NCBI GenBank assembly: GCA_004565275.1 | Contig: SDOX01000183.1 | Location: 28,035-92,034, forward strand | Source: Nannochloropsis salina CCMP1776 | Taxonomy: Eukaryota; Sar; Eustigmatophyceae; Eustigmatales; Monodopsidaceae | Direction: 5' to 3' | DNA: 64,000 nt | Shown: positions 1-64,000 of the stretch, piece by piece | Numbering within the stretch: the stretch's first letter is position 1 | Layout: every line of letters starts with the position of its first letter | Notes under the pieces: generated by a model | The model's database searches: none | What the model saw: the letters and a program-made list of their open reading frames with translations, nothing else | Told to the model about the DNA's origin: nothing | Translations under genes and position numbers: made by a program

Positions 1-10
1 TCCCTCCTCG

Positions 11-159
11 TCCCTCCCTCCCTCCCTCCCTCCCTCCCTCCCTCCCTCCCTGATCCGCCTTGCCTCGAACCTTTACACGTTTAGGCAATCCCTTCCGTCC
101 TTCCTCCTCCACTCGCCCCTCCCTCCCTCCCTCCCTCCCTCCCTCCCTCCCTCCCTCCC
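11..159 (+). repeat. (CCCT)n microsatellites in an intron
   Basis: Two nearly perfect CCCT arrays, about 11-51 and 118-159, lie in the intron before the S1 exon. The second runs directly into the CAG acceptor at 159-161 and must serve as its polypyrimidine tract. Confidence 0.85.
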
Positions 160-161
160 CA

Positions 162-790
162 GGCATCCAGTCCTTTGGCGTCTTTGTGGAAATCCTCCCC
201 GGCCTGCAGGGCTTAGTCCACGTCTCGGAGCTGAACAACAAGCGCGTCGTTTCCGTGGAGGCCCTCTATAAGTCAGGGGACCGAGTCGACGTCAAGCTTC
301 TAGGTAGGTCGCTCCCGTCCCCTTGCCTATGCCTTAACACGTATCCGGTCAATCACCCGGCAGGACGGGCGCAAGGGAAGCGAAAGGAAAGAATTTCCGC
401 GTTCGACTCAGGGCCGGCCAGAGACTTTTTCTTGTCTGTGCCAGACATGCGCCGCCCTCAAGGGCACTCCTCCCCCCCTCCCTTCCTCCCCTTCCTCCCT
501 TCCTTCTCCGCATTCCCACCCTTGCCTCGTCTTTCCCAACAGGCATCAACGAAAAAGGCCAGCTTCGGTTGTCCCGTAAAGCCATCTTGGAGGAGGAAGG
601 GGCAGCAGGGGACATCAAGAAAGGCGGTGGACCGGCGCGAGCGCCCGCAAGAGGAGGAGGAGGAGGAGGAAATGGAGGAAGTGGAGGAGGAGAGGGAGGA
701 GGTAGGGGAGGAGGAAGGCCACCACGGGCGAAGAGCACGCCCCCCGACGTGCCGGAAAGCGAGGAGAAGGCAGCGGTACGGGCGCCATGA
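162..790 (+). CDS. Polynucleotide phosphorylase, C-terminal S1 exons (5' part outside window)
   Basis: Two exons are visible, 162-304 and 542-790, ending at TGA 788-790. The first follows a long CCCT tract and a CAG acceptor, and encodes an S1 RNA-binding core (GIQSFGVFVEILPGLQGLVH, then SEL). The second opens with GINEKGQLRLSRKAIL, the usual last strand of the S1 domain in bacterial-type PNPase. A Gly/Arg-rich tail of about 50 residues follows. PNPase is a phosphorolytic 3'-5' exoribonuclease and polyadenylase of plastids and mitochondria; the S1 domain binds RNA. The RNase PH and KH domains lie to the left of the window and cannot be checked, so another S1 protein such as a plastid S1 or RNase E-like protein remains possible. 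The phases of the two exons agree. The basic Gly-rich tail may add RNA affinity (inference). Confidence 0.72.
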
Positions 791-1061
791 TGAGGGTGGA
801 GGAAGGAAGATGGGAGGTAAAGGGCCCCTGCTCAAAGTACGGACCGGTTCTGTGAGGTTGGCCAGCCTAGTGTCGTTTCCATGACCTTGAAATGAAATCG
901 CGTCAGCGGAAGAAGACCCCACAAATTAAACAAAAACGAAACGTCCTCCCCGGAGGCTCGACGGCAGGCCGGCCTCCATCACCGCCCTGCGTTGCCTGTA
1001 TTATTCTTTGATTCCTCTCCTCTGGCCTTGGTGTAATCCCTCCCAGACCCGGCACCCTGCC

Positions 1062-2207
1062 CTACCGAACCGCCGCATGGTGCATCCAAAACCCAACGCT
1101 TTCCTTGTACCGATCCACGTCCAAGGGCACTCCCGAGCCCCCAAATCCTTTCCCGAGCGCATTCCGGATCAGGGTGGTAGGGAGCATGGGCAACTCCCGC
1201 TCCACGTCCTGGGCCTTCACGCGCATGATCCCCCAGGGCGCGTCGGACGCGTTGTTCAAATGCTCCATGCCACGGGCCTGGGGGAAGAGGGAGGGAAGGA
1301 GGGAGGGAAGGAGGGAGGGAAGGAGGGAGGGAGGGATGGAAGACGTGAGCATGGTTGTTTACATGCCTTGTGCGGGGGCGAGGCTGGAGGTAGCCGAGGT
1401 ACCCACAGTTGAAACGTACCATATTCTCCTGATGAATCTCCTCTCGGGTGTACAGAATGACGTCCAAGAACTTGGCGGGACCCGTCATCTCCTTCACGGC
1501 CGACGCCGGGAAATAGCGAGTCAGGACAGGAAGATCTTCTGGACTGTTCGCATCGTATGCGGTCCGAATCAAGTGCTCGTTTTCAGGAACAATTTTCAGG
1601 TACGACGCCTTCAAATGAGCAAAGTTGGGGACAATCAAATGATAACAAAAGGAGCTGTACCCTTCGCGAAGTGGGGGGGTTTTCGTCCGAAGATAATTAT
1701 CGACCTAAGATGAGACCCGAAAAGGTGTTCAAATATTCAGTATTCGAAAAGTATATCATCAGGACGAGGGGATGATCATGGATGGATTATCCAGTCAGCG
1801 TACACGTGCGTCAATGATGGCAAAAGATTTTTTTGAAGGCGGTTATTTGTAAAGAAATTTTACGTGGGATTGAAGTCGCAATCGGTAGACATATCAAAGA
1901 TATGCCAACAGTAAAGTCTATAAACAGGCTCCTCAGGCATGCATGCTGATCATATACGGCAAATAAAGAGCAGGAAGGGAGGGAGGCATGGAGCGAGAAG
2001 AGCATACGTCATCGTGGTCCGACAACACCAGAAAATCCAGCACTTTGAACTCCTGATTTCCGTGTCAGACCTTCTCTTCCATACCTTAGCCTCGAAGTCC
2101 TTTGGATGCAAGTAAATCTTGGGCCCGACAAAACCAGGGTCCGTGAACTGGCGGAGGGCAATTGGTTCCAAAGTCGCGAGCTTCTGATTCGTATCGGCAG
2201 CGGCCAT
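1062..2207 (-). CDS. DUF3228-like conserved protein of unknown function
   Basis: Three exons, complement of 2085-2207, 1420-1608 and 1062-1277, join in phase 0 to give about 175 residues. ATG is at 2207 (MAAADTNQKL) and TAG at 1062. Conserved-looking blocks are PIALRQFTDPGFVGPKIYL in exon 1, ENEHLIRTAYDANSPEDLPV and LTRYFPASAV with LDVILYTREEI in exon 2, and PWGIMRVKAQDVE in exon 3. From memory these fit the DUF3228 family, found in protists and plants, for which no activity is established. No signal peptide or membrane segment is seen. Intron 2 ends in an array of CCCT and CCTT units next to the CAG acceptor. The splice model is well supported by phase; the family name is moderately sure and the function is unknown. 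Confidence 0.7.
1285..1336 (-). repeat. (GGGA)n array, CCCT on the coding strand of the intron
   Basis: An imperfect GGGA/GGAA tetranucleotide array. On the minus strand it reads CCCT/CCTT and forms the pyrimidine tract just upstream of the exon 3 acceptor of the DUF3228-like gene. Confidence 0.8.
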
Positions 2208-2709
2208 GCTAATTTCTTCATTTAAAAACGAAATTATTTGAGGATGCAAAAGTCATTACGCATACTGTATCGACCTGGATCACGTGTACCATCATTGTAC
2301 TAGTCAATTACCGCGTGCATCCATCTTGCTTCACCCAAAGCGATTCGAGGTACTTCGCTAAAAGACGGGCTATGTGACGTACTACAATACCTCAAGCTGT
2401 ACATTCTTATTGCGCAAATCGAAGTATTATAAGCGCTTTCAATCAATCGAGAAGGCTGCAAAGGACAAAGACAACAAAGAAAAGCAATTCCATTCATTTG
2501 CTGACCATTACTTATATTGCGCCCGGGGCATAGTGGGCTTGATCTCCCACGGGCGGAAGCCACAGGCCCATCCCTTCTTCACATACACTCATGAAGCGTA
2601 CCCTCTCTGTACATTAGATGCGATTGAACAATTTCTCCAAGGATGTCACAAATTTTGAACAATACAGCAGTATACGCATGCGCCTTTCCTCTCCTCCTGC
2701 TTCCCCACC
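2208..2709. other. Intergenic, no gene seen
   Basis: About 500 bp between two minus-strand genes. It should hold the 5' region of the DUF3228-like gene and the 3' region of the TFIIS-like gene. Short open frames here show no protein-like pattern. Confidence 0.6.
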
Positions 2710-4079
2710 TCATTCCCCCTCCCGGAGTGAGTGAACGCTTCCACAACTCAAACAGTTCATCATCACGGGCACGCCCTGCTCCTCCCCACACCATGTGCTG
2801 CTCTCGTTGTACGACTGTCGTCTGGAGAATAAGACTTTGGTGCTCTCGCACTTGGGGCACGTGGCTACACCCTCTCCTGCTCCTCCTTTCCTCCCCGCTG
2901 CCTCCTCAAAGATCACGTCCGAGAAGAGATGGGAGGCGCTGTACCCGAGAATTTCCTTCTCTTCCACCGCCCGGGCCGACTCTTGTTCTGCCTGCGTCCG
3001 CATTGCCTCGGGTGGAAGGGCAAGGAGGTCGGCAGGGGAGAGGGACCCTTCCAGAAGGTTATGGCAGAGGGCGCTATTGCGATGGACTGAAGGGAACAAG
3101 GGACGGGAAGAGGAGGACTTTGTGAGCTACCAAGCACACAGGGGGCTGTCCGATCACTATGTGAAAACGTCTCTTGTCTTAAAATCTCGGCCCCGTATCC
3201 AGCTTACGCACGGTTGAAGACGAGGTGGCGGAGGGTGTTGTTGTACCGGCGCAAGCCACCGACATGCCAGCCCGCCTGCAAGGCCTCTTCAATGGCCTGC
3301 GCCATCTGAAAGGAAGTGAGCAGAGGAGCAAATATTTCCTTGGGGCATGAGACTAGACGCATGGTTGGGCATTGGGCGGATGTGCATGCAAACAGGAGGG
3401 GTTTATGGATAGGCATAGTAGCCGATGCCAGAATCATTATCTTCCTGGATGCGCTCACGACCAAATCCAAGCAACTGCCATTGTTCCTTCTCCAACGAAC
3501 CTTTTCAATGCTTTCTTTGGAACAGGAGATCGTGGGCACTCCTGCAGAATCGCTTGGTGAGGTTGGAATGGTCCCTACTTCGACCTTGCTTTGCACACGT
3601 GTCTTGTTATTCCGCCCTTCTCCATTTCCTTGTGACGTAGTTTTTAGATCCGACACCTCCGATGGCTTTTTAGCACCATCTCTGTTCACGTGTTTGTAGA
3701 CTTCTTTTGGTGTCTCGGCGCTTCCGTGCTCCAGAGCTCGAGAGAGCAAGGTTACAGCCTTCGACCGTGCCTCAGGAGAAGAATTGGTGGCATTTTGACG
3801 TTCGGAAGCAGCCGCACTGGGGAGGGAGGGAGAGGATGAAGAGGCTCCTTTGCGGCTCGAGCGGGTCGTCTTGGAGTGTTTCGACGAGGACGAGGAGGAA
3901 AGTGTGGAGGAAGGGGGCGTCCGGTGTCGTTTCTTAAGCAGAGAGGCCAACTTGGCTTTCTGACGATCCATGCCTAGGCCAAACACATCTACAGTATGAA
4001 AGGCATGTTGAGAAGCACGGGAAGAGATGAAGTAAGGGTTAAAATGCTCACTATCAAGATCGTCAAAGCATATGGCCAT
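2710..4079 (-). CDS. TFIIS-like transcription elongation factor (A)
   Basis: Proposed exons are complement of 3501-4079, 3212-3305 and 2710-3086, giving about 349 residues. The first intron (195 bp) is a multiple of three and open, so it could be missed. For the second intron two donors 4 bp apart, with two acceptors, give open joins; the chosen one keeps FNLHRN. The N-terminal half is Ser/Lys-rich and low complexity. The C-terminal half matches TFIIS domain II (YNNTLRHLVFN, then LLEGSLSPADLLALPPEAM) and a C-terminal zinc ribbon with CPKC and CLSC pairs. TFIIS stimulates RNA cleavage by stalled RNA polymerase II through an acidic Asp-Glu pair in the ribbon loop. Here the loop reads STWCGEEQG, so Glu-Glu may stand in its place (inference). 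No LW domain was recognised. The start could also be 3971, just after a CCTAG acceptor. Confidence 0.72.
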
Positions 4080-4500
4080 GAAACCACAAGCGTGCGGGAG
4101 TGAGAGCGTGGAGCGGATGACATGGCTTTAGGCAAGCAGTGTGATCAATTTATGCGTACACAGGAAAATGAGGTCTCAGGCCCTTGTGGAGTCCCATTTA
4201 GATCCGGGATGAAGGCGCGCGATGTATGTACCTGTCGAAGTCCTGAGTGGGGTTTGTGCCTAGTTAAAGTGGTGGCATCGCTCAAGAGGTTGCACAGGAA
4301 GGCCTTTGCTCAGGGCGAGGGTTACTCGTTTGTGTGACTTGGCGGGCCAATACAACCTGACAATCCTTTCCTTTACTACAATGGATGTAACAAACATGCG
4401 TGCGTGTGTGCAGGAGGGTTGTTACATGGCCGTCCCCCTTTTTGATTCTCATGCTCTTTGTTCCCCCTCCGGCCAGATCCACTACGTGGCTCCGACATCC
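4080..4500. other. Divergent promoter region between TFIIS-like A and PrxQ
   Basis: About 420 bp between two genes that point away from each other. A pyrimidine-rich stretch ending in CCAG at 4476-4479 lies 21 bp before the PrxQ ATG and could be the acceptor of a 5' UTR intron. Confidence 0.5.
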
Positions 4501-5740
4501 ATGAAGCTGTCCAGCATGTTCACCCTGCCTGCTACCTCCTTGCTTCTCACGGTCCTCGTGGGAGCGCCCTGCCTTTCGCACGCCTACATCCGGCCTTTGC
4601 ACATGTCCCAAAGCCAGCCCCAGCAGTCGACGTCCCAGCCGGCGGCGTCCTCCCCTTCCACCTCCTCCGCGACCTCCCCTACCTTTCTTGCTGGGATTGA
4701 CCGTCGTAACCTATTGACTAAAGGCATTTTGGGGGGTGCCGCGGCTGCTTTCGCTGGCACATTTACGTTGACCACGGGAGCCCAAAAGGCTGGCGCAGAC
4801 GTACCTGCGGAAGGGATTGAGGCACCTGATTTTTCCCTTCCCTCTAGCTTGGGGAAGCCTTTGTCTTTGGCAGATTTGACGAAAGGCGGCAAATACACAG
4901 TGCTTTACTTCTTCCCTCAGGTCTTCACAAGCTCCTGCACACTGGAGGCGAAGGCGTTTCAGCGCGACATCGACAACTACAAGAAATTGAACGCCCAGAT
5001 CGTGGGAGTCTCGGTGGACGAATCGGACAAACAAACAGATTTTAAATCCGAGTGCGGCCTGGACTTTATTCGTACGTACCAGAATCTGAAATAAAGGGAT
5101 GGGAGGAGGTGGGAGGGATGGGGTGCCGGGTAGAGGAGGTCGAACAGGAGTAGGAGATCAAAAGTTTATGTAGGACCTTCGCTCAGTGAGAGGAACTGTC
5201 AAGGGGACGCGTGTATGCGAATGGACGTAGCTTGCCACGGAAAAGGGATGGGAACGCTCATCATGCTATCCATTGAAGAACACATTTCTCCTCCTCTTTC
5301 TCCTCCCTGCACGACAGTGCTCAGTGACAAGGGCGCCAAGATCTCGGAGGCCTACGGGTCCGCGCTGGACATTCCTTTCTTGGGCCGCTTCTCGAACCGC
5401 CAGACGTACATCATCTCTCCGGTACGTGGATAGTCGGACGTGTCCATGCGTCGTGTGCTGTGTCCGGTGCTGCCGTGTCAGGGAGAGGGCTTGGGGAGGA
5501 TTAGATGGAATCGTCACGGATCCGACGTGGCACTATCGAAATGGCGTTTCCACCTGCTCTGTGCGCCGCACGTTGGTTACCTGAGTGGAAAATTGTAGCG
5601 TGCACCTACTGAAGGCGGCTCTTACCTCAATGCACCTCCATCAGGATGGGAAGCTGGTCAAAGTCTTCACAAACGTGGAGTCGAAGGTGAAGAAGCATTC
5701 TGAAGAGGTCTTGGAGGCCTTGAAGGCACTGCAAGCTTGA
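4501..5740 (+). CDS. Peroxiredoxin Q (BCP family), probably thylakoid-lumen targeted
   Basis: Exons 4501-5071, 5318-5421 and 5645-5740 join in frame to 256 residues. The enzyme reduces peroxides with thioredoxin-type donors. The peroxidatic Cys is C146 in FTSSCTLEAK; later blocks LSDKGAKISEAYG and FSNRQTYIISP are typical PrxQ. The usual resolving Cys five residues after it is Lys (K151). Another Cys, C185 in KSECGLDF, lies 39 residues on, near where the alpha-3 type BCPs keep theirs, so an atypical 2-Cys mechanism is likely. The N-terminus has three parts: a signal peptide (residues 1-29, ending LSHA), a Ser/Pro/Gln-rich transit-like stretch, and a twin-arginine element DRRNLLTKGILGG followed by an Ala-rich hydrophobic run ending AGA near residue 99. 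That order suggests ER, plastid, then Tat export into the lumen. The start at 4501 was chosen because it begins the signal peptide. Confidence 0.93.
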
Positions 5741-6577
5741 GGACGTGCCGCTATAGAATTCTTTCTTGAGGGATATACGGCCGTGGGTCGTGCCATCAGG
5801 GGACTTTAAGCTTGAAAGCCGCCACTGGAAGGAAGGGATGTGGTGGGAATGGGCGAGGGATAAATCGGACAAGGATGCTTTTATGGTTTGAAATCCTGGC
5901 TGGAATCGTGTGGAAGGGCAATGTCCCGATCCAAAGTGTGCTCGGTGGTTTCCAGAATTACTACGTGATGATTTTTTTCACCTGCATTCGATTTAGAGAC
6001 ACCTGGGTACGAAAACGCAAGAGGTGGACCTGGATGTATACGTATCTATTTTCCTATCGACAAAGGGCGTGGATGTGGGAAAGAAAGAACTACAACGTCC
6101 TGAAGCGAACAGAGCTGCTCTCGCAGGATCAGGTTTCTTGCGTTTGCCCGTCCTTTGTGTCCCAATAGCGGAAGTCCTTGGAGCGTACAAACTGCGTTTT
6201 TTCCCCAAATATTTTCATGCCATTGAAAGTTCTTGTCCTTCGAATCCGCCGGCCACGGTAAGAAGAGCCCTGAATTTTTTTGGTTATGCAATGAATATTT
6301 TTTCATATGCAATAAATATGCCGCCACGACGTGACAATATGGGCCAACTGCCGGGGGCCGTCGTCAAGCACGTTCCCATCAGACAGGTGGAGAAGCGTGC
6401 GAGCGAGGTACATACGCTGGAAAGTTTGGCCTTGTGGTACATGTCCAATGATCAACTCTCATTGAAAACTTTATGCTGCGATGTATTGTGCTGCTCCATG
6501 GAGTTTTATGTCTGTTTTACCTCCTCTATGCTTGAACCTCCTCGCAAGAGTGTTAAATTTCTTTCCTTTTCCGACAG
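5741..6577 (+). other. Upstream region of TFIIS-like B with a possible short first exon
   Basis: No independent gene is seen. A possible first exon at 6217-6257 starts MPLKVLVLRIRRP and ends at a good GTAAGA donor; it joins in phase to the acceptor at 6576-6577. An open frame also runs from 6024 into the gene, but it has no supported start. Confidence 0.4.
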
Positions 6578-6587
6578 GAGCTTCGAA

Positions 6588-7430
6588 ATGGAAGATGAAC
6601 CAGAACTTTATAGTACAAAAGACAAATCAAGAAAAGTTCGAAGCAAAGTACGATATTTGAAGCAAGGACACCAAAAATCGCAGTCAATCTCTCCGCTCGA
6701 CAAACAAGTCGAACCCGAAGAACCCTTGGCAAACTACCGAAATACGTCAATACAAGCGCTGTATACACTTTTTTCGAAATGTTACGCTTATAAGAATGTG
6801 AATGACAGGCGATCAATAACAGAGCGGGAAAAAAACCATCTTCGCAATTTAGCAGAGGACGTAGAGCGAGCAATTTTGGCCCAACATGGCGACTTTACCG
6901 ATCCTTATCATCCCACGCGGGAATACGGCAATCAAATAAGGACATTAAGATACAATGTCGCGAACAATCAGAGCCTGCAGACTAGAATAATCATGGGTGA
7001 GCTGAGTCCCACAGCTGTGGCGCGTTTGACTCCCGAGGAGATGCTGACGAAGACTGCGCGAGATGAGCAACATGAGAAAGAGGCCAGGGCCTATGATCTC
7101 TTGAGATTGGACAGAAATCTTGCTCCTCAGGTGACAAGAAATGAAGAAAAACCTATAGCCTATTTTGGATGACACATCTTACGCGATGAGAATTCTAGCC
7201 TTCGTGCCCGCTTATCCTGCATCGTCCGTTTCAAAACACCCTTTATAATCCTCCCCCTCCAGGTAGAAGAAGAACTCGCAGCCCGAGAGCAAAGCGGAGT
7301 TGTGTGCTCCGTGTGTGGCTCGGAGAAGGTGGCGTTGGTGCATCGATACAACGCCTTGGAAGATGAGCAACAGCGCAAGGTGGAGATGGCCTGCAACGCG
7401 TGCGGCGCGGCCGTGGTACAAATAGGATGA
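6588..7430 (+). CDS. TFIIS-like transcription elongation factor (B)
   Basis: Exons 6588-7130 and 7263-7430 join in phase 0. From ATG 6588 this gives about 236 residues; a short upstream exon may add about 16. The middle has YGNQIRTLRYNVANNQ, then MGELSPTAVARLTPEEM, the signature of TFIIS domain II. The last exon holds a zinc ribbon with CSVC and CNAC pairs, ending AVVQIG. The ribbon loop NALEDEQQRK contains Glu-Asp-Glu where TFIIS has its catalytic acidic pair. An N-terminal LW domain is not seen, and the first 100 residues are basic and Gln/Ser-rich. It is only weakly like the neighbouring TFIIS-like A protein, so the two are not a recent copy. Possible roles are polymerase II transcript cleavage or a paralogue working with another polymerase (inference). 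A divergent RPA12-like subunit is less likely because domain II is present. Confidence 0.75.
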
Positions 7431-7583
7431 AGGAGGAGGGATGAGAGAGGCATGAAGGTACGGGTCAAATGTGCTAAAATTTGGCAGAATAAAGCGAAAA
7501 CCAATACCAATCAAAGAAATTCGAACGTGGCAATTGATGAAGAGACAGGGCGATATCGAGGAGCTTTCGTTGCGAAGGTATAG

Positions 7584-8537
7584 TCATGGGTTGACTCTCC
7601 GGGCCGCCCACGCGTCCGACTCGTCCACACCCTCCCCACGAATTTCCATACCGTCTGGTTGCTTGTTGATGCTCCACTGAACTCTCTCGTGCACGGTTCG
7701 CACTTGAGGGTTCGGGCGCAGCTGCAAGTGATCGACACTGAAAGGATGGAATAAAAGCAACACAAAGGTTTCAGGCGGCGGGGAGGTGCCAGGCACCGGA
7801 GGAGGGTTGTATAACGCCTTCCTAGTGTCCTCACTGATGCCATCGGAGTCCTGCTTCAGCCCAGGGGCAGGCCAAGAAAATTGCTTTCGCGCGTTGTCAG
7901 AGAGCGCGGCCCATTGGTCTTGACGCGCTACGGCCAGCACCGGATCCAACTCGTCCGCCGTCACGAGTTGGCACCGCCCTGCCAGACGAAATTGCTCCCG
8001 TGTTTGAATGAAGTACCAAGATATCTCCCCGTAAGGATTTTGAAGGATCTCCTTGATCTTTTCGCTCCGACTGTCCGTGATCACCTTGAAGGTGGTGGTA
8101 TTCTCGTTTAAGAAACCCCTGAAGACGACCCAGCGGACACGAGGGCGAAGAAGGCCTTGAGGCGATATATTCTCACTGATATCCGTAGTCTCCTGCCCTG
8201 CAAACGAGAAGTGAGTTATGGTAGCCAGTTGCACAAAGCGAGAATGCATATCGGCTTTATTTGCCTCCAGTGCATTGTTCAGCGCGTGGACCCATCGCGG
8301 TTGTGACGCGGATGCGACTGTCACGCGGGGATCGCATTGGTCATTCTTGCTTACGGCACATGTGCCGCCGAGATCACGTAATCCCTCATTACTTCCCGCA
8401 GTCGGGGTGGCGGCGGCCATCAGGATGAGGGATTTTGAAGACCAGCAACAGAAAGGAAAACCAGCGGTGGTGCCGGAAATGAGGGTAGCGACGAGCAGGA
8501 AAAATTTACAAAGTCCGCTGTAAGATGGGAGGTACAT
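7584..8537 (-). CDS. Pyridoxamine 5'-phosphate oxidase-like FMN-binding protein (Alr4036-type)
   Basis: A single exon of 317 residues. The core reads VRWVVFRGF, then TTTFKVITDSRSEKI and GEISWYFIQTREQFRLAG, with W/V-rich strands at the end (RVQWSIN, AWAARRVNP). This matches the split-barrel flavin fold of the PPOX/Alr4036 family, which resembles PdxH. The true substrate of that subfamily is not settled, so a role in vitamin B6 salvage is only a guess. The N-terminus (MYLPSYSGLC, then FFLLVATLISGTTAGF) looks like a signal peptide with Phe just after a likely cleavage site, as in bipartite plastid leaders. If the second ATG at 8420 is used, the protein is cytosolic. It sits head to head with BUD32 across 331 bp. 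Confidence 0.82.
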   Translation of the reverse strand: MYLPSYSGLCKFFLLVATLISGTTAGFPFCCWSSKSLILMAAATPTAGSNEGLRDLGGTCAVSKNDQCDPRVTVASASQPRWVHALNNALEANKADMHSRFVQLATITHFSFAGQETTDISENISPQGLLRPRVRWVVFRGFLNENTTTFKVITDSRSEKIKEILQNPYGEISWYFIQTREQFRLAGRCQLVTADELDPVLAVARQDQWAALSDNARKQFSWPAPGLKQDSDGISEDTRKALYNPPPVPGTSPPPETFVLLLFHPFSVDHLQLRPNPQVRTVHERVQWSINKQPDGMEIRGEGVDESDAWAARRVNP

Positions 8538-8868
8538 TTAAAATCTCGATTAGTTCTCCATGCCGTTCACGTGCTTGCGACGGGCCAAAACAAGGCAATG
8601 GGATGAAGCGATCGCGTAGGGGGGAGGTTAAAGGATTTACCTGCCCTGGACTGGGTGTCGACTGTAAATTAGATGAATGGGCATGCAAAAGCCCGCTTGC
8701 AGACTAAAGACTTGGGGTATGGACATAATAATGGTGTGGTTGTTGATCATGGAGTGCTACTGCGCTACTTTTGGCGTCGACACATCGCCGGCGACGACTG
8801 CTTTTTCAGTTAGCTTTTGGTTTAGAATATCCACTAATCTGACTATCTTAACGCATGAATTACAGAAA
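8538..8868. other. Divergent promoter region, PPOX-like and BUD32
   Basis: 331 bp between the two start codons, without a separate gene. The BUD32 frame is open back to 8677, but the residues before 8869 do not look like kinase sequence. Confidence 0.5.
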
Positions 8869-9612
8869 ATGGCCGTATCATCATCCGCCAGAGTAGACTC
8901 ACGGAGTATGGACGGCCTTGTTCTTTTGTCTCAAGGTGCTGAGGCCCGAATTTTCGAGTTACCCTCTTTTTTGGGAGGTCGCCCCGCTGTAGTCAAAGAG
9001 CGATTTGCCAAGTCTTACCGCCTTCCTGTCTTGGACGCGAAACTGACGAAACAGCGCACTGTGGGAGAGGTCCGATGTATGTTACGGTGCGCGAAGGTAG
9101 GGATACACGCTCCCTGCGTGTATATGGTCGACATGCAAGCATCCAGAATTTTCATGGAGAGAATAGAAGGCCGCTCCTTTAAGGCATTTTTACGCGACCA
9201 CTTTAATGATGCAACGCGTTCGTATACGCCCGCAGCAAATGAATTGGCCGATGAGCTTGGAAAAGTGGTAGCAAGAATTCACGATGCCGAAATGGTACAC
9301 GGGGATTTGACTACATCAAATGTTATGGTCATAGGCGAGGAAGACGGAAAAAGCAAGGGACAAGACGTAAGTCATCGGCTCGTGGTGATTGATTTCGGCC
9401 TAGGTTTTTTGCAAGCCTTGCCTGAAGACAAAGCTGTTGACCTCTACGTACTCGAACGGGCATTTCTTTCAACGCATCCCAATTCTGAGGAATTGGTAGA
9501 TCGTGCAATGGCTGCCTACTCGAGACACTCATCGAGCCATCAGTCGAAGGCAGTTTTGAAAAAATTAGAAGACGTTCGTCGGCGAGGTCGAAAACGTGAT
9601 ATGTTTGGTTGA
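8869..9612 (+). CDS. BUD32: KEOPS complex kinase/ATPase BUD32 (PRPK, TP53RK)
   Basis: A single exon of 247 residues from ATG 8869. Family signatures are all present: LLSQGAEARIFE, VVKERFAKSYRLPVLDAKL followed by TKQRT, the catalytic loop MVHGDLTTSNVMV, the metal-binding VIDFGLGF, and the basic C-terminal tail VRRRGRKRDMFG. BUD32 is the small atypical kinase of the KEOPS/EKC complex, which with Kae1 makes the t6A modification at position 37 of ANN-decoding tRNAs; the basic tail contacts tRNA. Length matches the usual 220-260 residues. An in-frame upstream ATG at 8677 would add a hydrophobic stretch that does not belong to the family. An AATAAA lies 37 bp after the stop. Confidence 0.97.
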   Translation: MAVSSSARVDSRSMDGLVLLSQGAEARIFELPSFLGGRPAVVKERFAKSYRLPVLDAKLTKQRTVGEVRCMLRCAKVGIHAPCVYMVDMQASRIFMERIEGRSFKAFLRDHFNDATRSYTPAANELADELGKVVARIHDAEMVHGDLTTSNVMVIGEEDGKSKGQDVSHRLVVIDFGLGFLQALPEDKAVDLYVLERAFLSTHPNSEELVDRAMAAYSRHSSSHQSKAVLKKLEDVRRRGRKRDMFG

Positions 9613-10347
9613 TTTCAAGGAAATTTTCTTGTAAAACCGTGTACACTGAATAAAGAAAGAAAGAAATGCAACTGCCACATTCGGGAAGCGAGGTGCTAAG
9701 TGAGGAGGTCCGTCGTTCACTTGTTGGATGAGAACTACAGCAGCTGCTTCGGTTTCCTTGATTTTTAAATGCGTCGTCGTTCGTTGACACCAATCTTATT
9801 GTCGGAATGATTGGTTTACACCTAAAAGGGCAGCACTTCGACCTAAGGCCGACCTCCTCCCGATAACGACCCTTGATTTGCACATAAGGAGCTCCTTTCG
9901 TTATTTTCCTCATGCAGTGGGACCCTTCCCCGATACACGCTGGTCACAATAAGATAGCATTGTGGATCTCCAGGACGGCTTATGAGTTTTTTCTCGGGCC
10001 TGCGCACGTGTGTGTTTGCATTGGGGCTCTCTCGATACTACTTCGGCCCATTCTGCCCGGGGGGTCGATATGCCGTCATCGCACAGCCCCTAGTCAATCG
10101 ACGGGCTGATCGTTGCCAGTATCGAGCACGCGCAACGTGCGCTCTGCTTTTTCACTTGTCGCCCCTTCTCCAGATTTCATCTGTCACTTGCATGTTTCCT
10201 CGCAGCATAGCGCGGTTGGAAAGGATTAAAAAGACGCAGGGAGGATCCCTCGGTGTAAGGATGGGGTCTCAGCCCCCGTGTGATCTCTTTATAGCTATAT
10301 TTACATGCCTCCTTCCCATTACATTTTCGAATATAGCTTATTATAGG
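9613..10347. other. Region upstream of the RS/C2H2 gene, no gene seen
   Basis: About 735 bp. The frame of the next gene is open back to 9982, but this part does not look like protein. A TATAG just before ATG 10348 could be a splice acceptor. Confidence 0.5.
9649..9654 (+). terminator. Possible polyadenylation signal of BUD32
   Basis: AATAAA 37 bp downstream of the stop codon, in an A-rich context. Whether this lineage relies on this hexamer cannot be judged from the window. Confidence 0.35.
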
Positions 10348-11691
10348 ATGGACGAGAATAGCCTGGATAACTTTGAAACAAACTGTGGGGTGGAGAGGTC
10401 TGCAGCAGACAGTAGCAGCAGTAGCAACAGCAGCAGCAGTAGCGACAGCAGCAGCAGCAGTAGGGACAGCAGCAGTAGCAGCAGCAGCAGCAGAAGCAGG
10501 AGGAAAAGTAGCAGCAGCAGCAATAGCAGCAGCAGTAGCAGTAGCAGTTGCAGGAGGAGGAGGAGGAGGAGGAGGCACAGTATTGGTCGCAGCCGGAGTA
10601 GCAGCAGCAGCAGTCGGAGGAGGAGGAGGAAGAGAAGCAGAGGAAGTCGATCGCCTCCTCGCCGCGAAGGGAAGAGGCATGGTAGGGTTCGCTCTCCGAA
10701 GGGGTACGAGGAAAGAGGGCGAGACAGGGAGAGGAGTCGGGAGAGGACGAGCAAGAGGTCATTGAAGGAGGGGAGACGAAGCCGGAGCGTGGATGGAGGA
10801 AGAGGGGTGTCAAAGTACGGGAGGGCAGGGAAGAGAAAGGACCACAGCCGGAGTCGGAGCAGAGGGAGGACTGAGAGGCAAGATAGAGGACATCGAAGGG
10901 AGGGAAGGGAGCGAAGTGGTCGAGGGAGGTATGGAGGCCGGAGCCGGAGTCATAGCCTGGAGAGGGCTGAGAGGAGGAGAGGACAAGGGGGGGAACGAGG
11001 GCGGGATAGAGGCCGGGAGGAGGAAGGAGGCCGGGGCGCCAGAGTCCACATGGATGCTCGCGCCCACCCCCGCAACGAGTCCTTCATTGCAGGCACACAG
11101 ACGCGGAGACGGGCGGACGAGGGGGAGGGAAGGGCTGGGGAAGGTAGGAGGTACGGGCAGGAGGCGCGTCGACGGGACGATGGACCGTCAGGCTCGCCCT
11201 CCCGAGACTCCTCCGCCCCCGAAGGCCGTCGCATGCCCCCCTCCCAAGCGTCAGGGCCCAGTGCCCCTTTCCCTCCTTCCTCCTCGGCCATGCCCCCGAA
11301 ACGGTCGGGCATTTTCCAGTACCTGCGGGAGGCTGCGGGGGTATCGTTGCCCTCTCTGGTCACGGAGGCTGGCAAGGCGGCGAACCGGGAGAGCGGGGTC
11401 CGAGGCCACGGGGCAGGGACGCGGGTGGAGAAGGCGGGAGGGATCGGAGGGAAAAAAACCGATGGGGAAGGAGGAGGAGGAGGGAGGCGGCTGGAAGGAG
11501 GGGAGGAGGTGCGGGACGGGTACTCCCGAGGCCTGCGGGCAGACCGGGCATCGGAGAGGAAGAAGCCCTACCAGTGCGACCGTTGTGAGGCCTCCTTTGG
11601 GATCGCCCCCGATCTGAGCGAGCATTTCCACCGGTTGCACGGGGTTACCAAGCACCCCAGCCAGATCGTGCCCACCGCGGTAATCTTCTAG
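10348..11691 (+). CDS. RS-rich protein with one C-terminal C2H2 zinc finger
   Basis: A single exon of 447 residues. Residues about 20-100 are Ser runs mixed with Arg blocks, encoded by AGC and AGG triplet arrays. Residues about 100-340 are rich in RS, SR, RE and RGR dipeptides, as in splicing-related RS domains. Near the end is one classical finger, CDRCEASFGIAPDLSEHFHR followed by LH (C-x2-C-x12-H-x4-H), preceded by KKPYQ. The layout suggests a nuclear RNA-processing or speckle protein, but no RRM was found and no specific family was recognised. The first Met could also be at 10262, which would add a hydrophobic stretch; 10348 fits better. The triplet arrays make the exact length liable to polymorphism. 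Confidence 0.7.
   Translation: MDENSLDNFETNCGVERSAADSSSSSNSSSSSDSSSSSRDSSSSSSSSRSRRKSSSSSNSSSSSSSSCRRRRRRRRHSIGRSRSSSSSSRRRRRKRSRGSRSPPRREGKRHGRVRSPKGYEERGRDRERSRERTSKRSLKEGRRSRSVDGGRGVSKYGRAGKRKDHSRSRSRGRTERQDRGHRREGRERSGRGRYGGRSRSHSLERAERRRGQGGERGRDRGREEEGGRGARVHMDARAHPRNESFIAGTQTRRRADEGEGRAGEGRRYGQEARRRDDGPSGSPSRDSSAPEGRRMPPSQASGPSAPFPPSSSAMPPKRSGIFQYLREAAGVSLPSLVTEAGKAANRESGVRGHGAGTRVEKAGGIGGKKTDGEGGGGGRRLEGGEEVRDGYSRGLRADRASERKKPYQCDRCEASFGIAPDLSEHFHRLHGVTKHPSQIVPTAVIF
10400..10640 (+). repeat. AGC/AGG triplet arrays in the RS/C2H2 gene
   Basis: Interrupted AGC (Ser) and AGG (Arg) triplet runs inside the coding sequence. They also create long Ala, Gly, Leu and Cys-rich false frames on both strands. 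Confidence 0.8.
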
Positions 11692-12160
11692 AAGGTTCCA
11701 ACGCAGCCCCTGGACCCGGGGCCAGGTCTTCCTGCCCACGGGCATCGTCATTTGGAAGTCCTGTCGTGGTCCAAGCGTCTGCATCGCGCGGAGTGAAATG
11801 CCTGAGAGAGGGAGGCATGAGAGTGGCGGGCAGGTCCTATCTTGGGGCACGCCTGTTCGGTGTTGAGGACACGGGAACCCGCCTAGGCCACCGAGAGAGA
11901 GGGAGAACGTCTAGTCTGATGGGGAAGATGGAATGTCATGAGTCTGATGGGAGAAGGGGAAACGTTTAGTTTGATGAACCACAGGGAAAACATCTTGCCT
12001 GACGGGAGGGACAGCACGCGGACGACGAGGGAGGTCCGTCCCCGCCCCCACAAAAATATATTTTTATTCGCAGCGGGGTGTGCGAGAACGACGCTCCCAT
12101 TTAATGACTATCTATCGTACATTGTTTATTCTTTCTCGTGATGTTCACCTCCCTGCCTCA
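11692..12160. other. Convergent intergenic region, no gene seen
   Basis: About 470 bp between the 3' ends of two converging genes. A partly repeated phrase, TCTGATGGG/TTTGATGAAC with GGAAAAC/GGGAAACG, occurs around 11917-12005. Confidence 0.5.
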
Positions 12161-12415
12161 TCATTTCCTTGAAAACTTCCTGATGTCCTTTTCGACCTCT
12201 TTTTGCAGGGCCCCCATGAAGCGTCCTATCAACCCCACGTGCTTCTCCGCCTCTTTGGCCAGCTTCCCCGAATGTTCCACGCCCGTGGCTTTCACTTTGT
12301 CCACGTGGCCCGCCGTGCGAAGTGCGAACCGTTGGAATGCTCGGTTGTTGGCAAGACCTTTGACGATGAGCTCGTTCGCAATGTAGTTGGCTATCCGGAG
12401 GAAAAATTGGGACAT
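12161..12415 (-). CDS. Small helical protein, unknown function
   Basis: A single exon of 84 residues: MSQFFLRIANYIANELIVKG, then LANNRAFQRFALRT and a Lys/Glu/His-rich amphipathic second half ending DIRKFSRK. The pattern of hydrophobic and charged residues, the good start context and the lack of low complexity make it a likely real gene. I recall similar small plant and algal proteins with an ANE-IV-KGLA-FQRFA core but cannot name a family or function. No signal peptide or zinc ligands are seen; the first 20 residues could be a weak amphipathic helix for mitochondrial import or membrane contact (inference). Confidence 0.6.
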   Translation of the reverse strand: MSQFFLRIANYIANELIVKGLANNRAFQRFALRTAGHVDKVKATGVEHSGKLAKEAEKHVGLIGRFMGALQKEVEKDIRKFSRK

Positions 12416-13219
12416 GGGTGGACGTAAACCCGCTCAACTGTGTTGCTCTTCAATGAAGACGGCAGTGATGACAGTGCGAGACGTAGCCAAGCACCTGAAT
12501 TGGAATGTACGGTCACTGGCGTGGCCTCGGTGTCCTCGATCGCGGGGCAATCTCTGCGTGCCCAGCCTATCTTTGCGGCTCCCGTAGCGCCTGGCATCAA
12601 TGAAAAAATGCGAAAGGCACATGAGTGTGACAGAGCGGGAGCATTCAACCAGAACAAAACGTTCTAACCCCCCCACACACGTCATAGTGTTTGTGACACG
12701 GGCGCCATCAGGAAGGGAAGAGCCCCCTCCTCCTAGCAGGATGCCCTCCTCGCCGACCCCCCCACTATTCGCTTTCTTTTTTTCCCCAGTCCACGTTGTA
12801 CTTGTCTGTGTGATGTGGAAATTCGCGTGGTACGGTACCTCACCAGGTTGGTCGCTGTCCCAGCCTGGTCAGGTCCGTGGGAAGAAATCGACAGGGTGCT
12901 CACCGCACATCCCTTTATCATGAGGGAATAACCGCATTATTGAACTCTGCTTGTCTTGTTACATTTCTTGTTCACCTCGTTGCCTCTTTTTGCTCACACA
13001 TCGCAGGCCAAAAACCTCGCAAGACCACGGACACCCTTTCTTTCCTCAGGGCGCCACCAAGGGCAAATACAAGCCTCCTCATGGAAGCGTTTTGTCCCCA
13101 TTCAGTCATGTTTTGACCGCGCACGTAGCAAGTGGAGGACCGTCTGGGAAGGGCCATTCCTCTCGAGAAGGAGTGTCGCCCGTCCATTCTGCCGAGCACG
13201 TGCTGTCACAAGCTAGACC
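12416..13219. other. Divergent intergenic region, no gene seen
   Basis: About 800 bp between the starts of the small helical protein (-) and the permease (+). Short frames on both strands lack protein-like composition. Confidence 0.5.
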
Positions 13220-14876
13220 ATGATACAGGAACCCGATGCGACGCCCAGCAATAACAACTCTGCTGACCTCTTGCTTCGTTTCCTCCCCGCTGGCAAAGCC
13301 TCGGCGGAGAGCGACCTCCCTCACCTGCCCTACCCCCCAAGCGGTGCTTCCCCGCCGCGTTTCCATTCTTCCTCCCACTCGTTCCCGACGACAAAACCCC
13401 GCAAAACACTGCATTGGGCCATGGCTGGCCTCATCCTCTTCTCTTTCACTGCCCCGGGCGCCCTGGTCAGCGTGCCTTTCGCCGTCGGAACCACGGGCTA
13501 CGTGTTGAGCCTCCTCATCTTGAGCCTTTTCACCGCCGCCACCATCGTGGGCTGTCTGATGCTCTTAGAGATATACCAATGCAACCCCTATTGCCAAAAT
13601 CTGCCGGAGTTGGGCGCCGTGGCCTTGGGAAGCGTGCGGGGCCGACAGCTCGCGGCGACGGTGCAACTCAGCAACTTCGTCGGTTTCCTGCCCGTCTCGC
13701 TCACCATCAACGCCCTGGCCTTGCAAGGGACTCTGGGCGTGGCGCCCGAGCATTCCTGCCTGGATTACTACATCCTCGGCATCAGCGTGCTCTGCCTCTT
13801 GAGCACTCAGGCCCGGGCGCTCTCCAACACCCAAGCCCTCTCCCTCCTCTCCCTCACCGCCATCCTGGCCGCGGGGGCCATCCAGCTAGGCGTCGCCTTC
13901 TCCCCCTCCCTCATGCCATCCCCACCGCCCTCCCCGTCCTCCTCCGCCCGCATGTTCGGTCATCCCCTCCTCCCCCACGCCTCCCCCGCCACGGAGGTCG
14001 TGCGCACCCTCCTGGGCGTCACCTGCATGGCTTGGTCCTTCGTGCCCTGCTTCCTCGTCGTCGAACTCGCCTCCGCCATGCCCGCGCCCCACCACTTCCC
14101 TCGCGCCCTTTTCCTGGCGGCGGGCCTCCTCTTCCTTCTCTTCTTGGGCGTGGGCTTTCCGTTGGTGCATCGGTGGGGGTGGGACCTTCCCGACCCCTCC
14201 TACGCCCTCCCGGCGTGGCCGGCCGCCGCCTCCGTCTCCCGCGTCATGCATGCCCTTGTCCTCCTCGCCAACCTGGTCTCTTACACCCTCGACTCCGTGC
14301 CTCTCGTCCGCTACTGCCAACGGGTCTGGCGCCCGCGCTTCAACCTCCAGGATTGGTCCCCCCAGGCGCTTGGCCTCTACCTCCTCCTCAGCCTGCCCTC
14401 CTTCCTCTTCGGTGTCCTGGCTGCCCTGGTCGTCGGGAACCTCCTGGCCCTTCTGGCCTTTGTCAGCGCCTTGTCCGTTCCATGGGTGACGCAGATTCTT
14501 CCCGCGCTTTTTTACCACTCGTGGCGCCGGCGGCTTTCCTCCGCCTCATCCCGCTCCTACGCCCACCCTACCTCGGCCGATAACCGCCCCGACGAATGGA
14601 TTCTCGCCCTCCCTCCCTCCCTCCCTCCCTCCCTCCCTCCCTCCTCCTCGACCTCGCCGTTGGGCCGCCTTTCCCTCCTGCTCCCCCCCCCCTGTCGCGG
14701 GCGGCATCCACGCCCCTCTCTCCGTGAAAGAAAAATTTCTGCTCGTCTTTGTCGCTTCGGTCGGGGTCATGAATTTCCTGATCTGTGCGGCGGCGGCGGT
14801 GGGGAAAGTGAGCATCGCGGAGTTGCGGGGGAAGACCCAGATCGGGTGTGGCGCGTGGACCCTTTACAATGATTGA
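13220..14876 (+). CDS. Amino acid/auxin permease (AAAP) family transporter, with an apparent frame break
   Basis: An integral membrane protein with about ten predicted spans. It begins with a 70-residue hydrophilic N-terminus, then LHWAMAGLILFSFTAPGALV, as in the first span of Aa_trans proteins, and goes on to LYLLLSLPSFLFGVLAALVV and FVSALSVPWVTQILPALFYH. This family moves amino acids by proton or sodium coupling. After a Pro/Ser-rich loop over a CCCT array the frame runs into a C10 run (14683-14692). The last span and C-terminus (VKEKFLLVFVASVGVMNFLI to WTLYND, stop 14874-14876) lie in another frame. A one-base length change in the run, or an unseen short intron, would explain this; a sequencing error is likely. 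Substrate cannot be predicted. Confidence 0.78.
14606..14643 (+). repeat. (CCCT)n array inside the permease gene
   Basis: A CCCT array read as Leu-Pro-Pro-Ser repeats in the loop before the last span. It may vary in length in multiples of four, which would shift the frame, so it might instead belong to an unrecognised intron. Confidence 0.75.
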
Positions 14877-15979
14877 TTTGGAGGAGGCGTCGGAGGAGGG
14901 AGGACTGAAGGCGGGGAAGGAAGCGGGGGGAGATAGAGGTAAGGGAAGGAAGGAAGTGTTGGAAGGGACAAGAGAAAGTGGGGGCATGGAGCCAGGAGGG
15001 ATGGAACAGGAAGGACGGATGCCGGTCTTTGCAGTCTCAAAATAGCACGGGACTGAATGAAGTATACCGTGGAAAGCGTGTCATCACAGCGATCGTAGGA
15101 AGCCACAAAACAGCCAAAGGCTCTTCAAATATCCATACACACGCCTTCGCATCCAACAAAGCTTGGCAGGTACCAGTCCTGTCATTATTTCTTTACCCTC
15201 CGATTCTTGCCATCTGGCCCTTTCTCGTCCTCCCCTCCCTATCGCTTCCGCTATCGCACATTCGCTTTTGTGAGTCGGCTTCCTCTACAGCACACGCGGA
15301 CTGGTCTGCCAGTCGTCGATGCCACTACTGTTCCCACCGCTTCGATTCTCTGTTGAAAATGGATTACCTCCTCTACTGCTTCTGCTCATGTATCGCCCTT
15401 CGCCTACCCCCCCCACTGCGTCGTGTGTGCCAATGCTCGTCTCTTGCCTCCACTTCGTCGTCTCTCTATCAATCTTCTTCTCCCACCGCCATGCATCGAC
15501 CCCACCAAAGCCAACCCTCAGTCGCCTCTCAGATTCAACGGTATCTTCACTTCCTAATTCCCCATCATACTCCTAGCCTCCCAGATGCCGCGTGGACTTT
15601 CTCGACGTTCTCGAGGTTTTCAGGGGTTCCCCCCCCCCTTTCTTTTTCACCTCCAGGTATGTACACGTCCACTGTATCTGGGACGCTGCTTTTTCCAGTT
15701 CGTCCTTCGCTTTCCCTCCCGTCATCTTTCTCAACCTGGCGCGCCTGGTTGCTTTTCAAACAAAGTAGGCCTCAACCTTCTCCTCCCCCCCTCCCCCTAC
15801 TACGACCCATCGAATCCTCTCCACCTTCGGTACCCTCCCACCCTCTCCACAACCCTGTCCCCCCGTCCCGTCGCGTGAGACGAGCCTCCTTCGCCCCCGA
15901 CCCCGATACGTGCTGTTTTCTCACTATATACAACCATTTGACTCCCCTATCTGTCACCACCTCCCCTTCTGCATCGACC
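14877..15979. other. Convergent, pyrimidine-rich intergenic region
   Basis: About 1.1 kb between the permease and RING gene 3' ends. Strong C/T bias on the plus strand leaves long open frames rich in Ser and Pro with no recognisable domain. Confidence 0.5.
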
Positions 15980-17864
15980 TCAACCGTGCGTGTTTCCCTC
16001 CCTCCCCATCCCCCACCGGCATTCCAACATCTCCGTCCCACAGGCCCCCGCCTCCTCCGTTAACCTCGCCTTCCCTCCCACGTTCGTTGTGGCCCACTGC
16101 GTCTTAAGAGTCTTCGAATCCAAACCTCCCACGTCCCCCCCCTCTCTGTCCGCACCCACCATGCTCCTTTCTTCCCAACGTGCCGCCAGCGCCGCCCACG
16201 GTTTTCCCCCAACCTCCTCCCCCACTTCCACGTCCATCAATTTTCCCCAACGGTGCGCCAGCTCCGCCACGTCCCTACCCCCCGCATCCAGGCACGGCAA
16301 CGTCGCGCGTGACGAGAGGAAGCATGCATCCCAACGGGCCTGCATCTCCTCTTGGGCCAAGGCGCCTACCCCTGCGTCCGAGGTCGCGTCGATGACGGGG
16401 GGAAGGAAGAGGCGCTGGGCCCGGGCTTTCAACGCCGCCACCGACAAGCCCCCACAGTCCGTGGTGGGAACGGCCCAAGGGGCGAGGGGGCCGGGAGAAT
16501 CGGGGACGAGCAGGGACCACGCCGCCGCCAAGGTCGGAACCTTTGCCGCGCCAACCTCGGCGCTTTCCTGGCCCCGCGCCTCCCTCCACCAGGCTGTCAA
16601 CGCCGCCTGATCCTCCCCTCCTACCCCTCCCTCCTTCCCTTGACCTTGCCGCATCAAGTCCGACCAACGCGACCCCATGCAATCTGCCTGCCCTCCTTGC
16701 CCTTCCCTCCCCCTCCCCCACCGCCTCGTCAACCCTGCCACGCTTTCCGCCCCCGCCTCCTCGGTCAGGACGGCGACTCCTCCTTTCCATTGCTTGGATT
16801 CTGCTGCTTTCCCGCCCATCAGCATGGACCATCGACGCTGGAGCTCGGCTCGTGTGGATCCTCCGACGTCGGGGTCAGGGGAGACGAAGGCCCGCCTGAC
16901 ACTCTTGGCGGCCCGTCGCATCAACAACCGGTGCGGCAAGCCACCAATGTCAGGGCCCACGTACCCCCGGCCTCTCTCTTTCCCTCCTTTCCCTTTGGTC
17001 ACGCCCACGCTGCCTCCGCCCCCTGTAGGCACCTCTCCCGCCTCACAGGACGGGGAAGAGGCACGATCCCCTACGTCACTACATTTCCCAGCGTTCCCCG
17101 CTCCACCGCTACCCGCACAAAAGAGGGCCTCCCAACTTGGCTTGGAGAAGACACGGGTGGCTCGCGTGTTTCCGAGACGCCAGGACATGTTGGCAAAACG
17201 TTGGGTCTGAAATTGCTGCCGAAGCACGTCCGGATCGAGGGTGTGCGACTTCCGGCACAGGGCGCACGAGGACATTTTTTGTTCGGCAGCCGCCTTTAGA
17301 CATTGGCGACAAAAGGTGTGCCCTGAAGGTGCGAGGGAAGGGATAATTGGGCGTGAATGACCACATAAGAATGGAACGCCCCTCTTCTGCGTCCACGCCC
17401 CCTCTCACACCGCATGGCATCCAGCTCAGAATTCCATCCATCCATGCACATCCTTCGTTTCCACACATGACTCGAAAACGTAAAAGATGCTCTTCCCTCC
17501 CTGTTTACTTACCACACGACAACTGGATGCTATTTTCTGACGTCTCGAGGCAAATCGGGCACGAGTGCGGCTCGGCCTTTACAGTGAGGCCGTACCGCTT
17601 GCAGATCCATTGAAAAAAGTAAGTCGTGGGATCATTGAGACGACTCAAGTAAAAGACGTCATCTTGAGGCTCTAAGGCATCCCCGTCCTCCACTGACGCG
17701 GCCTGATCCGCTGAAGTTGCGGCGTGCGCAGCACAAGGGGTGGAAGAGCATGAGCAGGTCGCGGCAAGGAGACGGGTACTTGTGCCAAACCGCGGAAGAG
17801 ACATGTCATCCGAAAAGTGGATGTTAGACGCCACCAAGAAAAGGGATTCCGTGGCTGCCGCCAT
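15980..17864 (-). CDS. RING-type protein, probable E3 ubiquitin ligase, with Arg-Trp repeats
   Basis: Two exons, complement of 17513-17864 and 15980-17322, join in phase (TGT G + GG CAC) to 564 residues. The join completes a C3HC4 RING: CPICLETSENSIQLSC, then GHTFCRQC and CALCRKSH, starting near residue 101. RING proteins recruit ubiquitin-charged E2 enzymes. The remaining 400 residues hold about ten loosely repeated units built on a helix like ELQRRWSML, LTRRWGRG, MQARWDACF, LAHRWGKLMD, LAARWEERS and LECRWGMG. Gly/Asp/Glu-rich spacers of 15-35 residues separate them. No known repeat family came to mind. The RING call is firm; ligase activity and substrate are inference. Confidence 0.82.
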
Positions 17865-18997
17865 AGTTGTGGTGTGTTGGAGCGCAAAGGAGCACCTGCG
17901 AGACTGGGTGGTTAGGAATTTCTACTTTCCCGTAAATTACGTCTGTTTGTGGCTGGTCCTCAACTGTGCCAGCGCCTGCGCAAGTATGAGATTTGTAATG
18001 CAAATGCATAAGTTGAGCATTGAGAGAGATCTGTGGCCTGTTTCGCGGGCACGTGAAGGAACAAATCGTGCAACTTGGCAATGAATCACGATGATTCAAT
18101 GGCGAGAGAAAAGAGGGAGCTCATCCCGGCGCGGCGTGACAGCGGCGTCAGCCATATGGAGGGGACCACACACGAGAACCAAGCAGGCACTTTTCTCTTC
18201 CCCCACCACTACATCAATTCCCTCTACGCATCAATCAAACACACGAACCAATCGATGCAATGGACCTGCGGATCCCCCGGCAGACCTACAAGCCCACGGA
18301 CAATGTGCTCAAGTGCACCCCGCGGGGTTCTGAGCCCCGAATCTTTCAGAAAGTTTCGGGGCAACCGTTTAAAAACCGTTTAAACCGTCGAATGACTGGA
18401 CCCGGGGCATGACGAGCATCACGCAACGAGGATGCAGCGCTTTTCTGTGGCCTTTTCAACCCCCCTGCTCACATAGACTATGGAACGGAGTGATGGTGCT
18501 GGATGGAGCATGCAGTTTGAAAATAAAGTGTGCCGATGTATTTACGGGAGATTCATCTTCCTGTCCTTTTCCTGCGGGTTGGCGGTCAGCACAGATCGCG
18601 CAATCGAACATGGAGCGATTGCGGACTTTGTGTGCTTCGCTTCTCCTGGTTGCGGTCCTACCGGCTGTGTTTGGCCCAATGGAGGGCGAAGGGCGAGACG
18701 GCAGAGCAACGATGTAGTGGCGGAGTTGTGGTGCATCATTTGAAAGAAGCCGGATGACTATGCTCTCAAGCCATACACTCGAGACCGAGGAAAGATTTGT
18801 GGGGGAAAAGTGCCTTCACCGCTTTTGGTTATGTTTCGTGCTGTGTGTGGTGGCGAGGCATGTTTCGTCCCTTCGCCTCGCATGTCACGCTCCTCACTTG
18901 TCTTTTATATTACGACGACTGACACGATCACCATTTTACGCACAGGAGTGCTCCTTTCGTGTATAGCTAGCTTCATAAAGGCATTCCAATCGCAGAG
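17865..18997. other. Divergent intergenic region, no convincing gene
   Basis: About 1.1 kb between the RING gene start and the eL22 start. A short frame at 18610-18717 encodes 35 residues with a signal-like start (MERLRTLCASLLLVAVLPAV), but nothing follows it that looks like a mature protein. Confidence 0.45.
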
Positions 18998-20060
18998 ATG
19001 GCACCAACGGTGAGTATGAGAAATTTTAGATGGAGGAAATGAAGGGTGGGACCTCGTAGGCGGACTGCACAGGCGATGTGCACATTTGTCTCTCTAGTTT
19101 GATGGTTTGGATGAAGATATAGTGTCTGCGTTCGCAACACGCAAGCGTCAAGCTCTAGGGATGGGTACTCGATAAAATTAGCGGGCATGAGGACAGATCG
19201 TGGGCCTAAGTCCGTGCGCATTCTTCTATGATCACCTTGGTTGGGCCTCACATCGTCGGCATGATTGCCGCCCTTGGCACACTTTGCTGGTTTCTCCATG
19301 CAAAGAGAGACGGTGGCACGGAGGGAGGAGCGCGAGTGCAGGCGGTGTACAGATCAGGCGGGTCGTGAAGGTCGGGAACGGAGCCTCCCGGAGGTGTGGC
19401 GCGGCCCACTGCCGCTTTAAGGCAGTTTCGGCGGCACTATGTCTTCTCTCTCGTGTCAGGCACTTTTGTGTGACTGCGCTAGATATTCTCCCTCCTCCTG
19501 TGTACTTACTTATCTCAAATCTAACCCCTTCCGGTTCGACAGAAGCTCGGCGCGAAGGGGAGGAAAGGGAGCAAGAAGAACCAGGTCAAGTTCACGATTG
19601 ACTGCAGCGACCCGGTGAAAGACGGGGTCTTAGACATGGCCAACTTCGAGAAATTCCTCAAGGACCGAATCAAGGTAACACTTGTCTCTCCCTCTCGCTC
19701 CCTTGCTCCCTCTGCCGTGCTCCTCCTTTTCCATCCCAACCGGCCCTCGTTCCAGAAAAGAAACTTTCATCTTCGCTTATGCCTCCCCTCCCTCCTTTGT
19801 TCACTTTTCATCGACTCCTGTCTCAGGTCAATGGCAAGGCCGGCGTGCTCGGAGACGCCGTGGCGGTCGCGCGGGAGAAGAGCAAGATCCAAGTCACTGC
19901 CGAACTGCCCTTCTCAAAGCGGTACTTGAAGTACCTGACCAAGAAGCACCTGAAAAAGCAGCAACTCCGCGACTACATGCGTGTGGTGGCGACGAACAAG
20001 CAAACCTTCGAGTTGAAGTACTACACAGTCACGGACGAGGGGGGTGAGGACGAGGAGTAA
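18998..20060 (+). CDS. RPL22: 60S ribosomal protein eL22
   Basis: Three exons, 18998-19009, 19543-19674 and 19827-20060, give 125 residues; the first holds only MAPT. The sequence has the eL22 core: [38 protein letters not shown], then [20 protein letters not shown] and LRDYMRVVA, ending in an acidic tail DEGGEDEE. eL22 sits on the 60S subunit near the exit tunnel and is eukaryote-specific. All three junctions are GT-AG and phase 0. A very short first exon followed by a long first intron (533 bp) is common in ribosomal protein genes and may carry regulatory signals (inference). Confidence 0.96.
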
Positions 20061-20828
20061 GGAGAAGGAGGGGGGCGAGGGGCGGGGAAAGAAGGTGGGC
20101 TGGTGATGCGGTCGAGGGGGGCAAATGCTGCTCGGCATCTGTCTCTTCGCACGGCTCGCGGCGGTGGCGGGAGAGAAGAGGATTGAAACAGAGGCAAAGC
20201 AACCAAGCACCGCCTCGGTATTACTGTCTGCCCGAAGTTTCTTTTTTTAAACGGAATGTTACCCGCGTACGTGTCCTAGGCTCTCGTGCAACCACACAGG
20301 GACGTGGAGGGCGGGGTACCATGACAGGATAGGACGGTGCCTGAGACTTCTCGAGAGGACGCAGGGCATGGCGAAGGTTCTCAAGCCCTTCCTCGCAGCC
20401 CCGTAGAATATGCTTGTTGTGCATACCAGACCCCTTTCCCTCATCCCACCGCATCGTACACCACGACCCTTGCTCAAGCATTTCTTTGGCAAGCCACCGC
20501 ACTCGGAGACGCAGGGAGACCCCCGGCGCACCCCTTCCCCCTGCCCCCACTCCCACAACCCCTGCACGGTCCTGGTGCTATCGCCCTCCCACCGACTCAC
20601 CCAGCCCTGGTGGTATCGCCCTGCCCTCTCCCAGCCTCCTCACTCACCGCCTCCTCACTCACCGCCTCCACACACCGCGTTTCCCTTCTGCCGCCTCAAC
20701 ACAACACACCCGGCTTCTCTTCTCGGATTCTCCTCCTCCCTCCCCCACCGTGTCATTCCGTTACCATCCCCCTTCCTCTCCCCCTCCCTCCCTCCCTCCC
20801 TCTTCCCCTCCCTCCCTTCCCCCTCCCT
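20061..20828. other. Convergent, C/T-rich intergenic region
   Basis: About 770 bp between the 3' ends of eL22 and the HASPP28-SAP gene. The plus strand is C/T-rich from 20400 on; the open frames are proline- and serine-rich shadows. Confidence 0.5.
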
Positions 20829-22046
20829 TTACTTCTTCCCGTACGCCACCAGCCTGTCCACCAACTCCTTCTTCTGCCCCTGCGTGGACAGCCCCCGCTC
20901 CTTCAAGCACTCCTTCAACTTCGTCCCGCTCATTTTCTTGACCTCCCTCGGATCGAGCGCCTCGATCGTCTTCCCCCCTTCTCCTGCCCCGGCTTCCGCA
21001 GCCTCCGCCCCCAGGCGCAAGCGCTCGTTCAAGGCTTCCCGGGCTGTAGGATGAGAGAAAAGGTCTGTCAGAGCAGAAAGTAGAGGACAAGGCAGGAAGG
21101 TCTTCCCATCGCAAGGGTGCCATTGCCTACGAGCTCCAATGCCTGCCTTCAGCCGACCCCGGCGGGCCAGGCCTCCCCTGGCTCTTCCCAGTGCCTCCGC
21201 CACTCACCTTTCACCTCCTCCTCCTTCTTTCTCGCCGCTTGTTCTCTCCTCGCCCGTACCTCCGCCAAACGTGCCAGGTCCTTCTTGGCCTCCTCCGTCT
21301 CCCCCTCTCGATACCGCCGGAGGTATTCCTCTCGAGCCTTCTCTCGAGCCGCTTCCTCCCGTTCCTTCCTCGTCATGCCCTCTCCTCCCTCCCTTTCTTG
21401 CTGACCACCCTTACTTGGACCGTTGTACTCCTCCTCCTCGCTCCCAGACTCGGCGGGGGGCAGGTCCCTCACTTGCACCTTCTTCTTGAAGGCCTCTGCC
21501 ATTCCTCCCGCTCCCTCCTCGGGCCCCCGCTCCCCTCCCTTCCCCTCCCCACCTTCCTCCTCGCTACTGCCCTCCTCCTCCTCCCCGCTTTCTCCTTCCG
21601 CCACGTCGTCGTCGTCGCCCCCTTTTTTTCTTTGCTTCCAGTCCTCAAACCGATCGCGACGCTCCATGTCTTCTTCCGACGTGACATAGCTGATGGAATG
21701 GGAGAAGAATGCGTGAAGGACGGCGATTGTGTCGGGTGGCAAAGACGTAAATGATAGGGACAATGGAAGGGAGGATATATATTATAAAAAGCCCTATCCA
21801 GGAGCTCCTACGACGAGAAAGAATTGTGCGGGTTGACACTCATCTTGATGTTGTTTGCCCCCAGGGGAGAATTAGCGTTGCGAGATCGACGTACACATGC
21901 GGCTTTATGTCAGGCACACATTACTATCCTTTCGACATCACTCACTTGTGTGATCGGCTAAATTTTTTGAATTTCCCTTTGTTTATTTGCTGTTTCGCAG
22001 GTGCTCCGCCCTCCCTACCACTGCCGCCACCCCCTGTTGTAGTCAT
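20829..22046 (-). CDS. HASPP28/PDAP1-family phosphoprotein fused to a C-terminal SAP domain
   Basis: Three exons, complement of 21946-22046, 21208-21689 and 20829-21043, join in phase to 265 residues. Exon 1 gives a Gly-rich start and KGKFKKFSRSHNYVTSEED, as in the basic N-terminus of HASPP28 proteins. After an acidic low-complexity middle comes the family core MTRKEREEAAREKAREEYLR, RYREGETEEAKKDLARLAEV, then RREQAARKKEEE. HASPP28 (28 kDa heat- and acid-stable phosphoprotein) is nucleic-acid associated but poorly understood. Exon 3 adds a SAP motif, KLKECLKERGLSTQGQKKEL followed by VDRLV, a DNA/RNA-binding helix-extended-helix module. Animal and plant members as I know them lack SAP. Phase agreement at both junctions supports one gene; transcript data would settle it. 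Confidence 0.85.
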
Positions 22047-22625
22047 GCATAGGGTGAGACAGAACGATGAAAGGTGGAGCAAAGGACCCCAGGTCATGCA
22101 AGAAGCTTTTAGAACATATCGCGTCAGTGTTGGAGAGAAAAATCACACGTACCGCCACGTTTTCCCATGGCAAAACCTTGATTGCACTAGTCGTGCTGGA
22201 GGACTTCGAGGATGGTGCGTCTCCTCGATTGTCGGGAGGAGGTCGTGGCCCTCCTGCTCGCGTTACAGGTGACACGAACGTGGAAGTGAGCAAAAACCTG
22301 CCACTACACCAAGAGGATAGCGTGAAGATGTACAACGTGAGAAGTTGCTTAATGAAACACGTGACACGGATGTCTGCTGCTGATGGTACTTCGAAGTCTC
22401 GTCCGTTCCGATCCGTTCATCGCCTGTGCACTCTGACGCCTTCCTCTTTCTGACCCTCTGCGCACCATTCTATACAAAGTAAAGGCATAACCCTAGAGAT
22501 GAGCTAGTACAGGCTCCTGGTTTTATGGTCGATCACGAGACATTTAAAAAAAAAAAGAAATTCCTACGACCTCAACCATGTGTGCATATTTTGCATCTAG
22601 GTATCGATTAATTTCCGCAAAATCC
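22047..22625. other. Intergenic, no convincing gene
   Basis: About 580 bp between the HASPP28-SAP start and the AlaRS stop. A 128-codon plus-strand frame at 22067-22453 overlaps the expected promoter and has no recognisable features. An A-rich run lies near 22545-22560. Confidence 0.45.
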
Positions 22626-25600
22626 TTAGACCAATGCCTTCGATAAAGCCTCCGTCGCCACCGCTTGTGCGACCTCAACGCTCTTCTTCACGTGCTCTCT
22701 AGGCACATCCTTCGCCTGCCCTTGCGCTAGTTCCGCTTTCCCTCCTCCCCGGCCCCCTACCACAGCTAACGCCTGGGCGACCCATTTATCCGCGGGTAAG
22801 ATGGCTGCCTTCTCCAACGGCACGTGGGCGAAGGCCAAGGTTTTCCCGTCCTCCTCACGGCTTACCACGAGTAAGGCCAGGCCAGGGTCCACCTTCTTGC
22901 AGGTCTCCACGACGCGCTTGACGGCTTTGGAATCCAAACCGACAGCCACATCTAAGACCAAGGAAGGCTGGGAGTGCGCCGCCTCCACCGCCGCCTTGAT
23001 GCTACTCAATGCCTTGTCAATGCCCGCCTGGGCCACGGCGCGTTTTTCTGCCGCTGCTTTCTTGCCCAGCTCGTCTATGCGCTTGCGTAGTAGGGGTTTG
23101 CGGGAGGCAGAGAGCACCGTCCCTTCCAGGGCCTGACGGAGGTCCACCACCGCCTGTTCCAACGCGCCGGGCAGACCTTCCTCGGCCGCCCGGACCCGAG
23201 CCTCTAGCGCCTTCCCAGCCTCCAAGGCCGCCACGGCCGCCGATCCGGTGACCCCTACGACCCTTCGGATGCCCTTGGCCACTGCCGTCTCCTCCACCAA
23301 CACAAAGGCCTGGGCCTCGCCAGTATTTTCCACGTGAGTGCCACCGCAGAACTCCACCGACAGCCCTGTCCATTCCTCCTTTCCAGGGTCTTCCAGCAGC
23401 GTGTCCACCTCCTCGCCCACCGCCAGGACGCGGACAGGGTCCGGGTATACTTCGCCGAACACGGCGCGAAGCCCATTGATGGTCTGGGCAGCCTCCAACG
23501 GCACAACCTGGCTGCGGACGGGCAAATTCCCCTCGATCGTCTGCTGGACGATTGTCTCCACCTGTTCCATCTCCGACGGGGTCAAAGCCTTGCCGTGGCT
23601 GAAATCGAAACGGAGCTTCTCCGCGTTCACCAGGGACCCCTTTTGCATCACATGCGGGCCCAGTACTTTCCCCAAAGCAAAGTTCAAGACGTGCGTCATT
23701 GTGTGGTTGGGAGCCACCTTCCGCCGCCGGGTGTAGTCGACCTGCGCCTGCACCCTCTGCCCGACCCGCAACCTGCCCGCTCCCGTCCGTGGCTGCAGCC
23801 TCCCACTGTGCAAGACGTAGCCCGCGAAGACTTGCACATCCTCCACCTCCACCTCCCCCCCGTCCTCCGTCATCACCAGCCGCCCCGTGTCGCCCACCTG
23901 CCCACCGGCCTCCGCGTAGAATGCCGTCCGGTCCAAGATCACCCCTACCAGGGGCGCGTCCTCCTCGCTGCCCCGTACCTCGTCCACAAAGCCGTCGTGG
24001 GTGAAAAGCGCCAGCACCCGCCCTTCCTGACCTCCTTCCCACGCGTACTTTCCCGCGTCGTCCGTGTGCTCTACCCCTTTCCCTTGCAGCCAGGCCGTCT
24101 CATCCACTTGCAAGAGTAAAGGCCGCTCTCCTTCCCTCCCGGCCCCGGCCCGGGCCCGTAATGCCGCGTCTTTGCTCCGCTGTTTCGCCTTCTCCATCTC
24201 CTTCCCAAAGCCTTCCAGGTCCACGTCGAATCCTTCCTCCACCGCCATCAGCCGGGTCAAATCGACGGGGAAGCCCAAGGTGTCGTACAGGAAGAAGGCT
24301 TGCTCGGCACTGACCACGGAGCCCCCCTGCTTCCGCAAGCCCCCCACCACTTCCTCCCCGAAATACTTGATCCCACGCTCTAGCATCTCCCCGAAGCCCT
24401 TCTCCTCGTCCGCGATCACCTCCACGATCCAGGCCTCCTTCTCCCGCAGCTCCGGGTAGAAATCCCCGAAGGCGTCGACCACGGCGGGCACCAACTTGGC
24501 AAAAAATCCGGGAGGACCTCCCAAGATCTGCTTCCCGTACCGAACCGCCCGCCGCAGGACACGCCGGAGGACGTACCCCCTGCCTTCGTTGGAAGGCAGG
24601 GCCCCGTCCGCGATTGCAAAAGCCAACGTCCGGACGTGGTCGGCCACCACCCGGTAGGCCGTATCCCTCAACTCCACGTCCTCGACTCCCAATTTCCCGG
24701 CGTAGGCGGGGCCCTGCACCTGGGCCCGGATGGCGGCGAACAAGGGGGCGAAGACATCCGTGTCGTAGTTGCTCCGTTTGTCTTGCATGATGCTGACCAA
24801 GCGTTCCAGGCCCATGCCGGTGTCCACGTGCTTGGCAGGCAAAAGGCGGAGGCTTCCCCCTTCCTCCTCCCGGTTGAACTGGATAAAGACCAGGTTCCAA
24901 ATTTCCAGAACATCCGGGTCGTCTTGGTTTACCAAAGCCGCCGCATCCCGGCCCCCGATCCGGTCGAAATGGATCTCGGAACAGGGACCGCAAGGGCCCG
25001 TCTCCCCCATCTCCCAGAAATTCTCCTTCTTCCCAAAGGGCAGGACGCGCTCGGAGGGGAGAAAGCGAAGCCAGAGGTCCCGGGCCTGGTCATCGGGTGG
25101 CACGCCCATGGCGGCGTCCCCACCGAAGTACGTCACGTACAAACGGTCCGGTGGGAGGCCGAACACGTCCGTAAGTAGTTCCCAGGCCCATCGGATCGCC
25201 TCCTCCTTAAAGTAGTTGCCAAACGACCAGGACCCCAGCATCTCAAAGAATGTGTGGTGGTAGGTGTCCATGCCTACGTCTTCCAGGTCGTTGTGCTTCC
25301 CGCCCGCTCGAATGCATTTCTGGGGGGGAATGGGAAGGGACACCGTTTAAGAGGTTCTTCTGGGGGGTACTGGGGAGGGAAACCGTTAAGAGGCTTTGGA
25401 CCGCCACGCTCAGATACATTTGGGCGAAATATCGCGGCTCGAACGTCTTTCGGACCACGACCAAGATAAGTGCACCGCCCAACTCCCCACACCAGGCCTA
25501 CCTGGCTGTTCACCGCCCGCTCCAACTTGGCCAGGGGGCTGTTCGGGTCGGCTTGGCCCAAGAAGATGGGCTTGTACTGGTTCATGCCCGCGTTCGCGAA

Positions 25601-25858
25601 CAAGAGGGTGGGGTCAGCGAGGGGGACGACAGGGGAGGATGGAAAGAAGGTATGGCCGTGCTTCTGGACAAAATAGTCCATGAATGTCTGGCGAACTCGG
25701 TTGGCAGGCCATTCCTGGTCGCTAGACGAGGTCGCAAAAGGTATTCTTCCATCCCGATGGAGGGAAGGCAGTGGGTACTTGGTGGGGTATCTAGGGGGGG
25801 ACCACGGGCCATCCAGGCGAGGACAAGGTGGGATGAGAAGCACGTTCAAGGTATCCAA
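22626..25858 (-). CDS. Alanyl-tRNA synthetase
   Basis: Exons complement of 25502-25858 and 22626-25319 join in phase 0 (ERAVNSQ to [10 protein letters not shown]) to about 1016 residues. The catalytic core starts [20 protein letters not shown], then [31 protein letters not shown] and [17 protein letters not shown]. The editing domain has [11 protein letters not shown], then [14 protein letters not shown], whose His and Cys bind zinc. A C-Ala-type tail ends [14 protein letters not shown]. It attaches alanine to tRNA-Ala and clears mischarged Ser and Gly. The shown start leaves about 58 residues before the family core. A better leader may lie upstream: an exon from ATG 26071 (MLAITLQSCRGFMSPLRG) ends at 25971 in phase 2, which fits an acceptor at 25791. 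That would give a plastid-type presequence and perhaps a dual-targeted enzyme (inference). Confidence 0.95.
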
Positions 25859-26642
25859 AGAAAAGGTACAAGAAGATAAAAGACTCAGTCAATCATGCCC
25901 ATCACCCTTTATATTGCACACGGATCCTGAGCGGGCATGCGAGTTGACCGATGCATAAACGTGTCCCCACCTCTTCAGGAGGCTATTTGCCGCAAAGCCA
26001 AGGACTTTGGTATGTCGTCCGCGGAGGGGGCTCATAAAGCCACGGCACGACTGCAGCGTGATTGCAAGCATCAGGGCCACCGCGTATCGATGTTCTACAG
26101 GACAAAATAGACGAAGTAAGGGTGGTGGTGTCGAGTAAGAGGAGGTTAAACCCATTTATCCAGGTCGACCACCTCACGATCTCATTTACGTGGGAAGGCT
26201 GGGCGCCGCGACGTACCTGAGGGCCACACCCCCTTATAACAAGTCATTGGTTGAGCTCACAGCCCGCTTGCACTTGTATGTACACTCAGAGCCTGTTAGG
26301 TAGGGTACGTGTGAGCATGACTCGATCGCGTACGTCGTAGATCCCGCAATGCCTCGTGATGTCAAAAATGGGCTGTGGGTCAGTAATAAACATCCAGGGG
26401 AAAGCATGGCCACCTCTATGAAGGCAGAAAAGTTTTGATAAGGCATCTGTGCGAATAATACATTAAACTTGATGGCTTGGCCCTTTCTCTTCCCCCTCTA
26501 CCCCGCGATACGCATCGCCCAGAAGCCCGTGCGCTATTCGACTCCGTATCAATGCTTTCCTGTCCCAGGTATTCACCAATTTCAAGTCTAAGAGACTTGT
26601 TGGCACCTTTCTCTTGTTTTCACAGGCCCTTACTCTCGGACG
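25859..26642. other. Divergent region between AlaRS and MED8-like, with a candidate AlaRS leader exon
   Basis: About 780 bp. The minus strand holds the candidate AlaRS leader exon, about 25971-26071. A pyrimidine-rich stretch and CAG lie just before the MED8-like ATG at 26643. Nothing else is recognised. Confidence 0.45.
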
Positions 26643-27290
26643 ATGGCTACAGGGGACGTGGCGGTATTGCTTGGCCATTTGGAAAACCGTGTAAAAACTT
26701 TACTTAATCGTCTCACGCAACTCGCTGAGCACTTGAGGCAAATATTGGCCGACCCGGTGCACGCCCGTCCCGATTGGCCGAGCATCGTCACACATTTTCG
26801 CGTGAGTGAGACGCAGCTACGGCAATTTCATCGGGATGTACAACCTTTCTTGCAGTACTTCGTCTTTCGCCCCGCCTCCAACCCCGCCAAGCCGCCGCCC
26901 CCTCAGGCGGACATCCCATTGATGCTATCCACCCGGTCCTACCTCGAGATGGAAGGCGAAGAAGTACAGCTTCAGGCAGCATATTGGGATCGAGCGCATG
27001 CTGGAGAGCACATGAATCATGGGAGAGACATCCAGGAAAAGGAAAAGGGTGGAGAGGGGCAAGGCGGGGTTGAGAAGGTAATCGAAGGTTTTAACGATGC
27101 CCTTGAACGAGTAGATGTGGTATGCGACTGGCTATCCGCCGAGTTCAGGGACAAGATAAAATCGTACAAGAGCCCTGGTCTTGAGACACCTGCGTGGAGG
27201 GACCAGGCGGCAACCGTGGCGGAGAAAGGGTTCAGGTACTTGGAGGCCGTGACCGACGGACACGAAACCTACGCTCCGCTTGCAAGATAG
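26643..27290 (+). CDS. Probable Mediator complex subunit 8
   Basis: A single exon of 215 residues. The N-terminal helix region LLNRLTQLAEHLRQIL, then RPDWPSIVTHFRVSETQLRQ, FHRDVQPFLQYFVFRPAS and ADIPLMLSTR follows the MED8 layout: a helix, a W-P-S-hydrophobic motif, a helix, then hydrophobic strands and a P-L-hydrophobic-L-S/T element. MED8 is a head-module subunit of the Mediator complex, which links activators to RNA polymerase II in the nucleus. The second half has an acidic/Gly insertion and a helix, DALERVDVVCDWLSAEF. The match is by remembered motif order and not by high identity, so a MED8-like coiled-coil protein of other function is not excluded. Confidence 0.62.
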   Translation: MATGDVAVLLGHLENRVKTLLNRLTQLAEHLRQILADPVHARPDWPSIVTHFRVSETQLRQFHRDVQPFLQYFVFRPASNPAKPPPPQADIPLMLSTRSYLEMEGEEVQLQAAYWDRAHAGEHMNHGRDIQEKEKGGEGQGGVEKVIEGFNDALERVDVVCDWLSAEFRDKIKSYKSPGLETPAWRDQAATVAEKGFRYLEAVTDGHETYAPLAR

Positions 27291-28167
27291 CAATCATGGA
27301 AGGGATGGTGCTATTACAGGGCACATTGACGCCGGTGTCAAAACGAAAGCAGCGCATTGCAAGGCTAGTAATAACAAAATTGCGTGGAGGTGTCCGCGTT
27401 GAATTTGCTTACCATATTTGTTTAATGACTTTATTCTTGTTCACTGCTTGGACCGTTTGAAAACGTTGAAAACCGCTGAAAAGCTTCCGATGCCAGCATC
27501 ATTCCCGTGATCTTCCCTGCATTTCTCTATGCTAGTTTTTCCTTGACCAAATCGCACTACCCCCCTTCTGTCAACAACAGGCCTCCTGTCGCGTCTTTCA
27601 GGCCTCCGATTCCCTTCCCCCTCCCTCGTCGCAGCGACTCAACTTGACCCGACCGACGCCTCTCCCGAGGTGCACGCACGTCATGTTGAACCGCTTGACC
27701 GCTTTTCCACCCCAGTACCGCCCTGCCGGACTCTTCTCGCGCCCTCTCCGAGTCCACCTCCCGGGGCTCTTAGCCCATGATTTCCGCCTGTCCTCGCCAC
27801 GCGCGACAAGATAAAGGGGTCTCGACGGAGCAGGGGCGGGAAGTAGAGGCGAGCAGCGGACACGGAGGACAGCATGTGTCCAGCATGAGTGTGCTTGACG
27901 ATGAATGCTCCTTCACTGTAAGGGCTGCTGGGTCCTCCCCCTGGCCCTTGGTTATGTTTCCTCCCTCCACGGCAAGACTTCTTCATGAGCATTGCGCCTT
28001 CTCGGGCGTAATTTCTTCAGATGTACAACATGTAAAATTTCTCAGACGACTCCGTTCTTGCCCTGGGCTTTCTGGGTCGTGTACGCCGAATACATTCCCG
28101 TCTGGATGAAGTCCTTCTCCCACTTAAGATACACCCGCGCCGCCCTCCCTCCCTCCCTCCCTCCCCG
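27291..28167. other. Convergent intergenic region, no gene seen
   Basis: About 880 bp between MED8-like (+) and bZIP-PAS (-). It contains a short CCCT array near 28140-28162 and frames without protein character. Confidence 0.5.
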
Positions 28168-30063
28168 TCATCTGAATGCCAGCACCGTGGGGTAGTCGGT
28201 GGGAAAACTGGGGTCGCGCAGGGATGTGAGCCCCCCCATGTAGTGAGTGACGTACCCCCCCGTGTAGACGGGGAAGAGCCGAAGACGGGCCCCGATCGGA
28301 CCCTGAGTTTTGGTCTCGTACAGGACGATTAAAGAGTGGGACAACTGCTTGGCGATGCATTCGTATGCAAATTGGATGTATTGCCAGGCCGAATCCACCG
28401 GCGCCTCCGCCTCCCCTGCCCCTCCTCCTTCCCGCCCTCCCCCCGCGCCTGGGACGGGGCACAACGGATTCCGTTCCAAGACCACGCATCGGTTCTGGCA
28501 ATCTTCCACCGTGACGCCGTAGTGCATCATCCAGGCCTCGTTGATACTCCGGATCCGAAAAGGGACCTGGAGGGCAAAGACGATCCGGGGCTCCTCCGTG
28601 GGGTCTTCGGCCATCTGCAACGTGGACGGCGCGGTTTGAAAGAGGGCTCCTCCCCCCATGCGTCGGAGCTGTTGCATCAAGCCCATCACGTCAAACATCA
28701 CGTTCAGCCTCCTCAGCTTCACCTCTCTGGGTTCGAACTCGGCCTGGAGCATGCCGCAGAGCTCCAATTCCGTCTGGCACCCGCACGCGACCGCGTTCTC
28801 ACTCCGCATGGTCCACCGACACATGAGTGTGGGCCCGGTGCCGATGACGATGTAGTCCGCCTCCGAATAAAATTGGACACGGACACGCTCCCGGTAGGTC
28901 CGGGACAGCGAGTCGATGAGGACGGTGAAAGAGGCCGTGTCTCGGATGGTCGCGTCGATCCCTTGGACGTAGCGTGCGTGCTGTTCCACGTTGCCCGCGG
29001 GGAAGTAACGGTAGGGCGTCAAGGGCAACTTCAAGACGAAATCTTCCGCGAGAAGGACCGCCCACTTTCTTCGGTCCAGTTCGCCCCGTGCTCGGTAGAG
29101 CAAAAAGGTCTGCAGCCGCGCCTTTTTCAATTTGCGGCCCTCCAGGCTCCGGGCATGGGAGACAAGCTCCGTCTTGTCCTCCTTGTCCTTGGCGTCGCTC
29201 AAAGACTGCAGTTGATGGCGTAGCGTCTCGATGTAGGCTTTCTTCCGGAGTCGCGTGTTCCGGGCATGTTCGCGGTTCCGCAGCTTCTGGGAATCCACGC
29301 TCACCTTCCCAGCGCCCTCTCCCCCCTCCCCCTCCAGGACCCCACCATGTCCCCCCCTCGGGTGTGACTTCTTGCTTCCTCCTTTTCTCCCGTCATGGTG
29401 TTTGCTTCCTTTCCCCACTGAGATGGCTAAGCGGGAATCACCGTCTCCATCGTCGTCATCGAAGTCGTCGGCTAAGCTGCTGCTGGCATCCGAGACTCCG
29501 AACCCGCTCCCTTGGCTACCCCCGCTTTTCAACCCCCCACTCACCGCTCCTTCTTCCGAGGCCCCACTGTGCGATAACATGCCTTGTACAGCGGCGGGCA
29601 AGGGTACCTCATCATCGAGCGGGGTCTGTAAGTGCATCTGTCCGTCGTCACTCAGAGACCGCTCGCCCCCGTTTTCCCCCTTTCCTTCGCCCCCTGCCTC
29701 TTGCCATCCCGACATCATGGCGACCACATCGTCCATAGGAAGGTAGTCTGCGTAGTTGTCGAATTGATTGAACAATGTCTCCGTCAATTCGTCGTCTGCT
29801 TGTTGGAATGCTGGGGCTTCCGCCTGGCCCCCCATGCCCGTGTTGGACGCTGGCCTCGTCAGGGCTCCCGAGGCAGAATTTCGTGACTTCTTGTCTCGGC
29901 CGAGATGGGCGCTCCTCCCATCCCTACCGTCATATCCATTGCTGCTCTTTCTATAATCATTTCCGACACTCGAATTTTGTCGCTCCGCCCGACTTCCGAG
30001 GTCGTTTATTCCGCCCCCGCGGCTACCGTCCACCCCCTGACCCTTCATGCCTCGTGCACTCAT
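28168..30063 (-). CDS. bZIP transcription factor with a C-terminal PAS-like domain
   Basis: A single exon of 631 residues from ATG 30063 (MSARGMKGQG); an in-frame ATG at 30123 adds 20. Residues 1-255 are low complexity with an acidic patch near 197-209 that may activate transcription. The basic region at about 258-280 is KLRNREHARNTRLRKKAYIE, with the N-x7-R signature, followed by a short zipper (LRHQLQSL). This basic region resembles stramenopile bZIP-PAS and aureochrome types. Near residues 510-555 a PAS-like motif reads VPFRIRSINEAWMMHYGVTV, then EDCQNRCVVLERN; GARLRLFPVYTGGY closes the domain near the C-terminus. In LOV domains the GRNCRFLQ loop carries the flavin-reactive Cys; here QNRCVVLE keeps a Cys at that place but lacks the rest. 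Light or ligand sensing is therefore uncertain. Confidence 0.85.
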   Translation of the reverse strand: MSARGMKGQGVDGSRGGGINDLGSRAERQNSSVGNDYRKSSNGYDGRDGRSAHLGRDKKSRNSASGALTRPASNTGMGGQAEAPAFQQADDELTETLFNQFDNYADYLPMDDVVAMMSGWQEAGGEGKGENGGERSLSDDGQMHLQTPLDDEVPLPAAVQGMLSHSGASEEGAVSGGLKSGGSQGSGFGVSDASSSLADDFDDDDGDGDSRLAISVGKGSKHHDGRKGGSKKSHPRGGHGGVLEGEGGEGAGKVSVDSQKLRNREHARNTRLRKKAYIETLRHQLQSLSDAKDKEDKTELVSHARSLEGRKLKKARLQTFLLYRARGELDRRKWAVLLAEDFVLKLPLTPYRYFPAGNVEQHARYVQGIDATIRDTASFTVLIDSLSRTYRERVRVQFYSEADYIVIGTGPTLMCRWTMRSENAVACGCQTELELCGMLQAEFEPREVKLRRLNVMFDVMGLMQQLRRMGGGALFQTAPSTLQMAEDPTEEPRIVFALQVPFRIRSINEAWMMHYGVTVEDCQNRCVVLERNPLCPVPGAGGGREGGGAGEAEAPVDSAWQYIQFAYECIAKQLSHSLIVLYETKTQGPIGARLRLFPVYTGGYVTHYMGGLTSLRDPSFPTDYPTVLAFR

Positions 30064-31247
30064 GAAACTCCTCTTGCCCGAAAGACGGAGACAACAAATA
30101 ATCACAAGATCACGCAATGGCACTCGTGGGGGAGACGGATTTTTTCCGAGGAAAGTTTATTAGGGTGAATATCCCCCGTTCCTGACGGGTGCTGGAACAA
30201 GAACACGGTAATTCAAGAAGGAAATCAGGTGGCTTGCTGGCTGAGCTCACGCGACCGAAGACGAGCCCCGATGCGGCCGTTCAATCGACGCCGTACATTT
30301 ACCAAACTGTGTCTCGCCCGTAGGCGTCGCGCTGTGACAAGGAAAAAGTTGGCGTGAGGCGTGGCGATGGGGCGTGCAAGTCGCAGGGACATAGCTGCCG
30401 TCGGCGTAGAAGAGACATGCGAGTTGAGGGTAGAAGCTCTCTCGTATCGCCCTCGCTGCTTCGAACCGACAGTTGACCTGCGTCAACTCGGGGGACACGC
30501 ACCGCGAGGAAAACAAAAGGCGGCCGTGACTGGAAGCGATTGTGTGGACAGCACGCAGCTCCATGCCTCGTCCAAGGCGTAATGATTTTGTCTTTGGTTC
30601 AAATGTTGTGGAAGTAGCCCGAGATTTCTGCGTCACAGCAGAAACTACGGGGAGGTTAACATGTCAGCTCCTAGAGTATCTCGCAGAAAAGATGAAAAGA
30701 AGGAGAAAATCAGTCGAAATCATAGGAGGGTAAAACAAAGTACGAATTATTTATTAATGTAGTCCTTTCCATTATGCGCGCTTGTCTGAGGAAAAGACTT
30801 TTGATCGAAGCACCTGCACTTCCTATGAAGTGATGCTGTCCTCTTTAGTTGCTTGACCTTCGCATCCATCCACGACAGCCGACAATGTTAAAACAAAAAA
30901 ATAGTTCACGTAAGACTGATTTATTTCGTCGAGAGTGAGCGGTTATGAGCGATTATCGTCCAATAGAGAACAATGCATGGTCTCATTTTCGCTCTTTGAG
31001 TATTGAGATGTATTACTCGTCCTAGCAAACCCCGGATACAAAAAGCACACCGAAAATTTGGACAGAAAGATATGTTTATCTTTCATGGAGAAGGGATGGA
31101 AGTAATGGGATCAACTCCTTTCTCACGACGTCTGCAACAAGGCAATCTTCAGGTGCAATGTTACAGAGGGCATCATTTGCTTCATTTTAACATTCGGAGG
31201 CACTTTCTACACTTATTCGCAACAAATCGCCTGTCAAACAGTCGTGA
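30064..31247. other. Intergenic, no convincing gene
   Basis: About 1.2 kb between the bZIP start and the MFS stop, both minus-strand. A 129-codon minus frame at 30247-30636 has mixed composition (MELRAVHTIASSHGRLLF) but no known motif. From 30640 to 31240 the sequence is AT-richer. Confidence 0.45.
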
Positions 31248-33235
31248 TCATTGTTCCGTCCTCTCCGTCCTTCTCGCCTCCCTGGCTTCACCATTCTCCG
31301 GCAACAAGGGCGTCGACGCCCCCCCCGCTCCCCGCCCGGTCTCCTTATCTCCCTTCTCCGTCACCGCTTCCCTCCCTCCCTCCCAACCCAATGTCCCCCA
31401 CGTGACACCCGCACCCAACAAGGCAATGGCTGCGCACATGCCCAACACTCCCTCCAACGTCCACGCGTCCAGGAGCAAAGGGAAGCAGTAGCCTCCCACC
31501 CATCCCCCCACCTTGCCCGCAGCTGCCGCCACTCCATTCAAGGTTGCCTTGACTTCCCGGGGGAAGAGCTTTGAAGGAAAAAGGTAGGTGGTGGCGCCCG
31601 GTCCGAAATTGAAGAAGGTGAAGCTCAATCCAAAGAGAACCAACGCCCAGCCCCCTTGTCCGGCGTTCGTCAGCCGCTCTCCGCACACGGCCAGCACCAA
31701 GTACAGGGTGGCACAGACTACGAATCCCTGAATTTGAACAAAGCGGGGCCCCAGACGAGGGATGAGCCACACGGAGAGGAAATACCCGGGCAGGGCAATG
31801 AGAGCAAGGATGAGACTGGTCTCGGCCTCCAGTAAGAAGGAAGGGCGGGTGCTGTCCTCGCCTCCCCCACTGCTCCGGCCGCCCCCACGGTCACCCCCGT
31901 TGTCATGGCTTCGCACGTCCGAGGGCGCCTTGTCCTGGAAAAGAGCCGTCCCGATCACGGGCTGGAAAAGGGCGTTCCCAAAGAAGCACACATCGTACAA
32001 AAACCACGTCAGGCAACACCCCACCAGCTCCCGAAGAATTCTTCCGTCGCGCAAGGCCTCTCTCAGGGCGTGCGAGGCTGCCCTGGCCCCAGCACCGGCG
32101 TCCAATTCCTCCTCTTTCGGCCTGCACGAGGAGGACGGGAGGGAGGGAGGGAGGAAGGGAGGGTCGAGGGCCACCTGTGCCTCCTCCTCTGTCCCCGAGG
32201 CCGTGTCCTCCACCACGTCATCCAAAAGGGACAATCGGGGCCGGGCAGGCTTGCGAAAGCCCTTGGGGCGGCAAAGGCTTGGCCCTGTCCTCCCTAAGGA
32301 ACGGCGCCGGTGGATCCACCAGGTGGCGCCCAGGACGACGACCCCTGGCAGGGCCCCGAGGCCGAGCAGGAAGCGGAAAGCAAATTGGTCCGCACCCCGG
32401 TTCGTGGAGGATGAGTCTGGGAGGGCCTGAGTGAGGGGAGCCCAGGATTGAAGTCCGGTGGACCTGCCGGCTTGAAGAGGGAGGACCAAGGCCAATACAA
32501 GTGCCACGGCGTTCATGGTCACGAACGCGACTCCTTGCATGGAGAAGACCAAAGCAACCGGGCGGTCCGCCTTGCTTCCTTCACAGCCATGTCTAGCACC
32601 GTGATCTGCAGAAAGAGTAGCCTCAATGGGGCCTAACTTTGATCCCTCTGTCCCCTCGTGCCCCCCAGATCTCTCAGAGGCAGGCGGGGGTCGCGCGACC
32701 GCCGATGCATTCCAAGACATGGCTGCAGCCAGTGGATAAACACCTCCTGCGCCCACCCCAAGCACAAAGCGTGCCCCTGCCAGCTGCCAGTAGACTTGAG
32801 GAGGCGCAACCAATGTGCTTCCCAGCGCCGCGACCACTTGAAGGACGATGGTCAAGGTGAAGGCACGGGACACTCCCATGACATCACCCAAGAAGCCGCC
32901 TACAAGTTGACCGATGATCATACCTGTGAGGGTGCAGCCGCCACAGTGTGTGCGTGGGAGGAATTAGACAGAAGTGGGAAAGGAGGAAGCGGCCCACATA
33001 TTGAACATCGCGTACCCGCAAACATCGTCGAGGCACACAGGGACTTGTGCGACTCGGATAACGGGTAGAGACCATCCATCAAGAGTAAGACCAAGGAGAT
33101 GTTGACGATATTGTAGGCCGTGGAAAAGCTGCCTAGGTTTGAAATGATGACCTCCAGGTTGGGATAAGTCATGGTGCGGGGCTTCGAGGAGGGCGGGGGT
33201 GTGTGTGCCCGGAAGGCGGAAAAGTCAGAGGCCAT
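31248..33235 (-). CDS. MFS transporter, phosphate:H+ symporter-like
   Basis: Exons complement of 33016-33235 and 31248-32923 join in phase (G + GT) to 631 residues. The first span contains FSTAYNIVNISLVLLLMDGL, matching the D/N-I-V-N start of PHT1/Pho84 transporters. After the intron come MIIGQLVGGFLGDVMGVSRA and ARFVLGVGAGGVYPLAAAMS, which recalls the phosphate symporter signature GGDYPLS, with Val in place of Asp. That Asp is important in known phosphate carriers, so the substrate may differ. A large central loop is charged and low complexity. Late spans include ALIALPGYFLSVWLIPRLGP and FNFGPGATTYLFPSKLFP, also typical of the family. It is predicted to be a plasma or organelle membrane protein. 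Confidence 0.82.
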
Positions 33236-34406
33236 GACAATAACCGCACAACGACGTCATCCAGTAGGGAAATAATGCTATGGAGGCTGTGGCTGCATCG
33301 CCTGGGAGTATGGAATCTCTGTGAATTGTAAAAAAAACGGAGCGTGAGGGCGTGTTTCTCATCCTCGAAACTCACGCTGTACCGGAAGTCGCTCCATGCC
33401 GGTCTCAAAACATGTCCGTCGTCAAAAAAATAATCCCTTCCATCGCCCCCCCCAAAAATGCACGAAGCATGCACATCCCTCCTGGCCTGCCTCAGTGCGT
33501 GTGCATGCTGCCACCGGTACCTGGTGTGCACGCGTCGTCATCGTTTACGCGGACAATACTTTGGTGTAATTCTCCAGCCCCCCCTCCCAGAGCTTACGTG
33601 GACCCCACGGAGGCGGCGAACTTGCGTCGCTTTCCCCCTTGACCGGGAAAAATTGTGCGCGTCTTTGCACGCCATTTTTTTCGTGTTGGAAGCACGGTGG
33701 ACAGCTGGAGAAGTGGGGGATGTTCTGCGGCAGGTTGTCGGTTGTCAGGCGCTTTCCGTGCGTGGTTACTTGGGCATGTGCCTTGACATCTTCCGGTGTC
33801 AAAGACAATTCAAGGTGGAGGAACCTGCAGGCACACGGATGTGATTCGCCCCTGAATTCCCCGCCTTTTGGGCAGCAAGGACATGGACAACAATGAAGAC
33901 GACCCCAGGGATTCGATGCTTGCGTGATGTTGTCCTGGTGGACTTTCAGGGGGCGTGACATGACTTTGCCTTTGCCAACAAAACCGCAGAGTAGCCAGAG
34001 GGAGGGTTCCAGATATGCTATGACGATACCCTAGACCTCCTCGACCGCAGCCTTTTACTTTCATCCTCTTCTCAACCCTGCTCAATTTCTCTTACCATGT
34101 CCCTTACTTTACATGTGGACAGGGCTTGGATGCCCCGCGGGTGCGGGTGATCAACGCTACGTGGATTGTTGTATCTTCCTGAGATTCTTATTTATCATTG
34201 GCGGTTCCACCTTCATTCGATCGGCTTGCACACCTGACCGTGTCAGCAACAGCAACTTGACAAATATTCTAGCTGGACGGTAGTTTGAAGGAGCTAGCAA
34301 GACGGTAGCGGGACCATCTCCTTGTCGATAGAGGTCGTTTGCGTCGTCGTATCAAGCCCTAAGTGTAGGCGCGCCAACTTCAAGGTAGGAGAAGGCAGCC
34401 CCTGTC
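33236..34406. other. Divergent intergenic region, no convincing gene
   Basis: About 1.2 kb between MFS (-) and TPP (+). A Cys-rich 138-codon minus frame at 33545-33961 (LHCCPCPCCPKGGEF) was noted but is not supported as a gene. Confidence 0.45.
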
Positions 34407-35603
34407 ATGGCAGCAGTCGTTGCGACCGCTGCTTCAGCCACAAAGGCTCATAATGGGGGCTCTGGAGCGGGAGGACAAGGAGGAGAGAGCAATGGAATCA
34501 CAGGTGGAGCACACCAATCACTCAGTCGAGAAGACGGCGCTCCTCACAAGACCAAGCATTGTTGGGAAGTAGAGGAGGAAGAAAAAGGAGAGGGCCGCAA
34601 GCCGAGCCACAAACGACAACTATCTGTGTCCTCGAGCAACGTCCTAGATAATATGGGCTGCTTGGAAGATGTGGTACGGAGCAAAAGGGTGGTGGTGCTC
34701 CTGGACTATGATGGGACCTTAACCCCTATCGTCAGTGACCCGGCTAAAGCCTGGCTCCCCGCGCAGACGCGGGACATCCTCGTCGAACTGGCGGAGCGTT
34801 GCGTGGTGGGCATTGTGTCTGGGCGGTCCTTGTTGAAGGTGAAAGGCTTCGTGCAGGTGCCTTCCCTGTTTTATGCCGGTTCGCACGGCTTTGATATTTG
34901 GGGTCCGACCACCGAATCCATGCGGTACCAGGTGGCGGCAGACCAGCTCCCTGACCTGGCGCGTCTAAGAGACACCTTGACAGAACAGCTGCGAGGCATT
35001 GAAGGGGCGGCGGTGGAGGACAACGTCTTCTCGGTCTCGGTCCACTATCGTAACTGCGCCCCGGATGACGTGCCCGCCGTATACGAAATCGTGCAAACCG
35101 CACGTCAAGCCTTTCCCTCCATTCGCTTTGGGACGGGCAAATGTGTCTTTGAACTGCGTCCAGACATCACCTGGGATAAAGGGAAGGCGATGGTGTGGTT
35201 GCTGCAGGCGTTGGGTCTGTGGGAGGAGGAGGACGTTTTTGCCATTTATATCGGGGACGACACGACGGATGAGGATGCCTTCCGCATTTTCCACCACGAG
35301 GACCGGGCGGAAGGGATCGGGATCGTGGTTACGGCGGAGAACAAGCTGACGGGGGCCAAGTACAGCTTGCGAAATCCGGAGGAAGTGGCGGTGTTTTTGG
35401 CGCGCTTGGTGGAGCTGCGCGGTCATGTGCAGGCGGAAGGGAACAGCTCGGTCAAAGACATCAAAATGGACTGGGCGAGGACCCCGTTGGCGAGGGCGTT
35501 TGAGCCTGGGAACCCCGCGGGCGAGAAGAAGGAGAGGGAGCGTGGGGAGAATGGGGTAGAGGGGGGGGTCGAACGGAATCATGGGGAGGAGCAGGGACGT
35601 TGA
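34407..35603 (+). CDS. Trehalose-6-phosphate phosphatase
   Basis: A single exon of 398 residues. HAD motif I is VVVLLDYDGTLTPIVSD, with the nucleophile at about D100 and D102. Motif II is VGIVSGRSL; YAGSHGFDIWGP is a trehalose-phosphatase hallmark; VEDNVFSVSVHYRNCA is the cap region; and FAIYIGDDTTDEDAF carries the metal-binding acids. The enzyme dephosphorylates trehalose 6-phosphate to trehalose in the cytosol. There is no synthase (GT20) domain, so it is a stand-alone phosphatase like plant TPPs, and the synthase must be encoded elsewhere. The first 80 residues are Ser/Gly/Glu-rich and probably disordered. The C-terminal 40 residues are charged low complexity. No targeting signal is seen. 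Confidence 0.95.
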   Translation: MAAVVATAASATKAHNGGSGAGGQGGESNGITGGAHQSLSREDGAPHKTKHCWEVEEEEKGEGRKPSHKRQLSVSSSNVLDNMGCLEDVVRSKRVVVLLDYDGTLTPIVSDPAKAWLPAQTRDILVELAERCVVGIVSGRSLLKVKGFVQVPSLFYAGSHGFDIWGPTTESMRYQVAADQLPDLARLRDTLTEQLRGIEGAAVEDNVFSVSVHYRNCAPDDVPAVYEIVQTARQAFPSIRFGTGKCVFELRPDITWDKGKAMVWLLQALGLWEEEDVFAIYIGDDTTDEDAFRIFHHEDRAEGIGIVVTAENKLTGAKYSLRNPEEVAVFLARLVELRGHVQAEGNSSVKDIKMDWARTPLARAFEPGNPAGEKKERERGENGVEGGVERNHGEEQGR

Positions 35604-36869
35604 GTGTACAAAGCGGGTAGGAGGGAAAGGCAGGAACATGGACGAGGGTGTCGAGGGTGTCGAGGGTGTAGGAGAGAGGAGAAAGAAGAGTAGCGTGGGG
35701 CACGTGCATCGTGTGGAGGAGTGTACGAGTCCTGGCGGGTTTGGGCGGGGGTGCCTGAGCAAGTAGGTAGGGTGAAGGTCTATGTCATAGACGCGTCTGT
35801 CTTGGCCAATGCCACGCGGGGACTCTCGGCAGTGCTGTGGACTCCTCCATCCACCTGCGGGATACCCCGGGAGTAGGGCCGGTTGAGGATTGTGTAGTTT
35901 GCCTGGGAGGCAGGGGTCCGCTGTGCTGTGAATTTTCAATTTTGTAGGCGTTGTGTAGAGGCACACCACAGGGAAAAGCCCAACAGGATCTTTGCCAGCC
36001 CTTATCCCGACTCAGTTTCGGCGTGGATCCGAATGGGGCAGGGGCTGGGAACAGGGAGGGCGGGTGGAAGGGAGGGACGTACCGAACAGGACGACTGAGA
36101 ATGACCCGGACGAGGAGCAACCAGGCGTAATGGAAGGGTGTGAAACAAGTATTGTTTACAAGATATCGCCATGAGAATGGGGGAGAGAGTGGGACAAGAA
36201 GAGTAGAATAGAGAGGCGTCAATGGTCTCGTTACGCGCAAGTGCATGTGGATGGAGAAGCCAGGGCAAAAGACCAAGGGGTGTGGGAAATCAAGGCCCTG
36301 CAGGGATGAAAATTATGAGAGGTCTGGTTAGAGAGTACAAGGGGAGAAGGGGAAGAAAGCGAATGGTGATGACCGTTGCGTGGACCGCCGCCCGTTGAAC
36401 GTGTGTCACGGAGCATTACGAGAAGCTGGCTCCTGCTGGGTTCCGGGAGAGAGAGATTGCTTTTCGCAAGCTTGGAAGGCAAAGTAACCAAGAACGGGTG
36501 CATTGTGGCGATGTAGCACCGGGGGGTCTCTCAAGGCCCGACACCGTTTTTCTTTGGGGGTGAGTGAGCTTGTCTTAGTGGTGTCGACCGTGCATAGGCG
36601 TAATAAGCTTCTAGAATGGAGGTTACTACATTGGGGGAAGCCCGCTGAAACTCCTGGGGATGGCCCTTTGTGTTGACGATGAGCTATCTTGTCCACCCAC
36701 AGAGACGCCCTTGCCCACTCCACCCGAGCTAGCAGGTTATTCTTCCAGACATTTCTTTTCCGAACGCCGCTGATACAAACGTGGAATTTCGGAAAAGTTT
36801 GCAAAGGCCACATCCAGTATTGGAGGCATACAAAGGTAGAATCCCAAGGCTGATGACCTCCCTCATTGT
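35604..36869. other. Convergent intergenic region, no gene seen
   Basis: About 1.27 kb between TPP (+) and the copper amine oxidase (-). It holds a short GTCGAGGGT direct repeat near 35648-35670. Open frames here are shadows or short. Confidence 0.5.
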
Positions 36870-39211
36870 TTAATTGGGCGGACTTGGCGGCTGATCCCCA
36901 CAGCATCCACGCCCTCCCTCTCCCGCCCCACCAGTCTCGATCGACGCGCCATTCTTTTCCGGTGGCAGGTCCTGCGCGGGGTTCCTGTCGAAGAAGGATA
37001 CGGGCTTCAACTTGAGGGAGATCGTTTCCACCGGCATAGTCCCAAAGTCCTCCGTCCTGACCACGTGCGTGAGGCCGTAGGCGGGCCAGACGACCACGTC
37101 CGCGTCCCGCACCGATCGCTTCTGCCGGACCCATTGAGGCAGCCCTTGCCCTCCTTCCGACTGAGTGGGGTACTCTCCCGCAGGCCACCGTTCCTGGCGT
37201 GCGTACGGGGTGACCCACATGTTCTTGGAGGCGAAGGCGCCTTTTCGGGCGACCAAACTGGTCGGCGAAGCTAAGAGCAAAGGGTTCTCGGGTACGACGA
37301 TTTTATACCCCACCGGCTGCCCCAACCGGTTCTGAACGCGCGGGTTTCGAACGATCCAGGCCCGGGCCGTGGCCGCCGAGGCAACGCGTTGGCCCATCTC
37401 CTCATTTTCGAGGACGGTCTCTCGGACGACGAAGCCGTTCCCACAGGGATTGAGGGTCGGGTGGGGGGGGGCAGCTACCACCTCCTGCTCCACCACCTCC
37501 AAGTGCTTCCCACCCTCCGGGTCATCGACGGCCATGTCTAGACGCACACAGAACATGTGCTGGTGGTGCTGGGCGTTCACGCCAGGGTCGACCAAGGTGC
37601 CGTACGCGGGAATTTCCTCCCCGGGGGACAAGGCGTTAGTGGAGAGCTGGCCCGTCAGCTTGATATCGAACTCCATGCTTCCGTCTTGATACAAATACCA
37701 GTAGTTCTGGAAGGGGAAGGGGGGGAAAATGGAGGGGACAGGAGGGCATATCCCCGCCCGAGGAGCGATGAGCAATGGCGGAAAGGGAGCATAGCACCGC
37801 ACAGGTTGAATATTTTGAGATGTTGCTTGCGCGCCCTTTCCGTTACCGATCCCACTTCCCCAGGCACCTCCCTCCCGTACCAGATATTCATAGTTCACCA
37901 CGGTGGTCAAGAAGCTGATCACAAGCCTCCGGGCGCGACGCGATTCGGAATGCCCCGTCCGGTAGTCCACGTGCTTCCAGAGCAGGCCCACGTCTTCCTC
38001 GTGCATGCAGACCGCTTTGTGCACCACCACGGGGTGGCCCTTCCGGTCGTTCAGGACCGCGTCGAAGTACTTGATCGCCCCCAGGCAGTCGCAGCCCAAG
38101 GACAGGGACGTGGTGCAGTTTCCTAAGCGTACGAGCACGTAGGGGCGGGCAGGGGCCGAAGCAATACCAGGGTCAGAAAGCTCCAAACCCTCGCTCTCCG
38201 CATCACTCCCACGCTCACCCCCGAACCCTCCTGTCCCTGTACTTTCTTCCTTTCCCACTCACCCAGTCCGTAGTCCGACACATCGAAAGCACATTTTCGA
38301 TGGTATGGTGCACGGGGCTCCGCGTAGGGCACGGCCATCTCCACCATGGAGGCACGGAACAGGACGGGACGCAGGCGGCCCAGGTCCTGGTAGCCGACTT
38401 GATGGAGCACCAAGCCCTCCCGAAAATTAAAGCCTACACGAAAAGACCACTTCTGCCAGCTCACCTTATTGCCAACCACCGTGAACGACGGCCCCTCGGG
38501 CTGGACGACGTTCAAAGGCTTGGGAGGATCGGCACGCAAGCCGCCTTCAACCAGGGCATGGTGGTAGTTGTTGGGCACCTCATTGACCCGTTGCGGGATC
38601 TCCGTGACGTCAATGTGAACGACGCACGCTCGGTCCAAATCGAGCACAGGGACCATGTCGATGGGGTGGGCGTATTGATTGTCATTGGGACTGAGACGTT
38701 TGTACAAGAACAACTGCACCAGGCGCCCCGACAATTTCCCATGTTCGTGGACACTCCACGGGTCGCACGCCACATCAGACTGCACGTCATGGATGCCGTA
38801 GCGCGATGCAAGCATTTCGCATACCTTGGCATCCGCCTTGCAAATCTCTTCCGCTTCGAAACAGTCTTCAGGGGTGATGAGGGGCTGAACAGCAGGGACC
38901 TGCTGCCATTCCTCAACCTCCCCCGTATCCAAGTTCAAGATTACCTCCACGATGGCATACACCTCCTCTCCTTGGTACAGACTGCGGGGCGGCTGTAGAA
39001 TGGCAAAACACTTGCGCGCCGGGATAGGACCTTTTCCAGCATCAAATGCCAAAAGTTCGCTTTTAAGAGGCTCTTCCAACGTCACCACGTTGAAGATGGG
39101 GGACCGTGCATGGGGGTACCTTTTCTCGAAGGCTGCCAGTATAAGGCCTGAGGCTTGCTTCATTTCTTCAGCTGACAGGGGATCAAGCGGATGCATGTCA
39201 AACGGAGCCAT
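36870..39211 (-). CDS. Copper amine oxidase (TPQ-dependent)
   Basis: Exons complement of 38263-39211, 37881-38122 and 36870-37706 join in phase to 675 residues. The protein has the N2/N3 domains and then the catalytic domain: VPYAEPRAPYHRKCAFDVSD followed by YGLGNCTTSLSLGCDCLG and the cofactor motif VVNYEYL, in which Tyr394 should become topaquinone. The copper ligands are in NAQHHQHMFCVRLDM (His-x-His), with the third His in LTHVVRTEDFGTMP. The enzyme oxidises primary amines to aldehydes with release of ammonia and hydrogen peroxide. Length fits the usual 650-700 residues. The start MAPFDMHPLDPL has no clear signal peptide; many fungal and bacterial relatives are peroxisomal or cytosolic. 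The last residues, QPPSPPN, do not form a clear peroxisomal signal. Confidence 0.96.
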
Positions 39212-39825
39212 AGCGCTACCTGTGCGAATGTCGGGAAAGTGAAAAAGAGGGTAACAAGAATTTGCCGTTGCGCACGTCCCATCGCAAAAGCTCTTGTTAT
39301 GTCAGATTTAAATCGTTCCAAAGGAATAAATAAAAACTAAAGACACCAAAACTCATCAATTAATCAGCCTTCGCGCTTGATTTTGCAAAACATTTGCTTG
39401 AAAGAGACGGCGCCGGGGGGTAGGACTTTCGGGGATTAAGTTGGATTTGAAGTTTCCCGTCGGTTTAGCGGGGATTTCTCTCCTCGCAAAAAAAATCCTT
39501 CAAGGACCCTTTCGTGCACCAGGGGATGTGTGATGTCTTCTGGATGACCATCATTGTGTTGCGGTATTAGCATGAATTTTAAATTCTTCTCTGTGAGTAG
39601 TGACTTGTTGGGAGAAAAAGAAATCCCAGATGGTCTCACGGCGGGAGGTTGAATGACAGGCCTTCACGTCTGTAGTGCAGGCTCGCAAAATCAATTTTCA
39701 TTTCGCATACCGATCATATTCAATGTTCTTGTGTCTTGTCTTTCAAGAAAAGCAAACTCCAACTCCTCCCCTCACCCCTCCCCTGCTCTGCACCACCTCC
39801 CTTTTTTTTTTCTTGCCTTCCTCCC
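39212..39825. other. Intergenic, no gene seen
   Basis: About 610 bp between the amine oxidase start and the eIF3d stop, both minus-strand. It is AT-richer around 39295-39400. Confidence 0.55.
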
Positions 39826-42000
39826 TTAGATTACTGGTCCTGTTTGAGGCGGCCCCGAAAATTGACGATTTTTTGCCCCCGTGGCCTCTTCTTCTTCCTC
39901 CTCCTCTCCATCCTGTCCCGAGCTCTTGTCTGGTGCTCCATCGTCATCATACTCCTCGTCTTCGTCCTCGTCCTCGTCCTCGTCCTCTTCATCCCCTTCG
40001 AACGCGTCCAAGGGTACCGCATAAATCCGCAAGGTCGGCTTGTTCGGGTCTTTAAGTAGAACATACTTCCCCGCCTCCAAGCTGCTCTCAGGCGAAAGGA
40101 ATTTGTCGCACAACCACTTGATGATCCCCCACATGTTCGTCACTTTTAGATTCAGCATCCGTTCTGCGAATTCTTGAGGTTTGTACTGCGTGGTGCCCAG
40201 AACCAGGTGGTCCACGTTCGAGGCCTGCGAGACGCGAGAGACAAAGCCGACTTTCATCAAATCGGCGCCGGCCAAAAGGGACTGAGCCGCCCACTTAGCC
40301 AGCTTGAAACTGTTATTCTTCAACTCCGTGGCCAAAATGCTGCCCTTCTGCACGTCGATCTTCTGACGCCAGCGTTGGGTTTCCCACTCGTTGAGGGCAT
40401 AGCTGGTTAAGTACTCCTCTTTTCCACCCCGAAGCAGGTAGCCTTGCAACTCCGTGCGGGCCACCAACCTGTAAGGTCCAAGCTGAAAGCGTCGGTACCG
40501 ATAGGCCACGGTCGCCGGCTCCGACCCCTCCTGTTCCTCCTGGGCGTTAAAGAAGGGATTGGGCTGGTACATCTTGCGGGTGGAGGGGACGGGGGTTGAT
40601 GCATTTGTCGGCACTGGCCGTTTCAAGATCTGGTGGGAGAAGTTCTGGTTGATGGCGGTGGCCTCGAGCTCCAGGTGCCGAGGGTGGTTGACATGGTCCT
40701 CTGAATCGGGAAGGGGGGGCATCTCCGTCGCCGTCTCATTCACCGTCATCGTCTTGAGGGCGAACTCGTCCTCCCGGGCGTACAAAAAGAGGAGGCCGTT
40801 GGGAAACTGCTCTGACTCCACCTTATGGGCCACGATGTCCCAAGGGTAGACCTGGGACGGAGGGAGGGAGGGGAAAGAGGCATCAGGGCGTGTTAGGAGA
40901 GATGTGACAGGCTCCAACCCTAAAAGGGGCGCGCATGATCCCTCATATTAGCGTATACTGGTAGTGTGGACGCGTTCAGTGTTGGGTAGTAGGTTTTGTC
41001 CCGAGGGTGCAACCATGCCAACTCACATATCTGCTCTCGGTACGAGAAATGCTAATCATCGAGTGTCGCCTCCCGATCCCCCGTCCCTCCCTCGCTCCTT
41101 CGCTCCCTCCCTCCCTCCCTCTTGCCTTACCGAGCGCCCGCACGTCATGAGATGGGCCAGGACCGCGTCCGTGGCAAACACCTGCCCGGCGAATTCCTCC
41201 GCCGCGTAGCGCTCCAAGTTGGGGTCGTCCATGGTGTTCACGTAGTACGGCAGAATCTTGTCGAAGGCTTTCAATGGCCGTTCATGCCGGGCGGTGACCT
41301 TGTCGTACGCCTCGTTGTACTGGTCCAAGGCCCCGTACCATTTCAAGTCCTCCACCTCTGGCACGTTCGCCACGTGCAATTTCCCCAGTTGAGGAAGATC
41401 CACGTCCTCCAAGGCCACCCAGTCGTTCTCCACGTTCACGCTTGCCTTCCTATTCTCTATTCGTCCTCGAAAGGCTCCGCCACGCCCCCGCCAGCCCAAC
41501 CGGCCTCCCCGTCCCCCTGGACCCATTCCCCCTTGGACACGTCGGCGGTCTCCAGCCCCGCTCTGCACAGCCAATGCTTTCACGTCTCTCGCCCCGCCAC
41601 GCGCACCCCCGCGGCCACGCCCCCCAAACCCTCCCGGTTTGAAGGGAGGGCCAAAGCGGCTCTTGACCTTGCGTTTTCCCTTTTCCGAATCCACCATCCT
41701 AAACGACTTGTCTTCTGCCTGGTCGTACTCGTACTTCAAACTTTCGTTCGAGACCCGGTATGCGTCCTCGAAACGAGACCGACGTTGGTCACGATGGCGC
41801 GAATAATACAGGCTTTGAGTCAGCTCGGCAGCCTTGCCCAAGCGGTCCGTTTTATTGAAGGGACAGTAAGGCAGGAACCTAAATTGTGCGGGGTCGTTGT
41901 CGGGGGTGGGGCCCCACCCATGCTCATTTAAAAAGACAGACGGCGTGTTAAAGGGCAACTCCTCCACTCCCCCGTTCTCCTCGTCTCCGTCGTGGGCCAT
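39826..42000 (-). CDS. EIF3D: Translation initiation factor eIF3 subunit D
   Basis: Exons complement of 41131-42000 and 39826-40851 join in phase 0 to 631 residues. The N-terminus has LPFNTPSVFLNEHGWGPTPD and RFLPYCPFNKTDRLGKAAEL, followed by an Arg/Gly-rich stretch. The cap-binding region follows (VENDWVALEDVDLPQLGKLH, VEDLKWYGALDQYNEAYDKV, LPYYVNTMDDPNLE, FATDAVLAHLMTCGRSV) and after the intron YPWDIVAHKV, then LLFLYAREDEFALKTMTVNE. The acidic tail is typical. eIF3d is a peripheral subunit of eIF3 and can bind the mRNA cap directly. The intron acceptor follows a CCCT tract. The start at 42000 is followed by MAHDGDEENG; an in-frame ATG 30 bp upstream exists. Confidence 0.96.
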
Positions 42001-42361
42001 GGCTACAACGCAAACCTGCGGATGCGGCATATGGAGAAAGGAGCAGGATTAACAGAGCATGGAAAGATACACGAAGAAAGCAGCAGAACAGGCACGTTCA
42101 AAGCCAAAAACCCAGATTAAAATTGTTCAAAGTTCGCCTGTTTCATCCATGAGAGGGATGTCGGCATATGTGAAGCCTGTCTGCGGACGTCCTGCTGCAG
42201 AGGTAAGGAGAGATAATGGTGGGCTAGGCAACACAACATGGGATGCTGCGCGGGCCTGTGAAAATCTTCCGGGCAAAATTCCTCCACGCATGCGAAAATA
42301 TGCACCGCTACCATGGCAGAGATTGGTGCACCGTGCCCACTGAAGCCGTCTCTCTGGACCA
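42001..42361. other. Intergenic, eIF3d upstream region
   Basis: About 360 bp. A minus-strand frame at 42117-42198 (QDVRRQASHMPTSLSWMKQA) after a TGCAG could be a last exon of the uncertain gene to its right. No other feature is seen. Confidence 0.35.
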
Positions 42362-42684
42362 TCACGCGACAGGGAAAAAGACGGAAGCAGTGGTGGTAGT
42401 GGCTGAGCGAGCGACAGTCCCTCCGATCCGAGCCGCTGTTTCCTCCGCAACCTCCGCACCAAAATATACGTCCCGATTGTCCCCCAATTTTGATTCATGC
42501 ATGGTTTGTGTCTCTTTGCTGACCATATTTTCTATGTTTCTGTATAGGACACATGATTGACACTGACGGAGGAGAAGAGAGATTCTGCTGCCATGCCTCA
42601 CCTGAACCTCCTGAGCATGGCGCTGAAGCACGTCTCCGGTTTGATGTAACTCCGAAAAGGGCATGAAAAGGATAATTTCGTCAT
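42362..42684 (-). CDS. Uncertain small two-exon protein
   Basis: Complement of 42602-42684 and 42362-42539 join across a 62-bp GT-AG intron (GTGAGG donor, TATACAG acceptor) in matching phase. The product has 86 residues: MTKLSFSCPFRSYIKPETCF, then SAMLRRFRNIENMVSKETQT and KLGDNRDVYFGAEVAEETAA, ending in a Thr/Ala-rich tail. The composition is less biased than that of most chance frames here. I do not recognise it. A further exon to the left, or different ends, are possible, and the whole model may be wrong. Confidence 0.28.
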
Positions 42685-42860
42685 CCTGCTTTCTGGAACA
42701 AAAGGACGTCAAGGAAACATCATCTCACACAGGTGTAGCATGTTGGTCGCCGTCTCGATCTCCCGAGGGAGTAAACGCGATCACGGATCGAGCCTCAGTT
42801 GCTTTTAGGGTCTTGTTTCACATCTTGACAATTTTTCCACTCCTCCAAAACTTCCTCCAT

Positions 42861-44672
42861 CTAATTTTTCTTCTTTCTCTTCCCTCGTCTCTCCCTTCCA
42901 CGTTGAGAATTGGGATTCTTTCTCCCATACCCAAACTGTATACCGTTTGCTGCCGTACTTTTGGTTACCGCCACCCCCAAGGTCTCCGTGATGTCGGCTC
43001 CGAACATACTGTCCAGCATTTTGGTCCGCCTTTTCATCTTCTGCTGCCAGATTCCCATCTGGAGTTGGTCCTCTCGCAGCAACAAATCCCCTTCCCACCG
43101 ACTCGCCTTCCCCTTCCCGGGTTTGGGAATCGAGTACTTGCAGCCTGGCCGCGGCCGCCACAGCTTGCTGAGATGCACCCTTAGTTGACCCGTGGCACTG
43201 TCCACCGAGATGGAAACTCGAGACAGGTAAGCATTCCCACACCGCGGGCAAAACATCCGGTCCTGGTCGTGCACGAGTTTGGCGCAACTCTCGCACCGAC
43301 GCGCCCATTGCTTCACGCGCGTCACCGCCGCGCCTTCCAAGGACATCAAGCGGAGCCCCATTTGAAGCATCACGTTCTGCATCGCAAAATCCGTCGTCAC
43401 ACACGCGACCAAGGGGAGCGACGGCTCCATGGCCCCGTCTCTGCCCTGGGTCGGCCCTGTGCCCCCCCTCGGCCCAAAGACACTCTCCACCCCCTTCGCC
43501 CGGACGCTTGTCAGGTTCCCTGTGTGGATCCATCCCTCCTCATCATCCACCCCCTCCCCCGTGCCGGACGCAAGCCCCAGGGCCTCCTGTCCCGCGCCCC
43601 CCATGATCCGAGAGGTCACGCCTCCCTGCTCTCCCGCCCTGCCCTCCCCGACACGCGACAAGGCCGGGCGCGGCCCTCCCCGCGCCGTCTCTTCCATGGT
43701 CAACGCTTGGAAAGGGATGCTAGGGTCTGTGCCTTGACTCCGACGGGCCCCCATCGCCTTGGCCGGGGGAGGGGGGCGAGACGCCGTGGCCTTCACGGCC
43801 TGGGCCCAGCTTCTTCCTCCTTGGGGGCTGGCGTGCGACGGCGGTGGGGTTGGGAGGGAGGGAGGGGCTGGGGCGGGCCTTGCCCCTCCCTCATCGGCAA
43901 CACCCTCCGTCGTCGTGTCCCCCGCGTCCCTTTCTTCGTCTCCACTTCTTACGCTCCCGTCCGTCTCCTCTGTCTCCCCCTTCCCCCTACTCCACCACCT
44001 CCTCCTCCTCGCCCTCCTCCTCGTCCTCCCCTCCTCCTCCTCCTCCTCCTCCTCCTCCTTTCCCTCTCCTTCCTCCCCTCCCCCCTCCTCCCCCTCCTCC
44101 CCCTCCTCCTCGGCCTCACTCTCCTCCTCACTGCTATCAGACTCTATCACCTCCACGTACACGCGCTCACTCCCCGCCTCCCCTTCTTCCGTGGCCGGCC
44201 GCGCCTCTACTTCGACTGGCTTTTCACCCACTGAGTTCATTTCTGTCGGCGTCCCCCGCGCTTTCTCACCATTGACTGCATCCGCCGCGCTTTTTATGCT
44301 CGTCGTTGTGCGCAAGTGATCGACGTGGCCCCCGTGCGCCTCAGCATCCAGCGTATAGGTTAATGCCAACACCCTCAAGTCCACTTTGGAGAGGGCCGAG
44401 TAATCCCCCGTCTGCCGCGCAAACCCAGCCACGGCCTTGCAAGCCTCCGATGAAGGCTCGCGTGTCCGTAGCTCAAAAGGAAGAGAGTCCAAATGGAGGC
44501 GTGCCCGTGGATCGCGTACCTCCGCTATTACCTCGGGAATGGTCCAGAAGTGTTCGGCCAAGCGTGCCAGGCTGTAGCCTTGCCCTTTTATAATCGCCCC
44601 AGTGTCCAAAACCAGGTGGCGACTTTTGCTCCGGACACCGGGAGGTGTCTGAGGGGTAGGAGATGCGGACAT
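42861..44672 (-). CDS. NOB1: 20S pre-rRNA endonuclease NOB1
   Basis: A single exon of 604 residues from ATG 44672 (MSASPTPQT). The PIN nuclease domain has HLVLDTGAIIKGQG (first catalytic Asp), IPEVIAEVRD, LSKVDLRVLALTYTLDAE and, after a very long acidic and Ser/Pro/Gly-rich insertion, VTTDFAMQNVMLQMGL. The zinc ribbon is RCESCAKLV with MFCPRCGNAYLSRVS, followed by the basic C-terminal domain. NOB1 cleaves 20S pre-rRNA at site D in late cytoplasmic 40S maturation. The insertion of about 280 residues inside the PIN domain is much longer than in yeast or human NOB1 and is encoded partly by CTC/CCT arrays at about 43990-44112. The frame is open far upstream of the chosen ATG but without family similarity. 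Confidence 0.94.
   Translation of the reverse strand: MSASPTPQTPPGVRSKSRHLVLDTGAIIKGQGYSLARLAEHFWTIPEVIAEVRDPRARLHLDSLPFELRTREPSSEACKAVAGFARQTGDYSALSKVDLRVLALTYTLDAEAHGGHVDHLRTTTSIKSAADAVNGEKARGTPTEMNSVGEKPVEVEARPATEEGEAGSERVYVEVIESDSSEEESEAEEEGEEGEEGGGEEGEGKEEEEEEEEEGRTRRRARRRRWWSRGKGETEETDGSVRSGDEERDAGDTTTEGVADEGGARPAPAPPSLPTPPPSHASPQGGRSWAQAVKATASRPPPPAKAMGARRSQGTDPSIPFQALTMEETARGGPRPALSRVGEGRAGEQGGVTSRIMGGAGQEALGLASGTGEGVDDEEGWIHTGNLTSVRAKGVESVFGPRGGTGPTQGRDGAMEPSLPLVACVTTDFAMQNVMLQMGLRLMSLEGAAVTRVKQWARRCESCAKLVHDQDRMFCPRCGNAYLSRVSISVDSATGQLRVHLSKLWRPRPGCKYSIPKPGKGKASRWEGDLLLREDQLQMGIWQQKMKRRTKMLDSMFGADITETLGVAVTKSTAANGIQFGYGRKNPNSQRGRERRGKRKKKN
43990..44112 (-). repeat. CTC/CCT triplet arrays in NOB1 (poly-Glu)
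   Basis: Interrupted CTC/CCT repeats on the plus strand, read as GAG (Glu) runs on the NOB1 strand, within the insertion of the PIN domain. Confidence 0.8.
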
Positions 44673-45156
44673 CTCGACCGGAGTCCGCGCGCTATGGCGG
44701 GTTGTGCTGCTCGTCACCCTCGCTGCTCCTGGGTTTGGTAGTATCTTGACGGGGGGGGGGTTCGCAAAGGGAAGGACTGTGAAGACCATCATTGTCAAAC
44801 AAGGGCCAGTTACGGTCATCTCACAAACTTTCACAGCCCTGCGGATTACCAGTCCCAATCATGCGACGGTGGACTTTGCCAATCGTCGTGTAATGCGTCT
44901 CGAACTAAACAGCACCTCGCTAAGCCATCGCTTCGAGTTGCATCGCTGGTGCTAGCAGGGGTCCAATATATTAAGCATAAGATAATTGTCCTCAATGTAC
45001 GACTGAAGACGAGTTTTTCCGTCGAGAGTAAATGAAACTTGTCTCCATGTTCAGGAAATGATCTTGTATGGCTCTTTTTTCTTCCAAAAAGGCCAAAATT
45101 TTCATTTGCTACCTTTCCTTATCGCATTCAGGCCTTCATAGCTTCGTGCGCTCCGT
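44673..45156. other. Divergent promoter region, NOB1 and the nardilysin-like gene
   Basis: About 480 bp between two start codons; no gene is seen. Confidence 0.55.
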
Positions 45157-48100
45157 ATGGAAGTAGACACCACACAATCGGCAAGTTTGGCAATAAAAAG
45201 GACAGCAATGGATGTTGACTCTGTAAATTCGTCTGCGCCGCCGCTTCTCAAGGTGTTGTCCCGTTTGAGTCTGGATGGGATACGTCCTGTGACGGACCCC
45301 AAGCATTATCGCCTCGTCACGCTGGACAACGGCCTCGAAGCATTGTTGATTCATGATCCCCGCATCACTCCAAGGGCAGACGATGGAGAAGGGATCAGAA
45401 AGAGACGAATGAAACCCAAGGAAGAGGAGGAGGGGGAGGAGGAGGAGGATGAGGAGGAGGATGAGGATGAGGATGAGGATGAGGAGGAGGAGGAGGAGGA
45501 GGAGGAGGCAAGCGGGACTTGCAGCAGTGCTGACAGCAGGAGTTCAGCAGGCGACGAGGACGACGAGGAGCTCGATGTTGATGCGTCGGATCCTTCCTGC
45601 AAGCGTGATCAACCTGGGCCGACCGGCAGCCCCCCCCCCCCGGTGTAGATAGCTTAGACGAGAGTACGTGCAGCAGTCAGGCCTTGGATTCGCACGAAAG
45701 AGAGTCTCCGCGTCGTAAAAAGCGCCATAGTGAGCACTCCATCGTGCCTTCCCCCGGTAGAGTGCACGGTGAGGAAAAAGCCGGCGTGGGTAATGCCGGT
45801 CCTCCCCCTTCGCCCCTCCTGGCTCCTCCGCCCAAGGCGGCAGATAGGGGGGGGGGAGGCAGGCCGCCACGCCGAGTCTTCCAGGGATGGAGGAAGCGGG
45901 CGGTGGTGGAGGAGAGGTACGGTTGTGCGGGGCAGCGATGGCGGTGGGCGTGGGTTCCTTCCATGACCCTGTGGAAATCCAAGGGCTAGCCCACTACTTG
46001 GAGCACATGCTCTTCATGGGCAGCCATAGGTACCCGGAGGAAAATGCCTACGACGCCTTCCTCTCCCAGCACGGCGGTTACAGCAATGCCATGACGGAAT
46101 GCGAGTACACTGTCTACCATTTTGAAGTTCCCCCTGCCTCTTTCACGGGGGCTTTGGATATTTTCGCGCAATTTTTCATCGACCCCTTGATGCGCCCGGA
46201 GGCCTCAGCACGGGAGCTGGAGGCAATCGAAAGTGAGTTCAACCTGAGCCGAAGCAGCGACAGCACCCGTTGGACCCAGCTCATGTGCCACACCTGCCAT
46301 GCTTCCCATCCCTACGCGCGTTTTGCCTGGGGGAACCTGGCCTCTTTACGGGACGCGCCCCAGGCGGCAGGCTTGGATATCAACGCCGAGATGCGCCGGT
46401 TTTACAGTCAACACTACCGGGCTCCCAACATGAAGCTTGTCTTGTTGGGCATGGAGGACCTGGACACCCTCGAAGACATCTTGGTCCGGGCCTTTGCGGG
46501 CGTACGCGGTTCTTCCTCCCTCCCTCCCTCCCTCCCTCCCTCCCTCCCTCCCTCCCCCCTACAGGGATTGCCGCCCCCCATGGACGAAAGCAATGCCTTG
46601 GGCTGGTTGTTCCGGATCGTTCCTATCCGAGACCTGCATGAGCTGCACCTGACCTGGCCTCTCCCTTCGCTGCTCAGCCAGTACCGGTCCAAGCCCTGGG
46701 AGTACCTGGGGTAAGGAGGGCGGGGGGGAGGGCGGGAAGGAGGGTGGGGGAGAGGGAGCGCGAAGCATGACCGCATCTTGACATCTCTCTGCCCTTTGAC
46801 TTTATCGATCCCAGCCACCTCCTAGGACACGAAGGTCCCGGGTCCATCTTGGCGGCGCTCAAAGCCAGGGGAGAGGCCACGGCCATCGTGGCCGGTGTCA
46901 GCCACGAGGGCTACGACTCCTCCACGGGCCTCGCCCTCTTCACCCTGACGGTGACCCTGACAGAGGCAGGGGTGAGGGCCTGGGAGGAGATTGTCGGCGT
47001 GGTCTATGCCTACTTGGGGGCGATACGGCGGGCCGGGTGGCAACGCTGGGTGTACGAGGAGCTTGCGGCCATTGCCCGGATGCAGTACACCTATCAGGAA
47101 GAGGTCGAGACGGGGGAGCTGGTGGAGCATTTGGCGGTGGGCTTGTTGCCCATGTACGGTTTGGAGCGGACCGAGTTCCTGGAAGCGCCGTTTTTGCTCC
47201 GAGACTGGCGCCCGGAATGGCTCGAGGCGATATTGGTCGCCTTGTCGGACCCAACAAGGTGTCGCGTGGACGTTGCCTCGTCCAGGTTCGGACGAGCCGG
47301 GGCCTGGGAGGCCGGGCCCTCCGCGCAGGTCCCCGAGAAGGCGGGAGAAGGAGAAGCAGGCGTGATCGAGGGCATTCCCGTCGAGACTGAACCGCGCTTT
47401 GGTGTGCATTTTACCCGGGAACGGCTCGCGCCCCCCTTGCTCCAGGGATGGAAAGACATATTCAACCGGGCGGCTACCGGTGACGCCCTGCCAGGGAACT
47501 ACCCCGCCCTCTTCCTCCCTCAGCCCAACCCCTTCATTGCCACCGACTTGACCGTCAAGGCCTTGCCCCTCCCATCGGAGGGCTCGAACCCCCCGTCCCC
47601 GTCCTCCCTCCCTCCCTCCGCCCCACCCACCCACGCCCCCGAGTCCCTCCTTCCCCCCGCCGTCCTCTGCCTCCATCCCGGCTCCCCCTTCGACCTCACC
47701 TCCGAGACCCTGGCAGAGGCCCTCCATCGCTTGCATACGGCCTCGCCCGGGCTCGTCCCCGCCCTCGCCCGCATCCGGGCTTCCCTTCCTCCGGCTTCCC
47801 ACTCCTCCTACCCTACCCTCCTCCCCCCCCCTTCTCCCCCTCGTCCCTTCCACGCCCTTCATTTGTGGCACCTGCAGGACCACACCTTTCGCACCCCTCG
47901 CTCTTGCATCTACCTTAAATTTGCCACGCCTCATGCGTACGCCTCGGCGCGGCAGGAAGTGATGACGGAGCTTTTTGTCCGGCTGGTGAAGGAGAGTTTG
48001 AATGAAGTCACCTACCTAGCCAGCGTGGCCGAGCTGCATTATGGCTTGAAAGGTAGGCTATGCTTATCTCCCTCCCTTTCCCCCACTTTCCCCCCTCCCT

Positions 48101-49963
48101 CCTTCTTCTCCGTCTCTATGCTCGACAGAGAGCCTTCACATCGCACAGTCTAAGCTGCTGTGTCCTTCCGTCCTCCTTTCCTTCCTTCCCCCCCCTCCTT
48201 CCCTCCCTCCCTCCCTCCCTCTTGTTGGTCGTCAGCCACCGAGCTGGGCCTGGAGCTGACTTTCCACGGTCTTTCCGACAAACTCCTCCGCCTTGTGGAC
48301 CTCGTCCTCCGCCGGCTCCTGGTCCGTGAAGGCGGGAGCGAGGGCGGGAAGGAGGACCCGCTCTTTCCATCGTCCTGTGCCGGCCTTTCCTCCTCCCCCC
48401 AGGCCGTCCGATTCGCGGCCCAGAAAGAGGCCTTGCTCCGGGTCTATGCCAACGGAAACATGAAACCGAGCAGGCACGCCCGGAATCTGAGGCTGGGGGT
48501 GCTGAAGGAGAAGATGTGGCAGTGCGAGGAGCTCGAGAGAGAGGCCCGGAGCCTGACGCTGGAGGCGGTGGCGGCGTTTGCCCCACGCCTGTTGGAGGCG
48601 CTGCAGGTGGACGGCTTGTACCAGGTGCGGGGGAGGGAGGGCAGCAGGGAGGGCAGGAAGGAGGGGTGGAGGGAGGGAAGGAGGGAGGGCGGGGATACTG
48701 GTACCCGTAATGACAGCCACGCTTTCCTTCCGTAGCCCTTCCCTCCTTCACGCCTTCCCGTTTCCATTTTGCGCCTTCCCCCCCTCCACCCCCGACAGGG
48801 CAATTGCGATCGTGCCGACGCCCAGGCCCTCGAAAGCCTCCTCCTCTCCCTCCTCCAGCTCGCCGGCACACGCCCTCTGTCCCCTGCGGCCTATCCCTCC
48901 AACCGGATTGCCGTCCTTCCCCCCGGACACAACCTCCTCCTGGCCGCCGAGAGCGTGAACGCGGGGGAGAGGAACTCGGCCTTGGAAGCGTATTGGCAGC
49001 TTGGGCCGGACACGATCGAACGCCGGGTGGTGGTTCAAATGCTGGAGAAGGTGCGTGTCTCGCGACCCGGACGTGCGGGCCTTGCTTGCCTGTCGAGATC
49101 ATTGGCTGGTGTCCTGACTGGCATGTCCCCCTGTGTGCGTATGCCCCCTCGCCCCTTCCTTCCCCTCCCTCCCTCCCTCCTTCCCTCAGCTTATGGAGGA
49201 GCCGCTCTACGACACCCTCCGCACCAAGGAGCAGCTAGGGTACTCGGTTTCCTGCGGGCTCCGGATGACCAACGGCATTCTGGGCCTGGCCGTTAAAATC
49301 CAGTCCGAGCGTTACGAACCCGAGCATTTGCACGCACGTCTGGAGGCGTTTTTACAGAGCTTTCACGCCAGCATGTCTACCCTCCCTCCCTCCGTGTACG
49401 CCCGTCAACTGGTGGCTTTGGCTCAGAACAAGCTGCAGCGAGACGCGTCTTTGAACGAGGAAGCAGGCAGGTACTGGGCGGAGATTGTGGATCGACGCTT
49501 CCAGTTCGACGTGGGCCCTTTGGAAGCTCGGCAGCTCTTGAGCGTGAGCCTGGCGCAGGTTTTGGCACTCTTTGAGGAAAGCGTAGGGGTGAACGCGGAG
49601 AAAGCGCGGCATGCGGCGGTGTATGTGACGGGGCGGGCGTGCCGGGCTCGGAGGGGTGTAAGGGAAGGGCGAGAAAAGGAAAGCTTCGCACGGTCGGGCA
49701 AAGCAACAGAGGGCGAGGGCGGAAAAGAAGCGGTGGAAGGGACCCAGACGCCGACACAGGCACCGGCAGAGACGCCTTCGTCAGATGGAAGCGTGGTAAA
49801 GCCTCAAAAGAAGCCCGGCTCTCTCCTGTTGAGTGCCAAAGTCCGAAGGTTGGCGCAAATCTCCGAGCGCGTGGGTGGCCCGATGGCCGTGGATGCGCCC
49901 AGTGGAGGAGGACATGGAAGGGAGGGAGGAACGGAACCCGAGTTCTACCCAAATTTGACCTGA
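45157..49963 (+). CDS. Nardilysin-like M16 metalloprotease, with two apparent frame breaks
   Basis: Exons: about 45157-46710 (perhaps with a 63-bp intron at 46502-46564), 46815-48052, 48236-48624, 48799-49050 and 49190-49963. The start reads YRLVTLDNGLEALLIHD, then a long Glu/Asp-rich insertion, then AAMAVGVGSFHDPVEIQG and the inverted zinc motif LAHYLEHMLFMGS (HxxEH), with RELEAIESEF supplying the last ligand. Later marks are HLLGHEGPGSILAALK and EEPLYDTLRTKEQLGYSVSC. Acidic insertion at this place is the hallmark of nardilysin, a cousin of insulin-degrading enzyme; both cut short peptides, nardilysin before Arg in dibasic sites. Two frame changes occur, one at a C11 run (45630-45640) and one near a G10 run (45847-45856). 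Each fits one missing base, so sequencing error is likely. The C-terminus is truncated relative to animal enzymes and Lys/Glu/Pro-rich. Confidence 0.88.
45424..45511 (+). repeat. GAG/GAT triplet array (acidic insertion)
   Basis: GAG, GAT and GAA triplets encode a Glu/Asp run inside the M16 domain of the nardilysin-like gene. Confidence 0.85.
46513..46558 (+). repeat. (CCCT)n array next to CTACAG
   Basis: The array is either a Leu-Pro-Pro-Ser coding repeat or the pyrimidine tract of a 63-bp intron (46502-46564). Both readings keep the frame. Confidence 0.8.
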
Positions 49964-50543
49964 AAAAGCCTCATTTTGACAAAGTACCCTCCGCGATTGG
50001 AAAGAAATGCATCTTGAGAAGGTGTGTGGGCTACGGGCAAAGCCAAGCCAAGGCTGCCCCAGGACGGACTTTCCCGCGGACCGCACCGGGACGAGGCCAC
50101 CGGGCGTCACTTATACCCTGATACCAACCCCTTGACCCGATCAACGTGGGACGCTCGGCCTTTTTTGCTTTTGGCTTTACCTTCCCCCCTGCGTGCACTT
50201 TCTCACGCTTTCCTCTTCCCAGTCACACCCGCGTCGGCGCACCTTTTCGCCCGGGAGGGAGGAAATACCGACTCAACTCGCAACCTTGGGCCTAGTTTCC
50301 GTATAATATGCACAGTCTGCCCTAAGCCCCTGGGAAGGACCCAGGCCCCTGCCCTCCCCACCTTTCCTGCCTCCTCCATACACACATCATCTACAGTTCC
50401 CAATATCTCCTCCCTCTTTCCACCCCCACCCCTTTCCCCCCTCCCCCACACCACCCACTGCCTCACGATCAAGCGTCCCTCCCTCCTCCCGCCCCTGGAC
50501 GCCTCCTTTCCCTTCCCGTCTTCCTCCTCCCCTCCCCCCTTAC
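49964..50543. other. Convergent intergenic region, no gene seen
   Basis: About 580 bp, C/T-rich from about 50330 on, between the nardilysin-like and CASTOR-like 3' ends. Confidence 0.5.
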
Positions 50544-52202
50544 TCATCCCTCCAACTCCGCCCCAACCTCCTGCCGCAATCTGCCCACGGTCTCCTCCAC
50601 CCCTTCCTCCTCCACCAGGGTAAAATTCGTCAGAAACGTGGAAAAATTGAGGAGCGGGGTGGCGTCGTCCATCTTGCACATGGCAGCGACCAACCCCGTT
50701 TCTTCGAATCCGAAGGGCCGCCCGCAGAGTTTCAGCGCCCGCCACCTTAATGGACAAGGAAGCAGGGCCAAAGGCGGGAAGAGCGGGAGGGCCTCCTCCT
50801 CCAGGAGGAGGGTGACTTCCCCTTCCATTTCCACCAATGCCAGGGGCCCGAACTCCAGGTCGGGGGGTAGGACGGGACCTAGGGAGGGGGAGGGACGGTG
50901 ATGGGTGTGGGGCCAACCGGAGCGGGTCCCCTGCGGAGTGGGGTGGTTCGGGTTGAGGGAGGAGGAGGGAAGGGGAGGGATGGGGATGGAGGCTGAGGCT
51001 CCTGCCTTGACGCCAGAGGAGGAGGAGGAGGAGGAGGAGTAGGGAGGCGTCGGATACGCGTCGGGCATCACCGCTGGTGTTTCTCTCCCTTGCCCTCTAT
51101 CCCTCCCTCTCGTCCCTTCCCCCCCTCCCCCCGCCCCAAAGCGGCGGATGGCCAGGCGGTCGAAGAGGAGAAGGCGGGCGAGAAGATCGGAACGCTCTGG
51201 CAAGGCCTCCTGGTTCAGGCGTGCCAAGACGAGGGACTGAGGCATCACACGAAGGGTGAGGGGAGGGGAGGTGGGGCCCACAAAGGTGGAGAAGGGGGAG
51301 GTGGAAAGGGAGGGCGGGGAGGAGGGCTTGGCCAGAGGGCACCCGGGCGCCCAGGATGGCTGCTGATGAGACAGGAAGGGACGGGGAGGTTCGGAGGCTG
51401 CCAGTCGTCCTCCCGCCCCTCTTTCCTTACCGCTTCCTCCTTCCTTTCCCCCCCGGTTGTGCGGAATGTCGGCGGGAAGGAGACCGGCGGGTGAAGGGCC
51501 CGGGGCGGGAGACGAGGGGCCGAAGGAGGGAGGGGCGGAGGACGCAGCCCGGGACGTTCCCGAGGTGGCAGGCGTCGCCAGGCGCGAGGGGGGAGACGAA
51601 GAGGGAGGGAGGACCCGGGATGGCCCCACACGGAGCTTCTGCACCCAGGAGGAAAGCAACGAGGCCGGTCTCCCCGCTGTCCCTCCCTCCCTTCCCTTCC
51701 TTCCCTCCCCCTCGCCGTCACGGCTCACCCCAATCTCATGCATCTTCCGGTCCACGTCCCCCCCGTCCTCCTCCCCTCCCTCCCGCTTCACAGGCGACCC
51801 TAGGTACGATGGACTCCCGCCCTCCGAGTCGGTGCCTGCCTGGACCGATCCGATCCGCTCGGCATGGGCCGCCAGGACCCCGTGCAACGCCGCGTCCACA
51901 CGTTCGCGAATGCACCGGACCGCCGAGACGAGCTCAGGGGCCTGGACCAAAAAGATCTCCGCGCTGTAGGTGCTGTGGTGGAGGATGGAGATATTCTCGT
52001 CCGCCATGAGTTTGGCCAGGTGGTTGACTACCCCGGGCACCTCCGCGACCGTGTGCCCGAGGCAGAACTCCAAGGCCCGCCACGGGGTGGGGGCCAGGTG
52101 GAGGAGGTGGGCGAGGCCGGAGGCAACCACACGTTTGTACTGCGCTTGGCTCATCACCAAGGTGGCCCCGTCTCCGTCCAGGATCAAGGCGCGCATGGGG
52201 GC
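50544..52202 (-). CDS. CASTOR/GATS-like ACT-domain protein (arginine-sensor family), 5' end unresolved
   Basis: The main exon, complement of 50544-52202, follows a CTCCAG acceptor and encodes 553 residues; the first exon or exons are not placed. The first half matches CASTOR: ATLVMSQAQYKRVVASGLAH, then WRALEFCLGH, VNHLAKLMADENISILHHST and YSAEIFLVQAPEL. After a low-complexity linker of about 270 residues comes the second half: ARLNQEALPERSDLLARLLL, LALVEMEGEVTLLLEEEALP, WRALKLCGRPFGFEETGLVA and LNFSTFLTNFTLVEEEGVEE. The last two copy the CASTOR pattern IGGQPLGFDECGIVAQI and STFNFDHALVPEDGI. Human CASTOR1 binds arginine between ACT domains and so controls GATOR2 and mTORC1. Arginine binding here is inference. 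The frame is open upstream to a poly-Glu stretch near 52560-52620 that may be a separate exon or noise. Confidence 0.78.
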   Translation of the reverse strand, partial: APMRALILDGDGATLVMSQAQYKRVVASGLAHLLHLAPTPWRALEFCLGHTVAEVPGVVNHLAKLMADENISILHHSTYSAEIFLVQAPELVSAVRCIRERVDAALHGVLAAHAERIGSVQAGTDSEGGSPSYLGSPVKREGGEEDGGDVDRKMHEIGVSRDGEGEGRKGREGGTAGRPASLLSSWVQKLRVGPSRVLPPSSSPPSRLATPATSGTSRAASSAPPSFGPSSPAPGPSPAGLLPADIPHNRGGKEGGSGKERGAGGRLAASEPPRPFLSHQQPSWAPGCPLAKPSSPPSLSTSPFSTFVGPTSPPLTLRVMPQSLVLARLNQEALPERSDLLARLLLFDRLAIRRFGAGGGGEGTRGRDRGQGRETPAVMPDAYPTPPYSSSSSSSSGVKAGASASIPIPPLPSSSLNPNHPTPQGTRSGWPHTHHRPSPSLGPVLPPDLEFGPLALVEMEGEVTLLLEEEALPLFPPLALLPCPLRWRALKLCGRPFGFEETGLVAAMCKMDDATPLLNFSTFLTNFTLVEEEGVEETVGRLRQEVGAELEG

Positions 52203-53430
52203 CTGGAGGAGGGCGGGAGGGAGGGCGGGGGGGGGGGGAGGGAGGGTTGGAGGGAAGGGGGGAGGAAGAAAGAGGGCGGGGGCATGGTATATGAGAGGAC
52301 GGGAGGTCTTTGAATCGTACTGTTTGACAACCACGCTGGAGCAGGCACTTCGAGCAGGCGAGGACGTAGGAGCAAAACGCACGGGACATGGTACAGACAT
52401 GGGAGAGGTTTCAAAAAGAGGAAAAAGAGGGTTCGAGGTAAAATTACAAATCCCCCCCCCGCCTTGTTGCCCAGTAAATACCTGCTGTTGGCGTGTGCGG
52501 ATCCTGTACTCATTCAACTCATTCCCTCCTGCCCATTCCGTTCCTCCGCGTGTCTCCCCTCCCTCTTCCTCCTCCTCCTCCTCCTCCGCCTCCTCCTCCT
52601 CCTCCTCTTCCGAAAACAGAGCCACCTTCAGAATAATCCATGAGGCCTGAAGGACATATTGACCTATCGTGTAACAGTAAAGGCCGATGATGTGATCAAC
52701 TTTTCCGACCTGCCCACATTTGCAGCCATTTCCCCACCGGACAAGTGTAACTCACGTGCGATGTGTGCGATTATGAGCTCCCCGGGCAGCAACCGACAGT
52801 CGAGCTGCGCCGTGCTCAAGATGATCCCATCGTTGTCCCATTCCTCTCCTCCTCCATAATGGTAAAAGTCATGCTGCAGAGGTGGATCGTGGCCGTGGTA
52901 CATGGTGTGGGCCGCTCGAAGCGAGAGAGCGCGAGGACAGCCACGCACCCCCCTCCAAGGCTCTGTTCTGTTCCAGAACCCTCAATTCTGGACAGACAAG
53001 GCCCTGTGCACGCAGGTGGACAAGGTTGAAGTGTCAGAGTTGAGGCGGCAGCATCGTATTCCGTCTCGCAAAGCGCGGGCAACGCGTAGGAAGCCACGGC
53101 GTTTCCTGCAAGTGCATTTTTCCAAGAAGGACGAGCAACCGATCGACTCGATGAGCTTCTCGATGCTTCGCTTTTTGAGGGAAGATACGTCCACTTGAAC
53201 GCCTCGCAAACATACAAGCGGTCTCGCACAATGCATGCAGGAATTCGATGTTGTCTGGCAGGTGAAGAAACAGTGTGGCATGTGTCCGTGCCGATTCATA
53301 TGGGGCTGGTCGGCCCAACTTCTTGCGACCACCGCGCTTAGCAAACCATCTGTACGTCATGCCGCTGCCCTCTCAACAGCAACTTCACCCTGATTTTTTT
53401 ATTTCAACGTCCACGACCGACATAGGTACC
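52203..53430. other. Unresolved region upstream of the CASTOR-like gene
   Basis: About 1.2 kb. It should hold the first exons of the CASTOR-like gene and the promoter of the next gene. Minus-strand pieces that look partly protein-like are at 52760-52906 (FYHYGGGEEWDNDGIILSTA, then a GTGAGT donor) and 52982-53200. I could not join them to the main exon with certainty. A GAG-rich array lies at about 52560-52617. Confidence 0.4.
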
Positions 53431-55701
53431 ATGAGACGACATGGCACGGACATTAAAATGTTTTGGGCATCTGTCTTGGTAATCTTATTGATGGTGGCAC
53501 CGGCCAGCACGTGGGGCTTCTACCTCCTCCCCGTCTCCTCCTTGCTCAACGTGCGGTTGACTTCCAGACCGCTGTCCACCGCCCTGGCATCACAGCAGCC
53601 ACCTCCATCGCGCCGAGATAGCGGAGAGTACATACCACAGTCCTACGGGTTGGAAGAGGAGGCGGAAGATCCCTACCTCGTGTCCCTAAAGCGTGGCGAG
53701 CCTCCTCGTCGGGAGGCAGGCGTTGGTTCCACGAGTGCATCGCCCGCGGGGCCTTCGCACGCTGGCCAGACACGGACGCCTGAGGAGATCAAGGCCTTGA
53801 ACGAGGCGGCCAAGGCACGCATGGAAGCCTACGCGCGGGGCGAGAAACCGCCCGGATTTGGAGCATCCCCGCCTGTCCCTTCTGGTTTCACCCCCTCCAC
53901 CCCCGATACCCCGGAGGGTTTTAACCCCAACAAATTCATGGATTTCTACCGGGAGCACGAGGCCAAGCTAGCGGCTGAAAACGCCGCAAAGGCCGCCGAG
54001 ACCCCGGCGCAAGTTGCAGTCCCTCGACCTCAAGGAGCCCCTATCATGCCAGGCGTGCCCGAGCCTTACCAACCTCCGCCCCAATACCAACAGCAGCCGT
54101 CCCCCGCCCAACTCCAGGCACAAGAAGAGCAAGCAAAGGGCTCTCCCCAAAGCTACGAGTCTCACGGAGGTTCCCGGTTCAAGGGTTTTTTTGACGCGGC
54201 CGCCGCCGCCGGGTCCACGAATCCGGCCAAGGAGAGGTTGAAGCAGTACCTGCTCTCCCGCTACGCCCCCGACGATATGTCCGAGCAGGCCGTAAATTAC
54301 CGACGGCTCATCCAATTCGCGGACACGGGCGGCGGGTACACGGGCTCGTCGACGGAGGACTCGGACGAGGCCTACCTGGCCCAGCTCAAAGCGGACGCTC
54401 GGGAGAAGATCCGCAACAACCCCTGGCAGACGGTGCGGAGGGAGGAGCTGGCCCCCTCTGAGAAAGGCGTGCCCCTGCCCCCCCTGGCTCCTACACCCGA
54501 ACCCACCGGGACCCAGGCAGCAGCCCGTCAAGACGCTGGCCTGGGACGCCCCCCCCCGCCTCCATCCATGTCAGGGAGCTCCCCTCTCCCCCCCCCCCCG
54601 GGATGGATTCCTCCTTCCTCGCCCCCGCCCTCGACGACTCCTTCTTCTGCCTACGCCTCCCCTCCCTCTTACACTCCTTCCCCCGCACAAATTCCCTCCC
54701 CTCCTCCCCCGTTCCCTCCCTCCCCCGGCCCCTCCCCCCCCGCGCTCGCCCAAATGGGCATAGAGAGCTCTCTGACCCAGCTGGGAGCCTACTTGACCGC
54801 CCACAAGGCCACGGGGGAACGCCTACAAGGCCAAGATTTGGACCGGCTCGAGTCCCTCCTGACCTCCGTGGGCGCCATGCTGGAAGGGGAGGGCCGGCGC
54901 TTGGGCTCCCGCCCAGCCTACCCGGAGGAAGAGGGTCCAGGCGTTCCAGTGCAGGGGTTCCTGGTGGAGAGGGAGGAAAGGGAGGTGTTGCTGGCGACAG
55001 CGGCAAGTCTACAGGCCCTAGCGGGGCTGGGTGCGGACGAAGAGGGTGCCTTGGCCGCTGGGCGGGAGGTGCCCCGCTTGCAGGTTCTCTTGAGACGTGC
55101 TCTGACCGTAGTGGACGGGCCTTCGGGAGGAGAAGCCCCGGAGTACTCACAGAAAGCTGGCGCGTCGCCTCCCTCCGAAGCCTCGTCGGCCCCGGCGGCT
55201 ATGCAGGGACCTGGGGCCACGCCACGGCCGCAGTCAGTACGTGACGTTTCCCCACCGGTCCCTGCCTCCCCGTCCCTCACCCCACCACCTTCACCTCCTT
55301 CTCCCCCTTCCTCCGCCCCGCCTCCCTCCTTAGACACGGTGGAGCTGAGCAGTGAGGATCGGGCGAAATTGCAAGGGACGATGGCCTTGGTGTTGAAGCA
55401 CTCGGGGGCCTTTGGGAAAATGAGCGGGCCGTTACGGGGGGAGGAACTCGGCTTGTTGAAGAGTGTACTGAATGACACCATGGCTGTTTTGAGAAAGGAA
55501 ACCGAAACAGCTTACGATTGCAGTGTGGAAAAATATTTGGAAGACCATCCGCACGCAATGGAGGAGCTGGCGGAGGCCCAAGCGGCAGCAGCAAGCACCG
55601 GGTCACAATTCACCGTATTGAACGTCCCCGCGCCGGCCGCGGGGAAGCCGAAATCATACAAGGAATTGCTGAGCGAGGCCAGGCAAAAGAAAAAGCCATA
55701 A
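53431..55701 (+). CDS. Leader-bearing, probably plastid protein of unknown function
   Basis: A single exon of 756 residues from ATG 53431 (MRRHGTDIKM); 53458 is a second possible start. The hydrophobic segment MFWASVLVILLMVAPASTWG ends just before FYLLP, which fits an ER signal peptide with an aromatic residue at the cleavage site, as in stramenopile plastid leaders. The mature part alternates Pro/Ser/Gly-rich linkers with short helical blocks: DPYLVSLKRGEPPR, ALNEAAKARMEAYARGEKPP, RLKQYLLSRYAPDDMSEQAV, EAYLAQLKADAREKIRNNPW and, near the end, LGLLKSVLNDTMAVLRKETE and SYKELLSEARQKKK. No known domain was recognised. It could be a scaffold-like or nucleoid-associated plastid protein, but there is no direct evidence for any role. 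Confidence 0.75.
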   Translation: MRRHGTDIKMFWASVLVILLMVAPASTWGFYLLPVSSLLNVRLTSRPLSTALASQQPPPSRRDSGEYIPQSYGLEEEAEDPYLVSLKRGEPPRREAGVGSTSASPAGPSHAGQTRTPEEIKALNEAAKARMEAYARGEKPPGFGASPPVPSGFTPSTPDTPEGFNPNKFMDFYREHEAKLAAENAAKAAETPAQVAVPRPQGAPIMPGVPEPYQPPPQYQQQPSPAQLQAQEEQAKGSPQSYESHGGSRFKGFFDAAAAAGSTNPAKERLKQYLLSRYAPDDMSEQAVNYRRLIQFADTGGGYTGSSTEDSDEAYLAQLKADAREKIRNNPWQTVRREELAPSEKGVPLPPLAPTPEPTGTQAAARQDAGLGRPPPPPSMSGSSPLPPPPGWIPPSSPPPSTTPSSAYASPPSYTPSPAQIPSPPPPFPPSPGPSPPALAQMGIESSLTQLGAYLTAHKATGERLQGQDLDRLESLLTSVGAMLEGEGRRLGSRPAYPEEEGPGVPVQGFLVEREEREVLLATAASLQALAGLGADEEGALAAGREVPRLQVLLRRALTVVDGPSGGEAPEYSQKAGASPPSEASSAPAAMQGPGATPRPQSVRDVSPPVPASPSLTPPPSPPSPPSSAPPPSLDTVELSSEDRAKLQGTMALVLKHSGAFGKMSGPLRGEELGLLKSVLNDTMAVLRKETETAYDCSVEKYLEDHPHAMEELAEAQAAAASTGSQFTVLNVPAPAAGKPKSYKELLSEARQKKKP

Positions 55702-56209
55702 ATGTAGGCGTAAAGTTGTCAAATTTGTCCACATGGTGCGACCGATATTTCCAGAGCAACACGGGAAAAATCGAAAAGTAACGAGGCCCCTCACTTCATT
55801 ATTCAAACGAGAAAAAAAGAGTCTGTAGCAGACCGGATTTATCGTTGCCACTGTTTCTCGCTTTTCTCCTTTCAGTGGCTCTTATTGGAGATTTTTTTTT
55901 GTCGGTGTTACAATGTTCTGTTCGTGCGGGCCGAGATACATCGCCCAGGGAGTATCACAAGCTTTGTCAACCTCCCCCCTTGCTCTTAAGCCGATGTGCC
56001 ACGGCGGACTTTTTTATTGATGTTTCTGTATCCCCCGTTTGCGAAGCGTAAGAATAGCTTTTATAAGTTACCCGCATGTGGTTGTGTGCCTTGGATGTAC
56101 GTAGGAGTGTATCAACGCGTGTATAGAAGAACGTTCAGCCTCTTCCTGCAATACCGTCCTGGCTTAAGCCCCCAGACCACACAGGCAAACACTAGAAATA
56201 AAAATCAGC
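55702..56209. other. Intergenic, no gene seen
   Basis: About 510 bp between two plus-strand genes, T-rich around 55880-55910. Promoter of the GST gene. Confidence 0.55.
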
Positions 56210-57109
56210 ATGGCACCATTTCCCTCGCTACGCCTCATCTATTTTGATTTTGGCGGTCGAGCGGAAGCTATCCGTGTTGCCTTACATGTGGGTAAGGTGC
56301 CTTTCGAAGATGTCAGGATAACTGAACAGGAGTTCAGTAAACAAAAAGCTGGTACGTACGTTCGCAGTATGAGAGCTCCACGTTGCATGAGCGCTGATAG
56401 CCAGACTGTTTGATAAGGTTTATTGAAATGGCGAGCTACCTCGAATACAAGCATTTACTGGGGGGCAGTATCGCACTTCGTGTCTCGCATTTCATACGAG
56501 CGTAGATACGGGCAATTTTCATTCAGGCCCTATTCCTTGTACCCCCTCCCGCTAATTTAATCCCCAAAAGCTGGCAAATACCCATTCGGGAGCGTCCCTG
56601 TCTTGGAAGTTGACAGTGTGGCGTACGCACAGTCCGTTGGCATCTTGCGGTACGTTGGTCGGCTCGGAGGCCTGTACCCTGAGGATCCTCTTGCGGGCTT
56701 AGCTATTGATCAGGTCGTGGGCAGTGTGGAAGACATTGTAGTAGCGACTGTTCCTTACCTATTCGCTTCTGAGTCCGAAAAGGCGTCATTGAAGGACAAA
56801 TTGGAAAAAAATGTCTACCCTCGCTTTTTCTCGGCTTTTGAACGACTCTTGCATTCAGATGGGGAGGGCTTTTTTGTCGGCAAGTATTTGACCATCGCCG
56901 ATTTAGCAGTATACCCAATATTGCAATGGATCACTACTTCCATCGTGGGGCCGGAATCTTTGGACCCTTTCCCTTTGCTGAAGGCGTTGTTTCGTAAGAT
57001 AGAAGAACACGAGATGGTTAAGGATTATTACGAACAAGAGAGGCGAAATTCTCATAAAGAGGGACCGGAAGCAGGCAAAATGAATACGGAAAGTAACAAG
57101 GGAAAATGA
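56210..57109 (+). CDS. Glutathione S-transferase, sigma-like
   Basis: Exons 56210-56351 and 56571-57109 join in phase (G + CT) to 226 residues. The thioredoxin-fold domain begins LRLIYFDFGGRAEAIRVALH, where Tyr11 is the likely catalytic residue, followed by KYPFGSVPVLEVDS and the glutathione-binding YAQSVGILRYVGRLGG. The helical C-terminal domain has YPRFFSAFERLL, then GFFVGKYLTIADLAVYPIL, with the N-capping box and Asp typical of GSTs. It conjugates or reduces electrophiles with glutathione in the cytosol; sigma-type relatives also make prostaglandin D2 in animals, which is not implied here. The last 25 residues are Lys/Glu/Gly-rich. An AATAAA lies 68 bp after the stop. Confidence 0.93.
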
Positions 57110-57954
57110 AATACAGCAAGAGCCGTACATGTCTCTAACATGAAGTACCTCTGAGAGTAGACGTGAGACTTTTACCAATAAAAGGAATACAATGTGATGA
57201 CTATATGCTGTCTCATTACATAGTATATTATTTGTCTACACATATTTGATACTTGTCTCGCCTCTTCAGGAGAGGAAGTAAGCACGCAGCTCACATTACT
57301 CCATTTCCATTTGCTCTTGGAACTGCCCTCCGCATGCTTCTCGTGCTCAGTAAAATCTCGGGGACTTTGTGTGATCAATCTTAAAAGCCACACAAAATCA
57401 GAGACAGGCATTCCATTCACGCACTTCCTGTCCTTAGAATCTTCTTACTGAAGCCTTTCTTTAAACACGTACGTAGCACAGGGATGCCACAGCATCCTAC
57501 CCGGATGTGTCCATTCGCAACAGCACATCAGCCATTGACAAGCAAGCAAACCATGCTTTTTTCCTAAATCAATCCCTGCCTTCCCTCAGTGAAAAGAGTT
57601 TTTGGCCTGTAAACTTTTTGACTCTTCGCAGACGAGGTCGGTGCCCCTCAAAACATTGTTGCCACGGCTTTGCCGCCGTCACGGGAGCGACGTGGACGAC
57701 AGCCTGAGGGGAGGTGACTGATTGGCTTGCTCGACCTTTCTCCCCATACTTCTGAATGTGAAGGAGCCGCATGCATCGACACGAGTGCAGAGGATTTAAA
57801 TCCAAGAAAAGTTATGTCTATATGCTTTCTTTTTTCCTTTGTCTTTTTTTGCCGCGATGCCTAATATGACTTCAATCTGTTGGTAGCTTTTAGGCAAAGT
57901 CAGTCAAGATCCGCTTGTTAACCTTCCCCCCCCCCCCCTAGTAATAGACGACGC
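57110..57954. other. Intergenic, no gene seen
   Basis: About 845 bp between two plus-strand genes, relatively AT-rich. A C10 run lies about 15 bp before the ATP23 ATG, followed by CTAG, which may be a 5' UTR splice acceptor. Confidence 0.5.
57177..57182 (+). terminator. Possible polyadenylation signal of the GST gene
   Basis: AATAAA 68 bp downstream of the GST stop codon. Confidence 0.3.
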
Positions 57955-59119
57955 ATGGATTGTCTGAAATGCAAAGCCTCTCTTAAGGCCATCATGGCGC
58001 GGCCGCGGCCTAAAGCTTTGCTAGATGCCTTAGCTGACACTGGCATTCAGACCTTGGAAAACGTCCCCGAGTCTAGACGTGCAGCGATTGCCGCCTCAAC
58101 ACAACGGCATCAAGGCACAGGACTGCCCGATCGTAAAGGAGGCATACTAAGAGGGAATGCAGGGCCAGGCAACGACGGAGGAAGAGAAAGAGGGTTGGCA
58201 GAGCAGGGTGGAGGTGGCGGGGGTTTGACGTTGAACATCAAGTGTATAAATTGTGCGGAGGAGGGATTGGCCATGAAAGCGAGGGCGTACATGGAAGCAC
58301 CGCCCATGTCGGTGGTGCTGTGTGCGAACCGTTTGCAGGATAGACGGGAGATGGAAGAGGCCTTGGTGCACGAGCTCGTTCATGTTTACGATGTACGTAA
58401 GGGGAACCTTAGGGTGGTGATGAGGGTGAAAGGAAAGGAGGGAGGGGTTGCATCTTCACGAAAATCTCCTATTCTGTCGAATGCACGCTTTCAGAAATGT
58501 CCTTTTCAAAGCTGGACGAAACATCTCATACGCCTTCTCTGTGTTTCCTGTCTTTCTCCCGTCGTCCTTACCCTTACCCTCCCACCTCCTTCTCCGCATG
58601 CAGCACGCCCTCGTTCAAATGGATTTGACCACCTGCAAGGACCTTGCCTACAGCGAGGTTCGGGCGGCACGGGAGGCAGAGTGCCACTACACCCCTCAGT
58701 TGTGTTCCTGGTTCAAAAAACAGTGTGTGCAGAGCACGGCCACACGCTCTACCGCTACCATTTTCCCCACCGAAGGCGCGGCGTGTGTGGCGGCGGTGTT
58801 TGAAAAGGCGTACCGGGACGTGGGGCCAAAGAAATTGGACGGGGCCTTGGCAATTGGGGCCGGGGAGAGTGGGGGAGGAGGGCTTTTCGGAGGGGTCGCC
58901 AAGCCAGCCCCGTCGCCCGCCAGCCGCGCCGCCACGGCCGCTTCGTTACCTTCTAGAACGTTCCCCACGTTCCCGGGGTCCTCCTCTTCCCCCTCCTCCT
59001 CCCCCCGCGGGGGTCTCTTCCCTCTTTCCCACGCGCAGCCCGAAGGGGGCCTGGCCAAGGCCTTGGCGGGAGCCTTCGGCCTGGGATCTCCAGGAGTGAA
59101 GGAGGGATCGAGGGCGTGA
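57955..59119 (+). CDS. ATP23: Mitochondrial metalloprotease ATP23
   Basis: Exons 57955-58392 and 58604-59119 join in phase 0 to 317 residues. The N-terminus (MDCLKCKASLKAIMARPRPK, LLDALADTGI) and IKCINCAEEGLAMKA match the Cys-rich front of ATP23. The zinc motif is EALVHELVHVYDHALVQMD: His139, Glu140 and His143 form HExxH, with an Asp three residues on. Then come CKDLAYSEVRAAREAEC, FKKQCVQSTATRS and ACVAAVFEKAYRDV, the conserved cysteine-bearing helices. ATP23 acts in the intermembrane space, where it processes Atp6 in yeast and helps assemble the ATP synthase Fo part. A Gly-rich insertion lies near residues 60-95, and a Ser/Pro-rich tail of about 100 residues follows the family end; both are unusual. 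No N-terminal presequence is needed for twin-Cys import. Confidence 0.93.
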
Positions 59120-59588
59120 CGCTTGGAGAGAGGGTAGACGGAGGACGGATAAATTGTATGATGAAGACGCAGGGTGAAACTGTATGACGCGTGGTGAGGG
59201 ATACCGAGAGAGGGTTCACGACTCTCCGGCGGTTGGGATTCTAATGGACGCCCGTGGGCGAGGGGAGGTGCCTGCGACGCAACCGGTGGAGGACTGGGCG
59301 CGCAGTAGTGATGTCGGTCTTTTCTCTCGTGGTCCATTCCATCCCGGACATTGATTTCAGTGGCGGGGCCTTGTGTCATCATGAGGTGGCCAGGGGCTAG
59401 TAGGAGGATCGAAGGAGAAGAACGAAGAGACCGAGGATGTCGTCCTGGGAGCGATCCCATTGTATCCATGGGAGCGATCCCATTGTATCGCGGTGCTCTT
59501 CATCCGTTCCTTTCTCTGCGCCGACTTATGTGCTCCTCCTTCCTTCCCTCCCCTTCCCACTCCTTCCCCCTCACCCAGGGCACTCGGC
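59120..59588. other. Intergenic region with a 23-bp tandem duplication
   Basis: About 470 bp. It holds a perfect 21-bp unit repeated with period 23 (59446-59466 and 59469-59489) and a C/T-rich stretch ending CCCAG at 59575-59579, ten bases before the next ATG, likely a 5' UTR intron acceptor. Confidence 0.5.
59446..59489 (+). repeat. Short tandem duplication, two copies
   Basis: TGGGAGCGATCCCATTGTAT plus C occurs twice, separated by two bases. Each copy contains the inverted repeat TGGGA/TCCCA. Confidence 0.85.
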
Positions 59589-61235
59589 ATGCACCCAAAG
59601 GCCCGAACCCCCCCTTCCCCCACCTCTCCCCGCTCCATATCCCTCGCCTCCCTCTCTTTCCTCACGGTGCTCTCCCTGAAGCTCCTGTCCATGCTCCTCT
59701 ACCACGCACTCGGCCCCGTCCTCAACCGCTCCCTCCCTTCCCACCTGGCGGCAGAGGGGCCCTCCCTCCTCGGCGTGGATCACGTGCTTCGGGTGCCGGT
59801 GCCCCGTCCTGGAAAGGGAGGGAGGGATCGAGGCGGGGACAGGGACGAATTGGGCGACGATTCTCTCTTCATGACGCTCTTGGTCAAGAAAGCTCTGCCT
59901 CCAGCAGGAGAGGGAGGGGAGTGGCAAGGGGAGGGAGGAGGCGGGAGCAAAGGTGGTGTCGTAAGGGAGGAAAGGGGAAAAGGCAACCTCCCTCCCCTCC
60001 TCTTCCTCCTTCACGGCTTTCCCGACGACCCCAGCACCTTCCACGCGCAGGTTCTCCCCTTTGCTCGCGCCGGTTTCGACGTCCTCCTCCCGGTCATGCC
60101 CGGGTACGAGCCCAGCACGGCCCTCCTTCCCTCCTCATCATACTCCCTCCCGTCCCTTGCTACCATGCTAGAAGATGTGATAGCCTGGGCGCAGTCGCCT
60201 GCCCTGGCCCGTGCGTTGTGCGGAGGGAAAGCAGAGGGTGGGAAAGGGGAGGAGGGACAGCAAGGGGGGGGGTTGGAGGAAGGGGAAATCGGGGAGGAAG
60301 AGTGCAGGAACCCACTTCCGCGCGACGTGCACCTGTTTGGCCACGATTGGGGCGCCGTGCTTGCCTACATATTGGCGCAAAAGGGGAGCAGGGAAAAGGT
60401 TCGCGTGACCTCGGTGGTCACCGTGGCCGTTCCTCACGAGGCCGCCCGAGGCTTCCTCACGCATCCTCGCCAGTTCCTGAATTCCTGGTACATGCTCTTC
60501 ATTGTGAGTGGACCGAGTGGGATGGAGTATCGTATGGGAGGAGGGGTGTGTACCCATTGCTGTTTTTCTCTTGTGCCGGGAGGCGGGAAAGGTCACGCTT
60601 TGCAGGGACTTTCGGAGGTTAAGCACTGTACCCCTCCTTCCACAGTCGATCTTGTGACGCCCCCGGGACCACCGCTTTCCCTCTCACATGCCCTTCTCGG
60701 CCTTCCCCTTCTCTTCCCTTCCCAGCAACTTCCTTTCCTCCCCGAGTTCTGGTTCCGCGCCGGCGGTCGCTTTTGGGGCTTGCACCAACTCTGGAGAGGG
60801 TGGTCGCCGGGCTATACCCTCCCTCCTTCTCATCTCGCCTCGCTCCATGCCACTTTCTCGGAGCCCGGGGTCCTGATGAGCAGCATGCAATACTACCGCG
60901 ATAATGTGCCGGGCATGCTCCTCGAGATATTAAAGGCCAGACTGGGGTGGGGGGGGTCGGGGACGGAGGGAGAGGGAGAGAGGAAAGAAGCGTCGGTGGT
61001 CGCGGCGCCGACGTTGGCATTGTCGGGCTTAAACGATGGGTGTATTGACCCTGTCCTCTACGACGCGGCCATGGGCCTGCCTACGGACGGCATGCGGGTG
61101 GACCACACCTTGTTCCCAGCGGGGGTCCGGGTGATGAAATTGGAAGGAGGGGGACATTTCCTCCACCGGGAAAAGGCCGAGGAGGTGAATGACTTGGCCG
61201 TGGCGTGGTTCAAGAAGCACTCAAAAATGGGATGA
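59589..61235 (+). CDS. Alpha/beta hydrolase, epoxide hydrolase-like
   Basis: Exons 59589-60503 and 60726-61235 join in phase 0 to about 474 residues. The oxyanion motif is LFLLHGFPDDPSTF, the nucleophile elbow HLFGHDWGAVLAYILA (Asp as nucleophile, as in epoxide hydrolases and dehalogenases), the likely acid is LSGLNDGCID, and the catalytic His is in LEGGGHFLHREKAEEV. The cap region contains YYRDNVPGML, whose Tyr may polarise the epoxide. It probably opens epoxides to diols, but fluoroacetate dehalogenase-like activity is possible. The first 40 residues include SISLASLSFLTVLSLKLLSM, a membrane anchor or signal peptide, so the protein may sit in the ER. Two Gly/Glu-rich insertions lie near residues 75-130 and 215-240. 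Confidence 0.88.
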   Translation: MHPKARTPPSPTSPRSISLASLSFLTVLSLKLLSMLLYHALGPVLNRSLPSHLAAEGPSLLGVDHVLRVPVPRPGKGGRDRGGDRDELGDDSLFMTLLVKKALPPAGEGGEWQGEGGGGSKGGVVREERGKGNLPPLLFLLHGFPDDPSTFHAQVLPFARAGFDVLLPVMPGYEPSTALLPSSSYSLPSLATMLEDVIAWAQSPALARALCGGKAEGGKGEEGQQGGGLEEGEIGEEECRNPLPRDVHLFGHDWGAVLAYILAQKGSREKVRVTSVVTVAVPHEAARGFLTHPRQFLNSWYMLFIVSGPSGMEYRMGGGVCTHCCFSLVPGGGKGHALQGLSEVKHCTPPSTVDLVTPPGPPLSLSHALLGLPLLFPSQQLPFLPEFWFRAGGRFWGLHQLWRGWSPGYTLPPSHLASLHATFSEPGVLMSSMQYYRDNVPGMLLEILKARLGWGGSGTEGEGERKEASVVAAPTLALSGLNDGCIDPVLYDAAMGLPTDGMRVDHTLFPAGVRVMKLEGGGHFLHREKAEEVNDLAVAWFKKHSKMG

Positions 61236-61894
61236 CTTGTATCGACTGGCATCCATCGGGACTTAGAGATGATTTGCTACCGAAGCAAAAAGGGACTTTG
61301 CACAGACAGATGGCACATGTCAACGACAAACATGCTTTCGATTCCCCAGCATGTTGAAAATGTGTCTCTTTTGCCTCTCTCTCTCTCTCTCTCTCGCATA
61401 TGCAGAACGAGTGCCAAAAAAAGATGTAGGACAGAGACCCTTGAGCAGCATCTTGGCATGTCCAAGCTCCCTTATTTGTGTGCCTTGCTTTGTCTCATGG
61501 CTTGCACCGTCACACCGCGTCACGGCGCAGGGACGGCAACCCTGCTGACCGCCTGTGGGTCTTGGCCATCCCTTCTCAAGCCGCCGTTTCGTCAAGATGT
61601 TTTTAGCCAGCATGCATGCGCTTTCAATTGAGTTTCGCCGGCTTCTCTGGGAAGCAACAACACCACAGGGAGGGATCTCTGACCGTATCATTCACCCCCC
61701 ACACCTACCCACACCGTGCGTGTACGTTCCTCGTATCCAGGCGTGTCTCCCGAATGACGGCATCCACCACGCGGTACGGCGCTATTCCCTACAAGCTACC
61801 TCTGCTTCGTACCTTAAAGCTCAGTGCTCGACTCCAAGCACGGCCCTGTCTCGCTCCCTCCTTCCCTCCCTCCCTCCCTCCCTCCTGCCCGCCG
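61236..61894. other. Convergent intergenic region, no gene seen
   Basis: About 660 bp between the hydrolase (+) and MIOX (-). It contains a TC dinucleotide run (61375-61395) and a CCCT array (61859-61885) 10 bp beyond the MIOX stop. Confidence 0.55.
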
Positions 61895-62827
61895 TCACCA
61901 TCGCAACCGGCCAGGTGGCAAGTATTTGTCGATCAATTTCTGGTAGTACGGCCACAATGCCTCCACATCCACCGCGCTCTCCTCGTCCTTCGTGTACAGA
62001 TCGAACCTGTTGAACAGCCGCACCCAGTGCAAGAGCACCTCGTCCCCGGGACCCATGAATCGAGCGTATTCCCCTTTCTCATGCCAGGGATACGCGGAAT
62101 GGAAGCGGACCATGGCCAGGGCCGCTTTCGGCAAGGTCGTCTTATTCGCCACCAGCATGCGATACATATACTCGTCGTGGCCCCACGCCCACCGCAAATT
62201 CTCGATCCCACACCCTGCCTCGTAGATGCCATCCGCGCTCTTGTACCTTGCGTCCTGCATGTCCGGATTCAGGGCGTTGAACTCAGGAAATACCACGGAG
62301 GAGGGAATGGCACAGCCGACCACCCATGTGTCCCCTCCCAATGCCCATTGTGGACCGTGCGCGGTCCCCTTTTGGCCGTTGGCGGCGTCGCCCCATAGAA
62401 ATTGAATTTTTCCCATATCGTGCAGCAAGCCCACCAACTGCATCCAATCCGGGTGGCCGGCTTTGCGTATCCCTTCCGCTGTTTGAAGCATATGTGTAAG
62501 ATTAGGCTGGTCGATGTCAGGGTCGGACGAGTCCACATATTTCTCCAGCGCCTGAAATGCTTCTTGAATGCTCATGACCGCGCGATGTTTCTCGGGAGCG
62601 AAAGAGTACTTCTCTTCCATACGCTTGTGGAAGTCCACCGTTTGATTTAATCGCATTCCACGGTAGTGAGCTGCTACACGCATTTGAAGTGCAGAGTCGG
62701 TATAATTGCGAAATTCGCTGGCATTTTTGCCTGTAGCCGTCTTTATGCTCGTGATCTCATCCGCGGCAGGAGCCACTGTTACACCTGTACATGGCTCTGC
62801 GGCCGGGTGACCAGCGTTTTTGGTCAT
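61895..62827 (-). CDS. MIOX: myo-Inositol oxygenase
   Basis: A single exon of 310 residues, close to the usual 285-320. All di-iron ligand motifs are present: NLTHMLQTAEGIR (His), LVGLLHDMGKIQFL (His-Asp), WAWGHDEYMYRML (His), MVRFHSAYPWHEKGEY (His) and LFNRFDLYTKDEE (Asp). The active-site lid residues YRGMRLNQTVDF are near residue 55. The C-terminus, YYQKLIDKYLPPGRLRW, is nearly identical in spirit to plant and animal enzymes. MIOX cleaves myo-inositol with molecular oxygen to D-glucuronate, feeding UDP-sugar synthesis and possibly ascorbate. No targeting signal is seen, so it is cytosolic. The lack of introns contrasts with many neighbours. Confidence 0.97.
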   Translation of the reverse strand: MTKNAGHPAAEPCTGVTVAPAADEITSIKTATGKNASEFRNYTDSALQMRVAAHYRGMRLNQTVDFHKRMEEKYSFAPEKHRAVMSIQEAFQALEKYVDSSDPDIDQPNLTHMLQTAEGIRKAGHPDWMQLVGLLHDMGKIQFLWGDAANGQKGTAHGPQWALGGDTWVVGCAIPSSVVFPEFNALNPDMQDARYKSADGIYEAGCGIENLRWAWGHDEYMYRMLVANKTTLPKAALAMVRFHSAYPWHEKGEYARFMGPGDEVLLHWVRLFNRFDLYTKDEESAVDVEALWPYYQKLIDKYLPPGRLRW

Positions 62828-64000
62828 TTTGCGGGCTTCAAGAGGATTGAATACCTCCCTATTTCTCAGGTTGACAGCTCTCCCCGCGAAAAATATCCCT
62901 TTTATTCCGTGCCTCTCTGATTATTAATGTAGGGTCAAAAAAGAGGTTTGAGGAAAGTAAAGGGAATTTTAGGCGACCAAGAATCCGTAAAACAAGACTT
63001 CTGTGTATGGACTTTAACGACACCCTTTCCTGACGAATGACTGCGTTAGCAGCTCCTTGGGCAGGTAAACATGTACCCTTAGGCTAGAATAAAGTCTCTA
63101 TGACACCGTGCTCGGTCTAAAGAAACGTACGCGTGAGCGCCTGGATCAAAACTGCACGACACGTTCATTCCTGCAGGCACGCCGCAACCAAAACTTGCAA
63201 CGTCTCAAAAATTTGCTCCCCCCCCCTTTTATCATGCAATCGTGTCGAATTCCGGTATCCGTTAAAGCAATCATAGGGTAATTGGGTTGGTGGGAAGGGG
63301 GCCAAAAGCAATCTACGGATCGGACCGGGTACTCAGGTCGCGTCTTTGACTGGGGCTATGGTCCTTCAAGCTAAGCCAATCTTTACTGGAAAAACTGCAA
63401 AATAGTAATGTCTTATAACCAACAATCACATGATTCTGCTGATAACTCGGGGTGCTCTAATAAAATCTGTAGTTTGAAGAATACAACTGGAAACCAATGC
63501 AGAGATACCTCAACACCTCCGTTACAACCTATCCAGAAAAAGCTCAAATCGGCCGTCCCAGTTTAATGGTTGTTTATAGCATCTTGAATTTAGCATCACA
63601 TCGTAGGGATTACCACGGTTAATCTTTTACGGAATTGCTAAACTAATAAAAAAATGCCCTGATAATGGGGGGAGATCGGAACGGGCGGTTTGCTTGAGGC
63701 CTCTTCTTCATCAAGGGGACCCAAATAGCTTATAACCTTGGGGTACAACATGTGTCGGCGGCCACGAGAGATACTGAAGGGTCTGGTAGTTTTGGCAATC
63801 GAATAGAGCCTCGGGAGAGGGGGGGTTCGCAGCAGTACCTATCTTCTTATGCGTGGGCGCCACTCCTTCCCTGCCGTATTCTCGCCTGATAGAGCAATTG
63901 ACACTAAACACGATTCCCCCACGAGTTTCCCGTCGCCCAGCCTGTGGCACCGACTCCTTGTTGGTATTTCACTTCCGTGTCATGTGGGCATGGTGCTGGT
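62828..64000. other. AT-richer region without a recognised gene
   Basis: About 1.2 kb upstream of MIOX to the window edge. It is AT-richer than the rest from about 62920 and lacks long frames; the only one over 70 codons is at 63711-63950 (-), without protein character. No tRNA, snRNA or transposon ends were recognised. Confidence 0.5.

What the first reader, a model, noticed from the sequence alone, without database searches (positions are those of the whole stretch)
50544..52202. CASTOR/GATS-type ACT protein in an alga
CASTOR proteins are known as cytosolic arginine sensors for mTORC1 in animals. This gene keeps the paired ACT pattern, including GRPFGFEETGLVA and the STF element, but separates the two halves by a 270-residue linker. 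An algal member would let one ask whether arginine sensing by this fold predates animals or whether the fold has another ligand here.
Basis: partly seen in the sequence, partly recalled or inferred. Interest (0 to 1): 0.75.

Follow-up and report, generated by a model that had tools for sequence, protein, structure and literature searches.

The report
CASTOR-like nutrient sensor, altered arginine pocket
A gene in a small eukaryotic genome, probably an alga's, encodes a relative of the animal arginine sensor CASTOR together with much of the machinery that CASTOR controls, but the acidic residue that grips arginine is replaced, so it may sense something else.

Summary
The gene is real and its closest solved relatives are CASTOR1/2: a profile of the conserved core of two algal sequences finds CASTOR2 (E 2.7e-13), CASTOR1 (1.1e-12) and nothing else below E 0.3. 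Aspartate kinases score no better than a reversed control. The genome also encodes WDR24, WDR59, IML1, NPR2, Rag and TOR homologues; Mios and NPR3 were not found, which does not prove absence.

Two corrections. The '270-residue linker' contains a conserved ACT3 piece, part of the rest may be intron, and the missing start of ACT1 is probably encoded upstream across a 92-base intron (not seen by hmmsearch). And the pocket is not fully kept: 9 of 14 arginine-pocket positions are identical, but Asp304, the guanidinium salt-bridge partner, is Asn in all three sequences at hand.

Best reading: a CASTOR-family GATOR2 regulator whose ligand is unlikely to be arginine bound as in animals. AlphaFold models were too poor to use. 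CASTOR1/2 in some microalgae was already reported (PMC9664231). New variant of a known kind.

The parts
51882..52196 (-). N half (residues 1-105): second part of ACT1 plus ACT2, with Ser111-equivalent S70 and GATOR2-face Y77/S78/E80
   Evidence: Pfam ACT_7 31.3 bits on the N half (113 aa) alone; aligns colinearly with the CASTOR1 NTD; 82 of 105 identical to P0003
51270..51881 (-). Insert 1 (residues 106-309): low-complexity linker, may contain an in-frame intron 51728..51363
   Evidence: 85 of 197 identical to P0003 with 48 gap columns; GC1/2/3 0.68/0.68/0.75; GTGAGC donor and CAG acceptor
51135..51269 (-).
   Evidence: 30 of 45 identical to P0003; aligned to CASTOR1/2 by the algal-only profile
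50862..51134 (-). Insert 2 (residues 355-445): low-complexity stretch interrupting ACT3, coding status uncertain
   Evidence: 40 of 89 identical with 36 gap columns; acceptor-like CCTCCCTAG at its end but no good in-phase donor
50544..50861 (-). C half (residues 446-550 and stop): rest of ACT3 plus ACT4, lid GRPFGFEETGLV and STFLTNF
   Evidence: Pfam ACT_7 19.3 bits on the C-terminal piece; hmmsearch to CASTOR1/2; 81 of 101 identical to P0003 (446-546)
50625..50627 (-). Codon AAT, Asn524, at the place of CASTOR1 Asp304
   Evidence: Asn also in P0002 and P0003; Asp in 115 of 119 listed CASTOR homologues, the other 4 lacking the motif searched
52756..52903 (-). Probable upstream exon (ATG at 52903) with the first ACT1 strand ...CRLLPGELIIAHIA
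   Evidence: best of 4327 enumerated spliced or unspliced 33-mers, score 25.25 versus next 8.75; maximum of 72 control stretches 16.0; most of the score is likeness to the gene's own ACT3 piece (43.0), little to CASTOR1 ACT1 (7.5); not found by hmmsearch
52664..52755 (-). Probable intron, 92 bases, GTGAGT...TAG
   Evidence: donor and acceptor read
52482..52663 (-). Probable second exon with ACT1 helix (QYVLQASWIILKVALFSE) and acidic run, in the frame of the main ORF; end uncertain (GTATTT at 52481, acceptor before 52202)
   Evidence: the far splice site by eye only

Best explanation
It is a CASTOR-family protein: two ACT-pair halves that fold on each other and hold a small ligand between ACT2 and ACT4. 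By inference it docks on the GATOR2 cage when unliganded and lets go when liganded, so that GATOR2 can restrain GATOR1 and TORC1 stays active. The clamp for the amino acid backbone is kept (S70, and the E499/G501-V503 loop). The acid that holds the guanidinium is Asn and Phe303 is Thr, so the ligand is most likely not arginine, at least not bound as in animals. A neutral, amide-like amino acid is my guess. Shown by sequence: family kinship, pocket residues, presence of GATOR2, GATOR1, Rag and TOR homologues. Inferred: GATOR2 docking, ligand, direction of signalling.
For: Profile of two algal cores: CASTOR2 2.7e-13 (colinear, profile 31-263 against chain 68-322), CASTOR1 1.1e-12, next Atu0741 0.38. 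phmmer of P0001: all 10 distinct PDB sequences at E up to 10 are CASTOR1/2. hhalign 4e-10 against 13 CASTOR1 sequences; 0.075 against the genome's two aspartokinase ACT regions, no better than a reversed control. Pocket: 9 of 14 identical, 3 conservative, F303T and D304N (pocket list from PMC5020642 passages). WDR24, WDR59, IML1, NPR2, Rag and TOR FRB homologues in the genome. No kinase domain in the 550 aa by Pfam.
Against: Mios, the direct CASTOR1 partner, was not found: MIOS_a-sol none, MIOS_WD40 0.058 in what reads as a Sec31-like frame. Pfam's CASTOR-specific models PF18700 and PF21389 did not match at E up to 10, while 103 of the 119 CASTOR homologues listed carry both by my count. Two of the four Mios-facing residues are clearly changed and one is conservative. 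The region holding the Mios-releasing loop is 4 residues shorter (31 versus 35 positions between the Trp76 and Ser111 equivalents; sequences). Adding the inferred ACT1 start did not improve the PDB match (best 1.8e-10 with it). No usable structure. No expression or binding data.
Confidence: 0.42

Rival explanations
1. It is an arginine sensor like CASTOR1: arginine still binds, with Asn524 and main-chain groups holding the guanidinium.
For: Ser111, the lid Gly-Phe, Glu277, Gly279, Val281, Thr300 and Phe301 equivalents are identical. In CASTOR1 the guanidinium also bonds to the main chains of four residues (PMC5020642 passages).
Against: D304A (PMC5187391) and D304L (PMC5020642) abolish arginine binding (passages). 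Asp is found in 115 of 119 listed CASTOR homologues, the other 4 lacking the motif searched, but Asn in 3 of 3 sequences of this gene and its near relatives.
Confidence: 0.17
2. It is a ligand-independent GATOR2 inhibitor like CASTOR2, regulated by amount, dimerisation or phosphorylation of the linker.
For: The algal-only profile scores CASTOR2 slightly above CASTOR1 (2.7e-13 versus 1.1e-12). CASTOR2 does not bind arginine (PMC5187391 passage). Linker blocks such as AGTDSEGGSP are identical in P0001 and P0003.
Against: The score difference is about 2 bits. The backbone clamp is conserved, which a dead pocket would not need. CASTOR2 itself keeps Asp at this place (alignment).
Confidence: 0.2
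3. It is an ACT regulator of amino acid metabolism without a link to TORC1; GATOR2 docking is an opisthokont invention.
For: Mios not found; Mios-facing residues only partly kept; no CASTOR-specific Pfam match.
Against: WDR24, WDR59, IML1, NPR2, Rag and TOR homologues are present; it is closer to CASTOR than to any other protein in the PDB sequence search.
Confidence: 0.18

Closest known systems
CASTOR2 (PDB 9kpb)
   Same: Colinear match over both halves, best PDB hit of the algal-only profile (E 2.7e-13); conserved Trp, S-T-Y, GQPLGFDECGIVA-type lid, STF.
   Different: The protein here has two low-complexity inserts and Asn where CASTOR2 has Asp at position 304 (alignment).
CASTOR1 (PDB 5i2c)
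   Same: E 1.7e-12; 9 of 14 pocket positions identical including Ser111.
   Different: D304N, F303T; Q119S/G, D121E, Y236E on the Mios face; shorter releasing-loop region; no PF18700 or PF21389 match.
CASTOR orthologues of early-diverging fungi (PMC11836306) and of some microalgae (PMC9664231)
   Same: Same family outside animals, alongside GATOR components, as those papers state.
   Different: Their sequences were not compared here. In the passages and the section that I read the pocket residue is not discussed; the main text of PMC9664231 does not mention Nannochloropsis.
Aspartate kinase ACT regions
   Same: ACT_7 domains; similar ACT arrangement according to PMC5020642 (passages).
   Different: No kinase domain here; hhalign 0.075 against the genome's own two, NCBIfam 0.15 for the whole protein and 0.01 for the N half alone.

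Membership tests
CASTOR (GATS-like) family | Best and colinear similarity to CASTOR1/2 over both halves | tested here: met
   CASTOR1/2 first, next PDB sequence E 0.38
CASTOR (GATS-like) family | Four ACT units, no catalytic domain | tested here: inconclusive
   ACT2, ACT3, ACT4 and part of ACT1 in the ORF; the start of ACT1 only by an inferred intron, missed by hmmsearch
CASTOR (GATS-like) family | Match to Pfam PF18700 and PF21389 | tested here: not met
   no match at E up to 10. I assume these models rest on animal-type sequences and give this little weight; that was not checked
CASTOR1-type arginine sensor | Ser111 and Asp304 at the arginine pocket | tested here: not met
   Ser70 kept, Asp304 is Asn524 in 3 of 3 sequences
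CASTOR1-type arginine sensor | Binds arginine at micromolar concentration | not testable with these tools
   needs calorimetry
CASTOR (GATS-like) family | GATOR2 (Mios)-binding face Y118/Q119/D121/Y236 | tested here: inconclusive
   Y77, S78, E80, E460: one identical, one conservative, two changed; the face still holds acids
CASTOR (GATS-like) family | GATOR2 present in the genome | tested here: inconclusive
   WDR24 and WDR59 present; Mios not found; Seh1 and Sec13 not searched
Aspartate kinase | Amino acid kinase domain and better score to aspartate kinase ACT | tested here: not met
   two frames that read as aspartate kinases lie elsewhere in the genome

The most novel reading that the evidence does not exclude
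Outside animals and fungi a CASTOR protein works on GATOR2 but senses a ligand other than arginine. Arginine specificity of CASTOR1 (Asp304) would then be one tuning of an older, general amino-acid-sensing module already coupled to, or available to, GATOR2 in an early eukaryote.
Probability: 0.27. Interest if true: 0.78.

Novelty: new variant of a known kind. Interest (0 to 1): 0.52.

Why it matters
A 2022 review says CASTOR1 has no readily identifiable orthologues outside vertebrates (PMC8945916, passages). [quoted passage not shown] A member in what may be a microalga, beside WDR24, WDR59, IML1 and Rags, would push the module deeper, or imply gene transfer. The Asp304-to-Asn change gives a direct test of whether arginine was the original ligand or a later specialisation. 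It also offers a candidate TORC1 nitrogen sensor in such an organism.

Tried and rejected
Full-length AlphaFold with the three algal rows: pLDDT 32. C half with 24 CASTOR homologue rows plus two algal rows: pLDDT 42. No fold search was run on such models. Full-length MAFFT with CASTOR1 misplaced the N half, so cores and halves were used instead. Protein searches with P0001 and with its C half listed only P0002 and P0003, although the database holds nr, UniRef and EukProt entries: either close relatives are few or the word-based search is too blunt. The search with the mixed alignment A1, which contained human CASTOR1, was flooded by vertebrate CASTOR1 (559 hits, best 120 listed) and did not list P0003, so the spread among other protists is untested. 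Prokaryote and virus contig scans: no relative (81 and 20 pattern matches, none confirmed). Mios: the weak MIOS_WD40 hit is in a frame that reads like Sec31 (my reading). Of six PF17120 hits, two are over the cut-off (WDR59, WDR24); of the other four, three frames were read and look like ordinary RING proteins, the fourth (L007) was not opened. NPR3 not found. Considered and rejected: aspartate kinase fragment; excision of the ACT3 strand-helix as intron (it is conserved). The upstream exon was first seen by eye and then tested by enumeration; hmmsearch did not support it, no CASTOR N-terminal Pfam match appeared, and the PDB score did not rise with it, though the CASTOR2 match then ran from residue 4.

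Full report
The observation. The minus-strand frame from ATG 52196 to stop 50544 encodes 550 residues. The window is G000:C48:28035-92034 of a 26.5 Mb assembly in 103 contigs. Pfam finds ACT_7 at 6.5e-12 with two stretches; the N half alone scores 31.3 bits, the C-terminal piece alone 19.3, below the cut-off of 27. ACT_7 rings in 13 of 14 control prokaryotes and in the genome's own aspartate-kinase-like frames, so it does not settle the family by itself.

Which family. phmmer of the protein against PDB gives 10 distinct sequences at E up to 10, all CASTOR1 or CASTOR2, best 1.2e-10; that score sums three stretches, the best of them with i-E 1.7e-5. A profile from only two cores (P0001 and P0003, linkers removed) gives CASTOR2 2.7e-13 as one colinear match, CASTOR1 1.1e-12, then Atu0741 at 0.38. 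hhalign gives 4e-10 to 13 CASTOR1 sequences (human plus 12 of the 119 at hand) and 0.075 to the ACT regions of the genome's two aspartate kinases. Reversed cores give 0.016 (CASTOR) and 0.48 (aspartate kinase) in local mode, 0.49 and 0.24 in global mode, so the aspartate kinase match is no better than control. Those two frames, which I read as aspartate kinases, one fused to a homoserine-dehydrogenase-like part, are elsewhere on C1 and C72. The gene is CASTOR-type, not aspartate kinase. Against: no match to PF18700 or PF21389.

Anatomy. The conserved parts are residues 1-105 (82 of 105 identical to P0003), 310-354 (30 of 45) and 446-546 (81 of 101); the stretches between are 85 of 197 and 40 of 89 with many gaps. 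Residues 310-354 correspond to the ACT3 strand-helix of CASTOR, so the 'linker' is two inserts. The ACT halves show codon-position GC of 0.68/0.41/0.88 and 0.68/0.40/0.77, the inserts 0.68/0.68/0.75 and 0.62/0.73/0.73. The inserts' openness is not remarkable for their composition (194 of 2000 and 607 of 2000 simulations open). A GTGAGC donor and a CAG acceptor would remove 366 bases of insert 1 in frame. The linker length is therefore open.

The missing start of ACT1. CASTOR1 begins with a strand and a helix that the 550-residue frame lacks, and the ATG follows a pyrimidine tract and CAG by six bases. Reading the upstream DNA I noticed two pieces that, joined across a GTGAGT...TAG intron of 92 bases (52755..52664), give CRLLPGELIIAHIARQYVLQASWIILKVALFSE, which aligns without gaps to the algal ACT3 piece. 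An enumeration of such joins in 1160 bases puts it first of 4327 (25.25, next 8.75), and 72 control stretches of the same window reach at most 16.0. Nearly all of its score is likeness to the gene's own ACT3 piece (43.0), little to CASTOR1's ACT1 (7.5). hmmsearch with a CASTOR-weighted profile did not pick it out, and adding it did not raise the PDB score. I take it as probable, not shown.

The pocket. Of 14 positions named for CASTOR1 arginine binding in PMC5020642 (passages read), nine are identical (S111, L113, G274, F275, E277, G279, V281, T300, F301), three conservative (V112I, L273F, I280L), two changed (F303T, D304N) (alignment, residues). Asn524 (codon AAT, 50627..50625) is Asn in P0002 (96% identical) and P0003 (59%) too. 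In 119 listed CASTOR homologues, 115 have Asp and 4 lack the motif searched; Ser111 and Y118/Q119/D121 are found in 119 of 119; those with names in the listing are vertebrates. D304L (PMC5020642) and D304A (PMC5187391) abolish arginine binding; S111A abolishes it in the former and weakens it in the latter (passages). The Mios-facing residues Y118, Q119, D121, Y236 (PMC12136191, passages and section 7) are Y, S (G in P0003), E, E here. The segment with the Mios-releasing loop is four residues shorter.

The pathway. In the same genome: WDR24 (E 2.3e-70) and WDR59 (E 4.4e-41), each with beta-propeller-like and C-terminal RING parts, IML1/DEPDC5 (3.9e-14), NPR2 (1.6e-24), at least two Gtr/Rag loci, a TOR FRB domain (1.1e-28). 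Not found: Mios by two models and NPR3; these searches go exon by exon and nothing rang in the control genomes (those named in any tally are prokaryotes), so absence is not shown.

What is known. PMC8945916 (passages) says CASTOR1 has no readily identifiable orthologues outside vertebrates. PMC11836306 (passages) reports CASTOR in early-diverging fungi. [quoted passage not shown] its figure was not seen. In the listings of nine literature searches and the passages that I read I saw nothing on the pocket residue in such proteins; that is a statement about those only.

How it most likely works. By analogy, apo protein docks on GATOR2 and a small ligand between the halves releases it. The ligand clamp for an amino acid backbone is kept, the acid for arginine's side chain is not. 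I therefore favour a non-arginine ligand, ahead of a ligand-independent CASTOR2-like role, a TORC1-unlinked role, and conserved arginine sensing.

Limits. No usable structure was obtained. The spread of the family among other protists was not sampled.

Noticed in passing
window 49193-49963 (+) and upstream: Frame beginning MEEPLYDTLRTKEQLGYSVSCGLR looks like the C-terminal part of an insulinase-type peptidase (recalled motif, not searched).
   Followed up: no
window 53359-55701 (+): Divergently transcribed neighbour of 780 aa with a hydrophobic, signal-like stretch near its N terminus and long proline-rich stretches; not scanned.
   Followed up: no
window 13220-14872, 22626-25271, 31248-32921, 34407-35603, 38123-39211, 42861-44819, 59589-61235: Of 10 frames scanned (17 of at least 330 aa listed), seven have ordinary Pfam domains: amino acid transporter, alanyl-tRNA synthetase, sugar transporter, trehalose-phosphatase, copper amine oxidase, NOB1, alpha/beta hydrolase; three have none.
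   Followed up: partly
L014/L015 (G000:C1:541044-541481) and L016 (G000:C72:785653-785799): Two frames that read as aspartate kinases, one fused to a homoserine-dehydrogenase-like part; the only other ACT_7 loci listed for the genome.
   Followed up: partly
L026:4639-9891 (-): WDR59 homologue frame of 1750 aa carries long acidic low-complexity stretches, reminiscent of the inserts of the CASTOR-like gene; such inserts or retained introns may be a general habit of this genome.
   Followed up: no
L032 (G000:C93:341885-342055): Weak MIOS_WD40 hit (0.058) lies in a frame that reads like Sec31 (my reading), a warning against calling Mios from it.
   Followed up: partly
window 51356-52009 (+) and 51985-52650 (+): Long open frames overlap the gene on the other strand, as expected at high GC; nothing seen that marks them as genes.
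   Followed up: no
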